This document shows positions 1-64,000 of a DNA stretch of 64,000 nucleotides, one piece after another (positions within the stretch are counted from its first letter, which is position 1; the number at the start of each line of letters is the position of its first letter). The notes beneath the pieces are model-generated. The model was not told the DNA's origin and did not search any database. It saw only the letters and a program-made list of their open reading frames with translations. The stretch is from IMG/VR virus record IMGVR_UViG_3300042367_000058, positions 1 to 64,000 of that record; one strand, 5' to 3'. The DNA is from a virus. Made by a program: the position numbers and the translations under genes.

Positions 1-1
1 T

Positions 2-61
2 GACCAGCGTTTTAACAAGCTGGAAGCAAAAATTGACCAGCTTCTTCAAGCGGGGAAATGA
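2..61 (+). CDS. C-terminal end of membrane-anchored coiled-coil protein (partial)
   Basis: Only the last 19 codons are present, running off the left edge in frame to a TGA at 59-61. They read DQRFNKLEAKIDQLLQAGK, almost the same as the end of the complete gene at 62805-63044. The stop overlaps the next start as ATGA, exactly as at 63041-63044. This is therefore a second, diverged copy of that small gene, whose N-terminal membrane segment lies outside the window. Confidence 0.75.
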   Translation, partial: DQRFNKLEAKIDQLLQAGK

Positions 62-567
62 TGCCAGCGACAAGCAGTAAACAAAAGAAACTCATGGATG
101 CTGTGGCTCACAACCCAGCATTTGCAAAGAAGACTGGGATCCCTCAGTCTGTTGGCAAGGACTTCAGTCAGGCCAGCAAGGGCATGAAGTTTAAGGGTGG
201 GCCAAAAACCCGCGCTGATTCGCAGGTCGTCAATCGACCTAAAACAAACCAAGGCTCGGAAGAGCTGTTTAAACAAGGTGGTAAGACTATGGCTGAATCT
301 AAAGGAATGATGAAAAAAGAAGTGTCCTTCATGAAAAAGAAGGGCGCACCCTCATCCATGATCAAACATGAAATGAAGGAAGCTGGCATGAAAAAAATGG
401 CCAAAGGCGGCATCACTTCCGCCAAGATGGGCAAAGTTCCTTCCGGCGGCAACAAAGGTAAAGGCGAGCACGCTATTCAAAAGAGCGGCATCTCCAAAGG
501 TACTATGGTCAAAATGTCCGGCTCCAAGCCGCTGGGCATGAAGACCGGCGGCAAAGCATACTGCTAA
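58..567 (+). CDS. Basic Lys/Gly-rich small virion-associated protein, copy 1
   Basis: Very basic 169-residue protein. It opens with SSKQKKLMDAVAHNPAFAKK, a pattern typical of small phage head-region proteins of the DUF3008 kind; family membership is inferred. Met/Lys runs and the element MAKGGIT occur near residue 120, and the C-terminus ends GMKTGGKAYC. An ATG at 61 is an alternative start. It is a paralogue of 63041-63511, with which it shares one 50-nt stretch of perfect identity (301-350 against 63281-63330) in otherwise roughly 80 percent similar DNA. Function is unknown; the gene neighbourhood suggests a head or tail accessory protein. Confidence 0.8.
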   Translation: MMPATSSKQKKLMDAVAHNPAFAKKTGIPQSVGKDFSQASKGMKFKGGPKTRADSQVVNRPKTNQGSEELFKQGGKTMAESKGMMKKEVSFMKKKGAPSSMIKHEMKEAGMKKMAKGGITSAKMGKVPSGGNKGKGEHAIQKSGISKGTMVKMSGSKPLGMKTGGKAYC

Positions 568-580
568 AAAGGAGCCCAAC

Positions 581-1180
581 ATGGCAAAAGCAAAGAACCT
601 CGCAGGTCTGGCCGCTCTTGGCGCGTTGGGCTATATGCTGACTCGCGATAAGACCAGTGAAAACGCTGGCGATCAAAAGACCAGCTCTTATACCGGTGAC
701 ACAAAAAAGGTGGAAGCATTGGAAGATGCTTTTATACCTACAAACGAAAGCTCTTACACGCCCGGCAATACCGGAACACCGCGTCAGGGCGTAGGTGATG
801 CTACAAACGATCTGCTGCCCAAGGCTTCTGTAAAACAGCGCCCTTCTACCACCGGCACAACCGTGCCAACTGGCTCTCCCGATGCAGAAGCAGGAAAGAC
901 TCGCGGTCGCCCAAAAGACAAGCCAAGTGTCTCATCCTCTGCTGAAGGCATGAAAAACTACAAGCCCCGGTATACCCCGTCTGCTGCCGCTCCAAAGACC
1001 ACTACAGCTCCTGCTTCTCCCAAAAAGCCATACATGCCTGAAGAGGTGGATATGGGCTACAAAAAGGGCGGCAAGGTCAAGAAGATGGCTTCTGGCGGCA
1101 TGACTTCCAAAGTCTCCTCTGCTTCAAAACGCGCTGACGGCATTGCGTCTCGCGGCAAAACCAAATGCAAGATGTATTGA
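581..1180 (+). CDS. Virion-associated protein with N-terminal hydrophobic segment and RGKT tail, copy 1
   Basis: 199 residues preceded by AAAAAGGAG at 566-574. The first 20 residues are hydrophobic (LAGLAALGALGYMLTR) and could insert in a membrane. The middle is Pro/Ser/Thr rich and probably disordered. The C-terminus carries KKGGKVKKMASGGM followed by an ADGIASRGKT motif. It is a paralogue of the truncated gene at 63522-64000: the segments around SYTGDTKKVEALEDAF are nearly identical, while the C-terminal halves differ. Function is unknown. Confidence 0.8.
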   Translation: MAKAKNLAGLAALGALGYMLTRDKTSENAGDQKTSSYTGDTKKVEALEDAFIPTNESSYTPGNTGTPRQGVGDATNDLLPKASVKQRPSTTGTTVPTGSPDAEAGKTRGRPKDKPSVSSSAEGMKNYKPRYTPSAAAPKTTTAPASPKKPYMPEEVDMGYKKGGKVKKMASGGMTSKVSSASKRADGIASRGKTKCKMY

Positions 1181-1188
1181 GGTGAATC

Positions 1189-1434
1189 ATGACTGAAGAC
1201 GACAAAAAAGCAGAGAAGTACCGCAAAGAAGCCAAGACTGGCGGGACTGACGCCCCCATGCCGCCCGGTATTGCTCAAGAACTTGCAGACAAAAAGGCTG
1301 CTGCCAAGGCGGCTGTTGCCCCGACCACCAAGAAAGACATGGGCAAACCCTTTGCTGGCGGCGGTATGACTGCTTCCAGCCGTGCAGATGGTTGCGCCCA
1401 GCGCGGCAAAACTCGCGGGAAGATGGTCAAATGA
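1189..1434 (+). CDS. Small basic protein with RADG-x-A-x-RGKT C-terminal motif
   Basis: 81 residues, charged, with AGGGMTASSRADGCAQRGKT near the C-terminus. This is the same tail motif as in the preceding gene and in a weaker form at 63041-63511. Its stop overlaps the next start (ATGA at 1431-1434), so the two are translationally coupled. I do not recognise a named family. The shared tail suggests co-assembly or a common binding partner in the virion. Confidence 0.75.
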   Translation: MTEDDKKAEKYRKEAKTGGTDAPMPPGIAQELADKKAAAKAAVAPTTKKDMGKPFAGGGMTASSRADGCAQRGKTRGKMVK

Positions 1435-1709
1435 TGGCCTCTCGCGGCATGGGAGACATCAACCCGGCCAAGATGCCGGGTAAGAAGGTTATCCATCGCC
1501 AAGACAAACCGCAAGATGTGGATATGTATGCTGACGGCGGCAAGGTCAATGCTGCTGGCAATTACACCAAGCCCGGTCTGCGCAAGCGGATTGTGTCTCA
1601 GGTAAAGGCCGCAGCAACACAAGGTACTGGCGCGGGGCAGTGGTCGGCCAGAAAAGCCCAGCTTGTAGCCAAGAAATACAAAGCCGCTGGTGGGGGCTAC
1701 AGAGATTGA
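1431..1709 (+). CDS. DUF5872-like small protein (GQWSARKAQ motif)
   Basis: 92 residues from the ATG at 1431; 1434 is an alternative. The N-terminal part contains YADGGKVN, a Gly-Gly motif seen in many proteins here. The C-terminal half has KPGLRKRI and the strongly conserved GAGQWSARKAQLVAKKYK, ending AAGGGYRD, which I recall from the DUF5872 family of phages and large algal viruses. No activity is known. It is followed without a gap by a gene that looks like the second half of the same conserved region. Confidence 0.75.
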   Translation: MMASRGMGDINPAKMPGKKVIHRQDKPQDVDMYADGGKVNAAGNYTKPGLRKRIVSQVKAAATQGTGAGQWSARKAQLVAKKYKAAGGGYRD

Positions 1710-1939
1710 AAGCACCGCAGACTTCCCTTAAAAACTGGGGCGACCAGAAATGGCGCACCAAGTCGGGGAAGCCTTCGTCAAAAACAGGTGAGAGGTATCT
1801 CCCTGAAGCGGCTATCAAGTCCCTGTCCCCTGCTGAGTACGCAGCCACAACCAAGGCCAAACGCAAGGGTAAGGCGGCAGGAAAGCAGTTTGTAGCCCAG
1901 CCCAAGAGCATCGCAAAGAAAACGGCAGGATTTAGATAA
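1706..1939 (+). CDS. Small conserved protein, TTG start, companion of the GQWSARKAQ protein
   Basis: The conserved part starts KAPQTSLKNWGDQKWRTKSG and continues through SSKTGERYLPEAAIKSLSPA and EYAATTKAKRKGKAAGKQF. The only sensible start is TTG at 1706, overlapping the previous stop (TTGA). The open frame extends further upstream, but that part is a shadow of the previous gene. 77 residues, very basic. The family, as I remember it, is found in phages and algal viruses, sometimes fused to the GQWSARKAQ domain, so this may be a split two-part gene. Function is unknown. Confidence 0.7.
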   Translation: MKAPQTSLKNWGDQKWRTKSGKPSSKTGERYLPEAAIKSLSPAEYAATTKAKRKGKAAGKQFVAQPKSIAKKTAGFR

Positions 1940-2871
1940 TGGCAACCACTTCTGGACAAAATGGCTTCAATCTAGACCTCACCGACTTGGTTGAGGAGGC
2001 GTTTGAACGCGCCGGTGGTGAGTTGCGCACCGGTTACGACCTCCGCACCGCCCGCCGCAGTTTAAACATCATGTTTGCCGACTGGGCCAACCGAGGCATC
2101 AACCTCTGGACAATTGAGACAGGCACAATTGATCTTGTCCAAGGTCAGAACACCTACCCTTTGCCAAACGACACCATTGACCTGCTTGAGCATGTCATCA
2201 GAACACAGGCAAACATTGCCGCTAATCAGGCAGACCTGACCATCACCCGGATCAGCGTTTCAACGTATGCCACGATCCCCAACAAAATCACCCAAGCCAG
2301 ACCCATTCAAATCTGGATCCAGCGGTACAACGGCATGACTTCGCCGGTTGGCGCAACGATTGACCAAGTTGGCGGTATTTCATCTACAGCCACTCAGATC
2401 ACCCTTGATTCTGTGGACGGCCTGCCAGCATCCGGGTTTGTGAAGATTGAGAATGAGATCATCAACTACGGCTACATCACAGGTAATACCCTGTTTAACT
2501 GCTTTCGTGCCCAGCAAAACACAGCCGCAGCAAGCCATGCCGACAATACCCCCGTTTACTGGCAGCAGGTGCCCGCTGTAACCGTCTGGCCGACGCCAGA
2601 CAACGCACAGCAGTACACGTTGGTTTATTGGCGTCTACGCCGCACCCAAGACGCCGGTGGCGGTGTAAACATCATGGACGTTCCATTCCGGTTCATTCCA
2701 TGCATGGCGGCTGGATTGTCGTATTACATCGCCGCCAAGATCCCAACTGGCGCAGAGCGTATTCCGATGCTGAAGGCTCAGTATGACGAGGCGTGGGAAT
2801 TGGCTGCTCAAGAGGATCATGAGAAAGCTGCGTTGCGGCTTGTGCCCCGCCAGACCTACATTGGGAGATAA
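1939..2871 (+). CDS. Head-to-tail adaptor / tail accessory protein (P22 gp4-like)
   Basis: 310 residues. The N-terminal helical region (DLVEEAFERAGGELRTGYDL, then LNIMFADWANRGINLWT) has the layout of P22 gp4-type accessory factors, which seal the portal after packaging. The middle (about 130-200) looks like an inserted beta domain ending in QNTAAASHADNTPVY, a pattern common in phage structural proteins. The start overlaps the previous TAA by one base. Assignment rests on pattern and on the adjacent zinc-ribbon and gp11-like genes. Confidence 0.65.
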   Translation: MATTSGQNGFNLDLTDLVEEAFERAGGELRTGYDLRTARRSLNIMFADWANRGINLWTIETGTIDLVQGQNTYPLPNDTIDLLEHVIRTQANIAANQADLTITRISVSTYATIPNKITQARPIQIWIQRYNGMTSPVGATIDQVGGISSTATQITLDSVDGLPASGFVKIENEIINYGYITGNTLFNCFRAQQNTAAASHADNTPVYWQQVPAVTVWPTPDNAQQYTLVYWRLRRTQDAGGGVNIMDVPFRFIPCMAAGLSYYIAAKIPTGAERIPMLKAQYDEAWELAAQEDHEKAALRLVPRQTYIGR

Positions 2872-2873
2872 CG

Positions 2874-3299
2874 GTGGGTAACAGATTTGCCAGTGGCAAG
2901 TTTGCGATTGCTCAATGTGATCGCTGCGACCAACGGTTTAAGTTGAGCATCTTGAAGACTGAGATCATCAAGACTAAGAACTACAACCTGCTGGTTTGCC
3001 CTGAGTGCTGGGATCCTGATCAACCGCAATTGCAGTTGGGCATGTTCCCGGTGGACGACCCGCAGGCTTTGAGGAATCCTCGCCCTGACCGCAGTTATTT
3101 GCTGTCAGGAACAAATGGCTTGCAGACTGATCCAACTGGGTCAGGTTTGGCTGGCCCGGGCACACCAGAAGCTGGTAGTCGGATCTTCCAGTGGGGATGG
3201 AATCCTGTTGGTGGGTCTTCGTTTTTTGATGCTGCCCTAACGCCAAACAACTTGGTATTAGCGGTAGAACTTGGTACAGTAACGGTTACAACGACATAA
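2874..3299 (+). CDS. Zinc-ribbon structural-module protein
   Basis: GTG start two bases after the previous stop. The N-terminal 50 residues contain CDRCDQRF and CPECWD, two CxxC pairs about 28 residues apart that should bind one zinc ion. The C-terminal half is Pro/Gly rich (ALRNPRPDRSYLLSG, then IFQWGWNPVGGSS). Small zinc-ribbon proteins commonly sit between the two adaptor genes in related phages. Its role is unknown; a structural or nucleic-acid-binding role at the head vertex is an inference. Confidence 0.8.
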   Translation: MGNRFASGKFAIAQCDRCDQRFKLSILKTEIIKTKNYNLLVCPECWDPDQPQLQLGMFPVDDPQALRNPRPDRSYLLSGTNGLQTDPTGSGLAGPGTPEAGSRIFQWGWNPVGGSSFFDAALTPNNLVLAVELGTVTVTTT

Positions 3300-3308
3300 G
3301 GAGTCGAT

Positions 3309-3497
3309 ATGGACACAAAATCAGTTAAACGCATTGCCAGCAAAGAAGTGAAATCTCACGAAAAACGCATGCATCCCGACGCTAAAAAAATGCGTGCTGG
3401 TGGCAAGACTAACAGCGACATGCTGAAGATGGGCCGTGGCTTGGCTAAAGTTGCCAACCAAATGAGCCCCGGTCGTCGTTCTGGTCGTGGAGGTTAA
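3309..3497 (+). CDS. Small basic protein
   Basis: 62 residues, about one third Lys/Arg, with MRAGGKTN in the middle and the tail SPGRRSGRGG. A good Shine-Dalgarno (AAGGAG, 3298-3303) precedes the ATG. It is probably a nucleic-acid or virion-binding peptide by composition. I do not recognise a family. Confidence 0.7.
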   Translation: MDTKSVKRIASKEVKSHEKRMHPDAKKMRAGGKTNSDMLKMGRGLAKVANQMSPGRRSGRGG

Positions 3498-3499
3498 TC

Positions 3500-3760
3500 A
3501 TGGCTAAATACAGCATGAAAAAAGGCGGCAAAGAAGTTGGCCCAGCCAGCGTTTACGCCGAGCCACACACAATGACTGGCAAGAAGCTCAAGATTGAGCC
3601 CGCTGGCGTGAGCAACAATAAAGAGTACATGCGCAAGGCAAACGTCTCTGTGGCTAACACACACAGCAATGACTACCCAGAGCCCAAAACCACTGGTATC
3701 AAAATCCGTGGCACAGGCGCAGCAACTAAAGGCTTGATGGCCAGAGGCCCGATGGCATGA
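3500..3760 (+). CDS. Small basic conserved phage protein
   Basis: 86 residues, starting MAKYSMKKGGKEVGPASVYA and ending IRGTGAATKGLMARGPMA, a C-terminus I have seen conserved in environmental phages. Its stop overlaps the start of the next adaptor gene (ATGA at 3757-3760), so the products are likely made together. It carries the KKGG motif shared across this region. Function is unknown. Confidence 0.75.
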   Translation: MAKYSMKKGGKEVGPASVYAEPHTMTGKKLKIEPAGVSNNKEYMRKANVSVANTHSNDYPEPKTTGIKIRGTGAATKGLMARGPMA

Positions 3761-4485
3761 CCTACGCCCAGTTGATCGCTGCAATTCAAAGCTATGTAGA
3801 GAATACGTTCCCAGCAACGTATCTTGCCGATGGAAGTACTGTGTCCTCAACGACCCAGTTAAACACTTTCATCACGCAGGCTGAGCAGCGCATCTACAAC
3901 ACGGTTCAGTTCCCATCGTTGCGTAAGAACGTGACGGGTATCACATCAAATGGCAACAAGTACTTGTCGTGTCCGGCAGATTTTCTGGCGACGTATTCGT
4001 TGGCCGTTGAGACTGCGGACGGGCAAGAGTTCTTGCTGAACAAGGATGTGAACTTCATCCGTCAGGCGTATCCCAAGGCTACTGACACAGCGACACCCAA
4101 GTACTACGCTCTGTTTGGCCCGACAACCACAAACGACCCCAGCCCCGTCATCACCAATGAGTTGAGCTTCATTCTTGGCCCAACACCTGATGCGGCTTAC
4201 AACGTCGAGCTTCACTATTACTACTATCCCGAGTCCATCACTGTTGCGGCTTCTGGCCAGACTTGGTTGGGCGACAACTTTGACACCGTGCTGTTGTACG
4301 GATCATTGGTCGAGGCTTACACGTTCATGAAGGGCGAGCAAGACATCATTGCTTTGTATGACGGCAAGTACAAAGAAGCACTTGCATTGGCTCAACGTCT
4401 GGGTGATGGTCTGGAGCGTAGCGATGCATACCGAAGTGGCCAGTTCAGAGTTCCGCCTCTGGCCCAGAATAACGGAGTGCGTTGA
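3757..4485 (+). CDS. Phage adaptor protein, gp6/T7 gp11-like (tail tubular A)
   Basis: 242 residues. An N-terminal helical bundle (YAQLIAAIQSYVENTFP, then LNTFITQAEQRIYNTVQFPS) and a beta-rich middle (YLSCPADFLATYSLAV) are followed by LGDNFDTVLLYGSLVEAYTF and YDGKYKEALALAQR. This is the characteristic pattern of head-tail adaptor/tubular A proteins that bind the portal's lower face. Length matches the family at 200-250 residues. Together with 1939-2871 and 16090-18105 it supports a short-tailed particle. Confidence 0.8.
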   Translation: MTYAQLIAAIQSYVENTFPATYLADGSTVSSTTQLNTFITQAEQRIYNTVQFPSLRKNVTGITSNGNKYLSCPADFLATYSLAVETADGQEFLLNKDVNFIRQAYPKATDTATPKYYALFGPTTTNDPSPVITNELSFILGPTPDAAYNVELHYYYYPESITVAASGQTWLGDNFDTVLLYGSLVEAYTFMKGEQDIIALYDGKYKEALALAQRLGDGLERSDAYRSGQFRVPPLAQNNGVR

Positions 4486-4907
4486 TGGCTTTTACCGGCA
4501 ACTATTCATGCAACACTTTGCGTACCGGGCTTATGAACGGAACGATGAATTTTTCATCAAACCAATTCAAGCTGGCTCTGTACACAAATGCTGCAACACT
4601 GGATGAAACGACCACAGGCTACACGACCACAGGCGAGGCATCTGGTGGGAATTATGTGGCTACCGGGCAAGTAATTGCCGCCACTGTATCCACGGCCACA
4701 ACATCGGCTGGTAGCGTTGTGTATGTCACGTTCGCTTCCCCAGCATGGACTGGATCAATCACTGCTCGCGGTGCTTTGATCTACAACAACACTACTGGCG
4801 CTGCCGTCTGTGTTCTGGACTTTGGCAACGACAAAACATCAACTTCAACTTTCACTGTAACGATGCCTGCTGATACCAGCACATCAGCACTCATTAGGCT
4901 TGTATAA
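4485..4907 (+). CDS. Virion structural protein, beta-rich
   Basis: 140 residues from the ATG at 4485, which overlaps the previous stop (TGATG). The sequence is Thr/Ser/Ala rich with FKLALYTNAATLDE near residue 28, then SGGNYVATGQVIA and a final ALIRLV. This architecture, a small beta sandwich that begins by describing short aliphatic strands, is common in phage capsid or tail decoration proteins. The exact role is unknown. Confidence 0.65.
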   Translation: MAFTGNYSCNTLRTGLMNGTMNFSSNQFKLALYTNAATLDETTTGYTTTGEASGGNYVATGQVIAATVSTATTSAGSVVYVTFASPAWTGSITARGALIYNNTTGAAVCVLDFGNDKTSTSTFTVTMPADTSTSALIRLV

Positions 4908-4916
4908 GGAGCGACT

Positions 4917-5492
4917 ATGTTTAACGAAAAAGCAACTTCAACAGACACCGTAAGCGCGGGTCTTGTCGCTCGTACTGGAGCCGATTCTGGTGCGCGGGCA
5001 GGCGGCGTGTTCCACGTTCAGTGTCTTGACAAAGACGGTAACCTGAAGTGGGAAGACCAAATGCACAACCTCGTGGTCAACGAAGGTTTGCAGAACATGA
5101 ATACCCAGTACTTCAAGGGTTCAACCTATACCGCTGCTTTCTTCCTCGGTTTAATTACTGGCCCCGGTTCTGGTACAACCTTTGCCGCAGCCGACACTCT
5201 GGCTTCTAAAGCATGGACTGAGTACACCGACTACTCTGGCTCACGCAAGGCCGTGACTTTTGGTACGGCTACAACCGCAGACCCATCCGTCATCAGCAAC
5301 TCTGCTTCACCCTCTTCCTTCACCATTTCTGGCGCAGGTGGCGTTATCGCTGGCGCATTTCTGTGTACCGTGTCCAGCGGCACGTCAGGCGTATTGTTCT
5401 CCGAGTCAGATTTCCAGTCTCCCGGCGACCGCACCGTTGTGTCTGGTGACACTCTGAACGTGACCTACACATTCAGCCTTGACGCTGCATAA
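4917..5492 (+). CDS. Conserved phage structural protein
   Basis: 191 residues with SD AAGGAG at 4907-4912. It contains FHVQCLDKDGNLKWEDQMHN and NLVVNEGLQNMNTQYFKGS, a strongly conserved opening in many phage genomes, followed by TYTAAFFLGLI and a Ser/Gly/Thr-rich beta region. It is usually annotated as hypothetical and lies between adaptor and tail-fibre genes. A tail or head decoration role is inferred from position. Confidence 0.7.
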   Translation: MFNEKATSTDTVSAGLVARTGADSGARAGGVFHVQCLDKDGNLKWEDQMHNLVVNEGLQNMNTQYFKGSTYTAAFFLGLITGPGSGTTFAAADTLASKAWTEYTDYSGSRKAVTFGTATTADPSVISNSASPSSFTISGAGGVIAGAFLCTVSSGTSGVLFSESDFQSPGDRTVVSGDTLNVTYTFSLDAA

Positions 5493-5495
5493 CGT

Positions 5496-6416
5496 GTGTT
5501 TGCTGATGCCCCATTTGCTGCCGCTCCATTTGCTGCGCAAGGTGCAGCGGGGCAGGTATTTGATTCTTCAATAGATGAATCAGCGGCGGGGACAGATTCG
5601 GTAGCAGCCCTTGCGGTTTTTCCCACATCTGTTGCAGAGGCTTCTACAGGGGCAGACAGCGTAGCGGTGGCTGCGTCTAACTTCAATACAGACATTGCGG
5701 AAACTGCCGTTATTGGGGACGCTCCCAGCGCCTTGGTTGATTTTGTTTCGTCCATAGCGGAAACAGCCGCAGGAGCAGACTCGGTAAGCAGCTTGGTTGA
5801 TTTCAACGGTGTAGTAAATGAAGCGGCTTCTGGGGTCGATTCTGTGTCTTCTTTGGTAGATTTCAGCGTCAATATTGCTGAAACTGCTACCGCTTCCGAC
5901 TCAGCCGCAGCCTTTGCGGCGTTCTTGGCGACGATTCTTGAGACTGCCACAGCGGCGGATTCTGCCAGTGCGACAACCTCCTACCCGGCAAGTGTTAGCG
6001 AGAGCGCCACAGCTTCAGAAACCGTCAACGCACAAGCGGTCTTCCCCTCCCAGATTTCTGAATCAACCACGGCGGCGGACAGTGTTTTGGTGGCCCCGTC
6101 CACGTTTAACGCAACTATCAGCGAGACCGCCCAAGTATTGGATACGGTCTTTGCAAGTGCGGTCTTTTTTGCTACCATCACTGAAGGTGCGGTAGCCGCA
6201 GATCAGATCATTGCAAGGCTGCTTTGGGAGATCATCAACGATGCGCAAACGGCGGATTGGGGCAATATCAACGCCTCACAAACAACAACTTGGGCGACGA
6301 TTGGGACAGCCCAGACAGATGGATGGCAGAACATCAACGCCGCTCAGAATGCCGGTTGGACAGTCATATACGACGGTCAAACTGACACATGGCAAGTAAT
6401 CAAAACGCAGGGCTGA
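5496..6416 (+). CDS. Tandem-repeat structural protein (11 x ~20 residues, then W-x-x-I repeats)
   Basis: GTG start. After a short Ala-rich leader the protein is built from eleven tandem units of 20-21 residues (about residues 17-240) with consensus F-x-x-x-I-x-E-[ST]-A-x-x-x-D-[ST]-V. Then come about 4.5 units of 11 residues (WGNINASQTTT, WATIGTAQTDG, WQNINAAQNAG, WTVIYDGQTDT). Such regularity predicts a solenoid or fibrous beta structure. Its place just before the tail fibre suggests a tail or fibre spacer. I do not recognise a named family. Confidence 0.75.
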   Translation: MFADAPFAAAPFAAQGAAGQVFDSSIDESAAGTDSVAALAVFPTSVAEASTGADSVAVAASNFNTDIAETAVIGDAPSALVDFVSSIAETAAGADSVSSLVDFNGVVNEAASGVDSVSSLVDFSVNIAETATASDSAAAFAAFLATILETATAADSASATTSYPASVSESATASETVNAQAVFPSQISESTTAADSVLVAPSTFNATISETAQVLDTVFASAVFFATITEGAVAADQIIARLLWEIINDAQTADWGNINASQTTTWATIGTAQTDGWQNINAAQNAGWTVIYDGQTDTWQVIKTQG

Positions 6417-6420
6417 CCAA

Positions 6421-9400
6421 ATGGCATTCGTAGTCAAAGACAGAGTTCAAGAAACGACCACCACCGCTGGTACAGGAACAGTGACTCTTGGCGGCGCGGT
6501 TCTGGGCTTTCAGACGTTTGCAATTATTGGCGACGGTAACACTACGTACTACGCAATTGCCAACCCAACTACGGGGGAGTGGGAAGTAGGTCTTGGCACA
6601 TACACAGCTTCTGGCACAACGTTAAGCCGCACCACTGTTTTTGAATCCAGCAATTCTGGCAGCTTGGTTAATTTTGCCGCTGGCTCAAAGAACGTGTTTT
6701 GTACATACCCAGCGGAAAGGGCGGTGTATTTAGATGCGGCGGGGTCTGCTGTAACCGTTTTAGATATTGGCACACTGGGCGCAAGCACTGCAAACATTAC
6801 AACGGCCAATATTACATCCGGCACAGTTTCAACAACGCCAACCAACAACACCGACATTGTCAACAAGGCGTATGCGGATGCGATTGCATCGGGTATTCAC
6901 TTCCATGAAGCTGTAGCTTTAGCAACTACAACAACGCTACCAGCAAACACATACAACAACGGCACATCCGGGGTGGGGGCAACGCTTACAGGAAACGCTA
7001 ACGGCGCTTTGTCTGTGGACTCAACGCTTACTGTCGTTACAGAACGCATACTTGTAAAAAACGAAGCGGCAGGTGCAAACAACGGTGTTTATACGGTTAC
7101 TCAGGTTGGCTCTGCTGGAACACCATACATACTGACCCGCGCTACAGATTTTGATACTGTTGGCACTGGGGTTGACCAGATTGACGAGGGCGACTTTTTC
7201 TTGGTGACCAGCGGTACTGCTAACGTCAACACCGCTTGGGTGCAGCAGACTGCTCCTCCTATAACGATTGGCACGACAGCGATTGTTTTTCAGCAGTTCT
7301 CTGCGCCAATTACATACACGGCGGGTACAGGGCTGAGTGAGTCCCCAACCTACACATTCAATATTGCCAACACTGGTACGGCGGGTACATATGGCTCAGC
7401 ATCATCAGTCCCAGTATTCACAACCAACGCGCAAGGGCAAGTGACCGGCGTTAGCCCCACGGGTATTGCCATTTCTTCGGCGGCAGTTTCAGGCTTGGCA
7501 GCTTCAGCAACAACGGATACAACTGATGCTTCAAATATCACAACAGGTACGTTGGGCACTTCACGGTTGTCTGGCAGCTACACGGGCGTTACTGGAGTCG
7601 GTACTCTTACTGCTGGTACTTGGAACGCTACAGCTATTGGTGCTGTTTACGGCGGCACTGGCCTTACCTCTTACGCTGTGGGAGATTTGCTCTACGCAGA
7701 TACGACTACGTCGCTCGCAACGCTTGCGGATGCGGCAGTTGGCAACGCCCTGATCTCTGGCGGTGTTAGCGCAAACCCAAGCTGGGGCAAGATTGGTTTG
7801 GCAACGCATGTCAGCGGAACACTGCCAATCGCCAACGGCGGCACAGGCTCTACATCAACCACTTTCGTGGACTTGGCCACCAACGTCACAGGAACACTGC
7901 CTGTCGGTAATGGCGGTACAGGCGCAGCAACATTCACAGCCAACAACGTCTTGCTGGGTAACGGCACTTCAGCGCTTCAGGTCGTAGCCCCCGGTACAAA
8001 CGGTAACGTACTTCAGTCTAATGGCACAACTTGGGTGTCTGCTTCAGCCCCAAGCACTATGGTCTATCCCGGCGCAGGCATACCCAACTCCACAGGTACA
8101 TCGTGGGCTACGTCTTACTCCACAACAGGCTCCGGCACCGTGGTTGCGTTGGCTACTTCGCCAAGCTTTACAACCCCAATTTTGGGGACACCCCAGTCTG
8201 GCAACTTCAGCACAGGCACATTTACTTGGCCTACTTTTAACCAGAACACTACTGGCAATGCGGCTACTGCAACAACTGCAACAACCTTGTCCAGCGGGCA
8301 AACAAACTGGAGCGGTACAGGCGTTCTTGGTAACGTGGTTGGTTTGATGGCATGGAAGAACTACGGTAATAGCCATGTAATTTTTGATGCTTCCAATAGC
8401 ACATCGCCAAGCGGCACAAGCGTAAACAACACTAATTCCACAGGTGCTTGGATAGCAACTTATCCTACATTGATGGGCTGGAACGGTGCAAACACCTACG
8501 GCGTTCGTGTTGACTCTGCAAGAGTTTCTGATTCAACTTCGGGAAATGCGGCTACTGCAACAACTGCAACAAACCAATCTGGCGGCACAGTTAGCGCTAC
8601 CACCGGCGCTTTTAGCAGCACTATCACCAGCTCATTTGCGCCCGCAGCCATCAACACAACAACTCCGGGCTTGACAAACTATGGCCAAGTGTTTAACGGG
8701 ACTTCTAGCACAAACAATGCGCAAGCACTTACATGGACATGGAACTCTGGCGGCGGAGCGCAGGCTGGGATTTATGTGCAATCATCTGGCGCATTTGGTA
8801 CCAAGATGTATTTGGCTACCACCGATGACTTTGCAACAGGGGCAAAGACGGCGGTCACTATTGACCACACCGGCGCTGTAACTCTTAATCGTAGCTCGCT
8901 ATCAATTGGTAGCGGTAACTACGCCAGATTCGGCCCAAATCCCACATGGGCTGCAACTTTGCAAGTTGGCGGGGATGGTGTTAACGGAATTACACGCACG
9001 GCAAGTTTTGCGTCTGTTGTAACAACAGACGGCAATTTACATTTGGATTCTGGTACTAGTAAAGCAATGTACTTGAATTACTACGCTGGTACTGGCGGTA
9101 TTGTTTTTGGGAATGGCGCGTCTGGAACAGCGGGCTCCATATCTGCCGCTGGAGCACTTTCGGTATCTACCGTTAACGGCTTTACACCAACCGCATCAAT
9201 TGCGAGCAATCGGCTCGTTGCTACTGACGCGAACGGATACATTTTTACCAATTATTTCAACTCAACCGACAACGCTATTTCTTCCGGTGTGACGGCAATA
9301 ATGGCCAAGCAGGGCGACAACTACTATCGTTCCGCAAGTGCGGCGGCAGTAGCCTCTTTCATAAATGGTCAGTCAATCCTCGCCACCCAAATAACGAACG

Positions 9401-10227
9401 CAGGTACTGGTATTTACGCCGCCTCCTCCGGCACATCCTATAGTAATGTTGTTTGTGTTCGTGAAGCGGGAAATGGTGGTGCTGGCGCTTCTGCTCCTAG
9501 GCTTGGTTTTCATTGGGGCGGGGTTGTGGCTTCCAGTATCGCCATTGAAACCAGCGGACGCATTGCTATAACAAACAACCCCGGCACTGGATATGAAGCC
9601 TTTGTTTGTGGCACGTTTACCAGCCCTCAAATTGCAACAAATACGACCACAACTTATGGCGGGGCGACACAATCAGCGTCAAAGAATGGTTACTTCGGCT
9701 ATTTGATGGGCACCTCAACCAATCATTTGAATGCAATGGCTGACGCTTCTGGTAACGGCGGTTTTTACCGAGAATCAAACGGCGTTTGGCCCCTTTATTA
9801 CCTTGTGTCAAATGGTGGCATTGGGATAATGACATCCACAACGTCTTCTTCGTATGCAATGTATGTGGCTGGGTCAATCTATGCGACAGCCAACGTGGTT
9901 GCGTATTCAGACCGCAGAGCCAAGAAGGACGTAGTTACCATTGACAATGCGCTTGAAAAAACAAACAAGCTGCGGGGCGTGTACTACAAGAAAATTGAAG
10001 AAGACATTAAAGATGAAGCCCATCACGACAAACGCCAGATGGGTGTCATTGCTCAAGAGGTGTTGGAAATTGCCCCAGAGGTTGTGACTTACGATAAAGA
10101 AAACGACAAGTACGGTGTAGCTTACGCAAACATGGCTGGCTTGTTCATTGAAGCCATCAAGGAGCTGACCGACAAAGTGGCAACGCTTGAGGCAAAATTG
10201 GAACAATCAATAAAGGATAAATCATGA
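6421..10227 (+). CDS. Tail fibre with C-terminal S74 intramolecular chaperone (fibre 1)
   Basis: 1,268 residues. The N-terminal 100 residues (FVVKDRVQETTTTAGTGTVT) are probably the virion-attachment part. The long shaft is Thr/Ser/Gly rich with repeated GTLPIANGGTG-type units. The C-terminus has AYSDRRAKKDV at about residue 1163, then MGVIAQEVLEIAPEVV and a terminal coiled coil, which is the peptidase S74 endosialidase-chaperone domain. It trimerises the fibre and cleaves itself off at the Ser of SDRR. The product should bind the receptor. Confidence 0.9.
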   Translation: MAFVVKDRVQETTTTAGTGTVTLGGAVLGFQTFAIIGDGNTTYYAIANPTTGEWEVGLGTYTASGTTLSRTTVFESSNSGSLVNFAAGSKNVFCTYPAERAVYLDAAGSAVTVLDIGTLGASTANITTANITSGTVSTTPTNNTDIVNKAYADAIASGIHFHEAVALATTTTLPANTYNNGTSGVGATLTGNANGALSVDSTLTVVTERILVKNEAAGANNGVYTVTQVGSAGTPYILTRATDFDTVGTGVDQIDEGDFFLVTSGTANVNTAWVQQTAPPITIGTTAIVFQQFSAPITYTAGTGLSESPTYTFNIANTGTAGTYGSASSVPVFTTNAQGQVTGVSPTGIAISSAAVSGLAASATTDTTDASNITTGTLGTSRLSGSYTGVTGVGTLTAGTWNATAIGAVYGGTGLTSYAVGDLLYADTTTSLATLADAAVGNALISGGVSANPSWGKIGLATHVSGTLPIANGGTGSTSTTFVDLATNVTGTLPVGNGGTGAATFTANNVLLGNGTSALQVVAPGTNGNVLQSNGTTWVSASAPSTMVYPGAGIPNSTGTSWATSYSTTGSGTVVALATSPSFTTPILGTPQSGNFSTGTFTWPTFNQNTTGNAATATTATTLSSGQTNWSGTGVLGNVVGLMAWKNYGNSHVIFDASNSTSPSGTSVNNTNSTGAWIATYPTLMGWNGANTYGVRVDSARVSDSTSGNAATATTATNQSGGTVSATTGAFSSTITSSFAPAAINTTTPGLTNYGQVFNGTSSTNNAQALTWTWNSGGGAQAGIYVQSSGAFGTKMYLATTDDFATGAKTAVTIDHTGAVTLNRSSLSIGSGNYARFGPNPTWAATLQVGGDGVNGITRTASFASVVTTDGNLHLDSGTSKAMYLNYYAGTGGIVFGNGASGTAGSISAAGALSVSTVNGFTPTASIASNRLVATDANGYIFTNYFNSTDNAISSGVTAIMAKQGDNYYRSASAAAVASFINGQSILATQITNAGTGIYAASSGTSYSNVVCVREAGNGGAGASAPRLGFHWGGVVASSIAIETSGRIAITNNPGTGYEAFVCGTFTSPQIATNTTTTYGGATQSASKNGYFGYLMGTSTNHLNAMADASGNGGFYRESNGVWPLYYLVSNGGIGIMTSTTSSSYAMYVAGSIYATANVVAYSDRRAKKDVVTIDNALEKTNKLRGVYYKKIEEDIKDEAHHDKRQMGVIAQEVLEIAPEVVTYDKENDKYGVAYANMAGLFIEAIKELTDKVATLEAKLEQSIKDKS

Positions 10228-10409
10228 ACGACAAAATTAACATTGGCGAAGTAACGGTTGCCGAATTTAACATCATCATGAAGCAATTGGCCGCTGGGCA
10301 GCTTGGCGAGTGCATTGATTTGTTTATGAAACTGAGCAAGCTGGGGCAGGAGTTTCAAGCTATGCAACAAAATGGCGTTCGTCCTCCACCTCCACCCGCC
10401 AACCAATAA
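10224..10409 (+). CDS. Small protein between the two tail fibres
   Basis: 61 residues, overlapping the fibre stop (ATGA). It has a helical start (INIGEVTVAEFNIIMKQLAA) and a poly-proline end (PPPPPANQ). Its position suggests a fibre-assembly or attachment helper, but that is inference only. Confidence 0.65.
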   Translation: MNDKINIGEVTVAEFNIIMKQLAAGQLGECIDLFMKLSKLGQEFQAMQQNGVRPPPPPANQ

Positions 10410-10419
10410 AGGATGAATC

Positions 10420-12627
10420 ATGAGTTCATATTCACCAGACCTACGCATTGAACTGATCGACGCAGGCGCTCAAGCCGGTACATGGGGCACGACCACAAAC
10501 AACACGTTTGCGTACCTTTTGGAAGCAGCAATTGCCGGGTATCAAACTGTCAGTGTCACAAGCGCCAGCCAAGCCCTGACATACATCAACGGGGCATCTT
10601 CTACCGTTGCGGATAACCAGTCTGTCTACGCCATGCTGCGTTTCACGACAACCACCGGCGCGGCGTTCAACGTCTATGCTCCCCCAGCGTCAAAGCAGTA
10701 TATCGTGTGGAACGACAGTGGCTACTCGATGATTATTTACAACTCGACTGTAATCGGTAACACCACCGCAGCGGGCACAGGGGTAACAATTGCCAACGGC
10801 GCTAAGGTCATAGTGTGGTCTGATGGCACAAACTTCAACGAGTTGCAAGCATCCTCCATAACTGGAACTTTGGCCATCAACAAAGGCGGCACAGGTCAAG
10901 TCACAGCCAACGCAGCCTTCAACGCTCTGGCTCCAGTACAAACAAGTGCCAACGGAAGGTATCTGAAATCCGACGGCACAAACACAAGCTGGGATGCCAT
11001 CGACGTTGGTAGCGCTGATATTTCTGGCGTATTGCTCGGGGCTAACGGCGGTACAGGTGTCGCCAACTCAGGCAAGACAATCACTTTGGGGGGCAACCTG
11101 ACCACATCAGGCGCATTTGCAACCACCCTCACAGCTACCAACACAACCTCTGTCACTCTGCCCACAACGGGCACATTGGCAACCTTGGCTGGTACGGAGG
11201 CTCTGAGCAACAAAACTATTACTAGCTCAACCATCAACGGCTCAAGCAACACAATCACAAATGTCAGTTTGACTTCTGGCGTGACTGGAACTTTGCCAAT
11301 TGCCAACGGCGGTACAGGGACAACCTCAACTACGTTTGCAAACTTAACCACCAACGTGACAGGCACTTTGCCTGTTGCTAATGGCGGTACAGGGGCTACA
11401 ACATTTTCTTCCGGCGCATTATTGAAAGGTGCAGGGGGTTCAGCGGTTACCGTTGCAAGTGCGGCGGATATTGTTGGTCAAATTGGATCGACGGCTGTTA
11501 CAAATGCAACCAACGCCACGAACGCCACGAACGCCACCAACGCCACGAATGCAACAACAGCAGCATCATGTTCAGGCAACGCGTTAACAGCTACCGGCCC
11601 CCAGTCTGGCGGCACCTTCATTACGTCCGCTAATATTGCCAGTCAGTCAGTAGCTTCTGCAACGAACGCCACGAACGCAACCAATGCCACCAACGCCACA
11701 ACGGCGAGTAACGTATCAGGCACTGTTGCTGTTGCCAACGGCGGCACAGGCGCAACTACTGATTCAGGAGCTAGAAGTAATCTTGGTCTTGGTACTATGG
11801 CTACTCAAAATAGTAGTAGCGTTAGCATTACAGGCGGTTCAATTTCTGCCCTAACATCTCTTAACTGCACTGGGAATTCTGGAGTATCAACCTCTACCGC
11901 AATTGGAACTAGCGCCCTAGCAAACGCTTTATCGACCGCTTTTGACAATACGGCTTGTGGGAATACTGCACTTACTTCTGTTACAGGCGGCGACTACAAT
12001 ACGGCTGTTGGCTCTCAATCCGGACGTCTTATAGACTCTGGTGCTTACAATGTTTGTATAGGTTTTACAGCAGGTGATAGGATAACATCAGGTAGTGGGA
12101 ATACTTGCATTGGGTATAGCGCAGATACTAGTAGCGCCACTTCTGCTCAGCAGATTGTTATCGGCGATTCTCTTACAGGACAAGCAGATAGCACTGTAAC
12201 AATTGGAAACTTTGCCGGTAAGATTTATAACGCTTATACAGTAAATGCTACTTGGACTCAAACTTCTGATGAGAGGCTAAAGAAAAATATTCAAGAAGAC
12301 TCTCTGGGTCTGTCATTTATCAATCGTTTGCGTCCAGTTAAATACCAGTGGAAGCCAAGCAACGAAATTGACCAGACTCTTCCGTACTATAACGAAAAAA
12401 ATAAACGCGACACAAACACTGTCATGCATGGCCTTATAGCGCAAGAAGTTAAAGCCGCTCTAGATGCTGAAGGGGTAACAACTTTTGCTGGTTGGGATGT
12501 TGGAGCGGACACAATTCAAGCCATCTCAAGAGAAATGTTTATTTCTCCGTTAATAAACGCCATTAAAGAGTTAAACGCCAAACTGGACAGTGTTCAGGCT
12601 GAGCTCACTGCACTTAAAGCGAAGTAA
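10420..12627 (+). CDS. Second tail fibre with S74 chaperone and YadA-like repeats (fibre 2)
   Basis: 735 residues. The N-terminus (YSPDLRIELIDAGAQAGTWG) is conserved in phage tail fibres. The shaft includes GGTG units, a run of alternating Asn-Ala-Thr tripeptides (about residues 360-385 and 415-425), and trimeric-autotransporter head-like units such as NTAVGSQSG and NTCIGYSAD near 530-580. The C-terminus has TSDERLKKNIQ, HGLIAQEVKAAL and a final coiled coil, the S74 chaperone. DNA from about 11,750 on is richer in A/T than fibre 1, suggesting exchange. Confidence 0.88.
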   Translation: MSSYSPDLRIELIDAGAQAGTWGTTTNNTFAYLLEAAIAGYQTVSVTSASQALTYINGASSTVADNQSVYAMLRFTTTTGAAFNVYAPPASKQYIVWNDSGYSMIIYNSTVIGNTTAAGTGVTIANGAKVIVWSDGTNFNELQASSITGTLAINKGGTGQVTANAAFNALAPVQTSANGRYLKSDGTNTSWDAIDVGSADISGVLLGANGGTGVANSGKTITLGGNLTTSGAFATTLTATNTTSVTLPTTGTLATLAGTEALSNKTITSSTINGSSNTITNVSLTSGVTGTLPIANGGTGTTSTTFANLTTNVTGTLPVANGGTGATTFSSGALLKGAGGSAVTVASAADIVGQIGSTAVTNATNATNATNATNATNATTAASCSGNALTATGPQSGGTFITSANIASQSVASATNATNATNATNATTASNVSGTVAVANGGTGATTDSGARSNLGLGTMATQNSSSVSITGGSISALTSLNCTGNSGVSTSTAIGTSALANALSTAFDNTACGNTALTSVTGGDYNTAVGSQSGRLIDSGAYNVCIGFTAGDRITSGSGNTCIGYSADTSSATSAQQIVIGDSLTGQADSTVTIGNFAGKIYNAYTVNATWTQTSDERLKKNIQEDSLGLSFINRLRPVKYQWKPSNEIDQTLPYYNEKNKRDTNTVMHGLIAQEVKAALDAEGVTTFAGWDVGADTIQAISREMFISPLINAIKELNAKLDSVQAELTALKAK

Positions 12628-12683
12628 AAATTGATCCAATCTCCACCCTCTTCGCCGCAAATGCTTGTGTCGCCGCAATTAAG
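12628..12683 (+). repeat. 56-bp copy of the 5' end of the gene at 13,799 (left flank of tail cassette)
   Basis: 52 of 56 bases match 13797-13852. The frame would read IDPISTLFAANACVAAIK and then diverges at once, so this copy is non-coding debris lying right after the fibre 2 stop. Together with its partner it brackets a two-gene tail cassette of 1.17 kb, as expected if the cassette was inserted by recombination next to the start of the downstream gene. Confidence 0.85.
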
Positions 12684-12697
12684 ATACGGAGTAAAAA

Positions 12698-13162
12698 ATG
12701 GAATTCACATACAAAATTGAAAATTACATCCAGTCTGAAAAACGACTGTTTGTTATTTACACCCCCACCGACACATCGTTGCCACCTTGGGGTAATTGGG
12801 TGCAATTAGATGACGGCATGACAGAAGACCAGATTAAAGAACGGGTGATTCAGTCCCTTCCTAAATACCGCTGGGAAACTGCTGAAATAACAGCCGCCAA
12901 AAACCTTGTCAATCATTCTGCCGCAGCAACATTCCAACCCGCGCCAGAACCAGAAGCGCCAGTTTACCCACAACGTACGCCAGAAGAAATGGCAAGAATT
13001 CAACGCAATCAACTTTTGTTTGCGTCTGATTGGGCGGTGCTATCTGATTCTCCATTGTCTGACGCAAAGAAAGCAGCGTATCTGGCGTACAGACAAGCTT
13101 TGCGTGATGTACCTGAACAAAACGATTTCCCTGACAGTATCACTTGGCCCACAATACCTTAA
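12698..13162 (+). CDS. Phage tail assembly chaperone-like protein
   Basis: 154 residues. The C-terminal half contains RNQLLFASDWAVLSDSPLSD, then YRQALRDVPEQNDFPDSITW and a terminal TIP. This is the signature of the short tail-assembly chaperone family that usually follows fibre or tip genes. The N-terminal 70 residues are more variable. It lies inside the 1.17-kb cassette bounded by the 56-bp repeats, so it may have arrived with the next gene. Confidence 0.85.
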   Translation: MEFTYKIENYIQSEKRLFVIYTPTDTSLPPWGNWVQLDDGMTEDQIKERVIQSLPKYRWETAEITAAKNLVNHSAAATFQPAPEPEAPVYPQRTPEEMARIQRNQLLFASDWAVLSDSPLSDAKKAAYLAYRQALRDVPEQNDFPDSITWPTIP

Positions 13163-13171
13163 GGCGAGCGA

Positions 13172-13774
13172 ATGACTCTACCTACCGGAACAATATCAAT
13201 GTCGCAGGTCAACACCGAGTTGGGGTTAGCCGCGACAACAGCCATCAGCTTAAACCAAGCCAACGTGCGAACTCTTGCAGGCGTGCCAAGTGGCACTATC
13301 AGCATGAGTAACTTACAGGGAAAAACTAACATTACCCCGCAGTTTAATAATGGAAATACGTGGGACTACGGCACCACTTACACGTCTGGTGATTTTAGCA
13401 AGTTACCTAGTATTACTTTTCAATCTGACGGAACTATTACTTATAGCGGGGGGCAGGGCAATAATGTTTATCCATCTCCCACGGCATACTGCACCCCAAC
13501 TGGCGCTGGTATTGGAAGCGGTATTGAGTTTAGCGTTTATTTTACAAACACATCGCCAAGCCAATATCGCATGATATGGTTGGGAGAGTTCTACTTTGGT
13601 TCTGGATATAGCACACCGTATGTAAGCGTTGGCACTGCACGCACTTTTTCGTATCAAAGGTACGCCTCTGGAGGCCCCGGCTACGGCTATCTTAATATTA
13701 CAGTTACTGTAAGACGAACTGACGGGTCAGGCGCGGTTTCAAGAGCTGGCTATATATACTTATTTGCGGCATAA
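13172..13774 (+). CDS. Tail/receptor-region protein with conserved N-terminus
   Basis: 200 residues. The N-terminal 50 (LPTGTISMSQVNTELGL, then RTLAGVPSGTISMSNLQGK) is a conserved module in many phage tail genes and looks like a virion-docking domain. The rest is Gly/Ser/Tyr-rich beta structure with PTAYCTPTGAG and ends YIYLFAA. This fixed-head, variable-tail layout is typical of receptor-binding or adhesin proteins. It is the second gene of the repeat-bounded cassette. Confidence 0.7.
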   Translation: MTLPTGTISMSQVNTELGLAATTAISLNQANVRTLAGVPSGTISMSNLQGKTNITPQFNNGNTWDYGTTYTSGDFSKLPSITFQSDGTITYSGGQGNNVYPSPTAYCTPTGAGIGSGIEFSVYFTNTSPSQYRMIWLGEFYFGSGYSTPYVSVGTARTFSYQRYASGGPGYGYLNITVTVRRTDGSGAVSRAGYIYLFAA

Positions 13775-13796
13775 AATCAAACAAATAAGGTCTTTG

Positions 13797-13852
13797 AAAT
13801 TGATCCAATCTCCATCCTCTTCGCCGCAAATGCTTGTGTCGCTGCCATCAAG
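13797..13852 (+). repeat. 56-bp repeat, original copy at the start of the following gene
   Basis: Partner of 12628-12683 (52/56 identical, offset 1,169 bp). Here the sequence continues in frame into the membrane-anchored protein and is evidently the ancestral copy. The codon before Phe-Glu-Ile is GTC, so the cassette's right boundary appears to have removed the usual start codon. Confidence 0.85.
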
Positions 13853-14494
13853 GAAGGGTGCGAGCTTTACAAGCAGGCAAAGACTTCTTTCATGGAGGTC
13901 AAGGCTACAGTTGATGAAGCTGTTGGGATTGCCAAGGAAGTTCATGGGTTCTGGGGCAAGCTGGCAAAGATGTTTGGTGGAACCCCCGCCCCTGCCGCGC
14001 CCAAGCCTGTGGCGAAAAAGAAGGAAAAGTACGTTGCTGTTGACGAAACCCAAGTCATGGCGAATGTTGTCAGCCAGCTTACTGAGTTCTTCAAGTTGCA
14101 AGAGCAGTTGGCGGCGCACATAAGAGAAGAGGAAGAAAAGAGCCAGACTGTCTACGACCCCAACGCCAACCTGATGGAAGCCGCCCTGAAGAGGGTTATG
14201 GCTCAAGACCAGATGGCTGCGCTGGAAGTGACGATCAGGGAAACGATGGTGTATCAGTCACCGCCTGAGATGGGGGCGCTGTACAGCAAAGTGTTTGACA
14301 TGCGAAGCGTCATACAGGAGGAACAGGAGAAGGCAAGGTTGAAGGAAGAGGCGCAGGAAAGGTACAAGCAATGGCAACGACGGGAGGAAAAAAGAAACTT
14401 CCAAGCAAAGTCGGCGTATCTCGTAGCGACTATCCTATTCCTCCTTTACCTGTGGTTGTGGCTCCTGTTCGTCAGTCGTTTGGGGAAGACGTGA
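13799..14494 (+). CDS. Membrane-anchored coiled-coil protein, probable ATT start
   Basis: Conserved-looking N-terminal sequence IDPISILFAANACVAAIKEG extends upstream of the first ATG (13,892) with no ATG, GTG or TTG in frame before the previous gene's stop at 13,772. ATT at 13,799 lies 8 nt after AAGG (13,787-13,790) and is the best start, giving 231 residues; initiation at 13,892 would give 200. The middle is charged coiled coil (LKEEAQERYKQWQRREEKR). The C-terminus is one membrane segment (LVATILFLLYLWLWLLFV). It opens the lysis region; holin or anchor function is a guess. Confidence 0.65.
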   Translation: MDPISILFAANACVAAIKEGCELYKQAKTSFMEVKATVDEAVGIAKEVHGFWGKLAKMFGGTPAPAAPKPVAKKKEKYVAVDETQVMANVVSQLTEFFKLQEQLAAHIREEEEKSQTVYDPNANLMEAALKRVMAQDQMAALEVTIRETMVYQSPPEMGALYSKVFDMRSVIQEEQEKARLKEEAQERYKQWQRREEKRNFQAKSAYLVATILFLLYLWLWLLFVSRLGKT

Positions 14495-14661
14495 TGGGCT
14501 GGATTGCCGCTTGTGTGTTGGTCGCCCTGCTCTTGCCAATGCTGGGAATGTTGTACTTGGACATACTAGATGCCAAGCATGAAGTGAAGATGCAGACTGA
14601 GAAGCTTGAAAAGTTAAGGCGTGAGATGGAACAGGAGAGACGTAAGAATGACAAAACATGA
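14371..14661 (+). CDS. Small single-pass membrane protein overlapping the previous gene
   Basis: 96 residues in another frame, overlapping the 3' end of the previous gene by 124 bp. SD AGGAAAGG (14356-14363) fits the ATG. It has a Pro-rich N-terminus (SDYPIPPLPVVVAPV), one membrane helix (WIAACVLVALLLPMLGMLYL), then a basic coiled coil. Both overlapping frames therefore encode membrane proteins over the same DNA. Its stop lies within the next gene's start region. Likely part of the lysis or membrane module; function unknown. Confidence 0.65.
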   Translation: MATTGGKKKLPSKVGVSRSDYPIPPLPVVVAPVRQSFGEDVMGWIAACVLVALLLPMLGMLYLDILDAKHEVKMQTEKLEKLRREMEQERRKNDKT

Positions 14662-14851
14662 ACTCAAACTGCTGATGCTTACTGTTTGCGTTGGCATCCT
14701 CTGTGGCTTGCTGGTCGGTTGTGATGACCGCTTTCGTTACCCCTGCCAAGACCCAACAAACTGGAATAACGCAGAGTGCAAGCCGCCAATCTGTACTGCC
14801 ACTGGCACTTGCCCAGAACAGCTTATCAAACCTGAACAGGAGAAAAAGTGA
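14648..14851 (+). CDS. Small lipoprotein
   Basis: 67 residues from the ATG at 14648, 8 nt after AGGAGAG. Charged start MTKHELK, hydrophobic stretch LLMLTVCVGILCGLLVGC with a lipobox (LLVGC), then a short Cys-rich periplasmic part (CQDPTNWNNAECKPPICTA). It should be lipidated and sit on the inner leaflet of the outer membrane or on the inner membrane. It precedes a holin-like gene and the spanins. It could be a second outer-membrane lysis factor or an exclusion lipoprotein. Confidence 0.7.
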   Translation: MTKHELKLLMLTVCVGILCGLLVGCDDRFRYPCQDPTNWNNAECKPPICTATGTCPEQLIKPEQEKK

Positions 14852-15171
14852 TGCCTACTGTTGCCTACAAAACAAACAACCGCCTGACCGCCGAAGAGAT
14901 TGAAGTGCGCGTCTGGGCTTTTGTCATCATCATTCTGGTGACCATCCTGCTTGGCGCTATGGTGGCGTTCCTGTATTCGGTGACCTACGTCACTCAGCCA
15001 ATGGCAGGCATGGCCCCCATCGACAAAATTTACACCCAGCAGATCAGCACCATCATGGTGTTCATCACAGGCGTTCTGGGCGGAGTGGCTGGACGTTCGG
15101 GCATCAAAGCTGTAGCCAACGCCGTGGCCAAGGCCGAAGCTAACGATAACGACGAGCCTCCCAAGCCATGA
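14851..15171 (+). CDS. Holin-like membrane protein
   Basis: 106 residues from the ATG at 14851, overlapping the previous TGA. It has two predicted membrane segments, one at about 22-48 (VWAFVIIILVTILLGAMVAF) and a weaker one at about 68-88 (ISTIMVFITGVLGGVAG), plus a charged C-terminus. Size, topology and position immediately before Rz and the endolysin fit a holin. No sequence family is recognised with certainty. Confidence 0.65.
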   Translation: MPTVAYKTNNRLTAEEIEVRVWAFVIIILVTILLGAMVAFLYSVTYVTQPMAGMAPIDKIYTQQISTIMVFITGVLGGVAGRSGIKAVANAVAKAEANDNDEPPKP

Positions 15172-15617
15172 AGGGTTTACTCTCTGGATTGATTGCCCTG
15201 CTGCTGACCTTTGGCGGCGGGTATTTCTACGGCAAGTATGTCGAGAGAGAAGCCCAGCAGGTGGAAGTTGATCGTTTAAACACTGAAGCACGGGCCAAGG
15301 AACAGGCTCTAGCCGTTGCCGTAACCACCACCGCTGAAGCACTGAGGAAGACCAATGAAAAAGCCAAACTTGCTACAAAGCAGCGCGATGCTGCTATTGA
15401 TTCTGGCGCTCTCAAGCTGCGCGTCAAAACGACCTGCCCCGTACCAGCCTCCCCAGATCCCGCCACTCCCACAGGAGATAGTGGAGGAGAAGCATCAGCC
15501 GAACTTGACCGAGAGACTGCTAAAGCTCTTGTCGCCATAACCGACGAAGGCAACCGAGCCATTGAAAAGCTCAATGCCTGCATAACCCTTTACAACAACG
15601 CTAGGAGCGCCCAATGA
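15168..15617 (+). CDS. Rz: Inner-membrane spanin (Rz-like)
   Basis: 149 residues. N-terminal signal anchor (LLSGLIALLLTFGGGYFYGK), then a long periplasmic coiled coil (EREAQQVEVDRLNTEARAKE onward) and a C-terminal helical end (VAITDEGNRAIEKLNACITL), the Rz layout. A second gene encoding a lipoprotein is nested in the +1 frame, the classic Rz/Rz1 arrangement. It spans the periplasm to fuse the inner and outer membranes at the end of lysis. Overlap with neighbours is 4 bp on each side. Confidence 0.88.
   Translation: MKGLLSGLIALLLTFGGGYFYGKYVEREAQQVEVDRLNTEARAKEQALAVAVTTTAEALRKTNEKAKLATKQRDAAIDSGALKLRVKTTCPVPASPDPATPTGDSGGEASAELDRETAKALVAITDEGNRAIEKLNACITLYNNARSAQ
15355..15540 (+). CDS. Rz1: Outer-membrane spanin lipoprotein (Rz1-like), nested in Rz
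   Basis: 61 residues in the +1 frame, wholly inside Rz. SD GAGGAAG (15341-15347) fits the ATG. Short signal MKKPNLLQSSAMLLLILALS and lipobox ALSSC, followed by a Pro-rich stretch (KRPAPYQPPQIPPLPQ) typical of Rz1. The mature lipoprotein of about 37 residues would bind the Rz C-terminus from the outer membrane. Confidence 0.88.
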   Translation: MKKPNLLQSSAMLLLILALSSCASKRPAPYQPPQIPPLPQEIVEEKHQPNLTERLLKLLSP

Positions 15618-16078
15618 ACCTGACCGCTAACTTTTCCCTCCACGAACTGACAAAATCTGAGACTGCACTGCGTCTTGACTTGGACAACACCCCCGGCGAA
15701 GCCGAGACTGCGAGCCTGCGCTTGTTGTGCGAGAAAGTCCTCCAGCCTGTCCGAGACCACTTTGGCAAAGGCGTTAAGGTGAACTCAGGGTTCCGTGCTC
15801 CAGCCGTCAACCAAGCTACCGGAGGCTCAAAGTCCTCAGACCATTGCCTTGGCCGAGCAGCCGATATAGAGATTCCCGGCGTAGCAAACGCTGACTTAGC
15901 GCAGTGGATCATGGATAATCTGGACTACACCCAGTTGATTCTGGAGTTCTACACCCCCGGCATTCCTGACAGTGGCTGGGTGCATGTGTCTTACGACCCA
16001 AACAATCTGAAAAAGCAAGAATTGACCGCGACCAAGGTAGCTGGTAAAACACAGTATCTCCCCGGTCTTGTAGCTTAA
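15614..16078 (+). CDS. Endolysin, M15-type D,D/L,D-peptidase
   Basis: 154 residues, no signal peptide. Zinc-binding pattern SDHCLGRAAD (H77, D84) with the distal WVH (H124), as in peptidase M15A family proteins that cut peptide cross-links of peptidoglycan. SGFRAPAVNQATGGSKSSDH is the usual conserved block. Without a signal it needs a holin; one is proposed at 14851. It follows Rz by a 4-bp overlap, completing the lysis cassette. Confidence 0.92.
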   Translation: MNLTANFSLHELTKSETALRLDLDNTPGEAETASLRLLCEKVLQPVRDHFGKGVKVNSGFRAPAVNQATGGSKSSDHCLGRAADIEIPGVANADLAQWIMDNLDYTQLILEFYTPGIPDSGWVHVSYDPNNLKKQELTATKVAGKTQYLPGLVA

Positions 16079-16089
16079 GCGAGCAAAAA

Positions 16090-18105
16090 ATGCCATTACA
16101 GAAACTGCAATTTAGGCCCGGCATCAACCGCGAAGGCACAACGCTTGCCAACGAAGGCGGTTGGTTTGAGTCGGACAAAGTGCGTTTCCGTTCTGGCTAC
16201 CCTGAGAAAATTGGCGGCTGGGCAAAAGACAACGGCCCCAACGCTTCTACGTTAAAACCCACGACTGGTACGTTTTGGGGAGTCTGCCGATCCATGTGGA
16301 ATTGGTTTAACTTGGCGGGGTACAACTTGCTGGGGCTTGGCACAAACCTCAAGTACTACATTCAGAATGGCCCCGGAGGCGCTTTCAACGACATAACTCC
16401 ACTGACAGGTTTGCCTCCCGGCCCCGTAGCTGCGGCCAATGCTTTTGCGGCTACAACCGGCTCCAGCATCATCACGGTAACTGACAATGCTCATGGCGCA
16501 CAAGCTGGCGACTTTGTCACTTTTGCAGGCGCAGCATCCTTGGGTGGGAATGTTACCGCCACCATTCTTAATGCCGAACACAGAATAGCCACCTACATCA
16601 GTTCAAGTCAATACACCATCGTTGTGTCTGTTGTAGCAAACGCAAGCGACTCAGGCAACGGCGGCGCATCAACCACGGCGGCATATCAAATTGCTACTGG
16701 TGGCGATATTTATACAGTGGGCGTTGGCTGGGGCTCTGGCGGTTGGGGTGGCGTATCTGGAACAACCACAACAGGATGGGGCTCTCCGGCTCCTGCTGGT
16801 TTGGGTATTGGCATCCAGCTTCGCCTCTGGTCTGAGGCAAACTTTGGACAAAATTTAGTGTTGAACCCCCGTGGCGGGGCGCTGTATTACTGGGTTGTTG
16901 ACAACAACCCTTCTACCTTTAACCGAGCACAAATTTTAAATGCTGCTAATACAAACACACTTGGCGGCGTAGCTTACTGGCAGGCGGACGCTACATGTCC
17001 TTCTTTGGTCAACTACGTGTTGGTATCTGATTCGTCTCGGTTCACCATTGCATTTGGCTGCAATGACCCAACAGGCGTATACGCAACAACCACGCTTGAC
17101 CCCATGCAAATCCGGTGGTCAGATCAAGAGTCCGTACTTACATGGACACCTGCGGTCACAAACCAAGCGGGCGACTACCGTGTAAGCCACGGCTCTGAAA
17201 TTATCTCGGTGATACAAACCCGACAAGAGATATTGGTTTTGACCGACGCAGCCCTCTACTCCATGCAGTACATAGGCCCGCCATATGTGTGGGGCTTCCA
17301 GTTAATGGGCGACAACATCTCTATCATGGGGCCAAACGCTGCTATCACGGTTAACAACATCACGTACTGGATGGGTACGGACAAGTTCTATATGTATTCA
17401 GGCCGTGTGGAAACACTCCCCTGCGCCCTGCGCCAGTACGTATATGAGGACATCAACCTTTCGCAGTCATATCAATTCTTTGCTGGCACAAACGAAGGAT
17501 ATAACGAGGTCTGGTGGTTCTATTGTTCAGCCAACTCAACAACGATTGACAAATACGTTATCTTCAACCACCTTGAGCGCACATGGTATTACGGAACATT
17601 GGCTAGAAGTTCATGGCTTGATAGCGCATTGAGGGATTCTCCAATGGCTACGGGTTACGATGTAGGCGGCAGCTCCACAAACGGTATTTTGGTCTACCAC
17701 GAGGTCGGTAATGACGACGCAAGCGTCAACCCCCCAGTGCCTATTGCTGCATTTTGTCAATCATCTGACTTTGATATTGGTGACGGACACAACTTTGGCT
17801 TGGTTTCTCGCATCATTCCCGATGTGACTTTTGACGGATCAACTGTTAGTGCGCCGTCTTTGGATTTTGGTGTGCGCCCCCGTCAGTTCCCCGGCACAAA
17901 CTATGGCAACTCAGATTCACCGACAGTAACCAGCGCCGACAACTACTCAACCCAGCAGTACTACACCGTGCAACAATTTACGCAACAGGTGTTTGTGCGT
18001 ATTCGTGGTCGGCAAATGGCGCTCAGGATTGAGTCAAATGACCTTGGCGTGGCGTGGCAGTTGGGCGTTCCCAGAATTGATACCCGCCCTGACGGACGCA
18101 GATAA
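16090..18105 (+). CDS. DNA stabilisation / tail nozzle protein (P22 gp10-like)
   Basis: 671 residues. The N-terminus LQFRPGINREGTTLANEGGW with FESDKVRFRSGYPEKIGGW is diagnostic of a widespread phage family annotated as packaged-DNA stabilisation protein, related to P22 gp10 and functionally to T7 gp12. A beta-propeller-like body follows, with a small inserted domain at about 115-205 (ITVTDNAHGAQAGDFVTFAG). It closes the tail below the adaptor. The stop overlaps the next ATG. Confidence 0.82.
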   Translation: MPLQKLQFRPGINREGTTLANEGGWFESDKVRFRSGYPEKIGGWAKDNGPNASTLKPTTGTFWGVCRSMWNWFNLAGYNLLGLGTNLKYYIQNGPGGAFNDITPLTGLPPGPVAAANAFAATTGSSIITVTDNAHGAQAGDFVTFAGAASLGGNVTATILNAEHRIATYISSSQYTIVVSVVANASDSGNGGASTTAAYQIATGGDIYTVGVGWGSGGWGGVSGTTTTGWGSPAPAGLGIGIQLRLWSEANFGQNLVLNPRGGALYYWVVDNNPSTFNRAQILNAANTNTLGGVAYWQADATCPSLVNYVLVSDSSRFTIAFGCNDPTGVYATTTLDPMQIRWSDQESVLTWTPAVTNQAGDYRVSHGSEIISVIQTRQEILVLTDAALYSMQYIGPPYVWGFQLMGDNISIMGPNAAITVNNITYWMGTDKFYMYSGRVETLPCALRQYVYEDINLSQSYQFFAGTNEGYNEVWWFYCSANSTTIDKYVIFNHLERTWYYGTLARSSWLDSALRDSPMATGYDVGGSSTNGILVYHEVGNDDASVNPPVPIAAFCQSSDFDIGDGHNFGLVSRIIPDVTFDGSTVSAPSLDFGVRPRQFPGTNYGNSDSPTVTSADNYSTQQYYTVQQFTQQVFVRIRGRQMALRIESNDLGVAWQLGVPRIDTRPDGRR

Positions 18106-18749
18106 TGGTCACCACGTTCAATAGATACCGCCCGTTTGTTCAGCCGCGCTTACCCTCGGCCCCAGCGCAATACGATGCCCAGTTTATTGAGCAGTATTCA
18201 AATGTGCTGCGTTTGTACTTTAACCAGCTTGATAATCTGACGGGCACGTTGGTTGGAAATACAGGCGGGCGGTTTATTCGGTTTCCATATGGGGCGTTCT
18301 CCAGTGACCAAGACCAGACCGCCACAATAAATACAGCCACGTTAATGACGTTGAACACTACGGACTTTGCCAACGAAGTATCAATCAGCTCATCAAAGAT
18401 CACCGTGAACAACGCTGGTATATATAACCTCCAGTTCAGTGTACAGTTTATAAATACGGACACCGCTTTCCAAGATGTTTATATCTGGCTAAAACAAAAC
18501 GGCACAGACATCTCCGGCTCGACTGGATTTGTATCTGTTCCAAACAGACATGCTGGAACTGATGGCCACTCAATCATTGGTTGGAATTATTTTCTAGAAA
18601 TGAACGCGACTGACTACGTGGAAATCTATTGGTCTGTTCCTAATGCCGCTGTAACCATCCAACATCTTGCTGCTTCTGGCACGCCAACCAAGCCGTCCAC
18701 TCAGTCTGTGGTAGCCACACTTTCATTTGTATCGGCGCTCCCAACATGA
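18105..18749 (+). CDS. Virion protein with C1q/jelly-roll-like C-terminal domain
   Basis: 214 residues. N-terminal 45 residues (FIEQYSNVLRLYFNQLDN) are helical and likely bind the virion. The remainder (GAFSSDQDQTATINTATLMT, then INNAGIYNLQFSVQF-like and DYVEIYWSVP patterns) follows the strand pattern of C1q/TNF-like trimeric beta sandwiches used in phage fibres and decoration proteins. Assignment is by pattern only. Confidence 0.65.
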   Translation: MVTTFNRYRPFVQPRLPSAPAQYDAQFIEQYSNVLRLYFNQLDNLTGTLVGNTGGRFIRFPYGAFSSDQDQTATINTATLMTLNTTDFANEVSISSSKITVNNAGIYNLQFSVQFINTDTAFQDVYIWLKQNGTDISGSTGFVSVPNRHAGTDGHSIIGWNYFLEMNATDYVEIYWSVPNAAVTIQHLAASGTPTKPSTQSVVATLSFVSALPT

Positions 18750-18783
18750 TAGTATCCACCAACCCCCGTTTTAAGAGGCAAAA

Positions 18784-20799
18784 ATGAGTTTAAACGCTGC
18801 CGCCCAACACTTGGCTGCGCATGGTCGCGGCCCAGACAATACGCTCGTCCATATGTCTCGCGGGGAAGTCAAAGGTCTTCAGGACTTGGCGATGGCCCAC
18901 GGTGGGTCTCTAAGTATTAACCCCCAGACTGGTTTACCCGAAGCTGGCTTTTTGTCCAGCCTTTTGCCGATGATTGGCGGCGCAGCTTTGTCTGCTATGG
19001 GTATGCCCCCAATGATGGCAAGCTTGGTTATGGGCGGTATCACCGGCGTGAAGTCTGGTAGCTTGAGCAAGGGCTTGATGGCCGGTCTTGGCGCTTATGG
19101 TGGCGCAGGCTTTATGGGCGGATTGATGGGTGCTGGTCAAGGCGCGTTGGCTGAATCTGGAATGCTGGCTGGGCAGATGCCGCAACTTGTAGGCGGAGAT
19201 ACCGCAGCTTATGCTCAGCAAGTTGAAGCCCTGCGTTCTGCGCAACTGGCTAAAGCCGCTGAAGCCCCGTTCATGGAGCAAGCAAAGGCTGGTTTCTCCA
19301 AGATTGGCGAAGCCCCCGGGCAGTTCTTTAAGGACAACTTGAGGTACGCCACTGCCGCAGCCCCGTCTGTGATTCAAGCAATCACCCCAACCACCAAGCA
19401 ACCGGAAATTAAAACCGATACCGACCCCGGCAAGATTGCAAGGGAAGGCTATCAGTTTGACCCCGGCTATGTAGATACAGCTTACGACTCAAACCCATTT
19501 GGCCCAGAAAGAACTTATTTCAAGCCACGGTATTTCAAGCCCGGTTACGCTGGTGGCGGCCCTATCGAGGCTATGTCGGATGCAAACGCTATTGGGGCAA
19601 ACACTGGCTACCCGATGGCCGACATTAACAAGGGTGCGTATGCAACACCTTATCAGCAGCCCATTTCTCGCAATGTTTTGTCAGGCGTGTCAGATACTGG
19701 CGTAAACCCTATGACTGGCGAGATGAGGTTTGATGAAGGCGGCATTGTTCCGTCCACTACCGGGCAAGGCGGAAAGTTTGAATACGACCCTCTGAATTAC
19801 ATGTTTAAACAAATTGAGTCAATGCCGTCCGACAACCAAGAGCAGCCTGCTCAACCTACTCAGATGGGTGGCGGTTACATGTCAAATCAAGGAAATCAAA
19901 CGCCGGGAACTACGGGTCTTCCATCTTCAATGGTAAGCGGCGGTGGAAATATCACCCCTATGGCTTATCCATCTTTGGCATTAAGCAAAATGGGCGATGC
20001 TGCGTTAACTGGGATTGGCTTAATTGCAAATAAATTTAGCAAGCCAAACCCCAATCCCAACGCTGTTCAAGTGTCTGATGCGGGAGATATGCTGAATTCG
20101 CCAAGCACATTGGCTGATACACAAGCAAAAGCAGACGCAAACAACGCCCAACAAGCACAAGCCATTGCTACGGCTTTGGCGGGCTTACAAGGTGTTGGCC
20201 CAAGTAGTAGCGGTTTGAGTGCTGGTTTTGGCGCACCCGGAGCAACATCTGGCAACGCCGGTGCAATGGGTTTCGGCCCGGCAGGTATGGCCGCAAAATC
20301 TATTGGAAGTATCGGCGCTGGTTCTGCTGGCGGTGGTGGAGGCGGTGTTGGCGCTGGTGGGGGTGTGGCAAGTGGTAGTGGCGGCGGTGCTTCTGCTATG
20401 GGCACGGGCGGACATGGAATGGCTGCTACTTCAGGTAGCGCCGCCGCTGCCGCCGCCGCCGCTGCTGGTGCCGCAAAGGGTGGATTAATGGCCGCTTATG
20501 CAAATGGCGGCTCTCATCTTGGCGATTACTCTGACGGCGGTCGGTTGCTCAAAGGCCCCGGTGATGGGGTGTCTGACTCCATCCCGGCCATGATTGGCAG
20601 AAAGCAACCTGCACGTTTAGCTGACGGTGAGTTTGTTGTGCCTGCGCGTATCGTTTCCGAGCTGGGTAATGGCTCGACTGAGGCTGGTGCTCGTAAGTTG
20701 TACGCCATGATGGACAGAGTCCAAAAGGCTCGCAGAAAAACAGTCGGTAAGGGTCGGGTTGCCAAGAACAGCCGCGCAGAAAGATTCTTGCCAGCATGA
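18784..20799 (+). CDS. Large Gly/Ala-rich internal or tail-tip virion protein
   Basis: 671 residues. The N-terminal region includes HMSRGEVKGLQDLAMAHGGS and a hydrophobic Gly/Met-rich stretch (FLSSLLPMIGGAALSAMGMP to YGGAGFMGGLM, about 56-120) that could cross a membrane. A Gly/Ala low-complexity part spans 500-600. The end is the recurrent environmental-phage block KGPGDGVSDSIPAMIGRKQP with RLADGEFVVPARIVSELGNG. Gly-Gly motifs YAGGG, FDEGGIV, YANGG and YSDGG occur repeatedly. It probably forms part of the ejected internal core. Confidence 0.7.
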   Translation: MSLNAAAQHLAAHGRGPDNTLVHMSRGEVKGLQDLAMAHGGSLSINPQTGLPEAGFLSSLLPMIGGAALSAMGMPPMMASLVMGGITGVKSGSLSKGLMAGLGAYGGAGFMGGLMGAGQGALAESGMLAGQMPQLVGGDTAAYAQQVEALRSAQLAKAAEAPFMEQAKAGFSKIGEAPGQFFKDNLRYATAAAPSVIQAITPTTKQPEIKTDTDPGKIAREGYQFDPGYVDTAYDSNPFGPERTYFKPRYFKPGYAGGGPIEAMSDANAIGANTGYPMADINKGAYATPYQQPISRNVLSGVSDTGVNPMTGEMRFDEGGIVPSTTGQGGKFEYDPLNYMFKQIESMPSDNQEQPAQPTQMGGGYMSNQGNQTPGTTGLPSSMVSGGGNITPMAYPSLALSKMGDAALTGIGLIANKFSKPNPNPNAVQVSDAGDMLNSPSTLADTQAKADANNAQQAQAIATALAGLQGVGPSSSGLSAGFGAPGATSGNAGAMGFGPAGMAAKSIGSIGAGSAGGGGGGVGAGGGVASGSGGGASAMGTGGHGMAATSGSAAAAAAAAAGAAKGGLMAAYANGGSHLGDYSDGGRLLKGPGDGVSDSIPAMIGRKQPARLADGEFVVPARIVSELGNGSTEAGARKLYAMMDRVQKARRKTVGKGRVAKNSRAERFLPA

Positions 20800-21224
20800 G
20801 GATGTCGTTGGTTCCGCCGGGAGCGATAGCAGGAGTAATCCCTCCTCTCTTGCCTTACTTGGTGGAATCTGCAAAGTGGACGCGAGGCCGCGCCACGGTT
20901 GACGACATTCTGAGGTTTGTGTTGAATGGGCAGATGCAATTGTGGATTGGTCATGACGACAATGAGATCTACGGTCATGTCATAACCGAGATCAAAGCCT
21001 ACCCACAATGCAAGCTGTTAACAATTCAGTATTGCGCAGGGGTTCCAAACCATATGCAATATGTAGAAGACGAGATGTACGACCTGCTTGACAGGTTTGC
21101 CAAGGACGCCGGATGTTCCGGCATTGAGTTTATTGGACGCCCGGGCTGGAAGAAATCTGCCAGTTCTCACGGGTACGAGGTACAGAGTGTGACGTACCAA
21201 AAGTTTTTTAAGGATGAATCATGA
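20796..21224 (+). CDS. GNAT-like internal virion protein (T7 gp13-like)
   Basis: 142 residues, overlapping the previous stop; ATG at 20802 is an alternative. The pattern QLWIGHDDNEIYGHVITEI, then LLTIQYCAG and CSGIEFIGRPGWKKSASSHG resembles the N-acetyltransferase fold, and its size and position match the degenerate GNAT-like gp13 of T7-type phages. The acetyl-CoA-binding loop is not clear, so enzymatic activity is doubtful. It probably assists incorporation of the neighbouring internal proteins. Confidence 0.6.
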   Translation: MRMSLVPPGAIAGVIPPLLPYLVESAKWTRGRATVDDILRFVLNGQMQLWIGHDDNEIYGHVITEIKAYPQCKLLTIQYCAGVPNHMQYVEDEMYDLLDRFAKDAGCSGIEFIGRPGWKKSASSHGYEVQSVTYQKFFKDES

Positions 21225-24205
21225 GCTATTCACGTCGCCAACTTTACGCCTTGGGCGAGCCCTTGGGCGATTCAGCAACCCTCTCTGAAGGTGGGCGTAT
21301 TGTCTATGGTGACGGTGGTGGCGGCGGTGGCAGTTCAACACAAACCCAAACTACTGACTTGCCAGATTGGGCCAAGCCATACGCCAAAGACATTCTGTAT
21401 CAAGGTTCTTTGGTAACTGATATCAACAAAAACCCATACAAGCCCTATGGCGGTGAGCGCGTTCAACAGTTCACCGACTTGCAAAATAAAGCAATGGGTG
21501 CCGCAAAAACAATGGGGCCATCCTCTCAGTTGGGTACGGCCACCAATTTAGCTGGCGATGTGGGTACCCGTGCTATGGGGACAAACTACCAAGCTGGTCA
21601 GTTTGCCAATCAGTTTCAAGCCCCCGGCGCGTACCAGCCCGGTCAGTTCTCCATGATGCAAGCTCAGGCTCCAAGCCTTCAGCAGTATCAAATGAAAGGC
21701 CCACAAGATGTGCGGTCAATAGGGTATGAAGCAGCAGAAATGGGTGCGGCGCAAACAGCCTATAACCCCAACTTGCAACAATACCAAATGGGGCCAGCAG
21801 AACGTGTTCGCACCCAAAGCTTTGCTCGCCCCGGCGCAGCAGAAGCCTATATGTCTCCCTACATGCAAAATGTGGTGGACATCCAGCAACGTGAAGCTCA
21901 ACGGCAAGCGGATATTGCTCGCACAGGTCGCGGGGCTCAGGCTGTAGGCGCAGGTGCGTTTGGCGGATCTCGTCAGGCCATCATGGAGGCCGAAGCTGCC
22001 CGCAATCTTGCTCAACAAAAAGGCGACATTCAAGCGCAGGGACTTCAGTCGGCCTACGGCCAAGCCCAGCAGCAATTTAATGCCGAACAGCAAGCGCGTT
22101 TGCAAGCTCAACAAGCCAACCAACAAGCTGGTATTACTGTTGGCGGGCAAAACCTTGGCGCTGCGCTTGGTGTTCAACAACTTGGCGCTCAAACGGGTCT
22201 ACAAACTGCCCTTGCCAATTTAAGCAGCCAACAACAAGCAAACGTACAAAACCAAGCAGCCAGAAATCAAGCTATGGGCATGAATGCCCAGCAAGCGATG
22301 CAAGCGGCTTTGGCGAATCAACAAATGGGTTTCAACGTTGGCTCGCAGAACCTTGCGGCCAACCTTGGAGTCCAGCAATTGGGTGCAGGGCAAGACCTGC
22401 AATCTCAACTTGCCAATCAACAGGCTTTCCAACAAGCACAACAAGCTGGAGAGCAATCTCGCCAGTTTGGCGCGGGTCAAGGTCTGCAAGCTGCTGGTAT
22501 GGGCGCTCAGTATGGTCAAGCAGCTCAGCAGTTGGGTGAGCAGTCTCGTCAGTACGGGGCTGGTCTTGGCATGCAAGGTCTCCAGACTGGCTTACAAGCC
22601 GCAGGTCAGCTTGGGCAGCTTGGCGGTCAGCAGTTCCAGCAAGGCATGGACATCAACAAGCTTCAGTCTGCCTATGGCGGTATGGAGCAAGCTCTCAATC
22701 AGAGGGGTATGGATGTCAAGTATCAAGACTTCCTGAATCAGCAGAACTATCCTTATAAACAGTTGGGATTTATGTCCGACCTGTTGCGCGGCACACCCAC
22801 CGGTTCATCCAGCGTTACCAACATGTACCAGCCTCAAGGTTCTGGTTTGCAAGACTTAGCTGGTCTTGGCATGGGCATGTATGGCCTGAGCAAGTTCATG
22901 GCCGAAGGCGGTGTTACCAGTCAAGGCAACGTGGAAAGCATCATCGACAGGCTCGGTCCTGAGCAATTGCAGCAAGCCCGTGAAAATGCTTTGAACCGCA
23001 GGGACATGGACACTGTAGATGCGATTGACGAGCGTTTGGCTGAGCTTGCTCAGTCTAAGTCTATGTATGCGGGTCTTGGCGGCGCGTTTGACCAAATTCC
23101 TGCGGAGCAACAAGAAGCAATGATGGCCGGTGGCGGTATTGTTGCAATGGCTGGTGGCGGTTCATACAGACAAAAAACCGATGAGGCCCTTAAAGGCTTG
23201 TCTAGCTTAGTCGATGAATACAAACCTCAGACTGCCGAGCAGTACCAAGCTGGTGTTGAAAAGCAGTTGCCGTTTGTTCAAAAGCTGTACGGCCCCGACG
23301 TTACTGCTGGCTACTTGGAAGAAGTAAAAGCCGAGCGTGCCAACCTCGGTAAAAACACGGATGAGGCCAAAGGTCTTGGCGCTTTACTTGCTGCGGCTGA
23401 AATGATCGGTGCTAAAAACTTCCGCGAGGGGGCCAGCAAATCCGTCAAAGCGTTCACAGGTGAAGTGGCTCGGGTTGCCAAAGAAACCAAGGAAGCCAAA
23501 GACCGACTGCGCCAGTCCGAGATCACTCTGGCTACTGCGCAACAAGCACGCAAAGAAGGTATGGTTGGCAAGGCCACCGCACTGGAAGACAAAGCCGAAT
23601 CGCAAAGACTGGAAGGACTCAAGCTCAAAATTGACGCAGAAGGAAAAGTTGCGCAGCTCAACTCAGGCTTGGCCAGTACAGAAATGCAAACGGCTGCAAC
23701 ACTTAAAGCGCAACAAATGGCCGCGAACAAAGAAACCGATCTTGCTCGTCAGACCAACATCCGCTACGCTGCGTTGATTGAAGAAGGCAAACCAGCTAAC
23801 AAAAAAACAATGGCCGAAGCTGCTTCAATGGCTGCAAGTGACCTTGGCCGTTATCCCGGTGCCGAAAAGCTTGATGTTGCAAGAGAAGCGGCAGCCGCAA
23901 AAAGTAAAAAAGAAGCCAGCGCCGCTTGGGGTGATGCTGTGCTCACAGACAAAAATCTGCGAAAGACATACAGCGACTTGCAAAAAGCCGACCCAACTGG
24001 GGAACAAGCCGCTGCTTTCAGAGACCGGTGGATTGCCCGAGAAATGGGCGTTGCCCCTGCTGCCGCTCCTGCTCCTGCTCCTCAAGCTGCGGCCCCTGTT
24101 GCTAAACCCTCTATGCAAGCGTTTATGGATGCGGCTAGAAAAGCAAACCCCGGTGTATCTGACGCAGACTTAGCTGCCTACTACAATCGAAAATACGGCA
24201 AATAA
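21221..24205 (+). CDS. Large Gln/Ala-rich internal virion protein
   Basis: 994 residues. LSEGGRIVYGDGGGGGGSS occurs near the start, a conserved block at about 205-265 (YMSPYMQNVVDIQQREAQRQ, then GAGAFGGSRQAIMEAEAARN), and long helical Gln/Ala repeats to about 520. Gly-Gly elements follow (FMAEGGVTS, MAGGGIVAMAGGG), then charged coiled coil and a short end (MQAFMDAARKANPGVSDADL). Long Q/A helices with no enzyme motif fit an ejected core protein forming a translocation conduit. It is not a tape measure on present evidence. Confidence 0.7.
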   Translation: MSYSRRQLYALGEPLGDSATLSEGGRIVYGDGGGGGGSSTQTQTTDLPDWAKPYAKDILYQGSLVTDINKNPYKPYGGERVQQFTDLQNKAMGAAKTMGPSSQLGTATNLAGDVGTRAMGTNYQAGQFANQFQAPGAYQPGQFSMMQAQAPSLQQYQMKGPQDVRSIGYEAAEMGAAQTAYNPNLQQYQMGPAERVRTQSFARPGAAEAYMSPYMQNVVDIQQREAQRQADIARTGRGAQAVGAGAFGGSRQAIMEAEAARNLAQQKGDIQAQGLQSAYGQAQQQFNAEQQARLQAQQANQQAGITVGGQNLGAALGVQQLGAQTGLQTALANLSSQQQANVQNQAARNQAMGMNAQQAMQAALANQQMGFNVGSQNLAANLGVQQLGAGQDLQSQLANQQAFQQAQQAGEQSRQFGAGQGLQAAGMGAQYGQAAQQLGEQSRQYGAGLGMQGLQTGLQAAGQLGQLGGQQFQQGMDINKLQSAYGGMEQALNQRGMDVKYQDFLNQQNYPYKQLGFMSDLLRGTPTGSSSVTNMYQPQGSGLQDLAGLGMGMYGLSKFMAEGGVTSQGNVESIIDRLGPEQLQQARENALNRRDMDTVDAIDERLAELAQSKSMYAGLGGAFDQIPAEQQEAMMAGGGIVAMAGGGSYRQKTDEALKGLSSLVDEYKPQTAEQYQAGVEKQLPFVQKLYGPDVTAGYLEEVKAERANLGKNTDEAKGLGALLAAAEMIGAKNFREGASKSVKAFTGEVARVAKETKEAKDRLRQSEITLATAQQARKEGMVGKATALEDKAESQRLEGLKLKIDAEGKVAQLNSGLASTEMQTAATLKAQQMAANKETDLARQTNIRYAALIEEGKPANKKTMAEAASMAASDLGRYPGAEKLDVAREAAAAKSKKEASAAWGDAVLTDKNLRKTYSDLQKADPTGEQAAAFRDRWIAREMGVAPAAAPAPAPQAAAPVAKPSMQAFMDAARKANPGVSDADLAAYYNRKYGK

Positions 24206-24216
24206 AGGGGTTCGGC

Positions 24217-27200
24217 ATGGCCATCATTGATCCGTTTGAGGCGCAACAACCGCAACGGAAGGGTATCGTTGACCCCTTTGAGGTGCAATCTGCGCCGCAG
24301 ATCGTTGACCCCTTTGCGGAACCCAAGGCCGAGCCAAAGCCAGAAGATCAATCGTTCCTACGTAGTGTTGCCGACGTACCTCTAAAAGCTGTTTCTGGTC
24401 TGGCCACCGGCGTGCGCTTGGTTGCTGATGCCTTTGGTGCGGGTAGTGATGTATCCAACTCTATCAAGGGCGTAGAAAATTACATTGGCGATCTGTACAG
24501 CGCACAGTCCAAGAAAGACTCCGCTGAGATCGCCCGCATCATGAAGGATGCCGAGGACAAAGGTGTTGGGGATCAGGTTAAAGCCGCTGTCAAAGCTTTC
24601 ACTATTGCTCCTATTGACACAGTAGTAAATGCGCTGGGTACATCCGCCCCCGCTATTTTGGCTGGTTTGGGCGCTTCTGTTCTTGGCGCGGGCGCTGTTG
24701 CAGCCACTGCCGCTGGTGCTGGTATTGGTTCTGTTATGGGTGCCGGTACGATCAAAGGGACTATTTACGACGCGGTCAAAGAAGAACTCGGTAAGACCAA
24801 CATGTCCGAGAAACAAATTGAAGCCCGTGCGCAAGCCGCACAAGCCTATAACGGCGAGAACTTAGACCAGATTTTGATGGGCTCCGCCCTCGGTGCAATT
24901 GGTGCAAGCACAGGTTTTGAGCCTGCCGTGGCCCGACAAGTGGCCAAACAAATTATTGCGGGTAGCATTAAGAAACAAGCAGCGGTCACAGGGGCAAAGG
25001 AATTTGCAGGTGAAGCGGCACAGGGTGGCCAAGAGCAATTGGCTCAAAACATAGCTCTCCAACGTGAAGGCTACGACGTACCCACCATGCGCGGTGTTGT
25101 TGGGCAGGCCACTATGGAAGGTCTGGCGGGCGCTGGTCTTGGCGCTGCTGCTGGGGTAAGTGAAGGTTTGGAAGCCCGCCGAACAGCAGAAATGCCAAGC
25201 GAAACGGGCATAAAAGCTACAGGTAATGCGCCCTCAAACAGCCCCATAGTTGGCACAACCAAAGTAAATATTGGGGACAAAGAAAGCATAAAAGTCACCA
25301 AACAAGACGGAAGTGTTGAGATTGACGGAATTCAAGTTACGCCGCCTACTGGTCAAGAGTCATTAGAAGTTGAAAAGATTGCTGCCGACCTGACCAAGCA
25401 AGGCATTACCAACATTGAGCCTGAGCGTGTCGCACAGTTCCAGCAAACTTTCCTAGACATGGGGCTTGACCCTGCGCAGGCAAACATTCGCGCCATTGAA
25501 GCTGCGACTTTGGAAGTTGAAGAAAAGGCCCCTGCAAGTGAGGAAGCTCAAGGAGAACCAGATGCTGGACAGACTATCACCGAGCCAAGTGGAGCAGGCG
25601 TTCCAGTGGCTGAACAGCCCAGTGCAGACATCACCCCCGCAGGAGTTGGAATCACTGAGCCAAGTGGAGTGGTTCCTGCTGGACCGGATGTTGCAGGGGT
25701 TGCTACAGGAGAAGCAACACAGCCCGTTGCAATAGTTGATCCGTTTGAACAAACCACCCAAACAGAAACGCCCTCTGTTCAGCCCGCTGCAATAGACCCA
25801 ATTGAATTTGCTAAACGCTCCGCAGATAGCGCGATAGCTGACCAAGCCAACTTTGAATCCTTAGAAGAATCAATTGGCGCACAGAGGGACAACATCGCAG
25901 ATACCTTGCGTGAGCAAGGGGTGGATGACCAACCCACAATTGATAAAGCAATTGCTGCATACGATGAAGAAATAAATAAACGAGGAGACCAAGTTGGCAC
26001 TGAAACCCCTGAAGCCGTCCAAGCAGAAGCGCAAGGACAAGAAGCTGCCCCCGTTGAGCCCGTTACCGAACTAACCGCGCAGTCGGATGAAGTCATCGCC
26101 GAGCAAGCTGAAATTTCTGATGACGTTGCTGACGCCGTCGGGGATATAACTACTCTGCCTACTGAAGAAGTGGTGGAGGAAGGAGCGCCCAAAGCTAAGC
26201 GGGGCCGTAAGCCCTTGAGCCCAGAGGAAAAAGCTGCCAGCGACGAGCGCCGCACACAGCAACGCAAAAACTACAAACAGAACGAAAAAGCTGTTACCGC
26301 TGCGGGTGCCGCGCTCGATGAAGCTATTGCTCCTATCGACGAAGGGACTATTGGTTCAGAAGAATCTCTGTCTGCTGCCCAAACAAATAAACGTGTTGGC
26401 AAAATCCAAGCCATCAAATCCTTGGTGTTGTTGGCTCGTTCGCTCAAAGGAACCAAGCTCGGTGACCGCGCAGCCGAGATGCTGAAAAACCCAGCCATCA
26501 CCCCGATGGAGTTGGAGAACGTGAAGAAGGGCATCGCTGCCCAAGTATCCAAAGCCACAAGCGAAGTCAAAGCTGGCCGCGCCGATACTAGATTCAGCAA
26601 GATGACCACTGCCCAGCAAGCACTGCGGCATGTGATTAAGACCGGCAATGCGTTCCAAAGATTCTTGGCCGAGCGCCTGCTGCCGTTTGTAAAAGACGTC
26701 AAGTTCATGGTGCTTGAAGAAGGCGCACCGTTACCACCTCAGATTACTGAGGGAGGAGTAGAAGCCGACTGGAACGAATCCCGTGGCATGTTCTTGCGCA
26801 CTGTGGCTAACGGAGAACGTTTTGTCTTTGTGCGCGGAATGTCTGGTGGCCCAAATCAAGGCATAAACAACGTCACTGTGCTGCATGAAATGCTGCACGC
26901 CGCACTTAATGAAAAAATAGCTGCGGCATACGGGGCGTACAACGCAGGTAAAGAACTCAACGCTAATTTGGTAAAAGCGTTCGGTGCCCTGCAAGGCACT
27001 ATGGACATGACTTTGAAGCGCGTGAAAGAAATGCACGCCGCAGGCACGTTGCCAGAATTTATGGGGGAACTGGTGGTCTCCGACATCTTTGGCGACCCCC
27101 GCGAGTTTGTTGCTTATGCAATGTCCCACCCACGTTTCCAGAAGTTCTTGATGGAGACCGAGGGCGTTACCAAGCAGTCGCTGTTCACTCGGTTCGTCAA

Positions 27201-30200
27201 CAACGTGCGTCAGTTCTTCAACATGGGGCCAATGCACACCAGCGCCCTTGCAGACGTAATCAGCGTCACTAATTCAATGCTCAGTTCCCGTCTGACCGCC
27301 GATATGCGGGCGGAGATTGCTGCGGAACGCGCAAGTGCGGATGCAACAGAAGTTTCTTCTGAGCTTAAGAAGAAAAAGATCAAGACCAACAAGATGGTTG
27401 AGCGCATGGAGAAATCCAGCTTTGCCGACACCATCCGTGAGCTGCCCGGCCTTGTAAAGATACGTAGTATGGAGGACTTGACCGATGCGTTGTCCTCTAT
27501 GTACGCTGGCTTTGATAACTTCAAGCTGCGTCAAGTACTGCCTATGTTGCAAACGGAAGCCGTGGTGCAGTGGGGTGAACGCAAGGGTGTTGTCGGCCTT
27601 AGAGAATCTTGGCAGTATCTCACTGACATGGCCGCAATGCGCAACAAGAGTACGCTGGACATGGTGCCGCTCTCTGAGGCTCTGGCTAAGTTAGCACGCA
27701 GTGCTCCCGAGCAACTACAGCGTCTTGCTAATGTGATGAACTACTCTACATTGCTGTACCGTGACCCAACTGTGGCTGGCAACCTGAGCAAAGATGCCGA
27801 CCTGAAAAAGATGTGGGATGGTCTGACCGATGCAAACAAGAAGCTGTACGAGCAAGTGCGTGACTTCTACAAAGCCAACCATGAGCAGTACCATGTGTTG
27901 CTGGAAGAGCAGATTGCCAACTCGAAGTTGCTCGGCACTGCCGCAGATGGCAAGTCCCCCAAAGGCAAGCTGATTGCCCAGATCAAACAAATCTACGAAG
28001 ACGGCAAGAAGCTGTATCCGTACTTCCCGTTGATGCGTTACGGCCAATACTGGCTGCGAATCGGCAAGGGTGTGAACCGCGAGTTCTACATGTTTGAGAA
28101 CGCCTTTGATCGCAACATGTTCTTGCGTAAGCGCATCCGCCAGATGCAAGAGGCTGGTTCCACTGAATCCTTGCGTGAGATGCAGGAATCTGGAGCGATT
28201 GATCTGGGTAATGACTTGTCCGATGCCCGTAAAAAAGACTTGGATGCCAGCGGCATGTTGAAGGAAATCTTCAACTCAATCGAAGAAGGTATGAAGCAAG
28301 GGCAGACCGTGGTTGATGACTACGGCAACACAGTCTCTTCCATGTCTAGGCTCGATGCCGACAAGCTCATGGACGAAATCTATCAGATGTACTTGCAGAC
28401 TTTGCCTGATCGCAACTTCCGCAGACAGTACATGCACCGTCAAGGCACTACTGGTTTCAGCGGGGACATTGCTCGTAACTTTGCAGTGACCGGCACAAAC
28501 ATGGCCAACCAACTGGCTCGCATCAAGTACGGCCCCCGTATCATGAGTGAGCTTGAACGCGCAAACGACACACTTGCAGGTAACCCAGACAAAGCCCGCC
28601 TCGGTGAGTTTGTTTCCGAGATGCGTATGCGTGCCGAGCAGCAAGTCCGCCCTGACTTAGAAGATAGCCTTGGCTACAAAACTTCTGCGCTGTTGAACTC
28701 CTCGGCGTATTTGTGGTTGATGACCTCAATCAAAACTGCCGCTACTCAGTTGACGGCACTTCCAATTTTTGTTGGCCCAGTGCTCACATCCAACCACGGG
28801 TTCAATCCTGTCAAGGTAGGTGCGGCCCTTGCCAAGTCAATGGCTATCTTTGGCACAAGCGGTATTCGTCGTCAGGCTGAAGATGGCTCGACCACGTTTG
28901 AGTTCCCCTCGTACCTGAATAACGGTTTGGTGAAGTTGACTGACAACCAGAAGCTGGCTGCGCAATACATGGCAGACAGAGGTATCAACGACAACACACT
29001 GGCCTACGACCTTGGCAACCGCAGGGATACGCCGACAAACCAGCTTGAAGGTGGGGTACGCCGCACCATGCGTACTGTCAGCAATGTGATGACCAGCATG
29101 TTCCATCACACTGAGCGCATGATCCGTGAAGTGACTTTCATGACTTCCTACGATCTGTACTCCCAGCAGACCAACAAGGAAACCGGCAAGAAGTACACCC
29201 ACGAAGAAGCCCTGCGTGCAGCCGAAGCCGAGACCCACGAAGCCTTGGGTAACTACCACGCATCCAACCGCCCTCGCGGGTTGTTGGCCGACTCTGAACG
29301 CCAAGTCTTGCTCAATGCGCAAAAGCCCGTAGGTCGCACGATTCTCCAGTTCAAGATGTTCCCTGCGTTTGTGACTACGTTCTTTATCCGTAACGCTTAT
29401 CGTGCGCTGGCTGGGCTCGACGCAAAAGACCGTGCCAAGGCCATGACTCAGTTGGTCGGTACATTGACCATGTCCACTGCGCTTGCTGGCTACGTTGGTA
29501 TCCCCGGCGCAACAATGGCTATGGGCGCAATCCAAGGCATGATGAATGTAATCCGTGACGAAGACGACGAAGACCCGTTGGAAGAGCGCGACTTGGAGTT
29601 CTGGTTCCGCAACGTTTGGCTCCCTCAGACCTTTGGCAATATCAAAATTGGCGACCACACGCTGGATGAAATCTTGGACAAGGGTTTGATTGCTTCCATG
29701 ACGGGCTACGACATTTCCGGTAGCTTGTCTATGAATAACATGTGGGTGCCCGACGTAAAAGAGCAGGCAACTTCCGCTGCGGCTATGCAGGAATACTTTA
29801 TGTCTTTGCTCGGCCCCAGTGCGTCGATCACGTTCAAGCAAATCCCAACCGCCATCGACTTCTTTAACAAAGGCGAAATTCTGCGCGGCGTTGAACAGTT
29901 GGCCCCAGCCTTTGCTCGGGGTTCCCTTACCGCTGCCCGGTACGGGAAAGAAGGCGCTACCACTACGTCAGGCGCAGTTATCAAGGAAGCCGAGGAGTTC
30001 ACTCAGGGTCAGTTGTTGGCGCAGTCTATGGGCTTTGCCACCGAAGGGCTCGTGGCTCGACGCGAAGCAATCTTTCACTTGCAAGGTGAAATTCTGAAGG
30101 TGAAGCGGGAGCGCACCAAACTGCTTGACCGCTTGGAGCGGGAGCTGGATAAAGGCTCGGACGAAGACGTTGAGAAAGCTTTTGACAACGTGTTTACGTT

Positions 30201-30387
30201 CAACAGCCGGAACCCCTACGACGCAATCGGTGCGGACAACATCAAGCAGTCGATCAAAAAACAGATTGAGCGCAAGATGAAGTCTGACCGTGGTATGCCC
30301 ATCGACAAAAGGTACTATCCGCAACTGCTTGACCTGCTGGAACCGTCAGAGAAGAAGCTGGAGCGTGAGCGGTTGATGGCCCAATAA
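24217..30387 (+). CDS. Giant polyvalent internal protein with zincin (HExxH) domain
   Basis: 2,056 residues with SD AAAGGGG. [IV]IDPF or IVDPF motifs recur at about residues 3, 18, 30 and 506. A hydrophobic Gly/Ala segment lies at about 145-185 (AILAGLGASVLGAGAVAATA). An acidic linker leads to a basic AT-hook-like KRGRKP at 661-666. A metallopeptidase motif HEMLH at 890-894 has a candidate third ligand in DPREF (E963). Long helical regions follow, with membrane-like LVGTLTMSTALAGYVGI near 1750. This is the layout of polyvalent proteins ejected with the DNA. Peptidase activity is predicted, not shown. Confidence 0.8.
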   Translation: MAIIDPFEAQQPQRKGIVDPFEVQSAPQIVDPFAEPKAEPKPEDQSFLRSVADVPLKAVSGLATGVRLVADAFGAGSDVSNSIKGVENYIGDLYSAQSKKDSAEIARIMKDAEDKGVGDQVKAAVKAFTIAPIDTVVNALGTSAPAILAGLGASVLGAGAVAATAAGAGIGSVMGAGTIKGTIYDAVKEELGKTNMSEKQIEARAQAAQAYNGENLDQILMGSALGAIGASTGFEPAVARQVAKQIIAGSIKKQAAVTGAKEFAGEAAQGGQEQLAQNIALQREGYDVPTMRGVVGQATMEGLAGAGLGAAAGVSEGLEARRTAEMPSETGIKATGNAPSNSPIVGTTKVNIGDKESIKVTKQDGSVEIDGIQVTPPTGQESLEVEKIAADLTKQGITNIEPERVAQFQQTFLDMGLDPAQANIRAIEAATLEVEEKAPASEEAQGEPDAGQTITEPSGAGVPVAEQPSADITPAGVGITEPSGVVPAGPDVAGVATGEATQPVAIVDPFEQTTQTETPSVQPAAIDPIEFAKRSADSAIADQANFESLEESIGAQRDNIADTLREQGVDDQPTIDKAIAAYDEEINKRGDQVGTETPEAVQAEAQGQEAAPVEPVTELTAQSDEVIAEQAEISDDVADAVGDITTLPTEEVVEEGAPKAKRGRKPLSPEEKAASDERRTQQRKNYKQNEKAVTAAGAALDEAIAPIDEGTIGSEESLSAAQTNKRVGKIQAIKSLVLLARSLKGTKLGDRAAEMLKNPAITPMELENVKKGIAAQVSKATSEVKAGRADTRFSKMTTAQQALRHVIKTGNAFQRFLAERLLPFVKDVKFMVLEEGAPLPPQITEGGVEADWNESRGMFLRTVANGERFVFVRGMSGGPNQGINNVTVLHEMLHAALNEKIAAAYGAYNAGKELNANLVKAFGALQGTMDMTLKRVKEMHAAGTLPEFMGELVVSDIFGDPREFVAYAMSHPRFQKFLMETEGVTKQSLFTRFVNNVRQFFNMGPMHTSALADVISVTNSMLSSRLTADMRAEIAAERASADATEVSSELKKKKIKTNKMVERMEKSSFADTIRELPGLVKIRSMEDLTDALSSMYAGFDNFKLRQVLPMLQTEAVVQWGERKGVVGLRESWQYLTDMAAMRNKSTLDMVPLSEALAKLARSAPEQLQRLANVMNYSTLLYRDPTVAGNLSKDADLKKMWDGLTDANKKLYEQVRDFYKANHEQYHVLLEEQIANSKLLGTAADGKSPKGKLIAQIKQIYEDGKKLYPYFPLMRYGQYWLRIGKGVNREFYMFENAFDRNMFLRKRIRQMQEAGSTESLREMQESGAIDLGNDLSDARKKDLDASGMLKEIFNSIEEGMKQGQTVVDDYGNTVSSMSRLDADKLMDEIYQMYLQTLPDRNFRRQYMHRQGTTGFSGDIARNFAVTGTNMANQLARIKYGPRIMSELERANDTLAGNPDKARLGEFVSEMRMRAEQQVRPDLEDSLGYKTSALLNSSAYLWLMTSIKTAATQLTALPIFVGPVLTSNHGFNPVKVGAALAKSMAIFGTSGIRRQAEDGSTTFEFPSYLNNGLVKLTDNQKLAAQYMADRGINDNTLAYDLGNRRDTPTNQLEGGVRRTMRTVSNVMTSMFHHTERMIREVTFMTSYDLYSQQTNKETGKKYTHEEALRAAEAETHEALGNYHASNRPRGLLADSERQVLLNAQKPVGRTILQFKMFPAFVTTFFIRNAYRALAGLDAKDRAKAMTQLVGTLTMSTALAGYVGIPGATMAMGAIQGMMNVIRDEDDEDPLEERDLEFWFRNVWLPQTFGNIKIGDHTLDEILDKGLIASMTGYDISGSLSMNNMWVPDVKEQATSAAAMQEYFMSLLGPSASITFKQIPTAIDFFNKGEILRGVEQLAPAFARGSLTAARYGKEGATTTSGAVIKEAEEFTQGQLLAQSMGFATEGLVARREAIFHLQGEILKVKRERTKLLDRLERELDKGSDEDVEKAFDNVFTFNSRNPYDAIGADNIKQSIKKQIERKMKSDRGMPIDKRYYPQLLDLLEPSEKKLERERLMAQ

Positions 30388-30413
30388 AAAACCCCCGCAC
30401 ACAGGCGGGGGGT
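30386..30413 (-). terminator. Intrinsic terminator of the leftward operon
   Basis: Stem CCCCCGC (30392-30398) / GCGGGGG (30405-30411) with loop ACACAG. Read on the minus strand the hairpin is followed by six T residues (the A-run 30386-30391), which overlaps the stop codon of the giant plus-strand gene. The hairpin may also slow plus-strand transcripts, but there is no U-tract in that direction. Confidence 0.88.
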
Positions 30414-30460
30414 CAAGGGGAGTATCGGAAGGAGCTAACTCTTCCACTCCAAAGTTTATC

Positions 30461-30655
30461 TCAGACCCGCCAAACGCGCAGTCCTTTTATGCCGTCTACG
30501 ATCACTACTTTCGTAACAATAGATATTTTCAACCTCTTTGTAACAGCGTTGATCGTTTCCCGAGCCGCCCGTTCATCTATGCAGGGTACAAAGAACGAAT
30601 GACCGACCCGGAACTTTGACCAATCAAGCTGGTACGCCACCGTCTCGATTTTCAT
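30461..30655 (-). CDS. Small protein at the end of the leftward operon
   Basis: 64 residues, starting inside the last 32 bp of the primase-helicase gene in another frame. Sequence KIETVAYQLDWSKFRVGHSF, then FVPCIDERAARETINAVTKR and VVIVDGIKGLRVWRV. The arrangement is alternating strand and helix with no recognised family. Early phage operons often end in such small genes. The terminator 50 bp downstream confirms the operon end. Confidence 0.6.
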   Translation of the reverse strand: MKIETVAYQLDWSKFRVGHSFFVPCIDERAARETINAVTKRLKISIVTKVVIVDGIKGLRVWRV

Positions 30656-33482
30656 TGATGTTCAGTATTTCATCCATGCGCAAGAACTCGGAGTTGGAGG
30701 CATCAAACTTCAATGCCCGAACCACAGGGGACGCAATCTTCATTCCTTTGGACATGCGCTTGTTGGTGACCTCGATAAAAATGTTCAGGTCGGTCAACTG
30801 CTTGAGCAGGCTCTTGTAGTTGGTTTGTTGCTCGACGCAGAACTTTTTGAACTGATTGGCCGCTATGTAGATGTGCTTGGTGTCTGGCTCGTAACGTACC
30901 AGCAGTGCTCCTCGGGGTTCTTGCAAAGGTAGCGCCGACAAATTGCTTCGGGCATCCACCTCGCCATTGACCACCAAGGTATTGATGTGGTGGCTATCAA
31001 GGAACTCGCCCAATGTGGTGATGGGTGTGGTTTGTGGGGGTTTCACGTCAATTCTCATTTCGCTCAACATTCCTTTCAGCCAGTCATAGACGGCAGTCAT
31101 ATCAAAATCATGTAACCCAAGGTGGCGGGAGATTAAACCGCCGGTAATATTGGCCGCGCATACTGCCGACCAAAAACGCTCTCGTGCTGTGAACTGGACT
31201 TCTTTATCCAGTCGGGCTTGAACTTTCTTGAGCAGGTCTTTGGTGTACTCCAGATTGTTCAACACCCACGTAATGTAGATTTCCCCAGCATGGCCGTAGT
31301 TGTCGTTGAGTTGGTGGTCAAACATCTCCTTGCCCTTGGCCACGCCAATCAAGTCGTTGGGCTCAATCTTGTACTCAAGTAACCGTACTTGTTCGCCGTC
31401 CGGTGTGTTCTTCAACCCGCTTAATTTCTCGTAAAAGCTGGCGTTGGCCGAGCACAGGGTCATGTTCTGCCATGAGGTGTTGTTGATGCGCAGTGCATTC
31501 TCTGAACCCTTTTGGCGGTTCTTACCCCGACCATGACTGATGCCATACGCCATGTCCGAGAATTCCTGCGGCTTCATGTTGGTAATCTCGTCGATGGTGT
31601 TGGGGATGTTGTTCATCACACCAAGCTGTTGCATCTTTGCGTTGAGCGTGTCCTTCTCAATCGACATGAGTTCGTAGGGCATCCCGTAGACGCTGTTGCA
31701 CATGCGCAGGATGGTCGATTTTCCTGATCCGGCGTGTTCGTAGATCACGTTGATGATTGCGCCCTTCAAGCCAGTGAACTTCATTAGTGGAGCGCCAAAC
31801 GCAGTTAACGCTCCAAAAGCATGAGGCTCCATACCCTTCATGGCGTACAGGTTGAATACTTCCTTCCATGCCTCAAGGGTTCCCTTCTCATGAATCTTGT
31901 CGGCGAAGAATTCGGTTGTTGATGACGGTGGGCTGTAGAACGTACCGTCCTTGGTAATCTCCTTGGTGCCCATAATGAACTTGCTGTCTCCCTCGACCCA
32001 CCCAAATTGTGTTCTCATTGTTTCTGCCTTCTTTGTGTACTGCAAATTTTTGACCGATGTGATGACGTAGGTCATCAGGTTCTCGTATTGCTTGTGGTGT
32101 GCCATCACACCCTGTTGCGCAAGTTGCTTGCGTAGCTCATCCTTTGAGGATATTGATGCCGTAGTAATCGCAAACTCTTTCACCCCGTCGTGGGGCAAGT
32201 GAAGTTTGAACAGTGCTATCTCCCCCAGCTCTTTGTCCCTCATGCGCTTGACGACGTACAGGTCGTGCTCGTACACCATCTTGGGTTCTTCTTCGGTGTC
32301 CTCTGGGGGGCGCACATAGATACCGCCTTTCTTACCCCTGAAAAATGGGAATGGGTACTCTGGGATTTGGTGCTTAACTTCCTCACCCTTTTCAGTCTCC
32401 ACCACCACTTCGTTGTCGGCTTCGGTCGCTTCTTCTATTTCTATGCCCAGCACGATTGGGGATGTGATCTTGCCTTTGTGTGGGCAACCATCGCAACCAC
32501 CGGGGTTTCGTTCTTCAAATGTCGTGCAGTGGTGTGGGCCACCGCGCTTGCGGGCGTTTCTAAGCTTGTTGTCAACTAGGCTCGGGTCATACTCAGGATG
32601 CTGGTCTGACATTTTGTGCGCGGCACGGTCACCATCTGCACAGAACGCCGCAATCGAGAGGGCTGATACCCACAACGGTTCATCAATCTCACCTTGGTTT
32701 TGGAATACGTAGTTCAGTTGCGCACAGCCGTTCTCGGCCTTGAGCATGATGTTCTTAAACTTCTTGACCTTGTTGCCCATCAACGCTTCCATCATGGGGC
32801 TCATGGCGGAGGGCGCGAAGTCGGGTGCTTCTTCTACTTCTTTGGGCTCAGGTGCGCCGAGTAGTTCGCGTAGCTTGTCAGTCGGTATCCGTGGGGAGAC
32901 TTCGTTCCAAACATTGACTGGCTTGGGTTCCAAGCCCTTCTTCACATTCATCGACTCTGGCACACGCAGAATACGCGATGCCTCGAATACTTTGTCGTCA
33001 ACGATCAAGCCCTGCTCTTTGCAGAGTTGTTTAAGTCGCTTGGCCAGTGGCTCCCACTCTTTGCGGGTCAATGTATCTTCAAGCAACCAGTAAGCATGAA
33101 CGCCGTTACCGGAGTTCACCAAGATTGGTTTGGGTAAGCCGATTGCTTTGCAAAACTTTTGAAGCTCTGCCAGCCCTGTTTGCTGGTCGAGGTAGCCTTC
33201 AATCTTCCCTTTGGAATTCGGTACACCTTTGGTCGGGCCGCAATCAATATCCAGCCAAAGGGCTCGGACAAAGGCTACGTTCTCGTGCGTCCTGTCACCT
33301 GCTGTACCAAACTTGGCACAGCCGAAATACACATTGACTTGTTTGGTGTTGAACTCTTGGATGATCGTCTCGGCATCTTCCCTTGTGTCTGCAAAACGCT
33401 GATCTACATACTTACCTATGCCAACCACGCAGTACCTACCGTCTGTCGGCAGTACGGTGTCGAGCAAATCAAATGTAGACAT
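30624..33482 (-). CDS. Bifunctional primase-helicase
   Basis: 952 residues. The N-terminal primase domain of the archaeo-eukaryotic type has LWLDIDCG (about 75-82, metal-binding acids) and SGNGVHAYW (about 122-130). A Cys/His cluster at about 318-335 (HHCTTFEERNPGGCDGCPHK) probably binds zinc. The C-terminal SF3/DUF927-like ATPase domain has Walker A EHAGSGKST near 585 and Walker B TIDEI near 630. It should unwind DNA and prime synthesis for the family A polymerase at 38061. Confidence 0.88.
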   Translation of the reverse strand: MSTFDLLDTVLPTDGRYCVVGIGKYVDQRFADTREDAETIIQEFNTKQVNVYFGCAKFGTAGDRTHENVAFVRALWLDIDCGPTKGVPNSKGKIEGYLDQQTGLAELQKFCKAIGLPKPILVNSGNGVHAYWLLEDTLTRKEWEPLAKRLKQLCKEQGLIVDDKVFEASRILRVPESMNVKKGLEPKPVNVWNEVSPRIPTDKLRELLGAPEPKEVEEAPDFAPSAMSPMMEALMGNKVKKFKNIMLKAENGCAQLNYVFQNQGEIDEPLWVSALSIAAFCADGDRAAHKMSDQHPEYDPSLVDNKLRNARKRGGPHHCTTFEERNPGGCDGCPHKGKITSPIVLGIEIEEATEADNEVVVETEKGEEVKHQIPEYPFPFFRGKKGGIYVRPPEDTEEEPKMVYEHDLYVVKRMRDKELGEIALFKLHLPHDGVKEFAITTASISSKDELRKQLAQQGVMAHHKQYENLMTYVITSVKNLQYTKKAETMRTQFGWVEGDSKFIMGTKEITKDGTFYSPPSSTTEFFADKIHEKGTLEAWKEVFNLYAMKGMEPHAFGALTAFGAPLMKFTGLKGAIINVIYEHAGSGKSTILRMCNSVYGMPYELMSIEKDTLNAKMQQLGVMNNIPNTIDEITNMKPQEFSDMAYGISHGRGKNRQKGSENALRINNTSWQNMTLCSANASFYEKLSGLKNTPDGEQVRLLEYKIEPNDLIGVAKGKEMFDHQLNDNYGHAGEIYITWVLNNLEYTKDLLKKVQARLDKEVQFTARERFWSAVCAANITGGLISRHLGLHDFDMTAVYDWLKGMLSEMRIDVKPPQTTPITTLGEFLDSHHINTLVVNGEVDARSNLSALPLQEPRGALLVRYEPDTKHIYIAANQFKKFCVEQQTNYKSLLKQLTDLNIFIEVTNKRMSKGMKIASPVVRALKFDASNSEFLRMDEILNINENRDGGVPA

Positions 33483-33484
33483 TG

Positions 33485-33724
33485 TTATCCGTGTTTTTTG
33501 TGCCGTGCCATGAAACGCTCGATCTGCTCGCTGTGGTCGGGGGATGGGGCGAACTCGCCCACGAACCAGTTGTAAACCGTAGTACGGCTCACACCCAGTG
33601 CCTCCGCAACTTTCGTTGCTGGAATCCCCCGCACAACGCAGAAGCGACCCAAGGCTACGCCCAAAGATTTAGCGTTGGCTTTTTTGTTCGCCGCAACCAA
33701 ACTCTGGCTGTAACCATAGGTCAT
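33485..33724 (-). CDS. Small helix-turn-helix DNA-binding protein
   Basis: 79 residues. GIPATKVAEALGVSRTTVYN with WFVGEFAPSP is an XRE-type helix-turn-helix, ending in a basic tail RFMARHKKHG. It lies in the replication operon 2 bp from the primase-helicase gene and 3 bp from its upstream neighbour. It may regulate the palindrome-bearing promoters or act at the origin; neither is shown. It is one candidate for the protein that reads the TAACA..TGTTA element. Confidence 0.85.
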   Translation of the reverse strand: MTYGYSQSLVAANKKANAKSLGVALGRFCVVRGIPATKVAEALGVSRTTVYNWFVGEFAPSPDHSEQIERFMARHKKHG

Positions 33725-33727
33725 GCG

Positions 33728-34636
33728 TTACTCCTCGTCCGTCCAAGCCGCAACCACAGAGTCCAAGCTTTTCTTGGGTACGGGTGTGACTTCAGCGGCC
33801 TTCTTGGATTCGCGCTTCTTGGGCTCTTCCACTGCTTCAGCTTCGGCGGCAGGTGCGGCGGCTTTGGGCGTTTCAGCTTTAGGGGCTTCCAGCTTTGGCG
33901 CACGGCCTGACACATCGGCTTGATACGGTGTCATCACAACCATCTTCTGCACTTCGGGAAGCACGGCCACTTTGCTGGTGATCGCGTGTTCGCCCTTGTT
34001 GATGAAGCGTACTGGTGTGAACAGGATGGATTGGTTGTCGTTGTCTTCATTGAAGCTCAACTGTGTAACAACGTAGTCCAAGCTCTTGCCATTGTTGGCC
34101 AAGTACTTGGTGTAGCTCTCAAAGGGATGCGTGTTGTCGCCAACGCTATCGCCGAACAGTGACTTGGAAGCCAAGTTCATTTGATACACAGAACCTTCAA
34201 GCGAAGTACCAAAGTCTTCTTCCAACGTCACAGCGATGCGGCGTGAGTAGCGGCAAGCTTTGGAGTTGCCCATACCTGAACCCTTGATGTTTTGCTCGCA
34301 CGAATCGCAACGGTCAGATTGCTTATTCGCGGAACCTGCATCGGGCACATTGCCGTCATTGGAGAAACAGTCAGGCGCAGTTGGCTCAGCTTCGGGGCTC
34401 CATTGTTTTGCGTAGAAGATACGACCAACTTTGGGGGAAGCGTTGACAACGACAACATTCAAGTCGCCTTTGACCTTACCCATTTCTTCACCGCCCACAA
34501 CCTTACGGAAGATTCCGTTCTTGGGGACGATTCGTTTAACGCCGGTACGACCAGCGAGTTGTTTTGTAAGCTCACTGACTCCAGCGGTTTGCAGAAAGTC
34601 GGGGAGGTCTTGGTTTAGCAAAGTGATGTTGCTCAT
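33728..34636 (-). CDS. Candidate single-stranded DNA-binding protein
   Basis: 302 residues. An N-terminal beta-rich domain leads to a Cys cluster at about 120-135 (CDSCEQNIKGSG, then CRYSRR) that could bind zinc as in T4 gp32. This is followed by a Pro/Ala/Glu linker and a short acidic, aromatic tail (AAWTDEE), the hallmark of phage SSBs that contact replication partners. Its place between primase-helicase and polymerase agrees. It has no direct sequence match that I know, so function is inferred. Confidence 0.6.
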   Translation of the reverse strand: MSNITLLNQDLPDFLQTAGVSELTKQLAGRTGVKRIVPKNGIFRKVVGGEEMGKVKGDLNVVVVNASPKVGRIFYAKQWSPEAEPTAPDCFSNDGNVPDAGSANKQSDRCDSCEQNIKGSGMGNSKACRYSRRIAVTLEEDFGTSLEGSVYQMNLASKSLFGDSVGDNTHPFESYTKYLANNGKSLDYVVTQLSFNEDNDNQSILFTPVRFINKGEHAITSKVAVLPEVQKMVVMTPYQADVSGRAPKLEAPKAETPKAAAPAAEAEAVEEPKKRESKKAAEVTPVPKKSLDSVVAAWTDEE

Positions 34637-34639
34637 TTT

Positions 34640-35068
34640 TCAGTTTTCCTTAGAACGTCTAACAACCACGGTGTATTCGCTCTCTACATTCAAGCCCATA
34701 GGGAGCAGGTCGGGATTCTCGGAAAGAAACTCCTTCATGTGTGTCTGATGAAGTCTCTTCTCCAGCAAGCCATACGCATCGTTTTCTTTGATGAAGCGAT
34801 ACATAGAATCCCAATCATTCGTCCAGTACCGTGACTTTACGGAACGAACAATCGTGCCAGCTTTTGTGCGAATGCTGTCGGCATTCATGTTCTTGCAAAT
34901 CTCAAGCATCTCCAGCTCAAGCACACTCATCTGTTCTTCCAGATTGGCGTACTGCTGTTTGTAGTCTGCGGTGAGTTTGTCTTTGGCATCGCGCATCTTG
35001 ATGTAGATGGCGGTGAGTTTGTCGAGGGGGATAGAGGGTTGTTCCCCCTGAACTTCTAATGCGTCCAT
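34640..35068 (-). CDS. Replication-module coiled-coil protein
   Basis: 142 residues. N-terminal helix pair (LDKLTAIYIKMRDAKDKLTA, then YANLEEQMSVLELEMLEICK) and a conserved C-terminal part (AGTIVRSVKSRYWTNDWDSM, then HMKEFLSENPDLLPMGLN and EYTVVVRR). This resembles Gp157-like or Gam-like proteins next to phage SSB genes. It has its own promoter immediately upstream, so the SSB-primase block can be transcribed separately. Confidence 0.7.
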   Translation of the reverse strand: MDALEVQGEQPSIPLDKLTAIYIKMRDAKDKLTADYKQQYANLEEQMSVLELEMLEICKNMNADSIRTKAGTIVRSVKSRYWTNDWDSMYRFIKENDAYGLLEKRLHQTHMKEFLSENPDLLPMGLNVESEYTVVVRRSKEN

Positions 35069-35095
35069 AGTTAGCTCCAGTTGATTTGTGGTTTT

Positions 35096-35123
35096 AGTCT
35101 ATCACAGAACTTAACATTGTCAA
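35096..35123 (-). promoter_or_regulatory. Sigma-70-like promoter for the SSB/primase block
   Basis: On the minus strand: TTGACA (35118-35123), 16-bp spacer, TAGACT (35096-35101), then GGAGCTAACT just before the ATG at 35068. The -35 overlaps the stop codon of the helicase gene. The -35 box is perfect, the -10 matches 4 of 6. Confidence 0.65.
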
Positions 35124-36508
35124 GTACCTTCGGAAATTATTTCTTGCTTGTACAAATCAATAATTTTCGTGTGGTGTGCAATGTTGCCCCGCAGGTGGGC
35201 GTACATCTTTGTCTCTATCGGACTGCCTGTTATATGCACGATGGTCATTGGGTTGACCTGACCGGGGCGGTCAATTCGGGCATTGGCTTGTAGATACGTC
35301 TCCACGCTGGAGCAGGGAGCGTACCAGATGATCGTGTCGGCGGCAGTTAGGGTAAGTCCGTGGGATGCCGCTTGTGGTTGGATGATGAGAACTTTGGGGT
35401 GTACACCGTCCTGAAATTGTTTTACCAATTCGGAGCGTCTATTGACAGGCACATCTCCATTGATGATTTCGCAGGTGATGCCGTGCTTGACCAAGTGCTT
35501 CTCAAGCAACTCAATGGTGTGGGTGAACGGAACAAACACCAGCACCTTGTGGCTCGATTCGTCAATAACTTCTTGCACCACGTTCAGGCGGTTAGATACG
35601 TCAAACTCTAGGACTTCTCCAGTATCCGTATACACAGCACCGCCGGATATTTGAAGTAGCTTGTTGAGCTTCACAGCGGCGTTGACCGCAGAGATTTCTT
35701 CGCCGTCTGCCTCAATCAGCATTTGCTTCTTGAGCACGTTGTAGTACTTCAACTGCTGTGGGGTCAGGGGCGCGTCACGCTCGGTGAAAGTCACAGGCGG
35801 CAGGTCGAGACACTGCTTCTTCTCAAACCGAATGGCGGGTTGCAGTGCCTTGTGAACGATGTGCTTGGACTCGGGGCGTGGTATCCAGCGGTATTTACTG
35901 ACCTTGGCCATGACCTGATCTCTGAACTGCCCATAGAACATCGGGATACCTTGGGGGTTGACCAGCTTTGCCAATCCGTAAGCATCCGTAGGCGCTTGGG
36001 CGGCGGGCGTTCCAGTCAACATCCACAAGCCACGTATAACTTTTGTTAGGTCGCGCAAATCTTTCCATCTGTCTGTCTGAGCATTCTTATACGCTGACGC
36101 TTCATCCACCACGATCAAATCGAACCCACCGGCCAAGATTTCTTTCTTGACGATGTCCACCCCATCAAAATTGATGACGACAAACTCTGACCCCGCATTG
36201 ATGATCTCTTTGCGCTTCTTGGCAGAACCGTGTGCAACCGACACCGTGCGGTGGATTGCAAACTTGAACAAGTCCTGTTGCCATGCCGACTTCATGATCG
36301 ACAAAGGGCAGATCACCAACACACGCTTCACTAACCCTCGTTGCATCAAATAGTCAACTGCCCAAATCACTGATGCTGTCTTGCCTGTCCCCTGCTCGTT
36401 AAAGCAGAACGCCTTGTTGTTGGTCGTGAGGAACTCGGCTGTAATCTTCTGATGATCGAACGGTGTGAACCCGTGTGGACGGGGCCACGAATACTCTGAT
36501 GAGTTCAT
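35120..36508 (-). CDS. SNF2-type DNA helicase
   Basis: 462 residues. FTPFDHQKITAEFL then NEQGTGKTASVIWAV (Walker A near 39-44), IVVDEASAYKN (DEAx box near 135), MLTGTPAAQAP (motif III) and ANARIDRPGQ (motif VI near 415) give both RecA-like lobes of a superfamily 2 SNF2 helicase. Phage SNF2 helicases act in replication or recombination. The start overlaps the HNH gene stop (ATGA). Confidence 0.93.
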   Translation of the reverse strand: MNSSEYSWPRPHGFTPFDHQKITAEFLTTNNKAFCFNEQGTGKTASVIWAVDYLMQRGLVKRVLVICPLSIMKSAWQQDLFKFAIHRTVSVAHGSAKKRKEIINAGSEFVVINFDGVDIVKKEILAGGFDLIVVDEASAYKNAQTDRWKDLRDLTKVIRGLWMLTGTPAAQAPTDAYGLAKLVNPQGIPMFYGQFRDQVMAKVSKYRWIPRPESKHIVHKALQPAIRFEKKQCLDLPPVTFTERDAPLTPQQLKYYNVLKKQMLIEADGEEISAVNAAVKLNKLLQISGGAVYTDTGEVLEFDVSNRLNVVQEVIDESSHKVLVFVPFTHTIELLEKHLVKHGITCEIINGDVPVNRRSELVKQFQDGVHPKVLIIQPQAASHGLTLTAADTIIWYAPCSSVETYLQANARIDRPGQVNPMTIVHITGSPIETKMYAHLRGNIAHHTKIIDLYKQEIISEGT

Positions 36509-36780
36509 TTTTTTGACTTGTTGACTTTGACCGTGTGGTCAGAGTTTCGGGTGAATGATCGGTTGGCGCTTGGGGTCTTGAGCTTAAGATTGCTCTTAGC
36601 ATTTGTTCCCCCTTTGGACAAGGGAACCACATGGTCGATGTCCTTTCCAGTACGGTCAATGCCCTTCTTGTCCATCTCGTTTCTTGCACGTTGTCTATCC
36701 ATTCTTGTTTCATGTTCGCCGCGAGCTTTCTGTTGCTCGTATTCTTTTTTGTAGGGGCGGGGTTTGTTTACGTACGGCAT
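36505..36780 (-). CDS. HNH endonuclease
   Basis: 91 residues. Very basic N-terminus (YVNKPRPYKKEYEQQKARGE), then the HNH core GKDIDHVVPLSKGGTNAKSN with LKLKTPSANRS. The zinc-binding Cys pairs of larger HNH proteins are absent. Being a stand-alone gene between helicase and early genes, it could be a homing or recombination nuclease. Confidence 0.85.
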   Translation of the reverse strand: MPYVNKPRPYKKEYEQQKARGEHETRMDRQRARNEMDKKGIDRTGKDIDHVVPLSKGGTNAKSNLKLKTPSANRSFTRNSDHTVKVNKSKK

Positions 36781-36801
36781 GGTGTCACCTCTGCATTTGG
36801 G

Positions 36802-37395
36802 TTATTGTTTAGTCCTGTCTCTAATATTGAACCAAGCATTTGGCCCATCAGAGGTTTTCATCTTATATCCTAAGTACAAGGCCGCGCAAATGAATTCTCC
36901 ATTTGCAATGTAGCTATCAAAATGGCGTTCCACTATATGTTTCCACGTATAGCTAGATACTTTTGTATTGACGGTTTTACGGCGCTCCGTAGCGTCGTGC
37001 CGCAGTAGCCACTCAACACATTTTTGCACTGCCTCGGGGCGAATATCACCTTGACCCCCAAAGCCAAACTGCGTCAGCCTTGGGTGTTTTTCTTGTATGT
37101 TCTCAACAACGATCTGGTACTCATGAATCTCTGGGTAATCAGATGCTTCATCGGGGTACTCCACATGCCATCCATCATCGTCCTTTACATACATAACATC
37201 GGGTACGCCATTGACGTAGGTGTTAATTATGTTGCACTCGGGGTCTACATTTGTAAAACAGTTAATCACACTTGTCATATCCGGCACGTTTAATTCGGGC
37301 AAGTACAAATGTCCCATGCGCGAGTCAACGTCAATCACAATCTGTGAGATATTGCACATCACGTTCCATCCGTTTTCTGATAGTCCTTTTATCAT
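36802..37395 (-). CDS. Conserved early phage protein of unknown function
   Basis: 197 residues. Start follows GGAGCTAACA. The first 90 residues are alternating strands with acidic loops. The C-terminal block SSYTWKHIVERHFDSYIANG with EFICAALYLGYKMK resembles a conserved helical segment I have seen in proteobacterial phage early proteins. No catalytic motif is visible. Confidence 0.65.
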   Translation of the reverse strand: MIKGLSENGWNVMCNISQIVIDVDSRMGHLYLPELNVPDMTSVINCFTNVDPECNIINTYVNGVPDVMYVKDDDGWHVEYPDEASDYPEIHEYQIVVENIQEKHPRLTQFGFGGQGDIRPEAVQKCVEWLLRHDATERRKTVNTKVSSYTWKHIVERHFDSYIANGEFICAALYLGYKMKTSDGPNAWFNIRDRTKQ

Positions 37396-37397
37396 TG

Positions 37398-38060
37398 TTA
37401 GCTCCTGTTGTATTCACACTGTTTGACAGCGCAGAACTTGCACAGTGGCCCACTGCTTGGGTTCCATACGCCGTTCTCTAATGCGGCTTCGATTCGTGCC
37501 ACATCTTTTGTCGGCTTCTCTAGGTACTTTGTCATCATTTCCCTGTGGTGTTCAGCCCGAACAAACTCCTTGCTCACTGTGAAGATCAGGGCAGACTTCA
37601 CCCGATTGATCTTAGGGAACTTGGCGAAGATACCCGCAGCCACAAGGTCGAGTTGCTTGGTATCGGCGTACCGTGCGCTCTTGCTGGTCTTGTAGTCGGC
37701 AGAGTGCGCCAAACCTTTTCCCTCGTTCAGCACAACCAAGTCGGCAATGCCGTGCCACCACACATCGGGCGCACTGAACTCGCAAGCTTTCAAGTCCTTG
37801 GTCAGCCCAAGCTTGACCTCGCACAGCTTCTCACCCTCAATCTTTTTCAAGGCATCCAGTGTGCCCTGCATGTACTCAAACTGGGGCGGGATTGACTTGT
37901 CGTCACGGATGTATTCTTCTGCTACGGTATGAGCAGTCTTGCCGTACAGCGTTGCCGTTGTGTCAGGCTCAACAACATCCTTGGCTATCTTGGTGTGATA
38001 GTACTTCTTGGGGCATTGCTGAAATGTTTTCAGGCTACTGAACGACCATACGATACTCAT
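37398..38060 (-). CDS. PD-(D/E)XK nuclease with Cys cluster (RecB/Cas4-like)
   Basis: 220 residues. FSSLKTFQQCPKKYYHTK at the start, GIADLVV and ADYKTSK (the D..K core near 106-127), QLDLVAAGIF (Q motif), and a C-terminal CKFCAVKQC. The N-terminal Cys with the three C-terminal Cys is the pattern of Cas4/AddB-like nucleases binding an iron-sulphur cluster. It lies immediately downstream of the polymerase and probably acts in recombination-dependent replication or host DNA breakdown. Confidence 0.88.
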   Translation of the reverse strand: MSIVWSFSSLKTFQQCPKKYYHTKIAKDVVEPDTTATLYGKTAHTVAEEYIRDDKSIPPQFEYMQGTLDALKKIEGEKLCEVKLGLTKDLKACEFSAPDVWWHGIADLVVLNEGKGLAHSADYKTSKSARYADTKQLDLVAAGIFAKFPKINRVKSALIFTVSKEFVRAEHHREMMTKYLEKPTKDVARIEAALENGVWNPSSGPLCKFCAVKQCEYNRS

Positions 38061-39881
38061 TTAACAGTCTCCATAAGATTTGCCATACCCTGCTTCGCAG
38101 TTCAGGGGTAGCCCAGATGCCCACGACGGGCGTATACGCATACACAATTCAACGTACTCCTTAGCTGTTTCAGCCTCGGCCTCCGGTGCAATACAAGCGA
38201 TGGCGTCATGGACGGTCATCACCACACGGTACTTCTTGGCGATCATCAGCATCTGCTCCCCTATCACGATACGTGCAAGGGCTTGGCATACGTTCTCTAC
38301 CACCTTGCCGCCGTAGATTCGGTTGGGGATGATAGCTTTGCCTTTCTTGGTGTCGTACACAAGCTCGATCTTGTTGTTTTCTTCGTCCACTTTTTGGCGC
38401 AGGTTGGGGTATTTCAAGCGCAGTCCGTTGGGTAACAGGATGCCGTCCGACCCATCTACCTTGAGAATGCCGCCCCGACCAAAGGATGTGGTCTGTTCAC
38501 TGATGATTGCGGGGAGCACATTGGCCGCCGCTTTCCATAGCTCGGGGATGCGTGGGTATGTTCGTCGGTACGTGTCGATGATTCGTTTCGCCTCATCCTC
38601 TGATACCTCCACTCCAAAAGTTTTGAGTTGCGCTCTAAACTTAATCGCACCCATACCATAGCCAGCCCCAAGAATCGTCGTCTTACCGACAAACCGTTCA
38701 TCCTTCGTAATTGCGTTGATCGCCTTGCCATAGATAGCCGATGCCATGATTTTGTATACATCTTCGCCTTTCTCAAATGCTTCCACCAAATCGTCCTGTC
38801 CAGCCAGCCATGCCAGCGTCCGCGCTTCAATCTGCGATGAGTCCGAGTCAATCATCACGTCACCATAGGGCGCAAGGATGGCTTTCTTCAAGGGCGATGT
38901 GCGTTGCAAGTTTTGCAAGTTGATCTTGTCGTCACCACCCCACCGTCCTGTGTGGGCGGCGTAGTAGCGCAGGGGAACTGGCATTGGCCCTCGGGAGGCA
39001 ATCCCAATGAACCGCTCGGTGCGGGTCTCTTCAATCGTGGACTTCGTACCCAGCCGTGCGGCAACCACCGCTTGCACCATTGTGTCCTCGTGCTCAAGCA
39101 GGGCTTTGAACTCCTCATCCGTCTTAGAGAACGCAAAGGTCTGTTTGCCAGTGGTGGGGCTCTTCTTCATGGGCGGCTGAACACCGAGCGATACAAGCAA
39201 GTCGGCAAACTGCGGGTTGCTCATCAAGGTGTCTTTGTCAAAGCTGGTAAGCAGGTTGGCCTTGCGTATTTGCTCTGACGTCAGGTGTGCTTCCAACATG
39301 TGCTTATCCAACTGCAACACTGGCTCGGTGAACATGCGCACAGTCAGGTCAATCAGCCGTAGCTCAATCTTCGGGAACCCTTGGCTCATGTGCCCGAACA
39401 AATCCCATGTCAGTGCCACATCGTTCTTGCAGTAGATACTGTAGTCAACCAATTCTTCCTTGCTGAAGTTTTTGCGGAAGTAATTGATGTACTGCTTGAC
39501 CTGTTCACCCTTGACCCCAAGGCCGTAGTAAGCGGCCAGCACCGCTAGGCTTCCACCCACTTGCGTACCATGAAGCGCACGTGCCATGCTCAACGTGTCA
39601 AGCCAACCCTTGGGCGTGATGCCGTACTGCCAATTCAGAATAGCTCCGTCAAATGGTGCGTTGTGCGCCAGCGCAAGGGAGTTTTTCCAGTCGTACTTGT
39701 TCAAGAACTCGTACATCTTTTGGTGTGTACCGCTGAACCACACCGGCTCGCCATCGTTTACCTGTACCGCCGCACCGATAACCTCAAAGCGTGGGTCTCG
39801 GATGTACTCCTCGGTGGTTTGCTTGGCGAACCCAAGGTCACCGCCGTAGGCTGTCTCAAAGTCGATTGTTATTATTTTCAT
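38061..39881 (-). CDS. Family A DNA polymerase with 3'-5' exonuclease
   Basis: 606 residues. Exonuclease domain: ITIDFET (near 4-9), AHNAPFDGAI (near 92) and YCKNDVALTW (near 150). Polymerase domain: motif A DSDSSQIEARTLAW (near 343), motif B region VGKTTILGAGYGMG (near 400), motif C TVHDAIA (near 553). Two small departures from the usual forms (DYSQIELR and VHDE) are noted; the metal-binding Asp residues remain. It overlaps the VRR nuclease gene by 4 bp. Confidence 0.93.
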   Translation of the reverse strand: MKIITIDFETAYGGDLGFAKQTTEEYIRDPRFEVIGAAVQVNDGEPVWFSGTHQKMYEFLNKYDWKNSLALAHNAPFDGAILNWQYGITPKGWLDTLSMARALHGTQVGGSLAVLAAYYGLGVKGEQVKQYINYFRKNFSKEELVDYSIYCKNDVALTWDLFGHMSQGFPKIELRLIDLTVRMFTEPVLQLDKHMLEAHLTSEQIRKANLLTSFDKDTLMSNPQFADLLVSLGVQPPMKKSPTTGKQTFAFSKTDEEFKALLEHEDTMVQAVVAARLGTKSTIEETRTERFIGIASRGPMPVPLRYYAAHTGRWGGDDKINLQNLQRTSPLKKAILAPYGDVMIDSDSSQIEARTLAWLAGQDDLVEAFEKGEDVYKIMASAIYGKAINAITKDERFVGKTTILGAGYGMGAIKFRAQLKTFGVEVSEDEAKRIIDTYRRTYPRIPELWKAAANVLPAIISEQTTSFGRGGILKVDGSDGILLPNGLRLKYPNLRQKVDEENNKIELVYDTKKGKAIIPNRIYGGKVVENVCQALARIVIGEQMLMIAKKYRVVMTVHDAIACIAPEAEAETAKEYVELCMRIRPSWASGLPLNCEAGYGKSYGDC

Positions 39882-40174
39882 TGTTTCATCAGTTGGATAA
39901 GTTGCTCAAGGTATTCGAGTTGGGCTTCGGCGATCACAGCGGCTGTGCCACCTGCCTCTTTTATTTCTCGAAGATTCTTTTCTTGCAGTGCTGTGGTCGT
40001 GCCTTTACCCGCCTTGGCTTCAATTGCAAGGAAGTTTCCGTTGACACAGCATAGAAAGTCGGGGACTCCTGAGTTGCCGTAGCCAGTGCCGATGGGCATG
40101 GCGTAGTAGACACCGTAGTCTTTCAGGATTTTTTTGATCTTGGCCTTTACCTTGGCCTCGGGCGTGGTCGCCAT
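39878..40174 (-). CDS. VRR-NUC domain nuclease
   Basis: 98 residues. GNSGVPDFLCCVNGNFLAIE then AKAGKGTTTALQEKNL gives the D..ExK active site of stand-alone VRR nucleases (Holliday-junction or flap resolvase-like). Size matches viral VRR-NUC proteins of 90-120 residues. It is the first gene after a terminator-promoter pair and is coupled to the polymerase. Confidence 0.92.
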   Translation of the reverse strand: MATTPEAKVKAKIKKILKDYGVYYAMPIGTGYGNSGVPDFLCCVNGNFLAIEAKAGKGTTTALQEKNLREIKEAGGTAAVIAEAQLEYLEQLIQLMKQ

Positions 40175-40202
40175 CTAACACTCCAGTCGTTTTCAAGCCG
40201 TG

Positions 40203-40230
40203 AATATAGCATACAACTGAACAATGTCAA
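40203..40230 (-). promoter_or_regulatory. Sigma-70-like promoter for the VRR-polymerase block
   Basis: Minus strand TTGACA (40225-40230), 16-bp spacer, TATATT (40203-40208), directly downstream of an intrinsic terminator. The pair separates the upstream regulatory genes from the polymerase block. Confidence 0.75.
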
Positions 40231-40239
40231 GCATAGACG

Positions 40240-40264
40240 AAAAAAAGCCACCCGAAGGTGGCTT
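40240..40264 (-). terminator. Intrinsic terminator with UUCG-type loop
   Basis: Minus strand stem AAGCCACC / GGTGGCTT with tetraloop TTCG followed by seven T residues (plus-strand A-run 40240-40246). It ends transcripts arriving from the DUF3310 gene. Confidence 0.9.
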
Positions 40265-40284
40265 AGGACTTTCCCTAACAAATG

Positions 40285-40785
40285 TTAGATTCTTTGTGTG
40301 GCCAGTTTCTCGTGCAAGATACCGATCTCTCGATCAAGATACCAACGGGCTTTCTCCAAATCTTGTAGCTTGTCACCCTTGTGATCTGATCGTGTGACGT
40401 ACTTCACCACGTTGCCCAAGTGATACGTCAAGCCCTTGGCCTCGATGAAGTCGATGGTCTCGATTCCACCTACCTTGTAATGGGTAGGGTGATTCACTGG
40501 GTCGGAGGCTGGCTCAACCATTGTGATGGGGGTGTTGCTTGTCTCCACCAGTAGTGTTTTCCACCGTGACTCTTTGCGCCCCTTGCCGATCTCATACATA
40601 CGACCAGCGTCCTTCACTGCACTGTTCTCCATCTTCTTCTTAACCATGTACGCAACTTGGTACGTGGTCTTGAACTCCTTGGCTACTGCCGCCACACTAG
40701 CGGTCGGGTGCGTAGTGAAGTACTTGCGCATCTTTGCGGCGCGGCTGTTTCCGTGGGGCTTAGTTGATTTCTTTGCTGTTGCCAT
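40285..40785 (-). CDS. DUF3310 protein with N-terminal helix-turn-helix
   Basis: 166 residues. The C-terminal domain DPVNHPTHYKVGGIETIDFI then LGNVVKYVTRSDHKGDKLQD and EKARWYLDREI is DUF3310, a widespread phage family of unknown activity. The N-terminal 60 residues (AAKMRKYFTTHPTASVAAVA then FKTTYQVAYMVKKKM) look like a helix-turn-helix. Its stop codon TAA lies in one of the palindromes. Confidence 0.88.
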   Translation of the reverse strand: MATAKKSTKPHGNSRAAKMRKYFTTHPTASVAAVAKEFKTTYQVAYMVKKKMENSAVKDAGRMYEIGKGRKESRWKTLLVETSNTPITMVEPASDPVNHPTHYKVGGIETIDFIEAKGLTYHLGNVVKYVTRSDHKGDKLQDLEKARWYLDREIGILHEKLATQRI

Positions 40786-41053
40786 TGTTAGCTCCTTGCT
40801 GTTGGCTGTTTACATACTCGGTAAGAATTTCACGAATCTTGGCTTGCTTTGTATAAGGATGGTTGGTGTTGAAGTACTCCATCACCTCCCTCGATAGACG
40901 CAAGCTCGTATTGAAAAGGGTTGGCTTCTTACTGGGGCCTCGTCCTTTCCGCTTTTGTTTTGGTTGCTCTGGTTGCTCTTGCTGTGATAAACCGCAAAAC
41001 TTGCAGTCATCACCGCTCAAGATTGGGGCTCCGCACCCCTTACATGTTTTCAT
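40760..41053 (-). CDS. Zinc-ribbon plus ribbon-helix-helix-like protein
   Basis: 97 residues. N-terminal CKGCGAPILSGDDCKFCG (two CxxC pairs, zinc ribbon), a basic linker (KQKRKGRGPSKKP), then TLFNTSLRLSREVMEYFNTN and QAKIREILTEYVN, which fits a ribbon-helix-helix or similar small DNA-binding fold. It could be a phage transcription regulator. It overlaps DUF3310 by 26 bp. Confidence 0.75.
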   Translation of the reverse strand: MKTCKGCGAPILSGDDCKFCGLSQQEQPEQPKQKRKGRGPSKKPTLFNTSLRLSREVMEYFNTNHPYTKQAKIREILTEYVNSQQQGANNGNSKEIN

Positions 41054-41226
41054 ATTGGGCTCTCCTCGTACTCATCCTGAGATTTCTTCTCTTGCTTTTG
41101 TAATTTTGTTAACCACTTGCCATCGACTCTTTGGAACGGCCACCACGTCCGTAGCTCCTCCCGACTTGGTTGTTTTGTTCGCGTACCAGAGGCTTTTCTT
41201 GGCAAGCTCTTTGTCTTTTGCTCCAT
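41050..41226 (-). CDS. Possible small basic protein overlapping its neighbour
   Basis: 58 residues from the ATG at 41226, ending RTWWPFQRVDGKWLTKLQKQ and DEYEESPI. Its stop overlaps the next start as ATGA (41050-41053), and the SD of that gene (GAGGAG) lies in its last codons, which argues that it is translated. It shares 155 bp with 41072-41380 in another frame, so one of the two may be a shadow. Confidence 0.5.
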   Translation of the reverse strand: MEQKTKSLPRKASGTRTKQPSREELRTWWPFQRVDGKWLTKLQKQEKKSQDEYEESPI

Positions 41227-41380
41227 AACTTTCCAACTCCAAATATGCTTGCATCTCCGCGCTCTGACGTAGATACAAGCGTAACCATTTAACACCGCCA
41301 AGTCTTTTGTACTCGGCAAACTCGCTGTCGGTCAACCGCACATTAGTTGGATTGACGGCTTTTTCTTTTCTTATTGGCAC
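41072..41380 (-). CDS. Small early protein (Arc-like N-terminus?)
   Basis: 102 residues. It starts IRKEKAVNPTNVRLTDSEFA and continues KRLGGVKWLRLYLRQSAEMQ, a pattern seen in phage proteins that resemble ribbon-helix-helix or antitoxin N-termini. The rest is basic. The start lies 38 bp inside the previous gene. Confidence 0.65.
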   Translation of the reverse strand: MPIRKEKAVNPTNVRLTDSEFAEYKRLGGVKWLRLYLRQSAEMQAYLELESYGAKDKELAKKSLWYANKTTKSGGATDVVAVPKSRWQVVNKITKAREEISG

Positions 41381-41600
41381 GTTTCTTCTCCATCATGTCT
41401 GGTGCTCTGGTGCTTATGTTCTTCTCTGTTATCCCGAAGATCGTGCCGTGGCTCGGGTTCTTCTCACGTATTTTGTTCAAGCCCTCGGTCATGTTGGCAC
41501 TGATGGCCGCATTGCGTTTGATGTCCTTGAATGGGTCGCCTCTACGTGCGATCTCCTGATCGGTGTACTCTTTCCAATTAAATGCGCTCACTACACTCAT
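41343..41600 (-). CDS. Small basic early protein
   Basis: 85 residues; SD GGGGAG fits the ATG at 41600. FNWKEYTDQEIARRGDPFKD, then a helical middle and the highly basic tail EKKRANKKRKSRQSN, which suggests nucleic-acid binding. No family recognised. Confidence 0.7.
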   Translation of the reverse strand: MSVVSAFNWKEYTDQEIARRGDPFKDIKRNAAISANMTEGLNKIREKNPSHGTIFGITEKNISTRAPDMMEKKRANKKRKSRQSN

Positions 41601-41739
41601 GTTGCTCCCCTGCTGATTTGGTTATAAAAATTAACTTGCACTTTGTGCATCTCCACATACGCCCCTCGACTACCACGGTTTCTTTCTCTCGGTGTTGCCC
41701 ACGCACCCTGCCGAAGAATGTACGAATCATTTCAATCAT
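41578..41739 (-). CDS. Small zinc-finger-like protein
   Basis: 53 residues from the ATG at 41739 (SD GGAGGAG). The C-terminal WRCTKCKLIFITKSAGEQHE with a following Cys forms a C-x2-C ... H-x-C zinc-binding pattern. The start overlaps the previous stop (ATGA at 41736-41739). Confidence 0.75.
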   Translation of the reverse strand: MIEMIRTFFGRVRGQHREKETVVVEGRMWRCTKCKLIFITKSAGEQHECSERI

Positions 41740-41933
41740 GCTTGCTCCTCCCAACGTCTGCACATCTCTTTGACTGTCTTGCTTTTCCTCTTGCCCTTAC
41801 ACACGTTGCTCACCGACTTTTGTTTGGCCTTGGCTTGCAACTGCGCTGGGGTCAAAGGTTTTGGCGGCTCGGGAAATAATCCGTTCAAACCAACCCCACC
41901 CATTGCTAAGCAAAGAATGATTCTGCTAATCAT
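41736..41933 (-). CDS. Small protein with N-terminal signal or membrane segment
   Basis: 65 residues. N-terminal MISRIILCLAMGGVGLNGLF could be a signal peptide or anchor, then Pro-rich PEPPKPLTPAQLQ and a basic end with two Cys. It overlaps both neighbours by 4 bp. Possibly exported. Confidence 0.7.
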   Translation of the reverse strand: MISRIILCLAMGGVGLNGLFPEPPKPLTPAQLQAKAKQKSVSNVCKGKRKSKTVKEMCRRWEEQA

Positions 41934-42448
41934 GCGAATACCTTTATGAGTTTGTTAAGAGACAAAGGTGCTTGCTTCCCACCATGCTGATCGCCGTTAA
42001 GTGGGGGTCGTAGTACGTGGATGTACAAAGACTCAAGACTGTCGAGCATGTCTTTACCGCAAGGTATGAATGCAAAACTGTCGAACCTCTTGTCATAGTG
42101 TTGGGCAATTCTTGCGTACACATTGACTGACTGCCCAACATAAATAACCTTGTCCCCACCAATCAAAAAATAAACGCCTGTTGCTAATTCCCAAGGGTTA
42201 GCCGCACCAACGATCTCGGCTTCGCTCAGCAAGACTTTGTTCGTCAAGGTCAAGGCAGTCTTATCGCTCAACTCATGGCGTTCCAAAATTCCACGCTTTA
42301 ATTCCAACGCTTTGATCTCACACTTCAAACTGTCTCGGCGTTCAATGTCTAAAAGTCTTTGGGCATCTCGCTCGCGCTTGTTCTTTTGGCGTGTGGCTAC
42401 GCCCTTAGCGGCAATCGCTTTACGCTCCTCGGGTGTTTTGTCAATCAT
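41930..42448 (-). CDS. GIY-YIG nuclease-domain protein
   Basis: 172 residues. The N-terminal 85 are a charged coiled coil. The nuclease module TGVYFLIGGDKVIYVGQSVN with VYARIAQHY (near 90-120) has the GVY..YVG core, R, and a downstream ESLYIHVLRPPLNG with the catalytic Glu. It may be a homing enzyme or a host-DNA nuclease. Confidence 0.88.
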   Translation of the reverse strand: MIDKTPEERKAIAAKGVATRQKNKRERDAQRLLDIERRDSLKCEIKALELKRGILERHELSDKTALTLTNKVLLSEAEIVGAANPWELATGVYFLIGGDKVIYVGQSVNVYARIAQHYDKRFDSFAFIPCGKDMLDSLESLYIHVLRPPLNGDQHGGKQAPLSLNKLIKVFA

Positions 42449-42657
42449 TCTTCCCCCTGATGTTCATACAGTCGCTTCTCTAGTCGCTCAATGCGTTGTT
42501 GGTTGTACTGAACGATTGACCTTGCATACTCCACTGCGCTTTCAGCTTCTAGCTTCTTGATGACGGCCTCACGCATTTCTTTCTCGATGATTTCACTGAT
42601 GGGCTTTGGCTTCATCAGTTCCTTGATGTACTTGAGCGTTGAATCTTTCCAGCTCAT
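42445..42657 (-). CDS. Small coiled-coil protein
   Basis: 70 residues, nearly all helical: STLKYIKELMKPKPISEIIE then AVIKKLEAESAVEYARSIVQ and RIERLEKRLYEHQGEE. Both ends overlap neighbours by 4 bp. It resembles small DUF-type phage coiled coils of unknown use. Confidence 0.75.
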   Translation of the reverse strand: MSWKDSTLKYIKELMKPKPISEIIEKEMREAVIKKLEAESAVEYARSIVQYNQQRIERLEKRLYEHQGEE

Positions 42658-43043
42658 GTGTTTCTTTCTTTTAATGCGGCTTCAATGTCACGCACCATCT
42701 CCAGCAAAGTGCCTCTGCCACACCCACACTGAAAATCTTCCCAGTCCCAGTAGCTTTCTACTTCCTCATCCGTCAGCCCTACCCATGTGCGCGGGGGTCG
42801 CATAGACAGTTTGATGTTGGCAACTCTTAGTTCGCCAACCAAGTCGTATGCATGCTCTTCCAGTCTTTTGATATGCGCATTAGCTTTCTCAAGTTCTGGC
42901 GCATTCGCCTCAATGATGCGCTCACGTTCTTTGGCGGCTACCAGTTTGGCAAAGGCAATGACAACTGGGTCATGCCAGTTGGTGTCATGGTTTGGGTTGT
43001 TGCTTGCAACTTTCCACATATGCTCAATTTCTTCTTGTGTCAT
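42654..43043 (-). CDS. Conserved phage early protein (TWVGLTDEE type)
   Basis: 129 residues. WHDPVVIAFAKLVAAKERER, then helical text, and the phrase RTWVGLTDEEVESYWDWEDF followed by a cysteine pair (QCGCGRG) and LEMVRDIEAALKERNT. This recurrent sequence is known in many proteobacterial phages with no assigned function. Confidence 0.8.
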   Translation of the reverse strand: MTQEEIEHMWKVASNNPNHDTNWHDPVVIAFAKLVAAKERERIIEANAPELEKANAHIKRLEEHAYDLVGELRVANIKLSMRPPRTWVGLTDEEVESYWDWEDFQCGCGRGTLLEMVRDIEAALKERNT

Positions 43044-43243
43044 TTCAATCCCCTGATATAAATTGCAAACGAATCAACTGTGTCCTTACCGAACACAGTC
43101 ATCTTCTCCACATGCTGTGCTATCTCCTCGATGACCTGCGCTCGGTATGGGTTAAGAGATACGCTGGCTTTCACAGCCTCCTTGCGTTGCTGTGCTTGTC
43201 GTTCAATCTCGTTGAACGCTTCGTCTTCGGGGTCGTCAATCAT
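43040..43243 (-). CDS. Small helical early protein
   Basis: 67 residues from the ATG at 43243; an upstream extension to 43270 overlaps the preceding membrane peptide and is unlikely. IDDPEDEAFNEIERQAQQRK leads into ASVSLNPYRAQVIEEIAQHV. Four-base overlap with the following gene. Confidence 0.7.
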   Translation of the reverse strand: MIDDPEDEAFNEIERQAQQRKEAVKASVSLNPYRAQVIEEIAQHVEKMTVFGKDTVDSFAIYIRGLK

Positions 43244-43355
43244 TCTTTCCTCCGTTCTGCATCCAGTCAAGTGCGTATAAGAACACTGCTATCGCCACAC
43301 CACCAAGGCCAAGGCCAATAAACAGCACCGCAATCAAAGCCATTACATCTAACAT
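43236..43355 (-). CDS. 39-residue membrane peptide starting in a palindrome
   Basis: Sequence opens MLDVMALIAVLFIGLGLGGV, one membrane helix to about residue 29, then a short charged tail (MQNGGKND). The ATG lies in the centre of the palindrome 43349-43362, with GAGGAG 8-14 nt upstream, while the preceding gene's TAA is the other half (TAA-CAA-ATG). The stop overlaps the next start. Short but well supported by context. Confidence 0.75.
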   Translation of the reverse strand: MLDVMALIAVLFIGLGLGGVAIAVFLYALDWMQNGGKND

Positions 43356-43358
43356 TTG

Positions 43359-44222
43359 TTAGGTCTCCTCATCCATCAATACAACAAACACTTCGTCGTT
43401 CACACGACAGCCTACGTTCTCAATGAAGTACTCGGCATCGACTAGCTTCAACATACCCAATTTGCCTCGCATCGTTTCGGGGAGGCTATTATCATCGTAA
43501 AGTTGAACATCGTCACCCACTTTGACTAGGTACTTACCACCATCTTTTACCACTACTGCGGCATCCCTATTCTCGAAGTGTTGCTTCACCTTCTCGATAG
43601 TCAGCATTTCGGAATCAATGCGTTCTTTCTCGTTGATACTTTTGGTGATTCGGTTTTTGTCGATGTCGTGCCAGCTTTCAACGTGGGCGAGGAACAAAGG
43701 AAAGCCAGTTCCCATGATGAATTGCATGGCCGCATCGCGCACAGTACGCTCGTGGTCATACTTCGCGTTGTCCTTCCTACGCTTTTGCGTAGCAATAACA
43801 GCATTCGCCGCTTTCACAGCGTTCTCAATCCGCTCGGTTGGCTTGAGTTTGTAGAACATCTTCTTGGCTTTCAAGATAGCCTTATCCGCATCCGCAGTCT
43901 TGTACCCACCACGACGCACTCGCTCCTTACCGATGCGCTCGTTGGATACGTGGATAACGTACTCACGTCCGTGGTAGTGCCGCTCGATAATGCCCAGCTC
44001 CTCGCCATGCTCTACTACGCTGAACGCTGTGACTCGTAATTGGTTGTCTGAAGAATAAGTCACATCGATTGCCACGAATCTCCACAAAGGATTCAATGTG
44101 GCCAGACGTTGGATGACTGGGTCTATCAGCTTATCCACAAACGCTATCTCGCGTTTGTTCGCGGCGGCGTTTTCTTTCAGCTTGTCGCTGATCTTTACGT
44201 TGCTCAGTTCTAATGTGTTCAT
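43359..44222 (-). CDS. Partner protein of the MoxR-VWA module, unknown
   Basis: 287 residues. Helical N-terminus (NAAANKREIAFVDKLIDPVI), a beta region (FVAIDVTYSSDNQLRVTAFS, then EYVIHVSNERI) and a basic middle (ATQKRRKDNAKYDHERTVRD). The C-terminus is strand-rich and acidic. No catalytic pattern is seen. Co-located 10 bp from the next member of the MoxR-VWA cluster, so shared function is plausible. Confidence 0.7.
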   Translation of the reverse strand: MNTLELSNVKISDKLKENAAANKREIAFVDKLIDPVIQRLATLNPLWRFVAIDVTYSSDNQLRVTAFSVVEHGEELGIIERHYHGREYVIHVSNERIGKERVRRGGYKTADADKAILKAKKMFYKLKPTERIENAVKAANAVIATQKRRKDNAKYDHERTVRDAAMQFIMGTGFPLFLAHVESWHDIDKNRITKSINEKERIDSEMLTIEKVKQHFENRDAAVVVKDGGKYLVKVGDDVQLYDDNSLPETMRGKLGMLKLVDAEYFIENVGCRVNDEVFVVLMDEET

Positions 44223-44231
44223 GTTTTCTCC

Positions 44232-45083
44232 TTACCACTCGAAACGTTTAAGAATGTCATCTACCTTGGACTTCAACTCGATGCGAGAATCCGCATGTTC
44301 CTTGATGTCTTCGATGTCAGCACCGATCATTACCAACTCCAACTGTCTACGTGCTTCCTCCAGCTTGGGGTCGTTGGTCACATTCAGCTTGGTCAGCAAC
44401 CCACACAACTCGATGGGGTTAGTGATAAGCGTGTCGTGATACCGCTTCTTGGAATCTTCATTCACATCAGTCAACTTCTCGGATATACCTACTAACATCT
44501 TATGCAGACGCTCCCACGGCTCACGCATTGACTCGGCCAGCTTCTTGTCTTGTTGCTTCAAGAACTCGCTGCGCATTTCATCTAAGTCATGCGCTGGTAT
44601 GTCCAAGCGAAAGTCACCGGCCTCGGGCACAGGCTTGACTGTGCGTCGGAACCCAAACTTCAACCTAACATCTGTTAGGTCGGGGTAGTCCTCGGCTTTG
44701 TACATAGTGCCTAAGTTGGTAGGTGCTTCTGCAACAAGACGCGGGTACTCCAAGAAGAAGTTGTTGCACATCATGTTGAATGTCTGCTCGAACCCATTTA
44801 TGGTCTGCTTGTAGTCCATGAACAACGCAGTCGGCAACATGCGCTCACCCTTGTCAGCCCACGGCAACGTATGTCTGTTGTGATACAGGCGAACCCTCGC
44901 GGCAAAGTCCGAGATGTCTTTGCGTAGCGAAGTACCTGCAAACAGATTCTTCTTGGTCTGCGATGCACCACGTACCGCTGATGCGTCCGTGTTCACCTTG
45001 TCGGTTACTTCTTTGTCCAGCTTGGATGCTGGCCACACACTGATGTTCAATTCCACTAACACTGCTGATGCACTAATACTCAT
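44232..45083 (-). CDS. DUF3150-like component of the MoxR-VWA module
   Basis: 283 residues. SISASAVLVELNISVWPASK, then ASQTKKNLFAGTSLRKDISD and LPWADKGERMLPTALFMDYK is the pattern, as I recall it, of DUF3150-type proteins that accompany MoxR ATPases and CobT/VWA-like proteins in phages and plasmids. The C-terminal half is helical. The start ATGA overlaps an 8-codon mini-ORF born in palindrome 45105-45118. No enzyme motif. Probably an adaptor or substrate of the ATPase-VWA pair. Confidence 0.65.
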   Translation of the reverse strand: MSISASAVLVELNISVWPASKLDKEVTDKVNTDASAVRGASQTKKNLFAGTSLRKDISDFAARVRLYHNRHTLPWADKGERMLPTALFMDYKQTINGFEQTFNMMCNNFFLEYPRLVAEAPTNLGTMYKAEDYPDLTDVRLKFGFRRTVKPVPEAGDFRLDIPAHDLDEMRSEFLKQQDKKLAESMREPWERLHKMLVGISEKLTDVNEDSKKRYHDTLITNPIELCGLLTKLNVTNDPKLEEARRQLELVMIGADIEDIKEHADSRIELKSKVDDILKRFEW

Positions 45084-45114
45084 TTCATTTCTCCTTGGTT
45101 GTTTCTAACATTTG

Positions 45115-46338
45115 TTAGTTCTTGATGTGGATGGTCTTGCCGTTGTCGGCCTCGCCATCAAAGTAGTCACCGACAATGCACCACAACGTAGGTGCAGTCC
45201 ACTCGCTACCCCAGTCATCGCCCACGCAACCATCGGTCAGGATGATGACGCACTCAGGCTTGATGTTCTTCTCCTTGAGATACTCAGAGATACAGCTTGG
45301 GCTCGTACCACCACCGCCCTTGGGTCGAGTCGATGCAATGATGTTGGCCGCTTCACCATCACCATAGGTCTCGTGCTGAACCACACTGCTACCCCAGTAC
45401 AACAAGTCCACACACGCAGGGTTTACTTCTTCCGCGATACCCTTAACCTCGGACAAGAACTCACCAAGCTCTTCATCGCCCACCGAACCCGATGTGTCAA
45501 CAGCGATTACTAAGTGGCCCACCTTCTCACCGATAAGCGTCGGCATGTACATGCCTGTGGATAAGAACCTACGATTAACCCTGCGCCATGACGATGCGTC
45601 CTTGGCATTGCACGTTGACTTCACGAAGTCACGCAGTACCTCACGCCAGTTGATCTTGGGCTCAAGCAATTCAGCAAGCTCACGATCAAGCCCATCTGCC
45701 CCGCTACCCGCAATCTTCTGACGTGCCATCATGCCTTGGCGAATGGCTTGGTCGATCTCACGCTCAAGCTCTTTCTTCTCCTCCTCGGTCATGTTCTTGG
45801 CATCATTCCAGTCGTGGTCGTCCATACCACCACCGCCTTCACCATCGCCATCACCGTCACCTTCACCGCTCTCCTCTTTCTCCTGCTTGAGAATGTCGAA
45901 GACTTGCTTGGAGTTCATGCCACGGAACCGCTCATCTACCAAGCCCATCACCTTACCCGCCATCGGATGTCCGTTTGGGTAGCGAGGCATAGCGATAACT
46001 GATTCAGTCGGATCGAGGTCTTTGAGCATCAGGTTAATAACGTAGTCACAAGCTTGGTTGGCCAGCGCGTGATCTTCATCATGCAACTTGCGCCATGTGG
46101 TCAAGTGTCGATACATCTTGTGGCCGTTCTCGTGGGCTACAAGGAAGTTCAACTCTTGGTCACGCAAAGACTTCACAAACGCACGTCCGTATCGCTCATC
46201 ACGTCCGTTGGTACACGCAGTCGGGATGTTATCCACTACGCTAGTTTTGCCTACCATCAACACACCAGACAGCAATGCGAACTTGGGGTTACGCATCAAC
46301 GTAATCTTGGCCTTCTGTACTTTCCGTTCTTCTAACAT
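45115..46338 (-). CDS. Metallopeptidase-VWA protein (DUF2201/CobT-like)
   Basis: 407 residues. Zincin motif HENGH at 69-73 in the N-terminal domain. A middle acidic Gly/Asp linker (ESGEGDGDGDGEGGGGMDDH) leads to a C-terminal von Willebrand A fold with MIDAS DTSGS at 281-285, then GGGGTSPS and ILTDGCVGDD. This is the standard partner of MoxR ATPases. The ATG is inside a palindrome and the previous gene's TAG overlaps it. Whether the zincin is active is unknown. Confidence 0.88.
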   Translation of the reverse strand: MLEERKVQKAKITLMRNPKFALLSGVLMVGKTSVVDNIPTACTNGRDERYGRAFVKSLRDQELNFLVAHENGHKMYRHLTTWRKLHDEDHALANQACDYVINLMLKDLDPTESVIAMPRYPNGHPMAGKVMGLVDERFRGMNSKQVFDILKQEKEESGEGDGDGDGEGGGGMDDHDWNDAKNMTEEEKKELEREIDQAIRQGMMARQKIAGSGADGLDRELAELLEPKINWREVLRDFVKSTCNAKDASSWRRVNRRFLSTGMYMPTLIGEKVGHLVIAVDTSGSVGDEELGEFLSEVKGIAEEVNPACVDLLYWGSSVVQHETYGDGEAANIIASTRPKGGGGTSPSCISEYLKEKNIKPECVIILTDGCVGDDWGSEWTAPTLWCIVGDYFDGEADNGKTIHIKN

Positions 46339-46556
46339 TTGTTAGCTCCTTCTTCGTTTTCATTTAACATTTCACATACTTTCCTACACACAGTTTCATC
46401 CTCGTGCTTGAACATAGTGTTCCAGTCCTCGTCCCTCACGCACCAACCCAAGACAACTATTTCCCCATGTCGATTGGTTGCGGTTATCCACTGCACAAAG
46501 TACCGCGCTTCCAACTTCTTGCGCAGTTCTTTGTAGTCAACGTTTGTTGTGTTCAC
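46332..46556 (-). CDS. Small protein between VWA and MoxR genes
   Basis: 74 residues. NTTNVDYKELRKKLEARYFV, then GEIVVLGWCVRDEDWNTMFK and CRKVCEMLNENEEGANKC. Mixed alpha/beta with five Cys. It is coupled to both neighbours (ATGA at 46553, TAG inside the VWA start palindrome). Its conserved place suggests a small accessory subunit; no family known. Confidence 0.7.
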   Translation of the reverse strand: MNTTNVDYKELRKKLEARYFVQWITATNRHGEIVVLGWCVRDEDWNTMFKHEDETVCRKVCEMLNENEEGANKC

Positions 46557-47629
46557 AGCAGGTCTTGATTCTTCGCAACCCAGTCAGCAAACGCCTTCGC
46601 GCTGAACGCAATGCTCTGCTTCTCCTTGGTCTTGGCAATGTTGATAGCGAACACTGCTTGCCACTCGGCATCGAACCGTTCCAAGTACTCCATGAATGGG
46701 GCGATGGTGTCTTTCTCGATACGTGTGATAGCACCGAACACCACAATGGCACAAGCGCCGGGGCTTGTTGGTATCTTCGTATGCTTAGGGTCTTTGATGG
46801 TTGCTTCCCACGTTGGCAGTTGGTCAGCGAACTCGATGTACGCTTGCATGTCACGCGAACCACTCTCACCAATCGCACCAGTCAACGCCGCAATCACAGA
46901 GTCAGGGTCGTTCTGCTTGCGAGTCCGGACAATGTTGCTTGCAGTTTCCAGCGAACGTGGAGACACGAACGCAGTCTGTGGCTTCTTGGGGTTGAAGATG
47001 TAGGGGTTGTCGTTCTGCCCACCATCGGTGTAGCTTGCGAGCACATGGGGAAAACGGTTGACCCAAGCAATCACTTCGGGCTCGATGCCCTTGCCAATCG
47101 CCCACTCAATCCATTCATCCGCAGTCGGCTTGCCAATCGTCAGGGGAACCAAACGATTCATACTGTGCGACTTCAAGCTGTCGCCCACGCCGTCGGTGCT
47201 CAGGTTGCCAGTCAGAAACACAATGGTCTGTTGGTCGCCTTTGCTTGGCAGGGGGATGTCACCGAGTCGGGGGTTGGCCTTCTCAAGCATGGGGTGAAGC
47301 ATGTTCTTCACAGGGTCAGCACCCTTGGTGAACTCGTCGAGCATGATGACTAAGGGTTTCTTCTCATGCAATTTGAACCGAGCATTAGGGTAATACCTAG
47401 TGGTCTTGGTGTCGTGGTCGATCACAGGCATTGCGATGTCGCCCAAGTCCATATTGGGTACGTCGATATACGCATATTCATAACCCAGCTCACCAGCGAT
47501 GTTCTCCAACAGGGAAGATTTCCCGATGCCGGGCTCACCACGCAACAAGAACCGAGTCTCAGGGTTGGTGCGAATCAATGTCGCGGCTTGCTTCAGGGTC
47601 ACGGTCTTACCAAATTTAACTTCTGACAT
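46553..47629 (-). CDS. MoxR-family AAA+ ATPase (CobS-like)
   Basis: 358 residues. Walker A RGEPGIGKSSLLEN (about 29-40), Walker B PLVIMLDEFTKG (about 93-103), sensor-like FLTGNLSTDG and an Arg-rich RSLETASNIVRTRK. MoxR ATPases remodel or load metal or proteins onto clients with VWA partners; here the client may be a host or phage complex. It starts an operon with its own promoter at 47711-47739 and a palindrome in its leader. Confidence 0.9.
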   Translation of the reverse strand: MSEVKFGKTVTLKQAATLIRTNPETRFLLRGEPGIGKSSLLENIAGELGYEYAYIDVPNMDLGDIAMPVIDHDTKTTRYYPNARFKLHEKKPLVIMLDEFTKGADPVKNMLHPMLEKANPRLGDIPLPSKGDQQTIVFLTGNLSTDGVGDSLKSHSMNRLVPLTIGKPTADEWIEWAIGKGIEPEVIAWVNRFPHVLASYTDGGQNDNPYIFNPKKPQTAFVSPRSLETASNIVRTRKQNDPDSVIAALTGAIGESGSRDMQAYIEFADQLPTWEATIKDPKHTKIPTSPGACAIVVFGAITRIEKDTIAPFMEYLERFDAEWQAVFAINIAKTKEKQSIAFSAKAFADWVAKNQDLL

Positions 47630-47710
47630 TTCTAACTCCTCTGATTCCTAACATTTGTTAGGTTTGTTGAAAAAACTTACACACGAAAACACTTCTCCAT
47701 ACCAGCTTAT

Positions 47711-47739
47711 ATTATAACACATTGTTACATATAAGTCAA
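47711..47739 (-). promoter_or_regulatory. Strong promoter with embedded TAACA-N3-TGTTA operator, copy 1
   Basis: Minus strand TTGACT (47734-47739), 17-bp spacer, TATAAT (47711-47716). The spacer contains palindrome TAACACATTGTTA (47715-47727). A leader palindrome (47648-47661) lies 50 bp further downstream. About 27 bp around the -10 (CCAGCTTATATTATAACACA and beyond) are repeated at the 50.76-kb promoter. Confidence 0.88.
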
Positions 47740-47743
47740 GTAA

Positions 47744-47929
47744 TTAGCCTTCACTTGCCTTGAACTTCTCCCACTCTCCGACCAGTTGGTTGCGAACCTT
47801 CTCGTCCTCAATCACTTTGCGCAACACGAACTCGGTCATGTACGCCTCGTGCTTGTACTTAAAAGCGTAGGCAGTAGCGACTGCGGCCCAGACAAACAAT
47901 GCAATCTCTGCAATAGATAACTCAATCAT
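47744..47929 (-). CDS. Small single-pass membrane protein
   Basis: 61 residues. IELSIAEIALFVWAAVATAY is a membrane segment, followed by a charged helix (EFVLRKVIEDEKVRNQLVGE). The upstream palindrome (47939-47951) encodes a 7-codon reading frame, Met-Leu-Gly-Glu-Gly-Asn-Asp, that ends within this gene's start. Confidence 0.75.
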   Translation of the reverse strand: MIELSIAEIALFVWAAVATAYAFKYKHEAYMTEFVLRKVIEDEKVRNQLVGEWEKFKASEG

Positions 47930-47951
47930 TTCCTTCTCCTAACATTTGTTA

Positions 47952-48917
47952 TTACCACTCAATCATCCACTTGTCGTACTTACCACTCGACACCTTGCCC
48001 TGCGGCATTACCTCACGCACCAGTACATCGTGTGCGTAGAACTGAAACAGTATCTCGTCCAGCTTGGGCACGATGTGATTGGCTTGCACGATTGTCTCGT
48101 CGGCTCGCATGTCCATCCTGTCGCTTTCTGCCTTGGCAATCAGCAACAACGCCGCTTTGTAGAAGTTGGTGTGCTTGACATCCTCGGGTTGGTCGGGGCG
48201 AATCAAGTGCTCGAACTTGGTAGCCGATTCTCTGTACTGCTCGGGCTTGACCGGCGAGTAATTTATGTGTTGCGCCCCACGCTTGTCCATGTAGCAATAC
48301 TCACGTATATGCAGAAGACCGCCGCATGTGTTCTTGAACTCCTCCAATGGCACGACGATGCAATCCTTCTCGGGTGCGTAATAGCTGGTCTTGGCTTTCT
48401 CGGTGCGCAGATTCACGAACCCCTTCAGGTACTTGTAAAAGTCTGCGTAGATGGCTCTCACGTTTGCCGTGGCTTTGCGGTCAAGCTTCCAGCCATACTG
48501 CGTGGTCGGGTTAAGAGGATGCCAATTCCCATCCCCGCCCCGCTTCAGGCGTAGCTTCTCGCCGTTGCTCAACACAACTTTAACGCCGTTGATGGCAAGC
48601 ACGGTCTTGCCCCGCAGTCCACTCGCAGGGATACCAAGAATACGCGCGATGAATTGGTGTGTGGATACTGTGTCATACCCATCGGTGAATACCACCACTT
48701 CTTCCTCGGGCGTGAACGTGATGACCGGAGTCTTGTACAAGACCAACTCAATCGCCTCGCCATTCTTGCGTATGTGGTACTTGTCAACATCCCGTCGGTC
48801 ACCCAATGGGCGAACCTCGGGCGAACGCCCACGAATCGGTTTGCTGATGTCGTGTAGTTGCTTGGCGTGTCTGTGGTTGTCCACTCTCGGCACTCTCATT
48901 ATTGTTGCGTATCCCAT
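47952..48917 (-). CDS. Conserved early phage protein, unknown
   Basis: 321 residues from the ATG at 48917 (overlapping the previous stop as TGATG). TIMRVPRVDNHRHAKQLHDI, then PIRGRSPEVRPLGDRRDVDK and FTPEEEVVVFTDGYDTVSTH. Basic N-terminal half, helical C-terminal half (FYKAALLLIAKAESDRMDMR). It reads like a phage early protein with a possible nucleic-acid-binding N-terminus; no known motif. Confidence 0.75.
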   Translation of the reverse strand: MGYATIMRVPRVDNHRHAKQLHDISKPIRGRSPEVRPLGDRRDVDKYHIRKNGEAIELVLYKTPVITFTPEEEVVVFTDGYDTVSTHQFIARILGIPASGLRGKTVLAINGVKVVLSNGEKLRLKRGGDGNWHPLNPTTQYGWKLDRKATANVRAIYADFYKYLKGFVNLRTEKAKTSYYAPEKDCIVVPLEEFKNTCGGLLHIREYCYMDKRGAQHINYSPVKPEQYRESATKFEHLIRPDQPEDVKHTNFYKAALLLIAKAESDRMDMRADETIVQANHIVPKLDEILFQFYAHDVLVREVMPQGKVSSGKYDKWMIEW

Positions 48918-49078
48918 CACACACCTCCTGTTGTTTTGTATGCCTTGATTTTCTTCAGCGATGGATTGGCTACCTTGAACCTCTCCTTCGCCAGCTTCAT
49001 GTTGTTGGCTACGATACTCTCGGCAACCCAGTTGCTGAACTTACCGCACCACCCTGTAACGTAGTATCTACATAACAT
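48917..49078 (-). CDS. 53-residue protein with palindrome start
   Basis: Sequence MLCRYYVTGWCGKFSNWVAE, then SIVANNMKLAKERFKVANPS and KKIKAYKTTGGV. Basic and helical. The ATG is the centre of palindrome 49073-49085 with GAGGA upstream, and the TGA overlaps the start of the next gene. Not longer than common ORF cut-offs but strongly supported by both junctions. Confidence 0.75.
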   Translation of the reverse strand: MLCRYYVTGWCGKFSNWVAESIVANNMKLAKERFKVANPSLKKIKAYKTTGGV

Positions 49079-49089
49079 TTGTTAGTTCC

Positions 49090-49407
49090 TCACAACATCC
49101 CACAATCAGGGCAACGAAAAGTATGCCCTTTGATCTGCTTGCTCGTATGCCCACATACACATTTGTGCTCGTATATCTCCAACCCTGTGGTCGAACCTGT
49201 GCGTATCACGTTGCCCACATGATGGCTGATTGCACTCAGCCTTGCACACACATCCGAATACATGGCATGGGCTTGCGCCAAATACTCAGGGTCAGTCTCA
49301 GGGTTTGCCATCAACTTGAGAATCATCTCCTCCATGTGGGCTCTGCTCTTGTTTATGTTCGTCCATTGCCGCAAGGCCATGTTTTGTTTTGCTGTCTGTA
49401 TGTTCAT
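49090..49407 (-). CDS. Helical protein with C-terminal zinc ribbon
   Basis: 105 residues. The N-terminal helix bundle (AHMEEMILKLMANPETDPEY, then HAMYSDVCARLSAISHHVGN) ends in CVCGHTSKQIKGHTFRCPDC, a zinc ribbon of two CxC/CxxC pairs. It overlaps the next gene by 4 bp. May bind nucleic acid. Confidence 0.75.
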   Translation of the reverse strand: MNIQTAKQNMALRQWTNINKSRAHMEEMILKLMANPETDPEYLAQAHAMYSDVCARLSAISHHVGNVIRTGSTTGLEIYEHKCVCGHTSKQIKGHTFRCPDCGML

Positions 49408-49604
49408 AACCTAATCTCCTTCGGTTGCTTGACCTTCACCTCATACCCAAGCATCTGTATGCGCTTGATGTCCTCGGGTAAAAGCGTTTTCGTCCCTGCG
49501 ATAGCCGCAAAGATTTGCGCCTCACCGCATACTGGGTATATCTTGGCCTGTCCGTATACGTCCTTGACCTCGACCATGATGATGTTGTTTTGGTTTTCTA
49601 ACAT
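49404..49604 (-). CDS. Small protein with palindrome start
   Basis: 66 residues. LENQNNIIMVEVKDVYGQAK, then IYPVCGEAQIFAAIAGTKTL and LGYEVKVKQPKE. Alpha/beta. The ATG is the centre of palindrome 49598-49610 and the previous gene's TAA is its other half (GAATAACAAATG). Confidence 0.8.
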   Translation of the reverse strand: MLENQNNIIMVEVKDVYGQAKIYPVCGEAQIFAAIAGTKTLLPEDIKRIQMLGYEVKVKQPKEIRL

Positions 49605-49607
49605 TTG

Positions 49608-49769
49608 TTATTCCTCCTCGTATTGTTTTAAGTAAGTGATGTATTTCTCCACACTCGCCCATGTTTCGGGTAGGGCTAGGTCGTGTGCGGTAGCAAAATC
49701 CGCATTCGCAATCTCACCCATGAGGGCTTGCAAATTTTCTAGCTTGTTTATCATTTCTTCTATGTTCAT
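49608..49769 (-). CDS. Small helical protein
   Basis: 53 residues from the ATG at 49769, overlapping the previous stop (ATGA). NIEEMINKLENLQALMGEIA, then NADFATAHDLALPETWASVE. The stop lies in a palindrome. Longer frame to 49808 contains part of the previous gene and is not needed. Confidence 0.75.
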   Translation of the reverse strand: MNIEEMINKLENLQALMGEIANADFATAHDLALPETWASVEKYITYLKQYEEE

Positions 49770-49933
49770 ACTGCCTCCCTTAGTTGTTGCACCACCATTG
49801 CATCCCAACCATCTCGGTTGGACTCAGCCCACGCTATTGCTCCTTCTTCAGAATCGAATAGCCCATATATCCTCGATGGTTCGTGGTTAAAGAATACTGT
49901 GACCACCCATTTCCCTGTGTCTTTATCTAACAT
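49766..49933 (-). CDS. 55-residue protein with palindrome start
   Basis: LDKDTGKWVVTVFFNHEPSR, then IYGLFDSEEGAIAWAESNRD and DAMVVQQLREAV: two strands and two helices with a Trp-rich core. The ATG is in palindrome 49927-49939, with GAGGAG upstream. Too short for standard length cut-offs, but continuous with both neighbours by overlap. Confidence 0.75.
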   Translation of the reverse strand: MLDKDTGKWVVTVFFNHEPSRIYGLFDSEEGAIAWAESNRDGWDAMVVQQLREAV

Positions 49934-49936
49934 TTG

Positions 49937-50110
49937 TTATTCCTCCTCGGTTGGCTCAATGTTCAACAAGCTCATCACCTGACTGATACAGCAATGCGTG
50001 TCCTCCAAGTACTCTGCTCGGTACTCGGCGGGATTCGACAAGAATCGGCGCAGGTCAATCTCCACCGCCGCAATCAGCTTCAATGCTTTCTCGTAGTCGT
50101 GCTCAGTCAT
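49937..50110 (-). CDS. Small helical protein
   Basis: 57 residues from the ATG at 50110 (SD GGAGAG). TEHDYEKALKLIAAVEIDLR, then RRFLSNPAEYRAEYLEDTHC. The stop TAA forms the left half of palindrome 49927-49939. The longer frame to 50173 is mostly the neighbour's shadow. Confidence 0.75.
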   Translation of the reverse strand: MTEHDYEKALKLIAAVEIDLRRFLSNPAEYRAEYLEDTHCCISQVMSLLNIEPTEEE

Positions 50111-50258
50111 CGGTGCTCTCCCATTGTTCTTCGGGTAAAAAGTGCATCGCTTTGTCGTCGGGTATATCTGCAATTAACTCAGCAATCGCAGTCACATCCC
50201 CTGCTTCAATGTCTTTGGCAATCTGTTCCAACACTTTGTCTATCAACGCTTTCTTCAT
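50103..50258 (-). CDS. 51-residue helical protein
   Basis: KKALIDKVLEQIAKDIEAGD, then VTAIAELIADIPDDKAMHFL and PEEQWESTDD. This AGDVTAIAEL pattern is common in small phage early proteins. The start ATGA overlaps the zinc-finger gene upstream; the stop overlaps the next start by 8 bp. Confidence 0.78.
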   Translation of the reverse strand: MKKALIDKVLEQIAKDIEAGDVTAIAELIADIPDDKAMHFLPEEQWESTDD

Positions 50259-50503
50259 GTCCGCAACTCCTTCTGGTTAGTCTGCTTCAAGGTTATGGGT
50301 GCTTGAGTACGTGTAACAAGCTGATATGGGCCTTTGCCGTACTCTTGAACAATGCACCAGCCCATGCGCTCGGTCTGGGCGCTGTGCTCACGGTCACGCT
50401 CGCAGAAGATACAAAAGGCTTGGTAGCGTGAAGTTGGTACGTCATCGCCGCAGTCAATACATTCTTTCCATTCCAATGACAAACTTGTTTGGCTTTCTAA
50501 CAT
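50255..50503 (-). CDS. Zinc-finger early protein with palindrome start
   Basis: 82 residues. ECIDCGDDVPTSRYQAFCIF then CERD: two CxxC pairs 13 residues apart. The rest includes GWCIVQEYGKGPYQLVTRTQ. The ATG is the centre of palindrome 50497-50510; upstream stop and start are separated by only CAA. Confidence 0.8.
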   Translation of the reverse strand: MLESQTSLSLEWKECIDCGDDVPTSRYQAFCIFCERDREHSAQTERMGWCIVQEYGKGPYQLVTRTQAPITLKQTNQKELRT

Positions 50504-50506
50504 TTG

Positions 50507-50665
50507 TTAGTCTCCTTTGTAGTTCAGGGCTTCGGTGATGATGTGACCGAAATACAAGCCGCCGATGATGAGGCTGGTTTTGTGCAGGATGCCTTCGCCA
50601 CTCCAACCGAACAGGGTGAAAGCAATGGCAAGCGCAGTGCCGATGATGTAAAGAAATGGTGTCAT
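50507..50665 (-). CDS. First gene of the leftward operon, 52-residue membrane protein
   Basis: TPFLYIIGTALAIAFTLFGW, then SGEGILHKTSLIIGGLYFGH and IITEALNYKGD: two likely membrane helices. ATG at 50665 has SD AAAGG; the stop is the TAA of palindrome 50497-50510. It follows the strong promoter at 50759-50787. Holin-like or superinfection-exclusion roles are possible for such first genes, but not shown. Confidence 0.72.
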   Translation of the reverse strand: MTPFLYIIGTALAIAFTLFGWSGEGILHKTSLIIGGLYFGHIITEALNYKGD

Positions 50666-50758
50666 GAAGTACCTTTCGTTTTGTTACGTTACAAATCTAA
50701 CAGTTGTTAGATTCGGGTTTTTTGGTTGTTACGTTTCGTTTTGTCCCAACCAGCTTAT

Positions 50759-50787
50759 ATTATAACACATTGTTATGGGAATGTCAA
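50759..50787 (-). promoter_or_regulatory. Strong consensus promoter with embedded operator, copy 2
   Basis: Minus strand TTGACA (50782-50787), 17-bp spacer, TATAAT (50759-50764): perfect boxes. TAACACATTGTTA (50763-50775) sits across spacer and -10. A leader palindrome (50697-50710) lies 49 bp downstream of the -10, matching the 47.7-kb promoter layout. Confidence 0.92.
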
Positions 50788-50944
50788 GTTTATCGGGCAA
50801 GGTTTGGCGCAAGTGTTGTTATGGAATTTGAGTTGGGTGATGTTATAGAAAAGGGGCAAATGTTCAGTTTTTGAGGGTGGTTCGTAACAATAGGAAAAAT
50901 ATAACAATTCAACAACGACGGGGCTTGGCGGGGAAAAAAGGGTG

Positions 50945-51293
50945 TAATGTTATAATGTTATAATGTTATGAGTATATATATATGGGTCGCCAAAATGGTT
51001 TTGCACAAAGTCTGCGCTTTGTTATGCACTTGCTGAGCGGCTCGAACTTGGTGGACTTCCATACTGCTCGCATAACATTATAACATATAACAAAGCTTAT
51101 GAATCAAGGACTTACGAAAAGCGTAACGTAACAAAGCGTAACAAAACGCCGCTTTTCATAACAAATGTTAGGTTGGTCGCTACGCCCGCCCGAAGAACTG
51201 GTATAGCTGAAACTTCGCCCGCTTTGTTCTGTTACGTTTTCCCTCGTATGCGCAAGTGGCTACGCCCACCCGAAGAACTGGTATAGCTGAAAC
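50945..51293. other. Repeat-rich non-coding region, candidate origin or control region
   Basis: No gene is supported between 50,666 and 51,411. It contains: direct TATAATGT units and an AT-rich run AGTATATATATATGG at 50945-50984; a 16-bp inverted repeat (50955-50970 against 51071-51086) enclosing 100 bp; repeated CGTAACA units at 51122-51145; a 35-bp direct repeat (51179-51213 and 51259-51293, one mismatch); and palindromes at 51159-51171 and 51337-51361. AT-rich units plus inverted arms resemble a replication origin, but no initiator-binding evidence is available. Confidence 0.6.
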
Positions 51294-51368
51294 CTTCGGG
51301 GAAACAAAAATGTAACAAAGCCCAAACGTAACAAAACCCAATCTAACAATGTTAGATTGGGCAGACGC

Positions 51369-51392
51369 AAAAAAGCCCGCATAAAGCGGGCT
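51369..51392 (-). terminator. Intrinsic terminator of the 52.2-51.4 kb unit
   Basis: Minus strand AGCCCGC / GCGGGCT stem (51374-51380 and 51386-51392), loop TTTAT, then six T residues. It ends the short transcript carrying the two genes at 51412 and 51659. Confidence 0.9.
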
Positions 51393-51411
51393 GTGGTTAA
51401 GAGGATAAGGG

Positions 51412-51594
51412 TTAAGCGTGTCGGGCATCCAATTCAGTTTGAACCATATGCCATGCGAGATTAGTCGCCATCGCCGCCGCCTGCCATGCAATGCGGACTT
51501 CTTCGGGTGAACCGATACCATTCAAGATGTCGGTCAATTCATCGGGGGTTTGTGGCGTGTGAAACAATTTAATTTGGGTCAAAGGGTTTTGCAT
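51412..51594 (-). CDS. Small helical protein
   Basis: 60 residues from the ATG at 51594 (SD GGAG); the frame can extend to a TTG at 51618. QNPLTQIKLFHTPQTPDELT, then DILNGIGSPEEVRIAWQAAA and LAWHMVQTELDARHA. Helical, with no known family. Its leader holds palindrome 51612-51626 followed by six T residues, a possible attenuator. Confidence 0.7.
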   Translation of the reverse strand: MQNPLTQIKLFHTPQTPDELTDILNGIGSPEEVRIAWQAAAMATNLAWHMVQTELDARHA

Positions 51595-51611
51595 TTCATT
51601 CTCCAAAAAAT

Positions 51612-51650
51612 CTAACAATTTGTTAGAAACCTAGGGTTTCCCCTAGGTTT
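51612..51650 (-). promoter_or_regulatory. Paired hairpins between two early genes (attenuator-like)
   Basis: Minus strand: AAACCTAGGG-GAAA-CCCTAGGTTT (51627-51650), a perfect 10-bp stem with GNRA loop, immediately followed by CTAACAAATTGTTAG (51612-51626) and six T residues. The second hairpin and T-run could stop transcription; the first could compete with it. Function inferred from structure. Confidence 0.6.
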
Positions 51651-51658
51651 CCGCTCAA

Positions 51659-52204
51659 TTAGACCGCTTCAGTCTTAAGGTCTGAAACTGTCCCGCCGAG
51701 TGTGGCGTATGCTTCGCACATCAATTCGTAGATTTCAATCATGCGCTCGCTCGCTTCGGTCTTATCATCACGGCCATTGTTTATGCGGTTGATAATAGTC
51801 CCAATCTCTGAGCGGGTTTTGGCCATCGGGTCTGCCGCTTCGCCTTGAACCGAACCGCCTTTTTTGGGTCTGCCGCTTGCATTCTTTACCCGTGACCAGT
51901 ATTCATACTCTACGCCTTCGGCGTAACCTGCGGCCATCAAATCATCCTTGAAACCCTTGAATTCTTCCCGAACCGCAGTGGCCGCTTTGCCTGTCAAAGC
52001 ATACCAAGGTTTGATTACTGTCCCTTGCTCATCGGTGACGTTGAACGTTTTGCACATCCAAGCGGCGTAAACCCCCAAGGACTTACCTTCTACCTTGATG
52101 CCTGCAATGTATTCACGGCGTGCACCTACTAACTTGGACAGACTATCACCGACTGACTGAACCGGTGCGATTACTGCCACGGATTGTGTTGAAACTGTAT
52201 TCAT
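51659..52204 (-). CDS. First early gene, unknown regulator-like protein
   Basis: 181 residues. VGDSLSKLVGARREYIAGIK, then GKSLGVYAAWMCKTFNVTDE and PWYALTGKAATAVREEFKGF, then SGRPKKGG basic region and an acidic helical end. Conserved-looking central domain without a known motif. It has its own promoter and a 5' leader with an inverted repeat (52230-52246), so it is likely an immediate-early regulator. It is a second candidate for the palindrome-reading protein. Confidence 0.7.
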   Translation of the reverse strand: MNTVSTQSVAVIAPVQSVGDSLSKLVGARREYIAGIKVEGKSLGVYAAWMCKTFNVTDEQGTVIKPWYALTGKAATAVREEFKGFKDDLMAAGYAEGVEYEYWSRVKNASGRPKKGGSVQGEAADPMAKTRSEIGTIINRINNGRDDKTEASERMIEIYELMCEAYATLGGTVSDLKTEAV

Positions 52205-52279
52205 GATTCTCTAACCTTCTAATGAATTCCCTAGTAACAGACTAGGTAACCGATGCAATCATCTTGTTTGCATGGTTAA

Positions 52280-52309
52280 ATTATACCTCAAATTGTGGTA
52301 CAAAATCAA
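52280..52309 (-). promoter_or_regulatory. Sigma-70-like promoter of the first early gene
   Basis: Minus strand TTGATT (52304-52309), 18-bp spacer, TATAAT (52280-52285). A palindrome copy (52346-52358) lies 37 bp upstream of the -35, an activator-like position. Confidence 0.8.
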
Positions 52310-52763
52310 GTTTCAAGGAAACAAAATTAAAAACGGGGCAGTGGCCTAACAATGTTAGATTCCGGTCAGGGTTTACCCCATACCCCCAAATCCACAGCAA
52401 AGGGAGGTGGGGACCCCATACACAGTGTGTTGCTCACCCGATACTCACCACCGTACTTTCTATAACGCCGTGGTACATTTACGGGGTTCTGTCGGTCAGT
52501 TTTTCTTAAGGCCATCTGGAGTACCCATTTGAAATACCCCCCTCCCCCCTTACTTTTTCTGGATTACGACCTAAACGAGCCTTTTCCAAAAACACCCCCC
52601 GTCACTTTTTATTTGCCCAACCCCCCACCCCTATTATTTTTTCTGTTACATTTGGCCCGTTGGTGAAAGCAAGGTACTTAGGCACGGTGAGAGAGCTTGC
52701 CCGATAGGTTGTACCAGCGCCCGGAGCCGCTTAGGGCCACCAACCCCCTCTTTACGGAGTGCC
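52310..52763. other. Divergent non-coding region upstream of terminase, candidate pac/cos region
   Basis: About 450 bp with no supported gene. It contains the palindrome 52346-52358, a G-rich stretch near 52400 (GGGAGGTGGGGACCCC), and several C-tracts at 52537-52548, 52594-52599 and 52620-52632. The terminase genes begin at 52764, and phage packaging sites often lie just upstream. I see no convincing rightward promoter. Confidence 0.5.
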
Positions 52764-53432
52764 ATGATTCAACTTGAACCTACGACGGAACACCCTGTTC
52801 CATTTGATCTGTCCGATGAGCAGCCAAAAACTCATGCGGATAGCATAGCCATCGCTGTGAATACCGTAGACCTGATCGAAGAACTCGGCCCCAGCATAGA
52901 TTTCGACGACAACGACTTGCACAAAGTCGGTAACCTGATGACCGGTGCGCAAAAGCCAAACGCACCCCGCACTATCTCTAAGTCAGCAGAAGCAGCAGCG
53001 GCACACCATTTGGTAAAACGCTTTGACTTTCAAGCGTTCTCAGATGTACTCCAAGCCCGCAATTTCATAACAAACAAGCTCATTGAGCTGGCTGACAACG
53101 GCGACCCGAAGATTGAACTGAAAGCTCTGGAGCTTTTGGGCAAGCACTCGGACATTGGCCTCTTTACCGAACGCAGCGAGATCACCGTCCACCATACAAC
53201 TTCCACTGCCCTTGAGAGTTCAATCAAGGAACGGATCAAGCGGCTGTTGAATTCAGACGTAACAGATATAACCCCCTTGGACGATCTGGACGCCCAATTG
53301 GGGAAACCAAAAGCGCAAACTCCGGAAGATCATGTACAAGAAACGCCAGAAAATGAGCATGAGGCGGAAGATCATGTACAAGAAACGCCAGAAAATGAGC
53401 ATGAAGCCGAAGATGTGCATAGAAAAAGCTAA
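52764..53432 (+). CDS. terS: Terminase small subunit
   Basis: 222 residues. A central helical block (HHLVKRFDFQAFSDVLQARN, then FITNKLIELADNGDPKIELK and ALELLGKHSDIGLFTERSEI) is typical of phage small terminases that recruit the packaging site and TerL. The C-terminus has two exact 14-residue acidic repeats EDHVQETPENEHEA (DNA 53324-53365 and 53366-53407). SD CGGAG precedes the ATG. Followed 4 bp later by TerL. Confidence 0.82.
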   Translation: MIQLEPTTEHPVPFDLSDEQPKTHADSIAIAVNTVDLIEELGPSIDFDDNDLHKVGNLMTGAQKPNAPRTISKSAEAAAAHHLVKRFDFQAFSDVLQARNFITNKLIELADNGDPKIELKALELLGKHSDIGLFTERSEITVHHTTSTALESSIKERIKRLLNSDVTDITPLDDLDAQLGKPKAQTPEDHVQETPENEHEAEDHVQETPENEHEAEDVHRKS

Positions 53433-53435
53433 AAA

Positions 53436-54959
53436 ATGAGTACGGACATCTCCCTGAAGGACATTGAGACGCTGATTGCCTCTGGCAAGCTGTCGGAGTC
53501 CGACTTACGGGTACTAGAGACACAGCTAACCAAACTTGAGAAGCTCAAAGAACGTGAGCTGGTCCAAAAGAAGTTCATTAAGTTCGTAGAAAAGGTGTGG
53601 CCCACCTTCATTTCGGGCCGTCACCACAAAAGAATGGCCGAAGCGTTTGAGCGAGTGGCCAGAGGTGAGTGCAAACGGCTCATCATCAACATGCCGCCCC
53701 GCCATACGAAGTCAGAATTCGCGTCTTACCTGCTCCCGGCTTGGTTTTTGGGCCAATTTCCGGGCAAAAAAGTCATTCAAGCGTCCCACACCGCTGAATT
53801 GGCGGTGGGTTTTGGTCGAAAAGTGCGAAATTTGGTCGATTCCGAGGTCTATCACAACATTTTTCCCGATCTACACCTGCAAAGTGACTCAAAAGCGGCT
53901 GGCCGGTGGAACACATCCAAGGGCGGCGACTATTTTGCGATCGGTGTGGGCGGTGCGGTGACCGGTAAAGGCGCTGATGTGCTGATTATTGATGACCCGC
54001 ACTCGGAACAAGAGGCTGCGATGGCCGCAAGCAACCCCGATGTGTATGACAAGGTGTATGAGTGGTACACATCCGGGCCACGGCAACGTCTACAACCGGG
54101 CGGGGCGATTGTGATCGTGATGACACGCTGGGCACAGCGAGATTTGACTGGCCAAGTGCTGAAAGCAGCCGCTGCACGTAACGGTGAAGAGTGGGAAGTC
54201 ATTGAGTTCCCGGCGATCCTGCCTTCGGGTAATCCCCTATGGCCAGAGTTTTGGGCGTTTGACGAATTGGAAGCCCTGCGGGAGGAATTGCCCAACTCAA
54301 AATGGCAAGCCCAGTACCAGCAGAACCCAGTGGGCAACGAGTCAGCTATTGTGAAGCGCGACTGGTGGAAGTGGTGGGAGGAGGACGACCCACCCCAGTG
54401 TGAGTACATCCTCCAGACATGGGACACGGCCTTTGAGAAAAACCAACGGGCTGACTATTCTGCGGGCACGACGTGGGGGGTGTTCACTTACCACAAGGAC
54501 CAGACCAAGAACCTCATCTTGCTCAACACATATAAGAAGCGTGTCGAGTGGATTGAGTTGAAACGAGATGTGCTGGCTGAGTACAACATGTATGAACCAG
54601 ACGGGCTGCTGATTGAGAAGAAAGCGACGGGTGCGCCGCTGATCTATGAGTTGAGAGCAATGGGCATACCCGTGCAGGAGTACACCCCAAGTAAAGGTCA
54701 GGACAAAATCGCCCGCTTGAACTCAGTCTCGGACATAATTGCGTCTGGAAAAGTATGGGTTCCAAAGACCCGTTGGGCTGAAGAGTTAGTGGACGAGATT
54801 GCTGCGTTCCCGTCAGGCGAGCACGATGACTTGGTTGACGCAACAACTCTGGCCCTCATGAGATTCCGGGCTGGGGGCTTCCTACGTTTGCCTATCGACG
54901 AGCCCGAAGAGATTCAATGGTTCAAAAGCCACCGCAGAGAGCGGTACTACACAGTGTAA
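53436..54959 (+). CDS. terL: Terminase large subunit
   Basis: 507 residues. Walker A-like MPPRHTKS (86-93), Walker B VLIIDDPH (183-190), coupling motif MTRWAQRD, and a C-terminal RNase H-like nuclease with LQTWDTAF (near 328), LIEKKATG and HDDLVDATT (near 470). The deviating P-loop PPRHTKS is usual in this terminase family. It drives ATP-dependent packaging and end cutting. Confidence 0.96.
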   Translation: MSTDISLKDIETLIASGKLSESDLRVLETQLTKLEKLKERELVQKKFIKFVEKVWPTFISGRHHKRMAEAFERVARGECKRLIINMPPRHTKSEFASYLLPAWFLGQFPGKKVIQASHTAELAVGFGRKVRNLVDSEVYHNIFPDLHLQSDSKAAGRWNTSKGGDYFAIGVGGAVTGKGADVLIIDDPHSEQEAAMAASNPDVYDKVYEWYTSGPRQRLQPGGAIVIVMTRWAQRDLTGQVLKAAAARNGEEWEVIEFPAILPSGNPLWPEFWAFDELEALREELPNSKWQAQYQQNPVGNESAIVKRDWWKWWEEDDPPQCEYILQTWDTAFEKNQRADYSAGTTWGVFTYHKDQTKNLILLNTYKKRVEWIELKRDVLAEYNMYEPDGLLIEKKATGAPLIYELRAMGIPVQEYTPSKGQDKIARLNSVSDIIASGKVWVPKTRWAEELVDEIAAFPSGEHDDLVDATTLALMRFRAGGFLRLPIDEPEEIQWFKSHRRERYYTV

Positions 54960-54968
54960 GGACACATC

Positions 54969-57470
54969 ATGGCAACAAGCGGAATTGACAAAGGTTTATA
55001 TGCAGCCCCAATGGGTTTGGCTGACCTAGCCCCTGCACCGGACATCGAGATTGAGATTGAAAACCCCGACGAGGTCAATATTGGCATGGACGGCATCGAG
55101 ATTAACTTGAAGCCTGAGAAAGAAACCGCCGAGGAGTTCGATGCTAACTTGGCTGAGTTCATGGACGACAGTGAGTTGCAGTCACTGGGTATGGACTTAG
55201 TCGAGGACTTTGGTAAGGATACCCAAGACCGACGCGATTGGATTCAGACGTATGTAGACGGCCTGAAGTTGCTGGGCTTGAAGTACGAGGACCGGACTGA
55301 GCCTTGGCAGGGTGCGTGTGGCGTGTTCCACCCGATGCTCACCGAGAGCGTGGTCAGGTTCCAGTCAGAGGCGATGATGGAGACGTTCCCAGCAATGGGG
55401 CCAGTCAAGACCCAGATTGTTGGAGCCATCGACGTGCTGCGTGAAGAAGCCGCAGCTCGCGTGCGCGAGGACATGAACTACCAACTGACTGAAGTGATGG
55501 TCGAGTACCGCCCAGAGCACGAGAAGATGTTGTGGAACTTGCCCATCACGGGTTCAGCGTTCAAGAAGATTTACTTTGACCCAAGCAAGGGTCGCCAAGC
55601 AGCAGTGTTTATTCCAGCCGAGGACATTGTTGTCCCGTATGGCGCATCTAATCTGGAGTCTGCGGAGCGGGTCACGCATGTCATGCGTAAGACCGAGAAC
55701 GAGATGACCAAGCTGATGGAGGCTGGGTTCTACATGGACGTAGAGCTGGGCGAGCCAAGCTATGAATTAGACGACGTCGAGAAGCAAAAGGCCGAGGAGA
55801 TGGGCCTGAGCGCACTCCAAGATGATCGCTTCCGCGTGTTGGAGATGCACGTTGACTTGGACCTGAGTGGGTTCGAGCACACAGATAAAAAGGGTCGTCT
55901 GACAGGTATCGCCCTGCCATACGTTGTGACAATCGAGAAAGGCACACGCAAGGTGCTGGCCATACGGAGGAATTGGTATGAGGGAGATAAGCTCCACACA
56001 AAACGACAACACTTTGTTCACTACCAGTACATCCCCGGTTTTGGCTTCTATGGTTACGGCCTTATCCACCTTATCGGGGGGTACGCGAAGAGCGCGACGA
56101 TGCTCATCCGTCAACTCGTGGATGCAGGAACACTTTCGAACTTACCCGGGGGTCTCAAATCTCGTGGTCTCCGCGTCAAAGGTGACGATACACCTATCCA
56201 GCCCGGAGAGTTCCGAGATGTAGACGTCCCAAGCGGCTCAATCCGGGACAACATCCTGCCCCTGCCGTACAAAGAACCATCACAAGTTCTGTTCGCGTTG
56301 TTCCAAAACATCGTGCAAGAGGGCCGTCAGTTTGCTTCAAGTGGTGACATGAACGTGTCCGACATGTCCAGCCAAGCCCCAGTGGGTACGACTTTGGCCC
56401 TGTTGGAGCGCACTCTCAAAGTGATGACTGCGGTGCAAGCGCGTCTGCACTACACCATGAAGCAGGAATTCAAACTGTTGAAGGTCATCATCGCCGACTA
56501 CACCCCCGAGGAGTATGAGTACGAGCCAGAAGAAGCTGGCCGCAAGGCGAAGAAAGCGGACTACGACTCTGTGGACGTGATCCCAGTGAGCGACCCCAAC
56601 GCTGCAACGATGGCCCAGAAGATCGTGCAGTATCAGGCTGTTCTTCAGTTGTCTCAGCAAGCCCCTCAGTTGTATGACCTGCCCTTGTTGCACCGTCAGA
56701 TGATTGAAGTGCTGGGTATCAAGAATGCGTCCAAGCTCGTGCCCACCGAGGACGATGCGACGCCAACCGACCCAGTGCAGGAGAACCAAGACTTGCTGAC
56801 TATGAAGCCAGTCAAAGCGTTCATGGAGCAGAACCACGAGGCTCACATTCAAGCGCACATGGCGGCAATCCAGAATCCCAAGATTCAGCAGATGATGCAG
56901 ATGAATCCGATGGCGCAGCAGATCATGGCCGCAGCAATGGCTCACATCAACGAGCACATGGCGTTCGAGTATCGCAAGCAGATCGAGATGGCGCTGGGTA
57001 TGCCACTGCCAACCAAGGACGAGGGCAAGAATATGTCCCCAGAGATGGCCGACCAAGTGGCCATGATGGTGGCGCAGGCGTCCGCCCAGATCACACAACG
57101 CGATCAACAACAGGCTCAGCAACAGCAAGCCCAGCAGCAGATGCAGGACCCCATCGTCCAGATGCAGATGCAAGAACTCCAGATCAAGATGGAGGAGCTG
57201 AAGCTCAAGCAACAGAAGCAAACCATCGAAGCTGCTGCCAAGGCAGACCAGATTCGTGTCGAGGAATCTCGTATCGCGGCTCAAAAAGAGATTGCTGCAA
57301 TGCAAGTCGCGGCTTCCGCAGCCGCTGCAAAAGACAAATTGAAACAATCGCAAGAGTCCGAGGGCGCTCGTCTGGGCGTGGACATTGCGAAACACCGGGC
57401 ACAAATGGCCGTGCAAAACGCGCAACGGGCAGCGCAACGAAATCAGCCCAGCAAGAAGGAGAATAAGTGA
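54969..57470 (+). CDS. Portal protein (P22 type)
   Basis: 833 residues. An acidic N-terminus, then DRRDWIQTYVDGLKLLGLKY and PWQGACGVFHPMLTESVVRF, crown/wing segments, LPITGSAFKKIYFDPSKGRQ and GTTLALLERTLKVMTAVQAR. The C-terminal part is a long Gln/Met-rich helix (about 660-830) corresponding to the P22 barrel that reaches into the head. Stop overlaps the next GTG. Confidence 0.94.
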   Translation: MATSGIDKGLYAAPMGLADLAPAPDIEIEIENPDEVNIGMDGIEINLKPEKETAEEFDANLAEFMDDSELQSLGMDLVEDFGKDTQDRRDWIQTYVDGLKLLGLKYEDRTEPWQGACGVFHPMLTESVVRFQSEAMMETFPAMGPVKTQIVGAIDVLREEAAARVREDMNYQLTEVMVEYRPEHEKMLWNLPITGSAFKKIYFDPSKGRQAAVFIPAEDIVVPYGASNLESAERVTHVMRKTENEMTKLMEAGFYMDVELGEPSYELDDVEKQKAEEMGLSALQDDRFRVLEMHVDLDLSGFEHTDKKGRLTGIALPYVVTIEKGTRKVLAIRRNWYEGDKLHTKRQHFVHYQYIPGFGFYGYGLIHLIGGYAKSATMLIRQLVDAGTLSNLPGGLKSRGLRVKGDDTPIQPGEFRDVDVPSGSIRDNILPLPYKEPSQVLFALFQNIVQEGRQFASSGDMNVSDMSSQAPVGTTLALLERTLKVMTAVQARLHYTMKQEFKLLKVIIADYTPEEYEYEPEEAGRKAKKADYDSVDVIPVSDPNAATMAQKIVQYQAVLQLSQQAPQLYDLPLLHRQMIEVLGIKNASKLVPTEDDATPTDPVQENQDLLTMKPVKAFMEQNHEAHIQAHMAAIQNPKIQQMMQMNPMAQQIMAAAMAHINEHMAFEYRKQIEMALGMPLPTKDEGKNMSPEMADQVAMMVAQASAQITQRDQQQAQQQQAQQQMQDPIVQMQMQELQIKMEELKLKQQKQTIEAAAKADQIRVEESRIAAQKEIAAMQVAASAAAAKDKLKQSQESEGARLGVDIAKHRAQMAVQNAQRAAQRNQPSKKENK

Positions 57471-57661
57471 ACGAACACAAACTACTGTCCGTAATCATCA
57501 ATGAAATCAATAAGTTAAAGCAGGAACGTGAAGCTTACGCTGCTGCTGGACGTTGCGACCACATTGAGGAATATCGGAGAGTCTGCGGAGTCATCCTAGG
57601 TCTGAACTACGCAGAAAACATCATCAACGAGCTAGTGCAAAGGAATCACAATGACGACTGA
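57467..57661 (+). CDS. Small helical protein after portal
   Basis: 64 residues, GTG start. NEHKLLSVIINEINKLKQER, then EEYRRVCGVILGLNYAENII and NELVQRNHNDD. It is helical and resembles small proteins found beside phage portals in this family. Function unknown. Confidence 0.75.
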   Translation: MNEHKLLSVIINEINKLKQEREAYAAAGRCDHIEEYRRVCGVILGLNYAENIINELVQRNHNDD

Positions 57662-58064
57662 GTTTGACGTTGCGGCAGTTGATCTGTCCGGTATTTTGAA
57701 TACCACGGCGGAGCAAAAAGCCAAGCAATTGCCTGACCCCAAGAGGTTTCATGTATTAACCGTTGTCCCCGAGGCAATGGAAGAGTATGCAGACAGCGAT
57801 ATTGGGATTGTGAAATCCAGTCAGTCTATGCACTATGAAGAAGTGCTAACCCCAGTGCTGTTCGTGGTCAAGCTAGGCCCAGATGCCTACAAAGACACTA
57901 CCCGGTTCCCTAGCGGGCCGAGCTGTAAGGAAGGTGACTTTGTCATCGTCCGCCCCAATTCAGGCACCCGCCTGAAGATTCATGGCCGAGAGTTCAGGAT
58001 CATCAATGATGATTCCGTCGAGGCTGTTGTTGAGGATCCGCGTGGAATTAGCCGCGCTGCATAA
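57651..58064 (+). CDS. GroES-like co-chaperonin
   Basis: 137 residues. The chaperonin-10 fold pattern is seen: FHVLTVVPEAMEEYADSDIG, then a mobile-loop-like IVKSSQSMHYEEVLTP, FVVKLGPDAYKDTTRFPSGP, CKEGDFVIVRPNSGTRLKIH and FRIINDDSVEAVVEDP. Placed between portal and scaffold, it probably works with host GroEL to fold the capsid protein, as T4 gp31 does. The match is by pattern; low identity is expected. Confidence 0.8.
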   Translation: MTTEFDVAAVDLSGILNTTAEQKAKQLPDPKRFHVLTVVPEAMEEYADSDIGIVKSSQSMHYEEVLTPVLFVVKLGPDAYKDTTRFPSGPSCKEGDFVIVRPNSGTRLKIHGREFRIINDDSVEAVVEDPRGISRAA

Positions 58065-58074
58065 GGAGTAATAC

Positions 58075-59070
58075 ATGGCAACACAAAAGTTTGGACAGGA
58101 AGAAGCTTATGAGTTTCCCGATGAAAAGGAAGCCAAGGCTGCTGCTAAAGACAAGTTTGAAGTAGAGATCGAGGACGACACCCCACCCGAAGATCGTGGC
58201 CGCAAGCCCATGAAAGAGCCGGTGGAAGACCCGACCGACGACGAACTATCCTCGTATGACGAGAAGGTGCAGGCCCGGATCAAGAAGTTCACCCGTGGCT
58301 ACCACGATGAACGCCGAGCCAAAGAGGAAGCCCTGCGCGAGCGGGAGGCCGCTGAAGCCTACGCCAAGCAGGTTTACGAGGAAAACAAACGCCTTCAACA
58401 GCAGCTTTCACACGGGAGCAAGGTCTTTATTGAGCAGTCACAGACTACTGCGGAAGTTGAATTGGTTAACGCCAAGAAAGCTTACAAGGAAGCCTATGAA
58501 GCTGGGGATGTAGATGCTCTGGCAGAAGCCCAAGCAACTATTGCCAAGGCTACGCTCAAACTGGATAAAGCTTCCGGCATGAGGCCCATTGAAGTGGACG
58601 ATAGGGAATTTGAAGCTCCTACTAAGCAACAGGCCCCCCGAGTAACCCCCCGTACCCAGAAGTGGGTAGATTCCAACAGCGATTGGTGGGGTAAAGACGA
58701 AGAAATGACAATGGCCGCTATGGGCATTGACAAGCGTTTACAAAGGGAGTATGGTGCGGAATATGTAGGTACTGAAGAGTACTTCAAAACCATCGACAAA
58801 ACGATGCGCAAAAGATTTCCTGAGCACTTTGAAAGTGACCAGAGCTATGAGGAAGACGACTCCTCCACAAGAAAGTCAGAACCGGTTGACGAGGATGATG
58901 AAACCCCGCGCCGTGCAACAAGAATTACTTCGCCTGTAGCTCCGGCTACACGGAGTACTCCGCCTAACCGTATCAAATTAAAGGCATCAGAAGCTGCGAT
59001 TGCTCGCAGACTTGGGGTGCCCTTGGAAGAATACGCAAAACAGGTTGCTCAACTTAGAAGAGGTCAATAA
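58075..59070 (+). CDS. Capsid scaffolding protein
   Basis: 331 residues, strongly charged and helical: an acidic N-terminus, DDELSSYDEKVQARIKKFTR, a coiled coil (ERREAAEAYAKQVYEENKRL-like) and a basic C-terminal helix (SEAAIARRLGVPLEEYAKQV). This is the usual layout of scaffolds, with the C-terminal helix binding capsid protein. It lies just before the decoration and capsid genes. Its stop overlaps the next ATG. Confidence 0.85.
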   Translation: MATQKFGQEEAYEFPDEKEAKAAAKDKFEVEIEDDTPPEDRGRKPMKEPVEDPTDDELSSYDEKVQARIKKFTRGYHDERRAKEEALREREAAEAYAKQVYEENKRLQQQLSHGSKVFIEQSQTTAEVELVNAKKAYKEAYEAGDVDALAEAQATIAKATLKLDKASGMRPIEVDDREFEAPTKQQAPRVTPRTQKWVDSNSDWWGKDEEMTMAAMGIDKRLQREYGAEYVGTEEYFKTIDKTMRKRFPEHFESDQSYEEDDSSTRKSEPVDEDDETPRRATRITSPVAPATRSTPPNRIKLKASEAAIARRLGVPLEEYAKQVAQLRRGQ

Positions 59071-59543
59071 TGGAAAAAGTTCAAGTTGCCGATAAGGCAC
59101 AAAATCGTTCGTCGCGTGAAGTAGATTCTCGTACAGTGATGCAGCGCCCAACAGCGTGGCGTCCTCCAGAGACCTTACCCGCCCCGGATCACCGTCCGGG
59201 CTGGACACACCGATGGGTGCGCTTGAGTACATTAGGAACTGCTGATCCCAGCAATATTTCTTCAAAGTTGCGCGAAGGATATGAACCCTGCAAAGCAGAG
59301 GAGTATCCCGAGCTAATGATGCACGCAACTACTGAAGGTCGCTTTAAAGGCAACGTTGAAGTAGGTGGCTTGTTGCTCTGCCGCATCCCATCAGAGTTCT
59401 TGCAACAGCGGGCAGCGTACTACGCTGACCAAAACAAGGCTCAAATGGAATCCGTGGACAACAATTTCCTTCGTGATAGTGATCCAAGGATGCCTCTTTT
59501 CTCAGAAAAGAAAACCAAGGTCACTTTCGGTTCTGGTTCTTAA
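59070..59543 (+). CDS. Head-module protein of unknown function
   Basis: 157 residues. RSSREVDSRTVMQRPTAWRP, then PPETLPAPDHRPGWTHRWVR and EVGGLLLCRIPSEFLQQRAA. Basic, Pro/Arg rich, ending in a small strand-rich tail. It sits between scaffold and decoration genes, a place where cement or scaffold-associated proteins occur. No family recognised. Confidence 0.7.
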   Translation: MEKVQVADKAQNRSSREVDSRTVMQRPTAWRPPETLPAPDHRPGWTHRWVRLSTLGTADPSNISSKLREGYEPCKAEEYPELMMHATTEGRFKGNVEVGGLLLCRIPSEFLQQRAAYYADQNKAQMESVDNNFLRDSDPRMPLFSEKKTKVTFGSGS

Positions 59544-59561
59544 ATTTTAGGAGTCTTTCAA

Positions 59562-60218
59562 ATGGCTTTTCCAACGGTAAACGCCCCTTACGGGCTGAAG
59601 CCGATCAATCTGTACGGCGGTACACCTTTTGCAGGTGCCACTCGTCAGTACCGTATTGCTTCGGCGTACAACACTAGCATCTTCTATGGTGACCCCATTG
59701 AGATGATTAACGATGGCACGATTATCAAATCTGCCATTACAACCGCCCGTGCAACTGTGACAACCTCACAGATCATTGGTGTTTTCTTGGGATGTTCTTA
59801 CGTTAACTCGCAAGGTCAGACCATTTTTGCCCAGTATTTCCCAGCTAATACAGCAGCGCCCACCGGTACGTATATTACTGCTTATGTAAGTAATGACCCC
59901 GACACGCTGTTTAAAGCTGTGATTGCCACTGGCGCTACACCTAACGATGCCACTTCCGGCTTGTTGCCTTCCTCTACTACTGAATTTACCGTTATTGGTA
60001 CTAACGTAGCATTGGTGCAGAACTCAGGTTTAACTACAACTGGCAATAGCCGTGTTGCAGTTGCTTCTTCTGCTACTACAGGTACATTGCCTATGAACGT
60101 TGTCGATGTTGTCTATGAGACTTCATACGTTAACGGTTCTGGTAACGTTGTGTACCCCGAGATCATCGTTCGTTGGAACTTTGAGATTCATACAACCACT
60201 ATCGCTTCTGGCGTTTAA
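59562..60218 (+). CDS. Capsid decoration-like protein
   Basis: 218 residues. PYGLKPINLYGGTPFAGATR, YRIASAYNTSIFYGDPIEMI, then GVFLGCSYVNSQGQTIFAQY and YVSNDPDTLFKAVIAT: a beta-rich structure common upstream of HK97-fold capsid genes. Probably a cement protein covering the head surface. Inference by position and pattern. Confidence 0.75.
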   Translation: MAFPTVNAPYGLKPINLYGGTPFAGATRQYRIASAYNTSIFYGDPIEMINDGTIIKSAITTARATVTTSQIIGVFLGCSYVNSQGQTIFAQYFPANTAAPTGTYITAYVSNDPDTLFKAVIATGATPNDATSGLLPSSTTEFTVIGTNVALVQNSGLTTTGNSRVAVASSATTGTLPMNVVDVVYETSYVNGSGNVVYPEIIVRWNFEIHTTTIASGV

Positions 60219-60233
60219 TCAAGGAGCTAAATC

Positions 60234-61145
60234 ATGGCTATTTCACGCGCACAACTGCTGAAAGAGTTGCTCCCCGGTCTGAACGCTTTGTTCGGTATGG
60301 AGTACGCTCGTTACGGCGAAGAACACAAAGAGATCTACGAAACAGAGACCTCTGAGCGTTCGTTTGAAGAAGAAACCAAGCTGTCCGGCTTCTCTGCCGC
60401 ACCTGTCAAGAACGAAGGCTCTGCCATCGCTTACGACAATGCACAAGAAGCATGGTCAACCCGCTATACCCACGAAACCATCGCCTTGGGCTTCTCCATC
60501 ACTGAAGAAGCAGTGGAAGATAACTTGTATGACTCGTTGTCTGCCCGCTACACCAAGTCTTTGGCTCGCGCTATGGCTTACACCAAACAGGTCAAGGCTG
60601 CTGCCGTCCTGAACAATGGCTTCAGCTCCAGCTACCCCGGTGGCGACGGCGTGTCCTTGTTCAACGCAAGCCACCCCTTGATCTCTGGTGGCACCAACAG
60701 CAACACTCCCACCACCCAAGTTGATTTGAACGAGACTTCTTTGGAAGCAGCCGTTATTCAAATCGCCGCTTGGACTGATGAGCGTGGCCTGTTGATTGCC
60801 GCTAAGCCCAAGAAAATGATTGTGCCTCCAGCACTCATGTTCGTTGCTAAGCGTTTGCTTGACACTGAACTGCGTGTCTCCACTGCTGATAACGACATCA
60901 ACGCTATCAAACAGATGGGCGCAATCCCCGAGGGCTACACCGTCAATCACTTCTTGACTGACACCAACGGTTGGTATCTGACCACTGACGTGCCTAACGG
61001 TATGAAGCATTTCGTCCGCACCCCGCTGCAAAACAGCATGGACGGCGACTTTGATACCGGTAACGTGCGTTACAAGGCCCGTGAGCGTTACAGCTTCGGC
61101 TGGTCTGACCCATTGGGTATGTGGGGTTCTTCAGGTTCCGCCTGA
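60234..61145 (+). CDS. Major capsid protein, HK97 fold
   Basis: 303 residues. AISRAQLLKELLPGLNALFG, then EETKLSGFSAAPVKNEGSAI, ETIALGFSITEEAVEDNLYD and YTKSLARAMAYTKQVKAAAV, matching the N-arm, E-loop and spine of HK97-fold capsid proteins (Mu T-like subgroup). SD AAGGAG fits. A terminator follows 15 bp later, so capsid mRNA is the end of this unit. Confidence 0.9.
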   Translation: MAISRAQLLKELLPGLNALFGMEYARYGEEHKEIYETETSERSFEEETKLSGFSAAPVKNEGSAIAYDNAQEAWSTRYTHETIALGFSITEEAVEDNLYDSLSARYTKSLARAMAYTKQVKAAAVLNNGFSSSYPGGDGVSLFNASHPLISGGTNSNTPTTQVDLNETSLEAAVIQIAAWTDERGLLIAAKPKKMIVPPALMFVAKRLLDTELRVSTADNDINAIKQMGAIPEGYTVNHFLTDTNGWYLTTDVPNGMKHFVRTPLQNSMDGDFDTGNVRYKARERYSFGWSDPLGMWGSSGSA

Positions 61146-61160
61146 TAGTCCACACAGAGA

Positions 61161-61184
61161 AAGGGAGCTTCGGCTCCCTTTTTT
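61161..61184 (+). terminator. Intrinsic terminator after the capsid gene
   Basis: AAGGGAGC-TTCG-GCTCCCTT followed by TTTT: 8-bp stem with UUCG loop and a U-tract (61179-61184). Confidence 0.95.
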
Positions 61185-61195
61185 ATGTTTAAACC

Positions 61196-61224
61196 TTGTT
61201 GACAGCGTTTAAATGGTGTATATT
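61196..61224 (+). promoter_or_regulatory. Rightward promoter downstream of the capsid terminator
   Basis: TTGTTG (61196-61201), 17-bp spacer, TATATT (61219-61224); an overlapping TTGACA (61199-61204) gives only 14 bp. The leader to 61312 contains an inverted repeat GGTGTTCTG (61246-61254) / CAGAACACC (61280-61288), a possible translational switch or mRNA-stability hairpin. Confidence 0.6.
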
Positions 61225-61312
61225 GCTCTCAATCCGGGGTTATCCGGTGTTCTGACAGTCCCGGCTGACGACATGCAGACAGAACACCCTCACTTGCATG
61301 TAAGGAACAATC

Positions 61313-61885
61313 ATGGCAAATACCACGTTCTCCGGCCCAGTCATATCACAAAATGGCTTTATCTCCGGAACAGCTTCTAGCCCCGTCGTTGAAACCGCCG
61401 CTGGCAATGTGTCTGAATCATATGTTACGACTTCTGCCGCTACTGGCGATACACGTCTGTCTTATCAGCGTTTGGCTTTTACCTCTACAGGCTCTGGTGA
61501 AACTTACCGTGCTTTGACTCAGGTCACAGGTGCTGGCGCAGCTACTGGTGGTACTGTCAACGGCGCTCACATTAGCTTGAGCATTAACGGTTCTGGCACT
61601 ATCTCTGGCGCAGGTAACGCTCTTCGCGCTACTCTGGGCGGCACATCGACCAACCCCGGCGGTACGATTGCAGCTATTCAAGCTGACTCCAACTTTGCCT
61701 CTGGTGGTACTTGGACAAATGCTTCGTTCATCCGCTTCACAAACAGCGGCACTGGCACTGTCGCAAACTTGTTCAACATCCCCGCAGCCTTGTTTGTAAC
61801 AAGCACCGCCACTATTGCTAAGACTTTGAGAGTCGTGGCATCAGACGGTACGCCTTACTTCATCATGTGTTCCAGCGCGGCTTAA
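61313..61885 (+). CDS. Virion decoration/fibre protein
   Basis: 190 residues, SD AAGGA. ANTTFSGPVISQNGFISGTA, then YQRLAFTSTGSGETYRALTQ and VNGAHISLSINGSGTISGAG. The N-terminus resembles a family of capsid-surface proteins that follow phage capsid genes. It is the first gene of a unit with its own promoter, so it may be expressed at high level. Confidence 0.75.
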   Translation: MANTTFSGPVISQNGFISGTASSPVVETAAGNVSESYVTTSAATGDTRLSYQRLAFTSTGSGETYRALTQVTGAGAATGGTVNGAHISLSINGSGTISGAGNALRATLGGTSTNPGGTIAAIQADSNFASGGTWTNASFIRFTNSGTGTVANLFNIPAALFVTSTATIAKTLRVVASDGTPYFIMCSSAA

Positions 61886-61886
61886 T

Positions 61887-62057
61887 ATGCAGATCACCAA
61901 GGAATTCTTGGAGTCTGAGATACGTGACCTAGAGACTGAAGCACAGAAAGCCCAAACTTTTTTGATTCAATCTCAGGCCACGATCCAAGCGTACAAGATG
62001 CTCATAAACAGGATAGAAGCACCAGAACTGGAGCAGCAAAATGACGATGCAAACTGA
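61887..62057 (+). CDS. 56-residue coiled-coil protein
   Basis: QITKEFLESEIRDLETEAQK, then AQTFLIQSQATIQAYKMLIN and RIEAPELEQQNDDAN. Amphipathic helix with no known function; similar peptides are common next to phage head genes. It overlaps the next gene by 17 bp. Confidence 0.8.
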   Translation: MQITKEFLESEIRDLETEAQKAQTFLIQSQATIQAYKMLINRIEAPELEQQNDDAN

Positions 62058-62556
62058 TGTAAGACAAGGGCACCTAAACCAAAGTGGTTTTTTTGTGCTT
62101 GGACGAAACAGGGTAAAAGGTGTTTCTTTTTATGGCGGTGGCGGGACTTTGGTATTGTTTGATACAACCGTAGCCCCAGTAACTTCAAGCGTTACTTACG
62201 GACGTAGTGGCGCGACTGTGACGATTGCAAAAACCGCGCACGGGTTAACAACCGGCACTGTTGTCGGCATTCACTTTGTTACTGGCTCAGGCGGCACTGC
62301 CACTGATGGGAATTACGCTATCACTGTAACAACCGCAGATGCGTTTACGATCACAGACATCAATACTGGGACTATTACAGGTTCTCCAGCAGCGCTTTAT
62401 GTCAGCGGCGCAAATCGTTGGTTGTTAACCTATGAAACTCACGCATCAGACGAGTTCCAAAACGCCCCGCTTATCCCCGGCGAAGGCGTATTGGCAGTAA
62501 ATGGAATTTATGCCTACATGAGTTCTATTGACGGGGCGCAGATTTACTATGGCTAA
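62041..62556 (+). CDS. Beta-rich virion protein with phage structural repeat
   Basis: 171 residues from the ATG at 62041 (SD GGAG). The central part (VTIAKTAHGLTTGTVVGIHF, then GNYAITVTTADAFTITDINT) is a beta unit that recurs in phage tail and head proteins, and a similar one lies in the nozzle protein near residue 125. Likely decoration or fibre. Confidence 0.7.
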   Translation: MTMQTDVRQGHLNQSGFFVLGRNRVKGVSFYGGGGTLVLFDTTVAPVTSSVTYGRSGATVTIAKTAHGLTTGTVVGIHFVTGSGGTATDGNYAITVTTADAFTITDINTGTITGSPAALYVSGANRWLLTYETHASDEFQNAPLIPGEGVLAVNGIYAYMSSIDGAQIYYG

Positions 62557-62803
62557 GAAGAATCCCTCCCTTGCAGTTGGACGTGGCGAAAAGCTGCCTG
62601 TCTCCAAGGGGGCGGGTTTGACTGCCAAAGGCCGCGCCAAGTACAACGCAGCAACGGGCAGTAACCTGAAGGCTCCACAGCCCCAAGGTGGCCCCCGCAA
62701 GAAGTCATTTTGCGCTCGCATGTCAGGTATGCCCGGCCCGATGAAAGATGAAAAAGGCAAGCCCACCCGTAAGGCGGCTTCCTTGGCTAGATGGAAGTGC
62801 TGA
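62549..62803 (+). CDS. DUF6321-like small basic protein
   Basis: 84 residues from the ATG at 62549. GLTAKGRAKYNAATGSNLKA, then KKSFCARMSGMPGPMKDEKG and KPTRKAASLARWKC match the family I recall as DUF6321 in phages. Basic with conserved Cys residues. Function unknown, but it accompanies virion genes. Confidence 0.78.
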   Translation: MAKKNPSLAVGRGEKLPVSKGAGLTAKGRAKYNAATGSNLKAPQPQGGPRKKSFCARMSGMPGPMKDEKGKPTRKAASLARWKC

Positions 62804-62804
62804 C

Positions 62805-63044
62805 ATGGACATTAACACGCTTTGGTCTGCGGGTCTGTCTCTTGTTATGGGGGCATTGTGGTTTTTCATTCGTGAAAAATTCGACGAGCTGGCACGCTTG
62901 AGCATTTTATTGAACCGAACACGCGAGGAGATTGCCCGTGATTACGCAACTAATTCAGAAGTGCAAAGAGTTACTGACCACATTGACCAACGGTTTAACC
63001 GCCTTGAAGAAAAAATTGACCGACTCCTTCAAGCGGGGAAATGA
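62805..63044 (+). CDS. Membrane-anchored coiled-coil protein, complete copy
   Basis: 79 residues from the ATG at 62805. One membrane helix (LWSAGLSLVMGALWFFIREK), then a coiled coil (RTREEIARDYATNSEVQRVT and DHIDQRFNRLEEKIDRLLQA). The same C-terminus appears at positions 2-61. Similar layout to hemolysin XhlA-like or holin-associated small proteins, by pattern only. Confidence 0.75.
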   Translation: MDINTLWSAGLSLVMGALWFFIREKFDELARLSILLNRTREEIARDYATNSEVQRVTDHIDQRFNRLEEKIDRLLQAGK

Positions 63045-63511
63045 TGCCAGCAGTAAGTGATAAGCAAAAGAAATTCATGGATGCTGTGGCGCACAACCCA
63101 GCGTTTGCGAAGAAAGTTGGAGTGCCTAAAGCCGTTGGCAAGGACTTCAGCGAAGCCAGCAAGGGTATGAAATTTGGCAAAGGCTCTAAGAGCCGCGCTG
63201 ATGCGCAAGCGGTTAACAAACCAAAGACCAATCAGGGTAAGAACGAACTTTTTAAAAAGGGTGGCGAAATGAAAGAATCCAAAGGAATGATGAAAAAAGA
63301 AGTGTCCTTCATGAAAAAGAAGGGCGCACCTGCATCAATGATTAAGCACGAAATGAAAGAAGCAGGCATGAAGAAAATGGCCAAAGGCGGCATGACTGCC
63401 AGCAAGATGGGCGCTGTTAAAACCGCAGCCCCCAGCCGCGATGGTTTAGCTGTCAAAGGCAAAACCAAAGGCAAAATGGTCAAGATGAACATGGGCGGCA
63501 AAGCCTGCTAA
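63041..63511 (+). CDS. Basic Lys/Gly-rich virion-associated protein, copy 2
   Basis: 156 residues; ATG overlaps the previous stop (ATGA). AVSDKQKKFMDAVAHNPAFA, then KAVGKDFSEASKGMKF, MKKEVSFMKKKGAPASMIKH and the tail SRDGLAVKGKTKGKMVKMNM. Paralogue of 58-567. The tail carries a degenerate form of the RGKT motif seen elsewhere here. Confidence 0.8.
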   Translation: MMPAVSDKQKKFMDAVAHNPAFAKKVGVPKAVGKDFSEASKGMKFGKGSKSRADAQAVNKPKTNQGKNELFKKGGEMKESKGMMKKEVSFMKKKGAPASMIKHEMKEAGMKKMAKGGMTASKMGAVKTAAPSRDGLAVKGKTKGKMVKMNMGGKAC

Positions 63512-63521
63512 AGGGGCAATC

Positions 63522-64000
63522 ATGGCAAAGAAAAATTTGGGTAGATTAGCGGGTCTTGCTGCTCTTGCGGGCGCGGCGTACATGGCGTCCAAAGGTAAGG
63601 ACAAAGATGACGCGGGCGACCAAAAGACCAGTTCTTACACCGGCGACACTAAAAAAGTAGAAGCATTGGAAGATGCTTTTACACCTACAAACGAAAGCTC
63701 CTATACGCCCGGTGGTACCGGAACAACGCGTCCGGGTGTAGGCGATGCAACAAATGACCTCGTTGTTAAACCCGCCCCTGCCGCAGATAAACCTGCTGGG
63801 CTTACGACTCCTGTGTCTAGCGCAAATCGTACTGATCAACTTACCAATCTTTCACGCGCAGTCAAACGTGAAGCAAAGACAAAAAAGTTTGCCCAAGAAG
63901 TGCCGGAAGAACTAAGCGCCCAAAAAACTGACGCACTTAGGGTATCGTCCCGAGCCGCCGCAGCCGCCGATGCACGTCGCCGTGCAGCTAAACAAAGCTC
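63522..64000 (+). CDS. Virion-associated protein, copy 2, cut at the right edge
   Basis: About 159 residues to the edge with no stop. LGRLAGLAALAGAAYMASKG and SYTGDTKKVEALEDAF are shared with 581-1180, then the sequence departs (RSAVKREAKTKKF-like, Ala-rich end). The N-terminal hydrophobic segment is kept. The end of the gene lies outside the window. Confidence 0.8.
   Translation, partial: MAKKNLGRLAGLAALAGAAYMASKGKDKDDAGDQKTSSYTGDTKKVEALEDAFTPTNESSYTPGGTGTTRPGVGDATNDLVVKPAPAADKPAGLTTPVSSANRTDQLTNLSRAVKREAKTKKFAQEVPEELSAQKTDALRVSSRAAAAADARRRAAKQS

Follow-up and report, generated by a model that had tools for sequence, protein, structure and literature searches.

A spacing-variable array of palindromes, probably operators, in the leftward early operon of an uncultured aquatic phage

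Introduction

In Streptomyces phage phiC31, palindromic repressor sites (conserved inverted repeats, CIR) are dispersed over the early region, and the C repressor of Rhizobium phage 16-3 uses one half-site with two spacings; a 2006 study reportedly dealt with spatial differences in the 16-3 C repressor operator complexes. Cluster A mycobacteriophages carry stoperators (L5 Rep), more than 20 short sites found genome-wide in promoters and short intergenic spaces; the motif varies from one relative to another and has a bearing on immunity (PMC9283540, PMC6550527). The start-associated sequences (SAS and ESAS) of cluster K mycobacteriophages are confined to non-structural genes, lie close to starts and in some cases include the stop codon of the gene before; ESAS are inverted repeats whose spacer varies (PMC3203893). 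In SPbeta, one short repeated motif, the SPbeta repeated element (SPBRE), occurs at many places in the genome and is bound by the phage-encoded master repressor MrpR (PMC10516654).

Here we describe an array of palindromes in an uncultured aquatic phage (IMGVR_UViG_3300042367_000058). The record is 66.2 kb long, and the window, the whole stretch of 64,000 nucleotides analysed, covers its positions 1-64,000. The comparative set comprised 658 non-redundant sites from 80 loci plus the window.

Results

A first-pass annotation had noticed a palindrome, CTAACAAATGTTAG in its 14-bp duplex form, recurring along the leftward early region, and this recurrence proved real. With up to two mismatches allowed, CTAACATTTGTTAG gave 22 strand-matches in the window against 0.35 expected from dinucleotide shuffles, confirming enrichment over sequence of the same composition. 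The exact form TAACANNTGTTA (TAACA-N2-TGTTA) was present at 13 places, all within 40276-51170. When a spacer of 1-3 bp was allowed between the half-sites, 18 exact sites were obtained (13 N2, 2 N1 and 3 N3), all within 40276-52357 and none elsewhere across the 66.2-kb record; random half-sites, used as a control for the same scan, yielded at most 3 sites each. The window holds a genuine array that is restricted to the early operon and whose sequence is strongly constrained.

Many sites coincide with codons at gene junctions. All six start codons attributed to the palindrome (43355, 46338, 49078, 49604, 49933 and 50503) were correct, each with an upstream Shine-Dalgarno sequence of the GGAG/GAGG type, and at 50507, 49937, 49608, 45115, 43359 and 40285 the palindrome's TAA was confirmed to terminate the gene before it. 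The N2 site at 50498..50509 joins the stop of 50507-50665 to the start of 50255-50503, that at 49928..49939 the stop of 49937-50110 to the start of 49766-49933, that at 49599..49610 the stop of 49608-49769 to the start of 49404-49604, and that at 43350..43361 the stop of 43359-44222 to the ATG of a 39-aa ORF (43236-43355). The N2 sites at 49073..49084 and 46333..46344 hold the start codons of 48917-49078 and of the DUF2201 gene (45115-46338). At 45106..45117 (N2) the TAA ends 45115-46338 and the ATG is unused, the site standing ahead of the next Shine-Dalgarno sequence. The last N2 site, 40276..40287, provides the stop of the DUF3310 gene (40285..40785, minus strand) and is followed by the minus-strand intrinsic terminator that closes the array-bearing operon (40245..40264) and by a minus-strand promoter (40203..40230, TTGACA-16-TATATT) of the replication operon. 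This terminal site, just before the terminator, is conserved at the homologous place in relatives.

The other N2 sites have different contexts. Those at 47649..47660 and 47940..47951 are flanked by a stop and the next Shine-Dalgarno sequence, respectively that of the AAA ATPase gene and, after the stop of 47952-48917, that of 47744-47929. The site at 50698..50709 is in the leader downstream of the promoter at 50787, that at 51159..51170 is intergenic with its centre in the opposite orientation, and that at 44666..44677 falls within gene 44232-45083 (CTA ACA GAT GTT AGG). Two N3 sites occupy the spacers of early promoters: 47715..47727 in 47739-47711 (TTGACT-17-TATAAT) and 50763..50775 in 50787-50759 (TTGACA-17-TATAAT, 12 of 12). 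The third, 51613..51625, separates genes 51659-52204 and 51412-51594. One N1 site (51344..51354) sits within a larger, almost perfect inverted repeat, which a scan scores as a terminator (51362-51336); the other (52347..52357) is located in the divergent intergenic DNA and precedes the -35 element of the first early promoter (52309-52280). The region from 50.6 to 51.4 kb is repeat-rich.

In the window, then, one site precedes the first early promoter and two occupy promoter spacers. A function as promoter operators only was rejected: the spacer palindromes are exact just in the window, L006 and L013, and most relatives carry ATAACTTTGTGGTATAAT there irrespective of spacing class.

The phage and its relatives have about 10-23 copies per genome along the early genes, distributed across a transcription unit of 7-16 kb as far as its terminator. 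The half-site is the same across genomes, and each genome keeps mostly one spacer length (1, 2 or 3 bp). Exact sites numbered 561, against 80 with one mismatch, of which kind 38 are expected by chance. In three pairs of the same class, sites were 96-98% identical versus 82-84% for their flanks; the corresponding values for pairs of array-bearing and array-less genomes were about 55-59% versus 78-84%, array-less sisters showing heavy substitution at site positions. A replacement motif was looked for in array-less genomes and none was found. No early gene strictly co-occurred with the array in a comparison in which most clusters were shadow ORFs. No close isolate was found in the phage collection.

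The tree requires at least 8 changes of spacer length, which differs even between close sisters (L013/L022, L011/L015). Single-base-pair indels of the centre are visible at homologous sites between relatives; the place homologous to 46333..46344 has a spacer of 1, 2 or 3 bp. The intragenic site of gene 44232-45083 is kept only in N2 genomes, where alone its unusual codons occur, with a variable centre codon.

The annotation had further proposed selection for a palindrome on top of a start codon, which these data do not bear out. Start codons account for only 6 of the 18 window sites and 129 of the 658 in the comparative set, leaving about 80% of relatives' sites at non-start positions, about 130 of the 658 being intragenic; one intragenic element is conserved, and array-less relatives retain genes, gene order and start codons. 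Relatives of this last kind had been named as a test, and they count against the start-codon reading. The coincidence with start and stop codons appears to be incidental, since a TAACA..TGTTA site comes at little cost at a gene junction. The palindrome is probably not a translational coupler, and start codons drawn into palindromes do not make translational control a necessary inference.

Discussion

We favour, with a probability of roughly 0.6, the reading that the palindrome forms a dispersed DNA operator array over the leftward early operon, to which a symmetric (dimeric) protein binds. The sites are dispersed, conserved in sequence and under selection as DNA. A phage-encoded dimer would recognise them as duplex, and a factor at such repeated operators could act on promoters and on the elongating polymerase at many points, lowering early transcription; because many sites are far from any promoter, an effect on elongation has to be assumed. 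The mode of action may resemble that of SPBRE or of mycobacteriophage stoperators, which halt elongation when occupied by the repressor, but with a true palindrome. No integrase was identified among the window proteins scanned and tblastn found no prophage relatives in genome_contigs, so a role for a lysogenic repressor is unsupported.

The half-site stays fixed, and each genome has its typical spacing of 1, 2 or 3 bp. Specificity may reside in half-site spacing and not in half-site sequence: a dimeric phage regulator would repeatedly have changed register (outer half-site centres 9, 10 or 11 bp apart), its altered spacing preference dragging along all 10-23 sites by 1-bp indels and leaving lineages with mutually incompatible regulation. 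We hold this tentatively, at slightly less than even odds. If spacing alone sets specificity, closely related phages could arrive at incompatible regulation in a simple way. The natural series of one operator array in close relatives (1, 2, 3 bp, lost) makes co-evolution of a regulator with 10-23 targets readable and testable.

Three phage genes have DNA-binding signatures: HTH, ribbon-helix-helix (RHH)-like and DUF3310, the last often with an HTH-like N-terminus in relatives. The 79-aa Cro/CI-like HTH_3 protein (33485..33724, minus strand), encoded in the replication operon outside the array, is with the RHH-like protein one of the two leading phage candidates for the binder, though less likely than not. 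It matches Pfam HTH_3 above the cut-off (2.7e-7) and has the fold expected of that family; its AF2 model has a pLDDT of 86.6, and Foldseek aligned about 50-57 of its residues with P22 c2, CylR2 and SinR at 1-2 A, with E-values that were not significant. The gene is present far outside the array-bearing clade and is retained in array-less G053, the trees of neighbouring genes fit spacer class at least as well, and none of its residues separates the spacer classes cleanly. Residues 28 and 75, which had seemed tied to class, were weakened as candidates by L281 and L282. Less probable still is the 97-aa RHH-like protein (40760..41053, minus strand), with a basic KRKGRGPSKKP arm and an N-terminal Zn-ribbon-like segment; its Pfam match is weak, its AF2 confidence low (pLDDT 65) and its gene tree the worst fit to spacer class (10 changes versus 7-9). 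Both candidates occur in array genomes whose region is covered and also in array-less ones. The trees of HTH, SSB-like and DUF927 need 4-5 class changes and the others 7-10, but these counts come from different locus sets and so single out no gene. Also suggested initially, the first early protein (51659-52204) is an unlikely binder, since no homologue of it was detected in G005, G006 and G008, which bear the array. Another phage or host factor is the alternative.

It is improbable that the sites are operators at which the phage exploits a regulator encoded by its host, although no phage gene perfectly tracks array presence or spacing. There is precedent in phage arrays of host-factor sites, documented for CtrA sites in alphaproteobacterial phages (PMC9437464). 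The spacing differences between the close sisters L013/L022 and L011/L015 would, however, require frequent changes of the host factor. Nor is the palindrome CtrA-like, a CtrA site being TTAA-N7-TTAA.

Still less probable is an element acting at the RNA level, an mRNA hairpin serving as translational coupler or as target of an RNA-binding translational repressor at starts and stops. The six start codons and several stop codons overlapped in the window would suit it, as would the AA centre, commonest in coding sense, and a weak hairpin is possible (5-6 bp, loop of 3-4 nt, -1.1 to -2.7 kcal/mol). Pairing is not maintained through G-U or compensatory changes, however: variants include 5 wobble-type and 9 mirror changes, hence no G-U excess, and the half-sites are fixed. 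The outer base is symmetric (C/a..G/t), the AT-rich centre is not fixed and is reversed at many sites, and an Rfam search gave no match. Starts are too small a share of the sites and are kept without the array. Of the second functions first proposed for the palindrome, the operator gains support, and the coupler or RNA-binding site is disfavoured by the absence of G-U tolerance, the intragenic sites, the site at 52347 upstream of the first early promoter and the symmetric half-sites.

Returning to the operator array, two further alternatives fare worse. Dispersed palindromes with AT-rich centres and a repeat-rich stretch at 50.6-51.4 kb could recall replication, partition or packaging sites (ParB/KorB-like arrays, origin iterons), but the spread over a whole transcription unit up to its terminator, and the absence of ParA/ParB among the proteins scanned with Pfam, make this very unlikely. 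Mobile junction cassettes, short gene-border repeats promoting module exchange like the promoter-stem-loop cassettes of T4-type phages, are least likely of all, since they would fit the many junction copies and the variable gene content between core genes but leave unexplained the intragenic site conserved at codon level, the genome-typical spacing and the heavy substitution in array-less sisters.

Among known systems, phiC31 CIR shares dispersed palindromes over the early region and differs in sequence and repressor. Phage 16-3 offers the precedent of two spacings, but with few operators and no array. Like L5 stoperators, our sites are many, short and located in promoters and intergenic spaces; an L5 stoperator, however, is an asymmetric 13-bp site that binds a monomer and faces the direction of transcription, whereas ours are palindromes of constant, symmetric half-sites with variable spacing and both centre orientations, and no homologous repressor was seen. 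Cluster K SAS are asymmetric, contain the Shine-Dalgarno sequence and lie at translation starts in nearly all cases, whereas here the palindrome is 3' of that sequence, about four-fifths of sites are non-start and some are intragenic. SPBRE was mapped to promoter regions and MrpR has a recombinase fold (PMC10516654); the system is not known to switch spacing. Rhizobium phage RHph_TM3_14A shares a replication gene set with our phage at low identity (polymerase 36%), though no clear HTH orthologue was found in it. Its 27 dispersed TTACC-N5/6-GGTAA palindromes have a different half-site, a wider centre, two spacings in one genome, more intragenic sites and some sites outside the early genes: it carries a different array of the same kind.

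The palindrome array is confined to the leftward early region

The window's source record is 66.2 kb long, with early and replication genes leftward and structural genes rightward. Its end (62980-66202) is ~79% identical to its start (1-3303, structural genes), which would reflect a diverged duplication or else an assembly run round the circle into another strain. Exact TAACA-N2-TGTTA was found 13 times in the window, always within 40.3-51.2 kb; adding 1 and 3 bp spacers gave 18 palindromes, every one within 40276-52357, and random half-sites used as a control occurred at most 3 times. CTAACA/TGTTAG half-sites were ~10 times denser in the array region than in the remaining window.

ORF checking confirmed the six palindrome-borne start codons proposed in the first-pass annotation. 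Sites not serving as starts occupy gaps between stop codon and Shine-Dalgarno, leaders, promoter spacers and the interior of one gene; one lies 5' of the first early promoter and another immediately before the operon-ending terminator. Directly behind another terminator, an N1 palindrome (1 bp spacer) is nested within a longer near-perfect inverted repeat (51336-51392). The leader region (51140-51300) contains the repeated stretch GTTTCAGCTATACCAGTTCTTCGGG, and GTAAC/GTTAC motifs are numerous at 50.6-51.4 kb. At the early sigma70 promoters (47711-47739 and 50759-50787 in the window), most relatives, regardless of their spacer class, share the conserved spacer ATAAC[T/A]TTGTG[G/T]TATAATATAAG, which resembles half of the palindrome.

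Spacing changes in concert among relatives

Most of 80 loci carrying the DUF2201 gene (45115-46338 in the window) showed the same half-site with a genome-typical spacer: 21 were N1, 45 N2, 6 N3 and 3 mixed, the other 5 having none or degenerate sites. Where contigs are complete or nearly so, the array spans 11-27% of the genome and the rest holds no copies; a few N1 records have isolated single copies further off. The DUF2201 start codon palindrome follows the class (TAACA-A-TGTTA, TAACA-AA-TGTTA or TAACA-AAA-TGTTA), as does the last site before the terminator (40276-40287 in the window). A 62-locus tree implies a minimum of 8 switches of class, among them switches between the close sisters L011/L015 and L013/L022, whose alignable sites differ by one centre base.

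Variants were also seen: GTAACA-N-TGTTAC (9 copies; L083, genome G031) and TAAC-N3-GTTA, mostly without ATG (8 copies; L080, G030). One N2 contig with an array (L023, G009) has genes broken into many frames, probably by sequencing errors.

Candidate binders

The HTH protein (33485-33724, minus strand) has an HTH_3 domain and a confidently predicted Cro/CI-like structure. Across spacer classes its recognition-helix region is nearly constant and its C-terminal part variable, as would be expected if half-site reading were fixed and dimer geometry varied. The correlation of its residues with class was blurred by later sequences, and its tree matches class no better than those of neighbour genes. 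The sequence pattern of the 40760-41053 protein (minus strand) resembles that of ribbon-helix-helix proteins, with a basic arm; the Pfam match falls below cut-off and the structure model is poor. Array genomes whose sequence covers the region have this gene, but so do array-less ones, and its tree requires the most class changes of those compared. The adjoining DUF3310 protein (40285-40785, minus strand) often has an HTH-like N-terminus. A host factor could conceivably bind the sites instead.

Sites are conserved as DNA

The intragenic site 44666-44677 (gene 44232-45083) is spelled CTA/ATA ACA xxx GTT AGG/ATG in N2 genomes only, with a free centre codon (GAT, AAT, TCT). Re-spacing to N1 or N3 would shift the frame; N1, N3 and array-less genomes have ordinary codons there, e.g. 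TTG GAA GAT GTG AAG, and some N2 loci also lack the site.

In three same-class pairs, sites were 96-98% identical versus 82-84% for flanks; remaining same-class pairs were less extreme (86-90% versus 80-84%). Between array and array-less sisters, site identity fell to 55-59% with flanks at 78-84% (L020/L029 pair, Fisher p ~2e-6). Class-matched sites comprised 561 exact and 80 one-mismatch copies (38 expected by chance), showed no excess of wobble-type changes and were symmetric at the outer base. Taken together, these results point to recognition as a duplex by a symmetric protein rather than as an RNA hairpin.

In the array-less relatives L029, L036, L038 and the 61 kb G053, almost every site is gone (one remains in G053), but gene order, the ribbon-helix-helix-like gene and, where covered, the HTH gene are kept. 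L222, part of G053, has AACATTCAAGGGTAA in place of the terminal palindrome of others, which is still present in L155, near this clade. G027 and its nearest kin (L320-L325) have no sites and lack the HTH gene, its flanking genes abutting or overlapping; the HTH slot also exists in a wider set of relatives that have no TAACA array. The site is thus dispensable for translation, and the HTH gene by itself does not predict the array.

Comparison with known systems

The phiC31 CIRs and the two-spacing operators of 16-3 are among the nearest known kinds. So are the L5 stoperators (PMC9283540, PMC6550527), SPBRE/MrpR (PMC10516654) and the cluster K SAS (PMC3203893); on the features tested, the array belongs with neither SAS nor L5 stoperators. 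Rhizobium phage RHph_TM3_14A (L245, 15000-60889) carries 27 copies of TTACC-N5/6-GGTAA, many intragenic; this array is analogous to that of the window but differs in half-site and in its spacings of 5 and 6. One of its palindromes lies immediately upstream of EVB41_045, which has a weak HTH match. Judged from this analogous array, such arrays recur within this broad phage lineage. Relative to the known kinds, what is new here is that spacing changes in concert.
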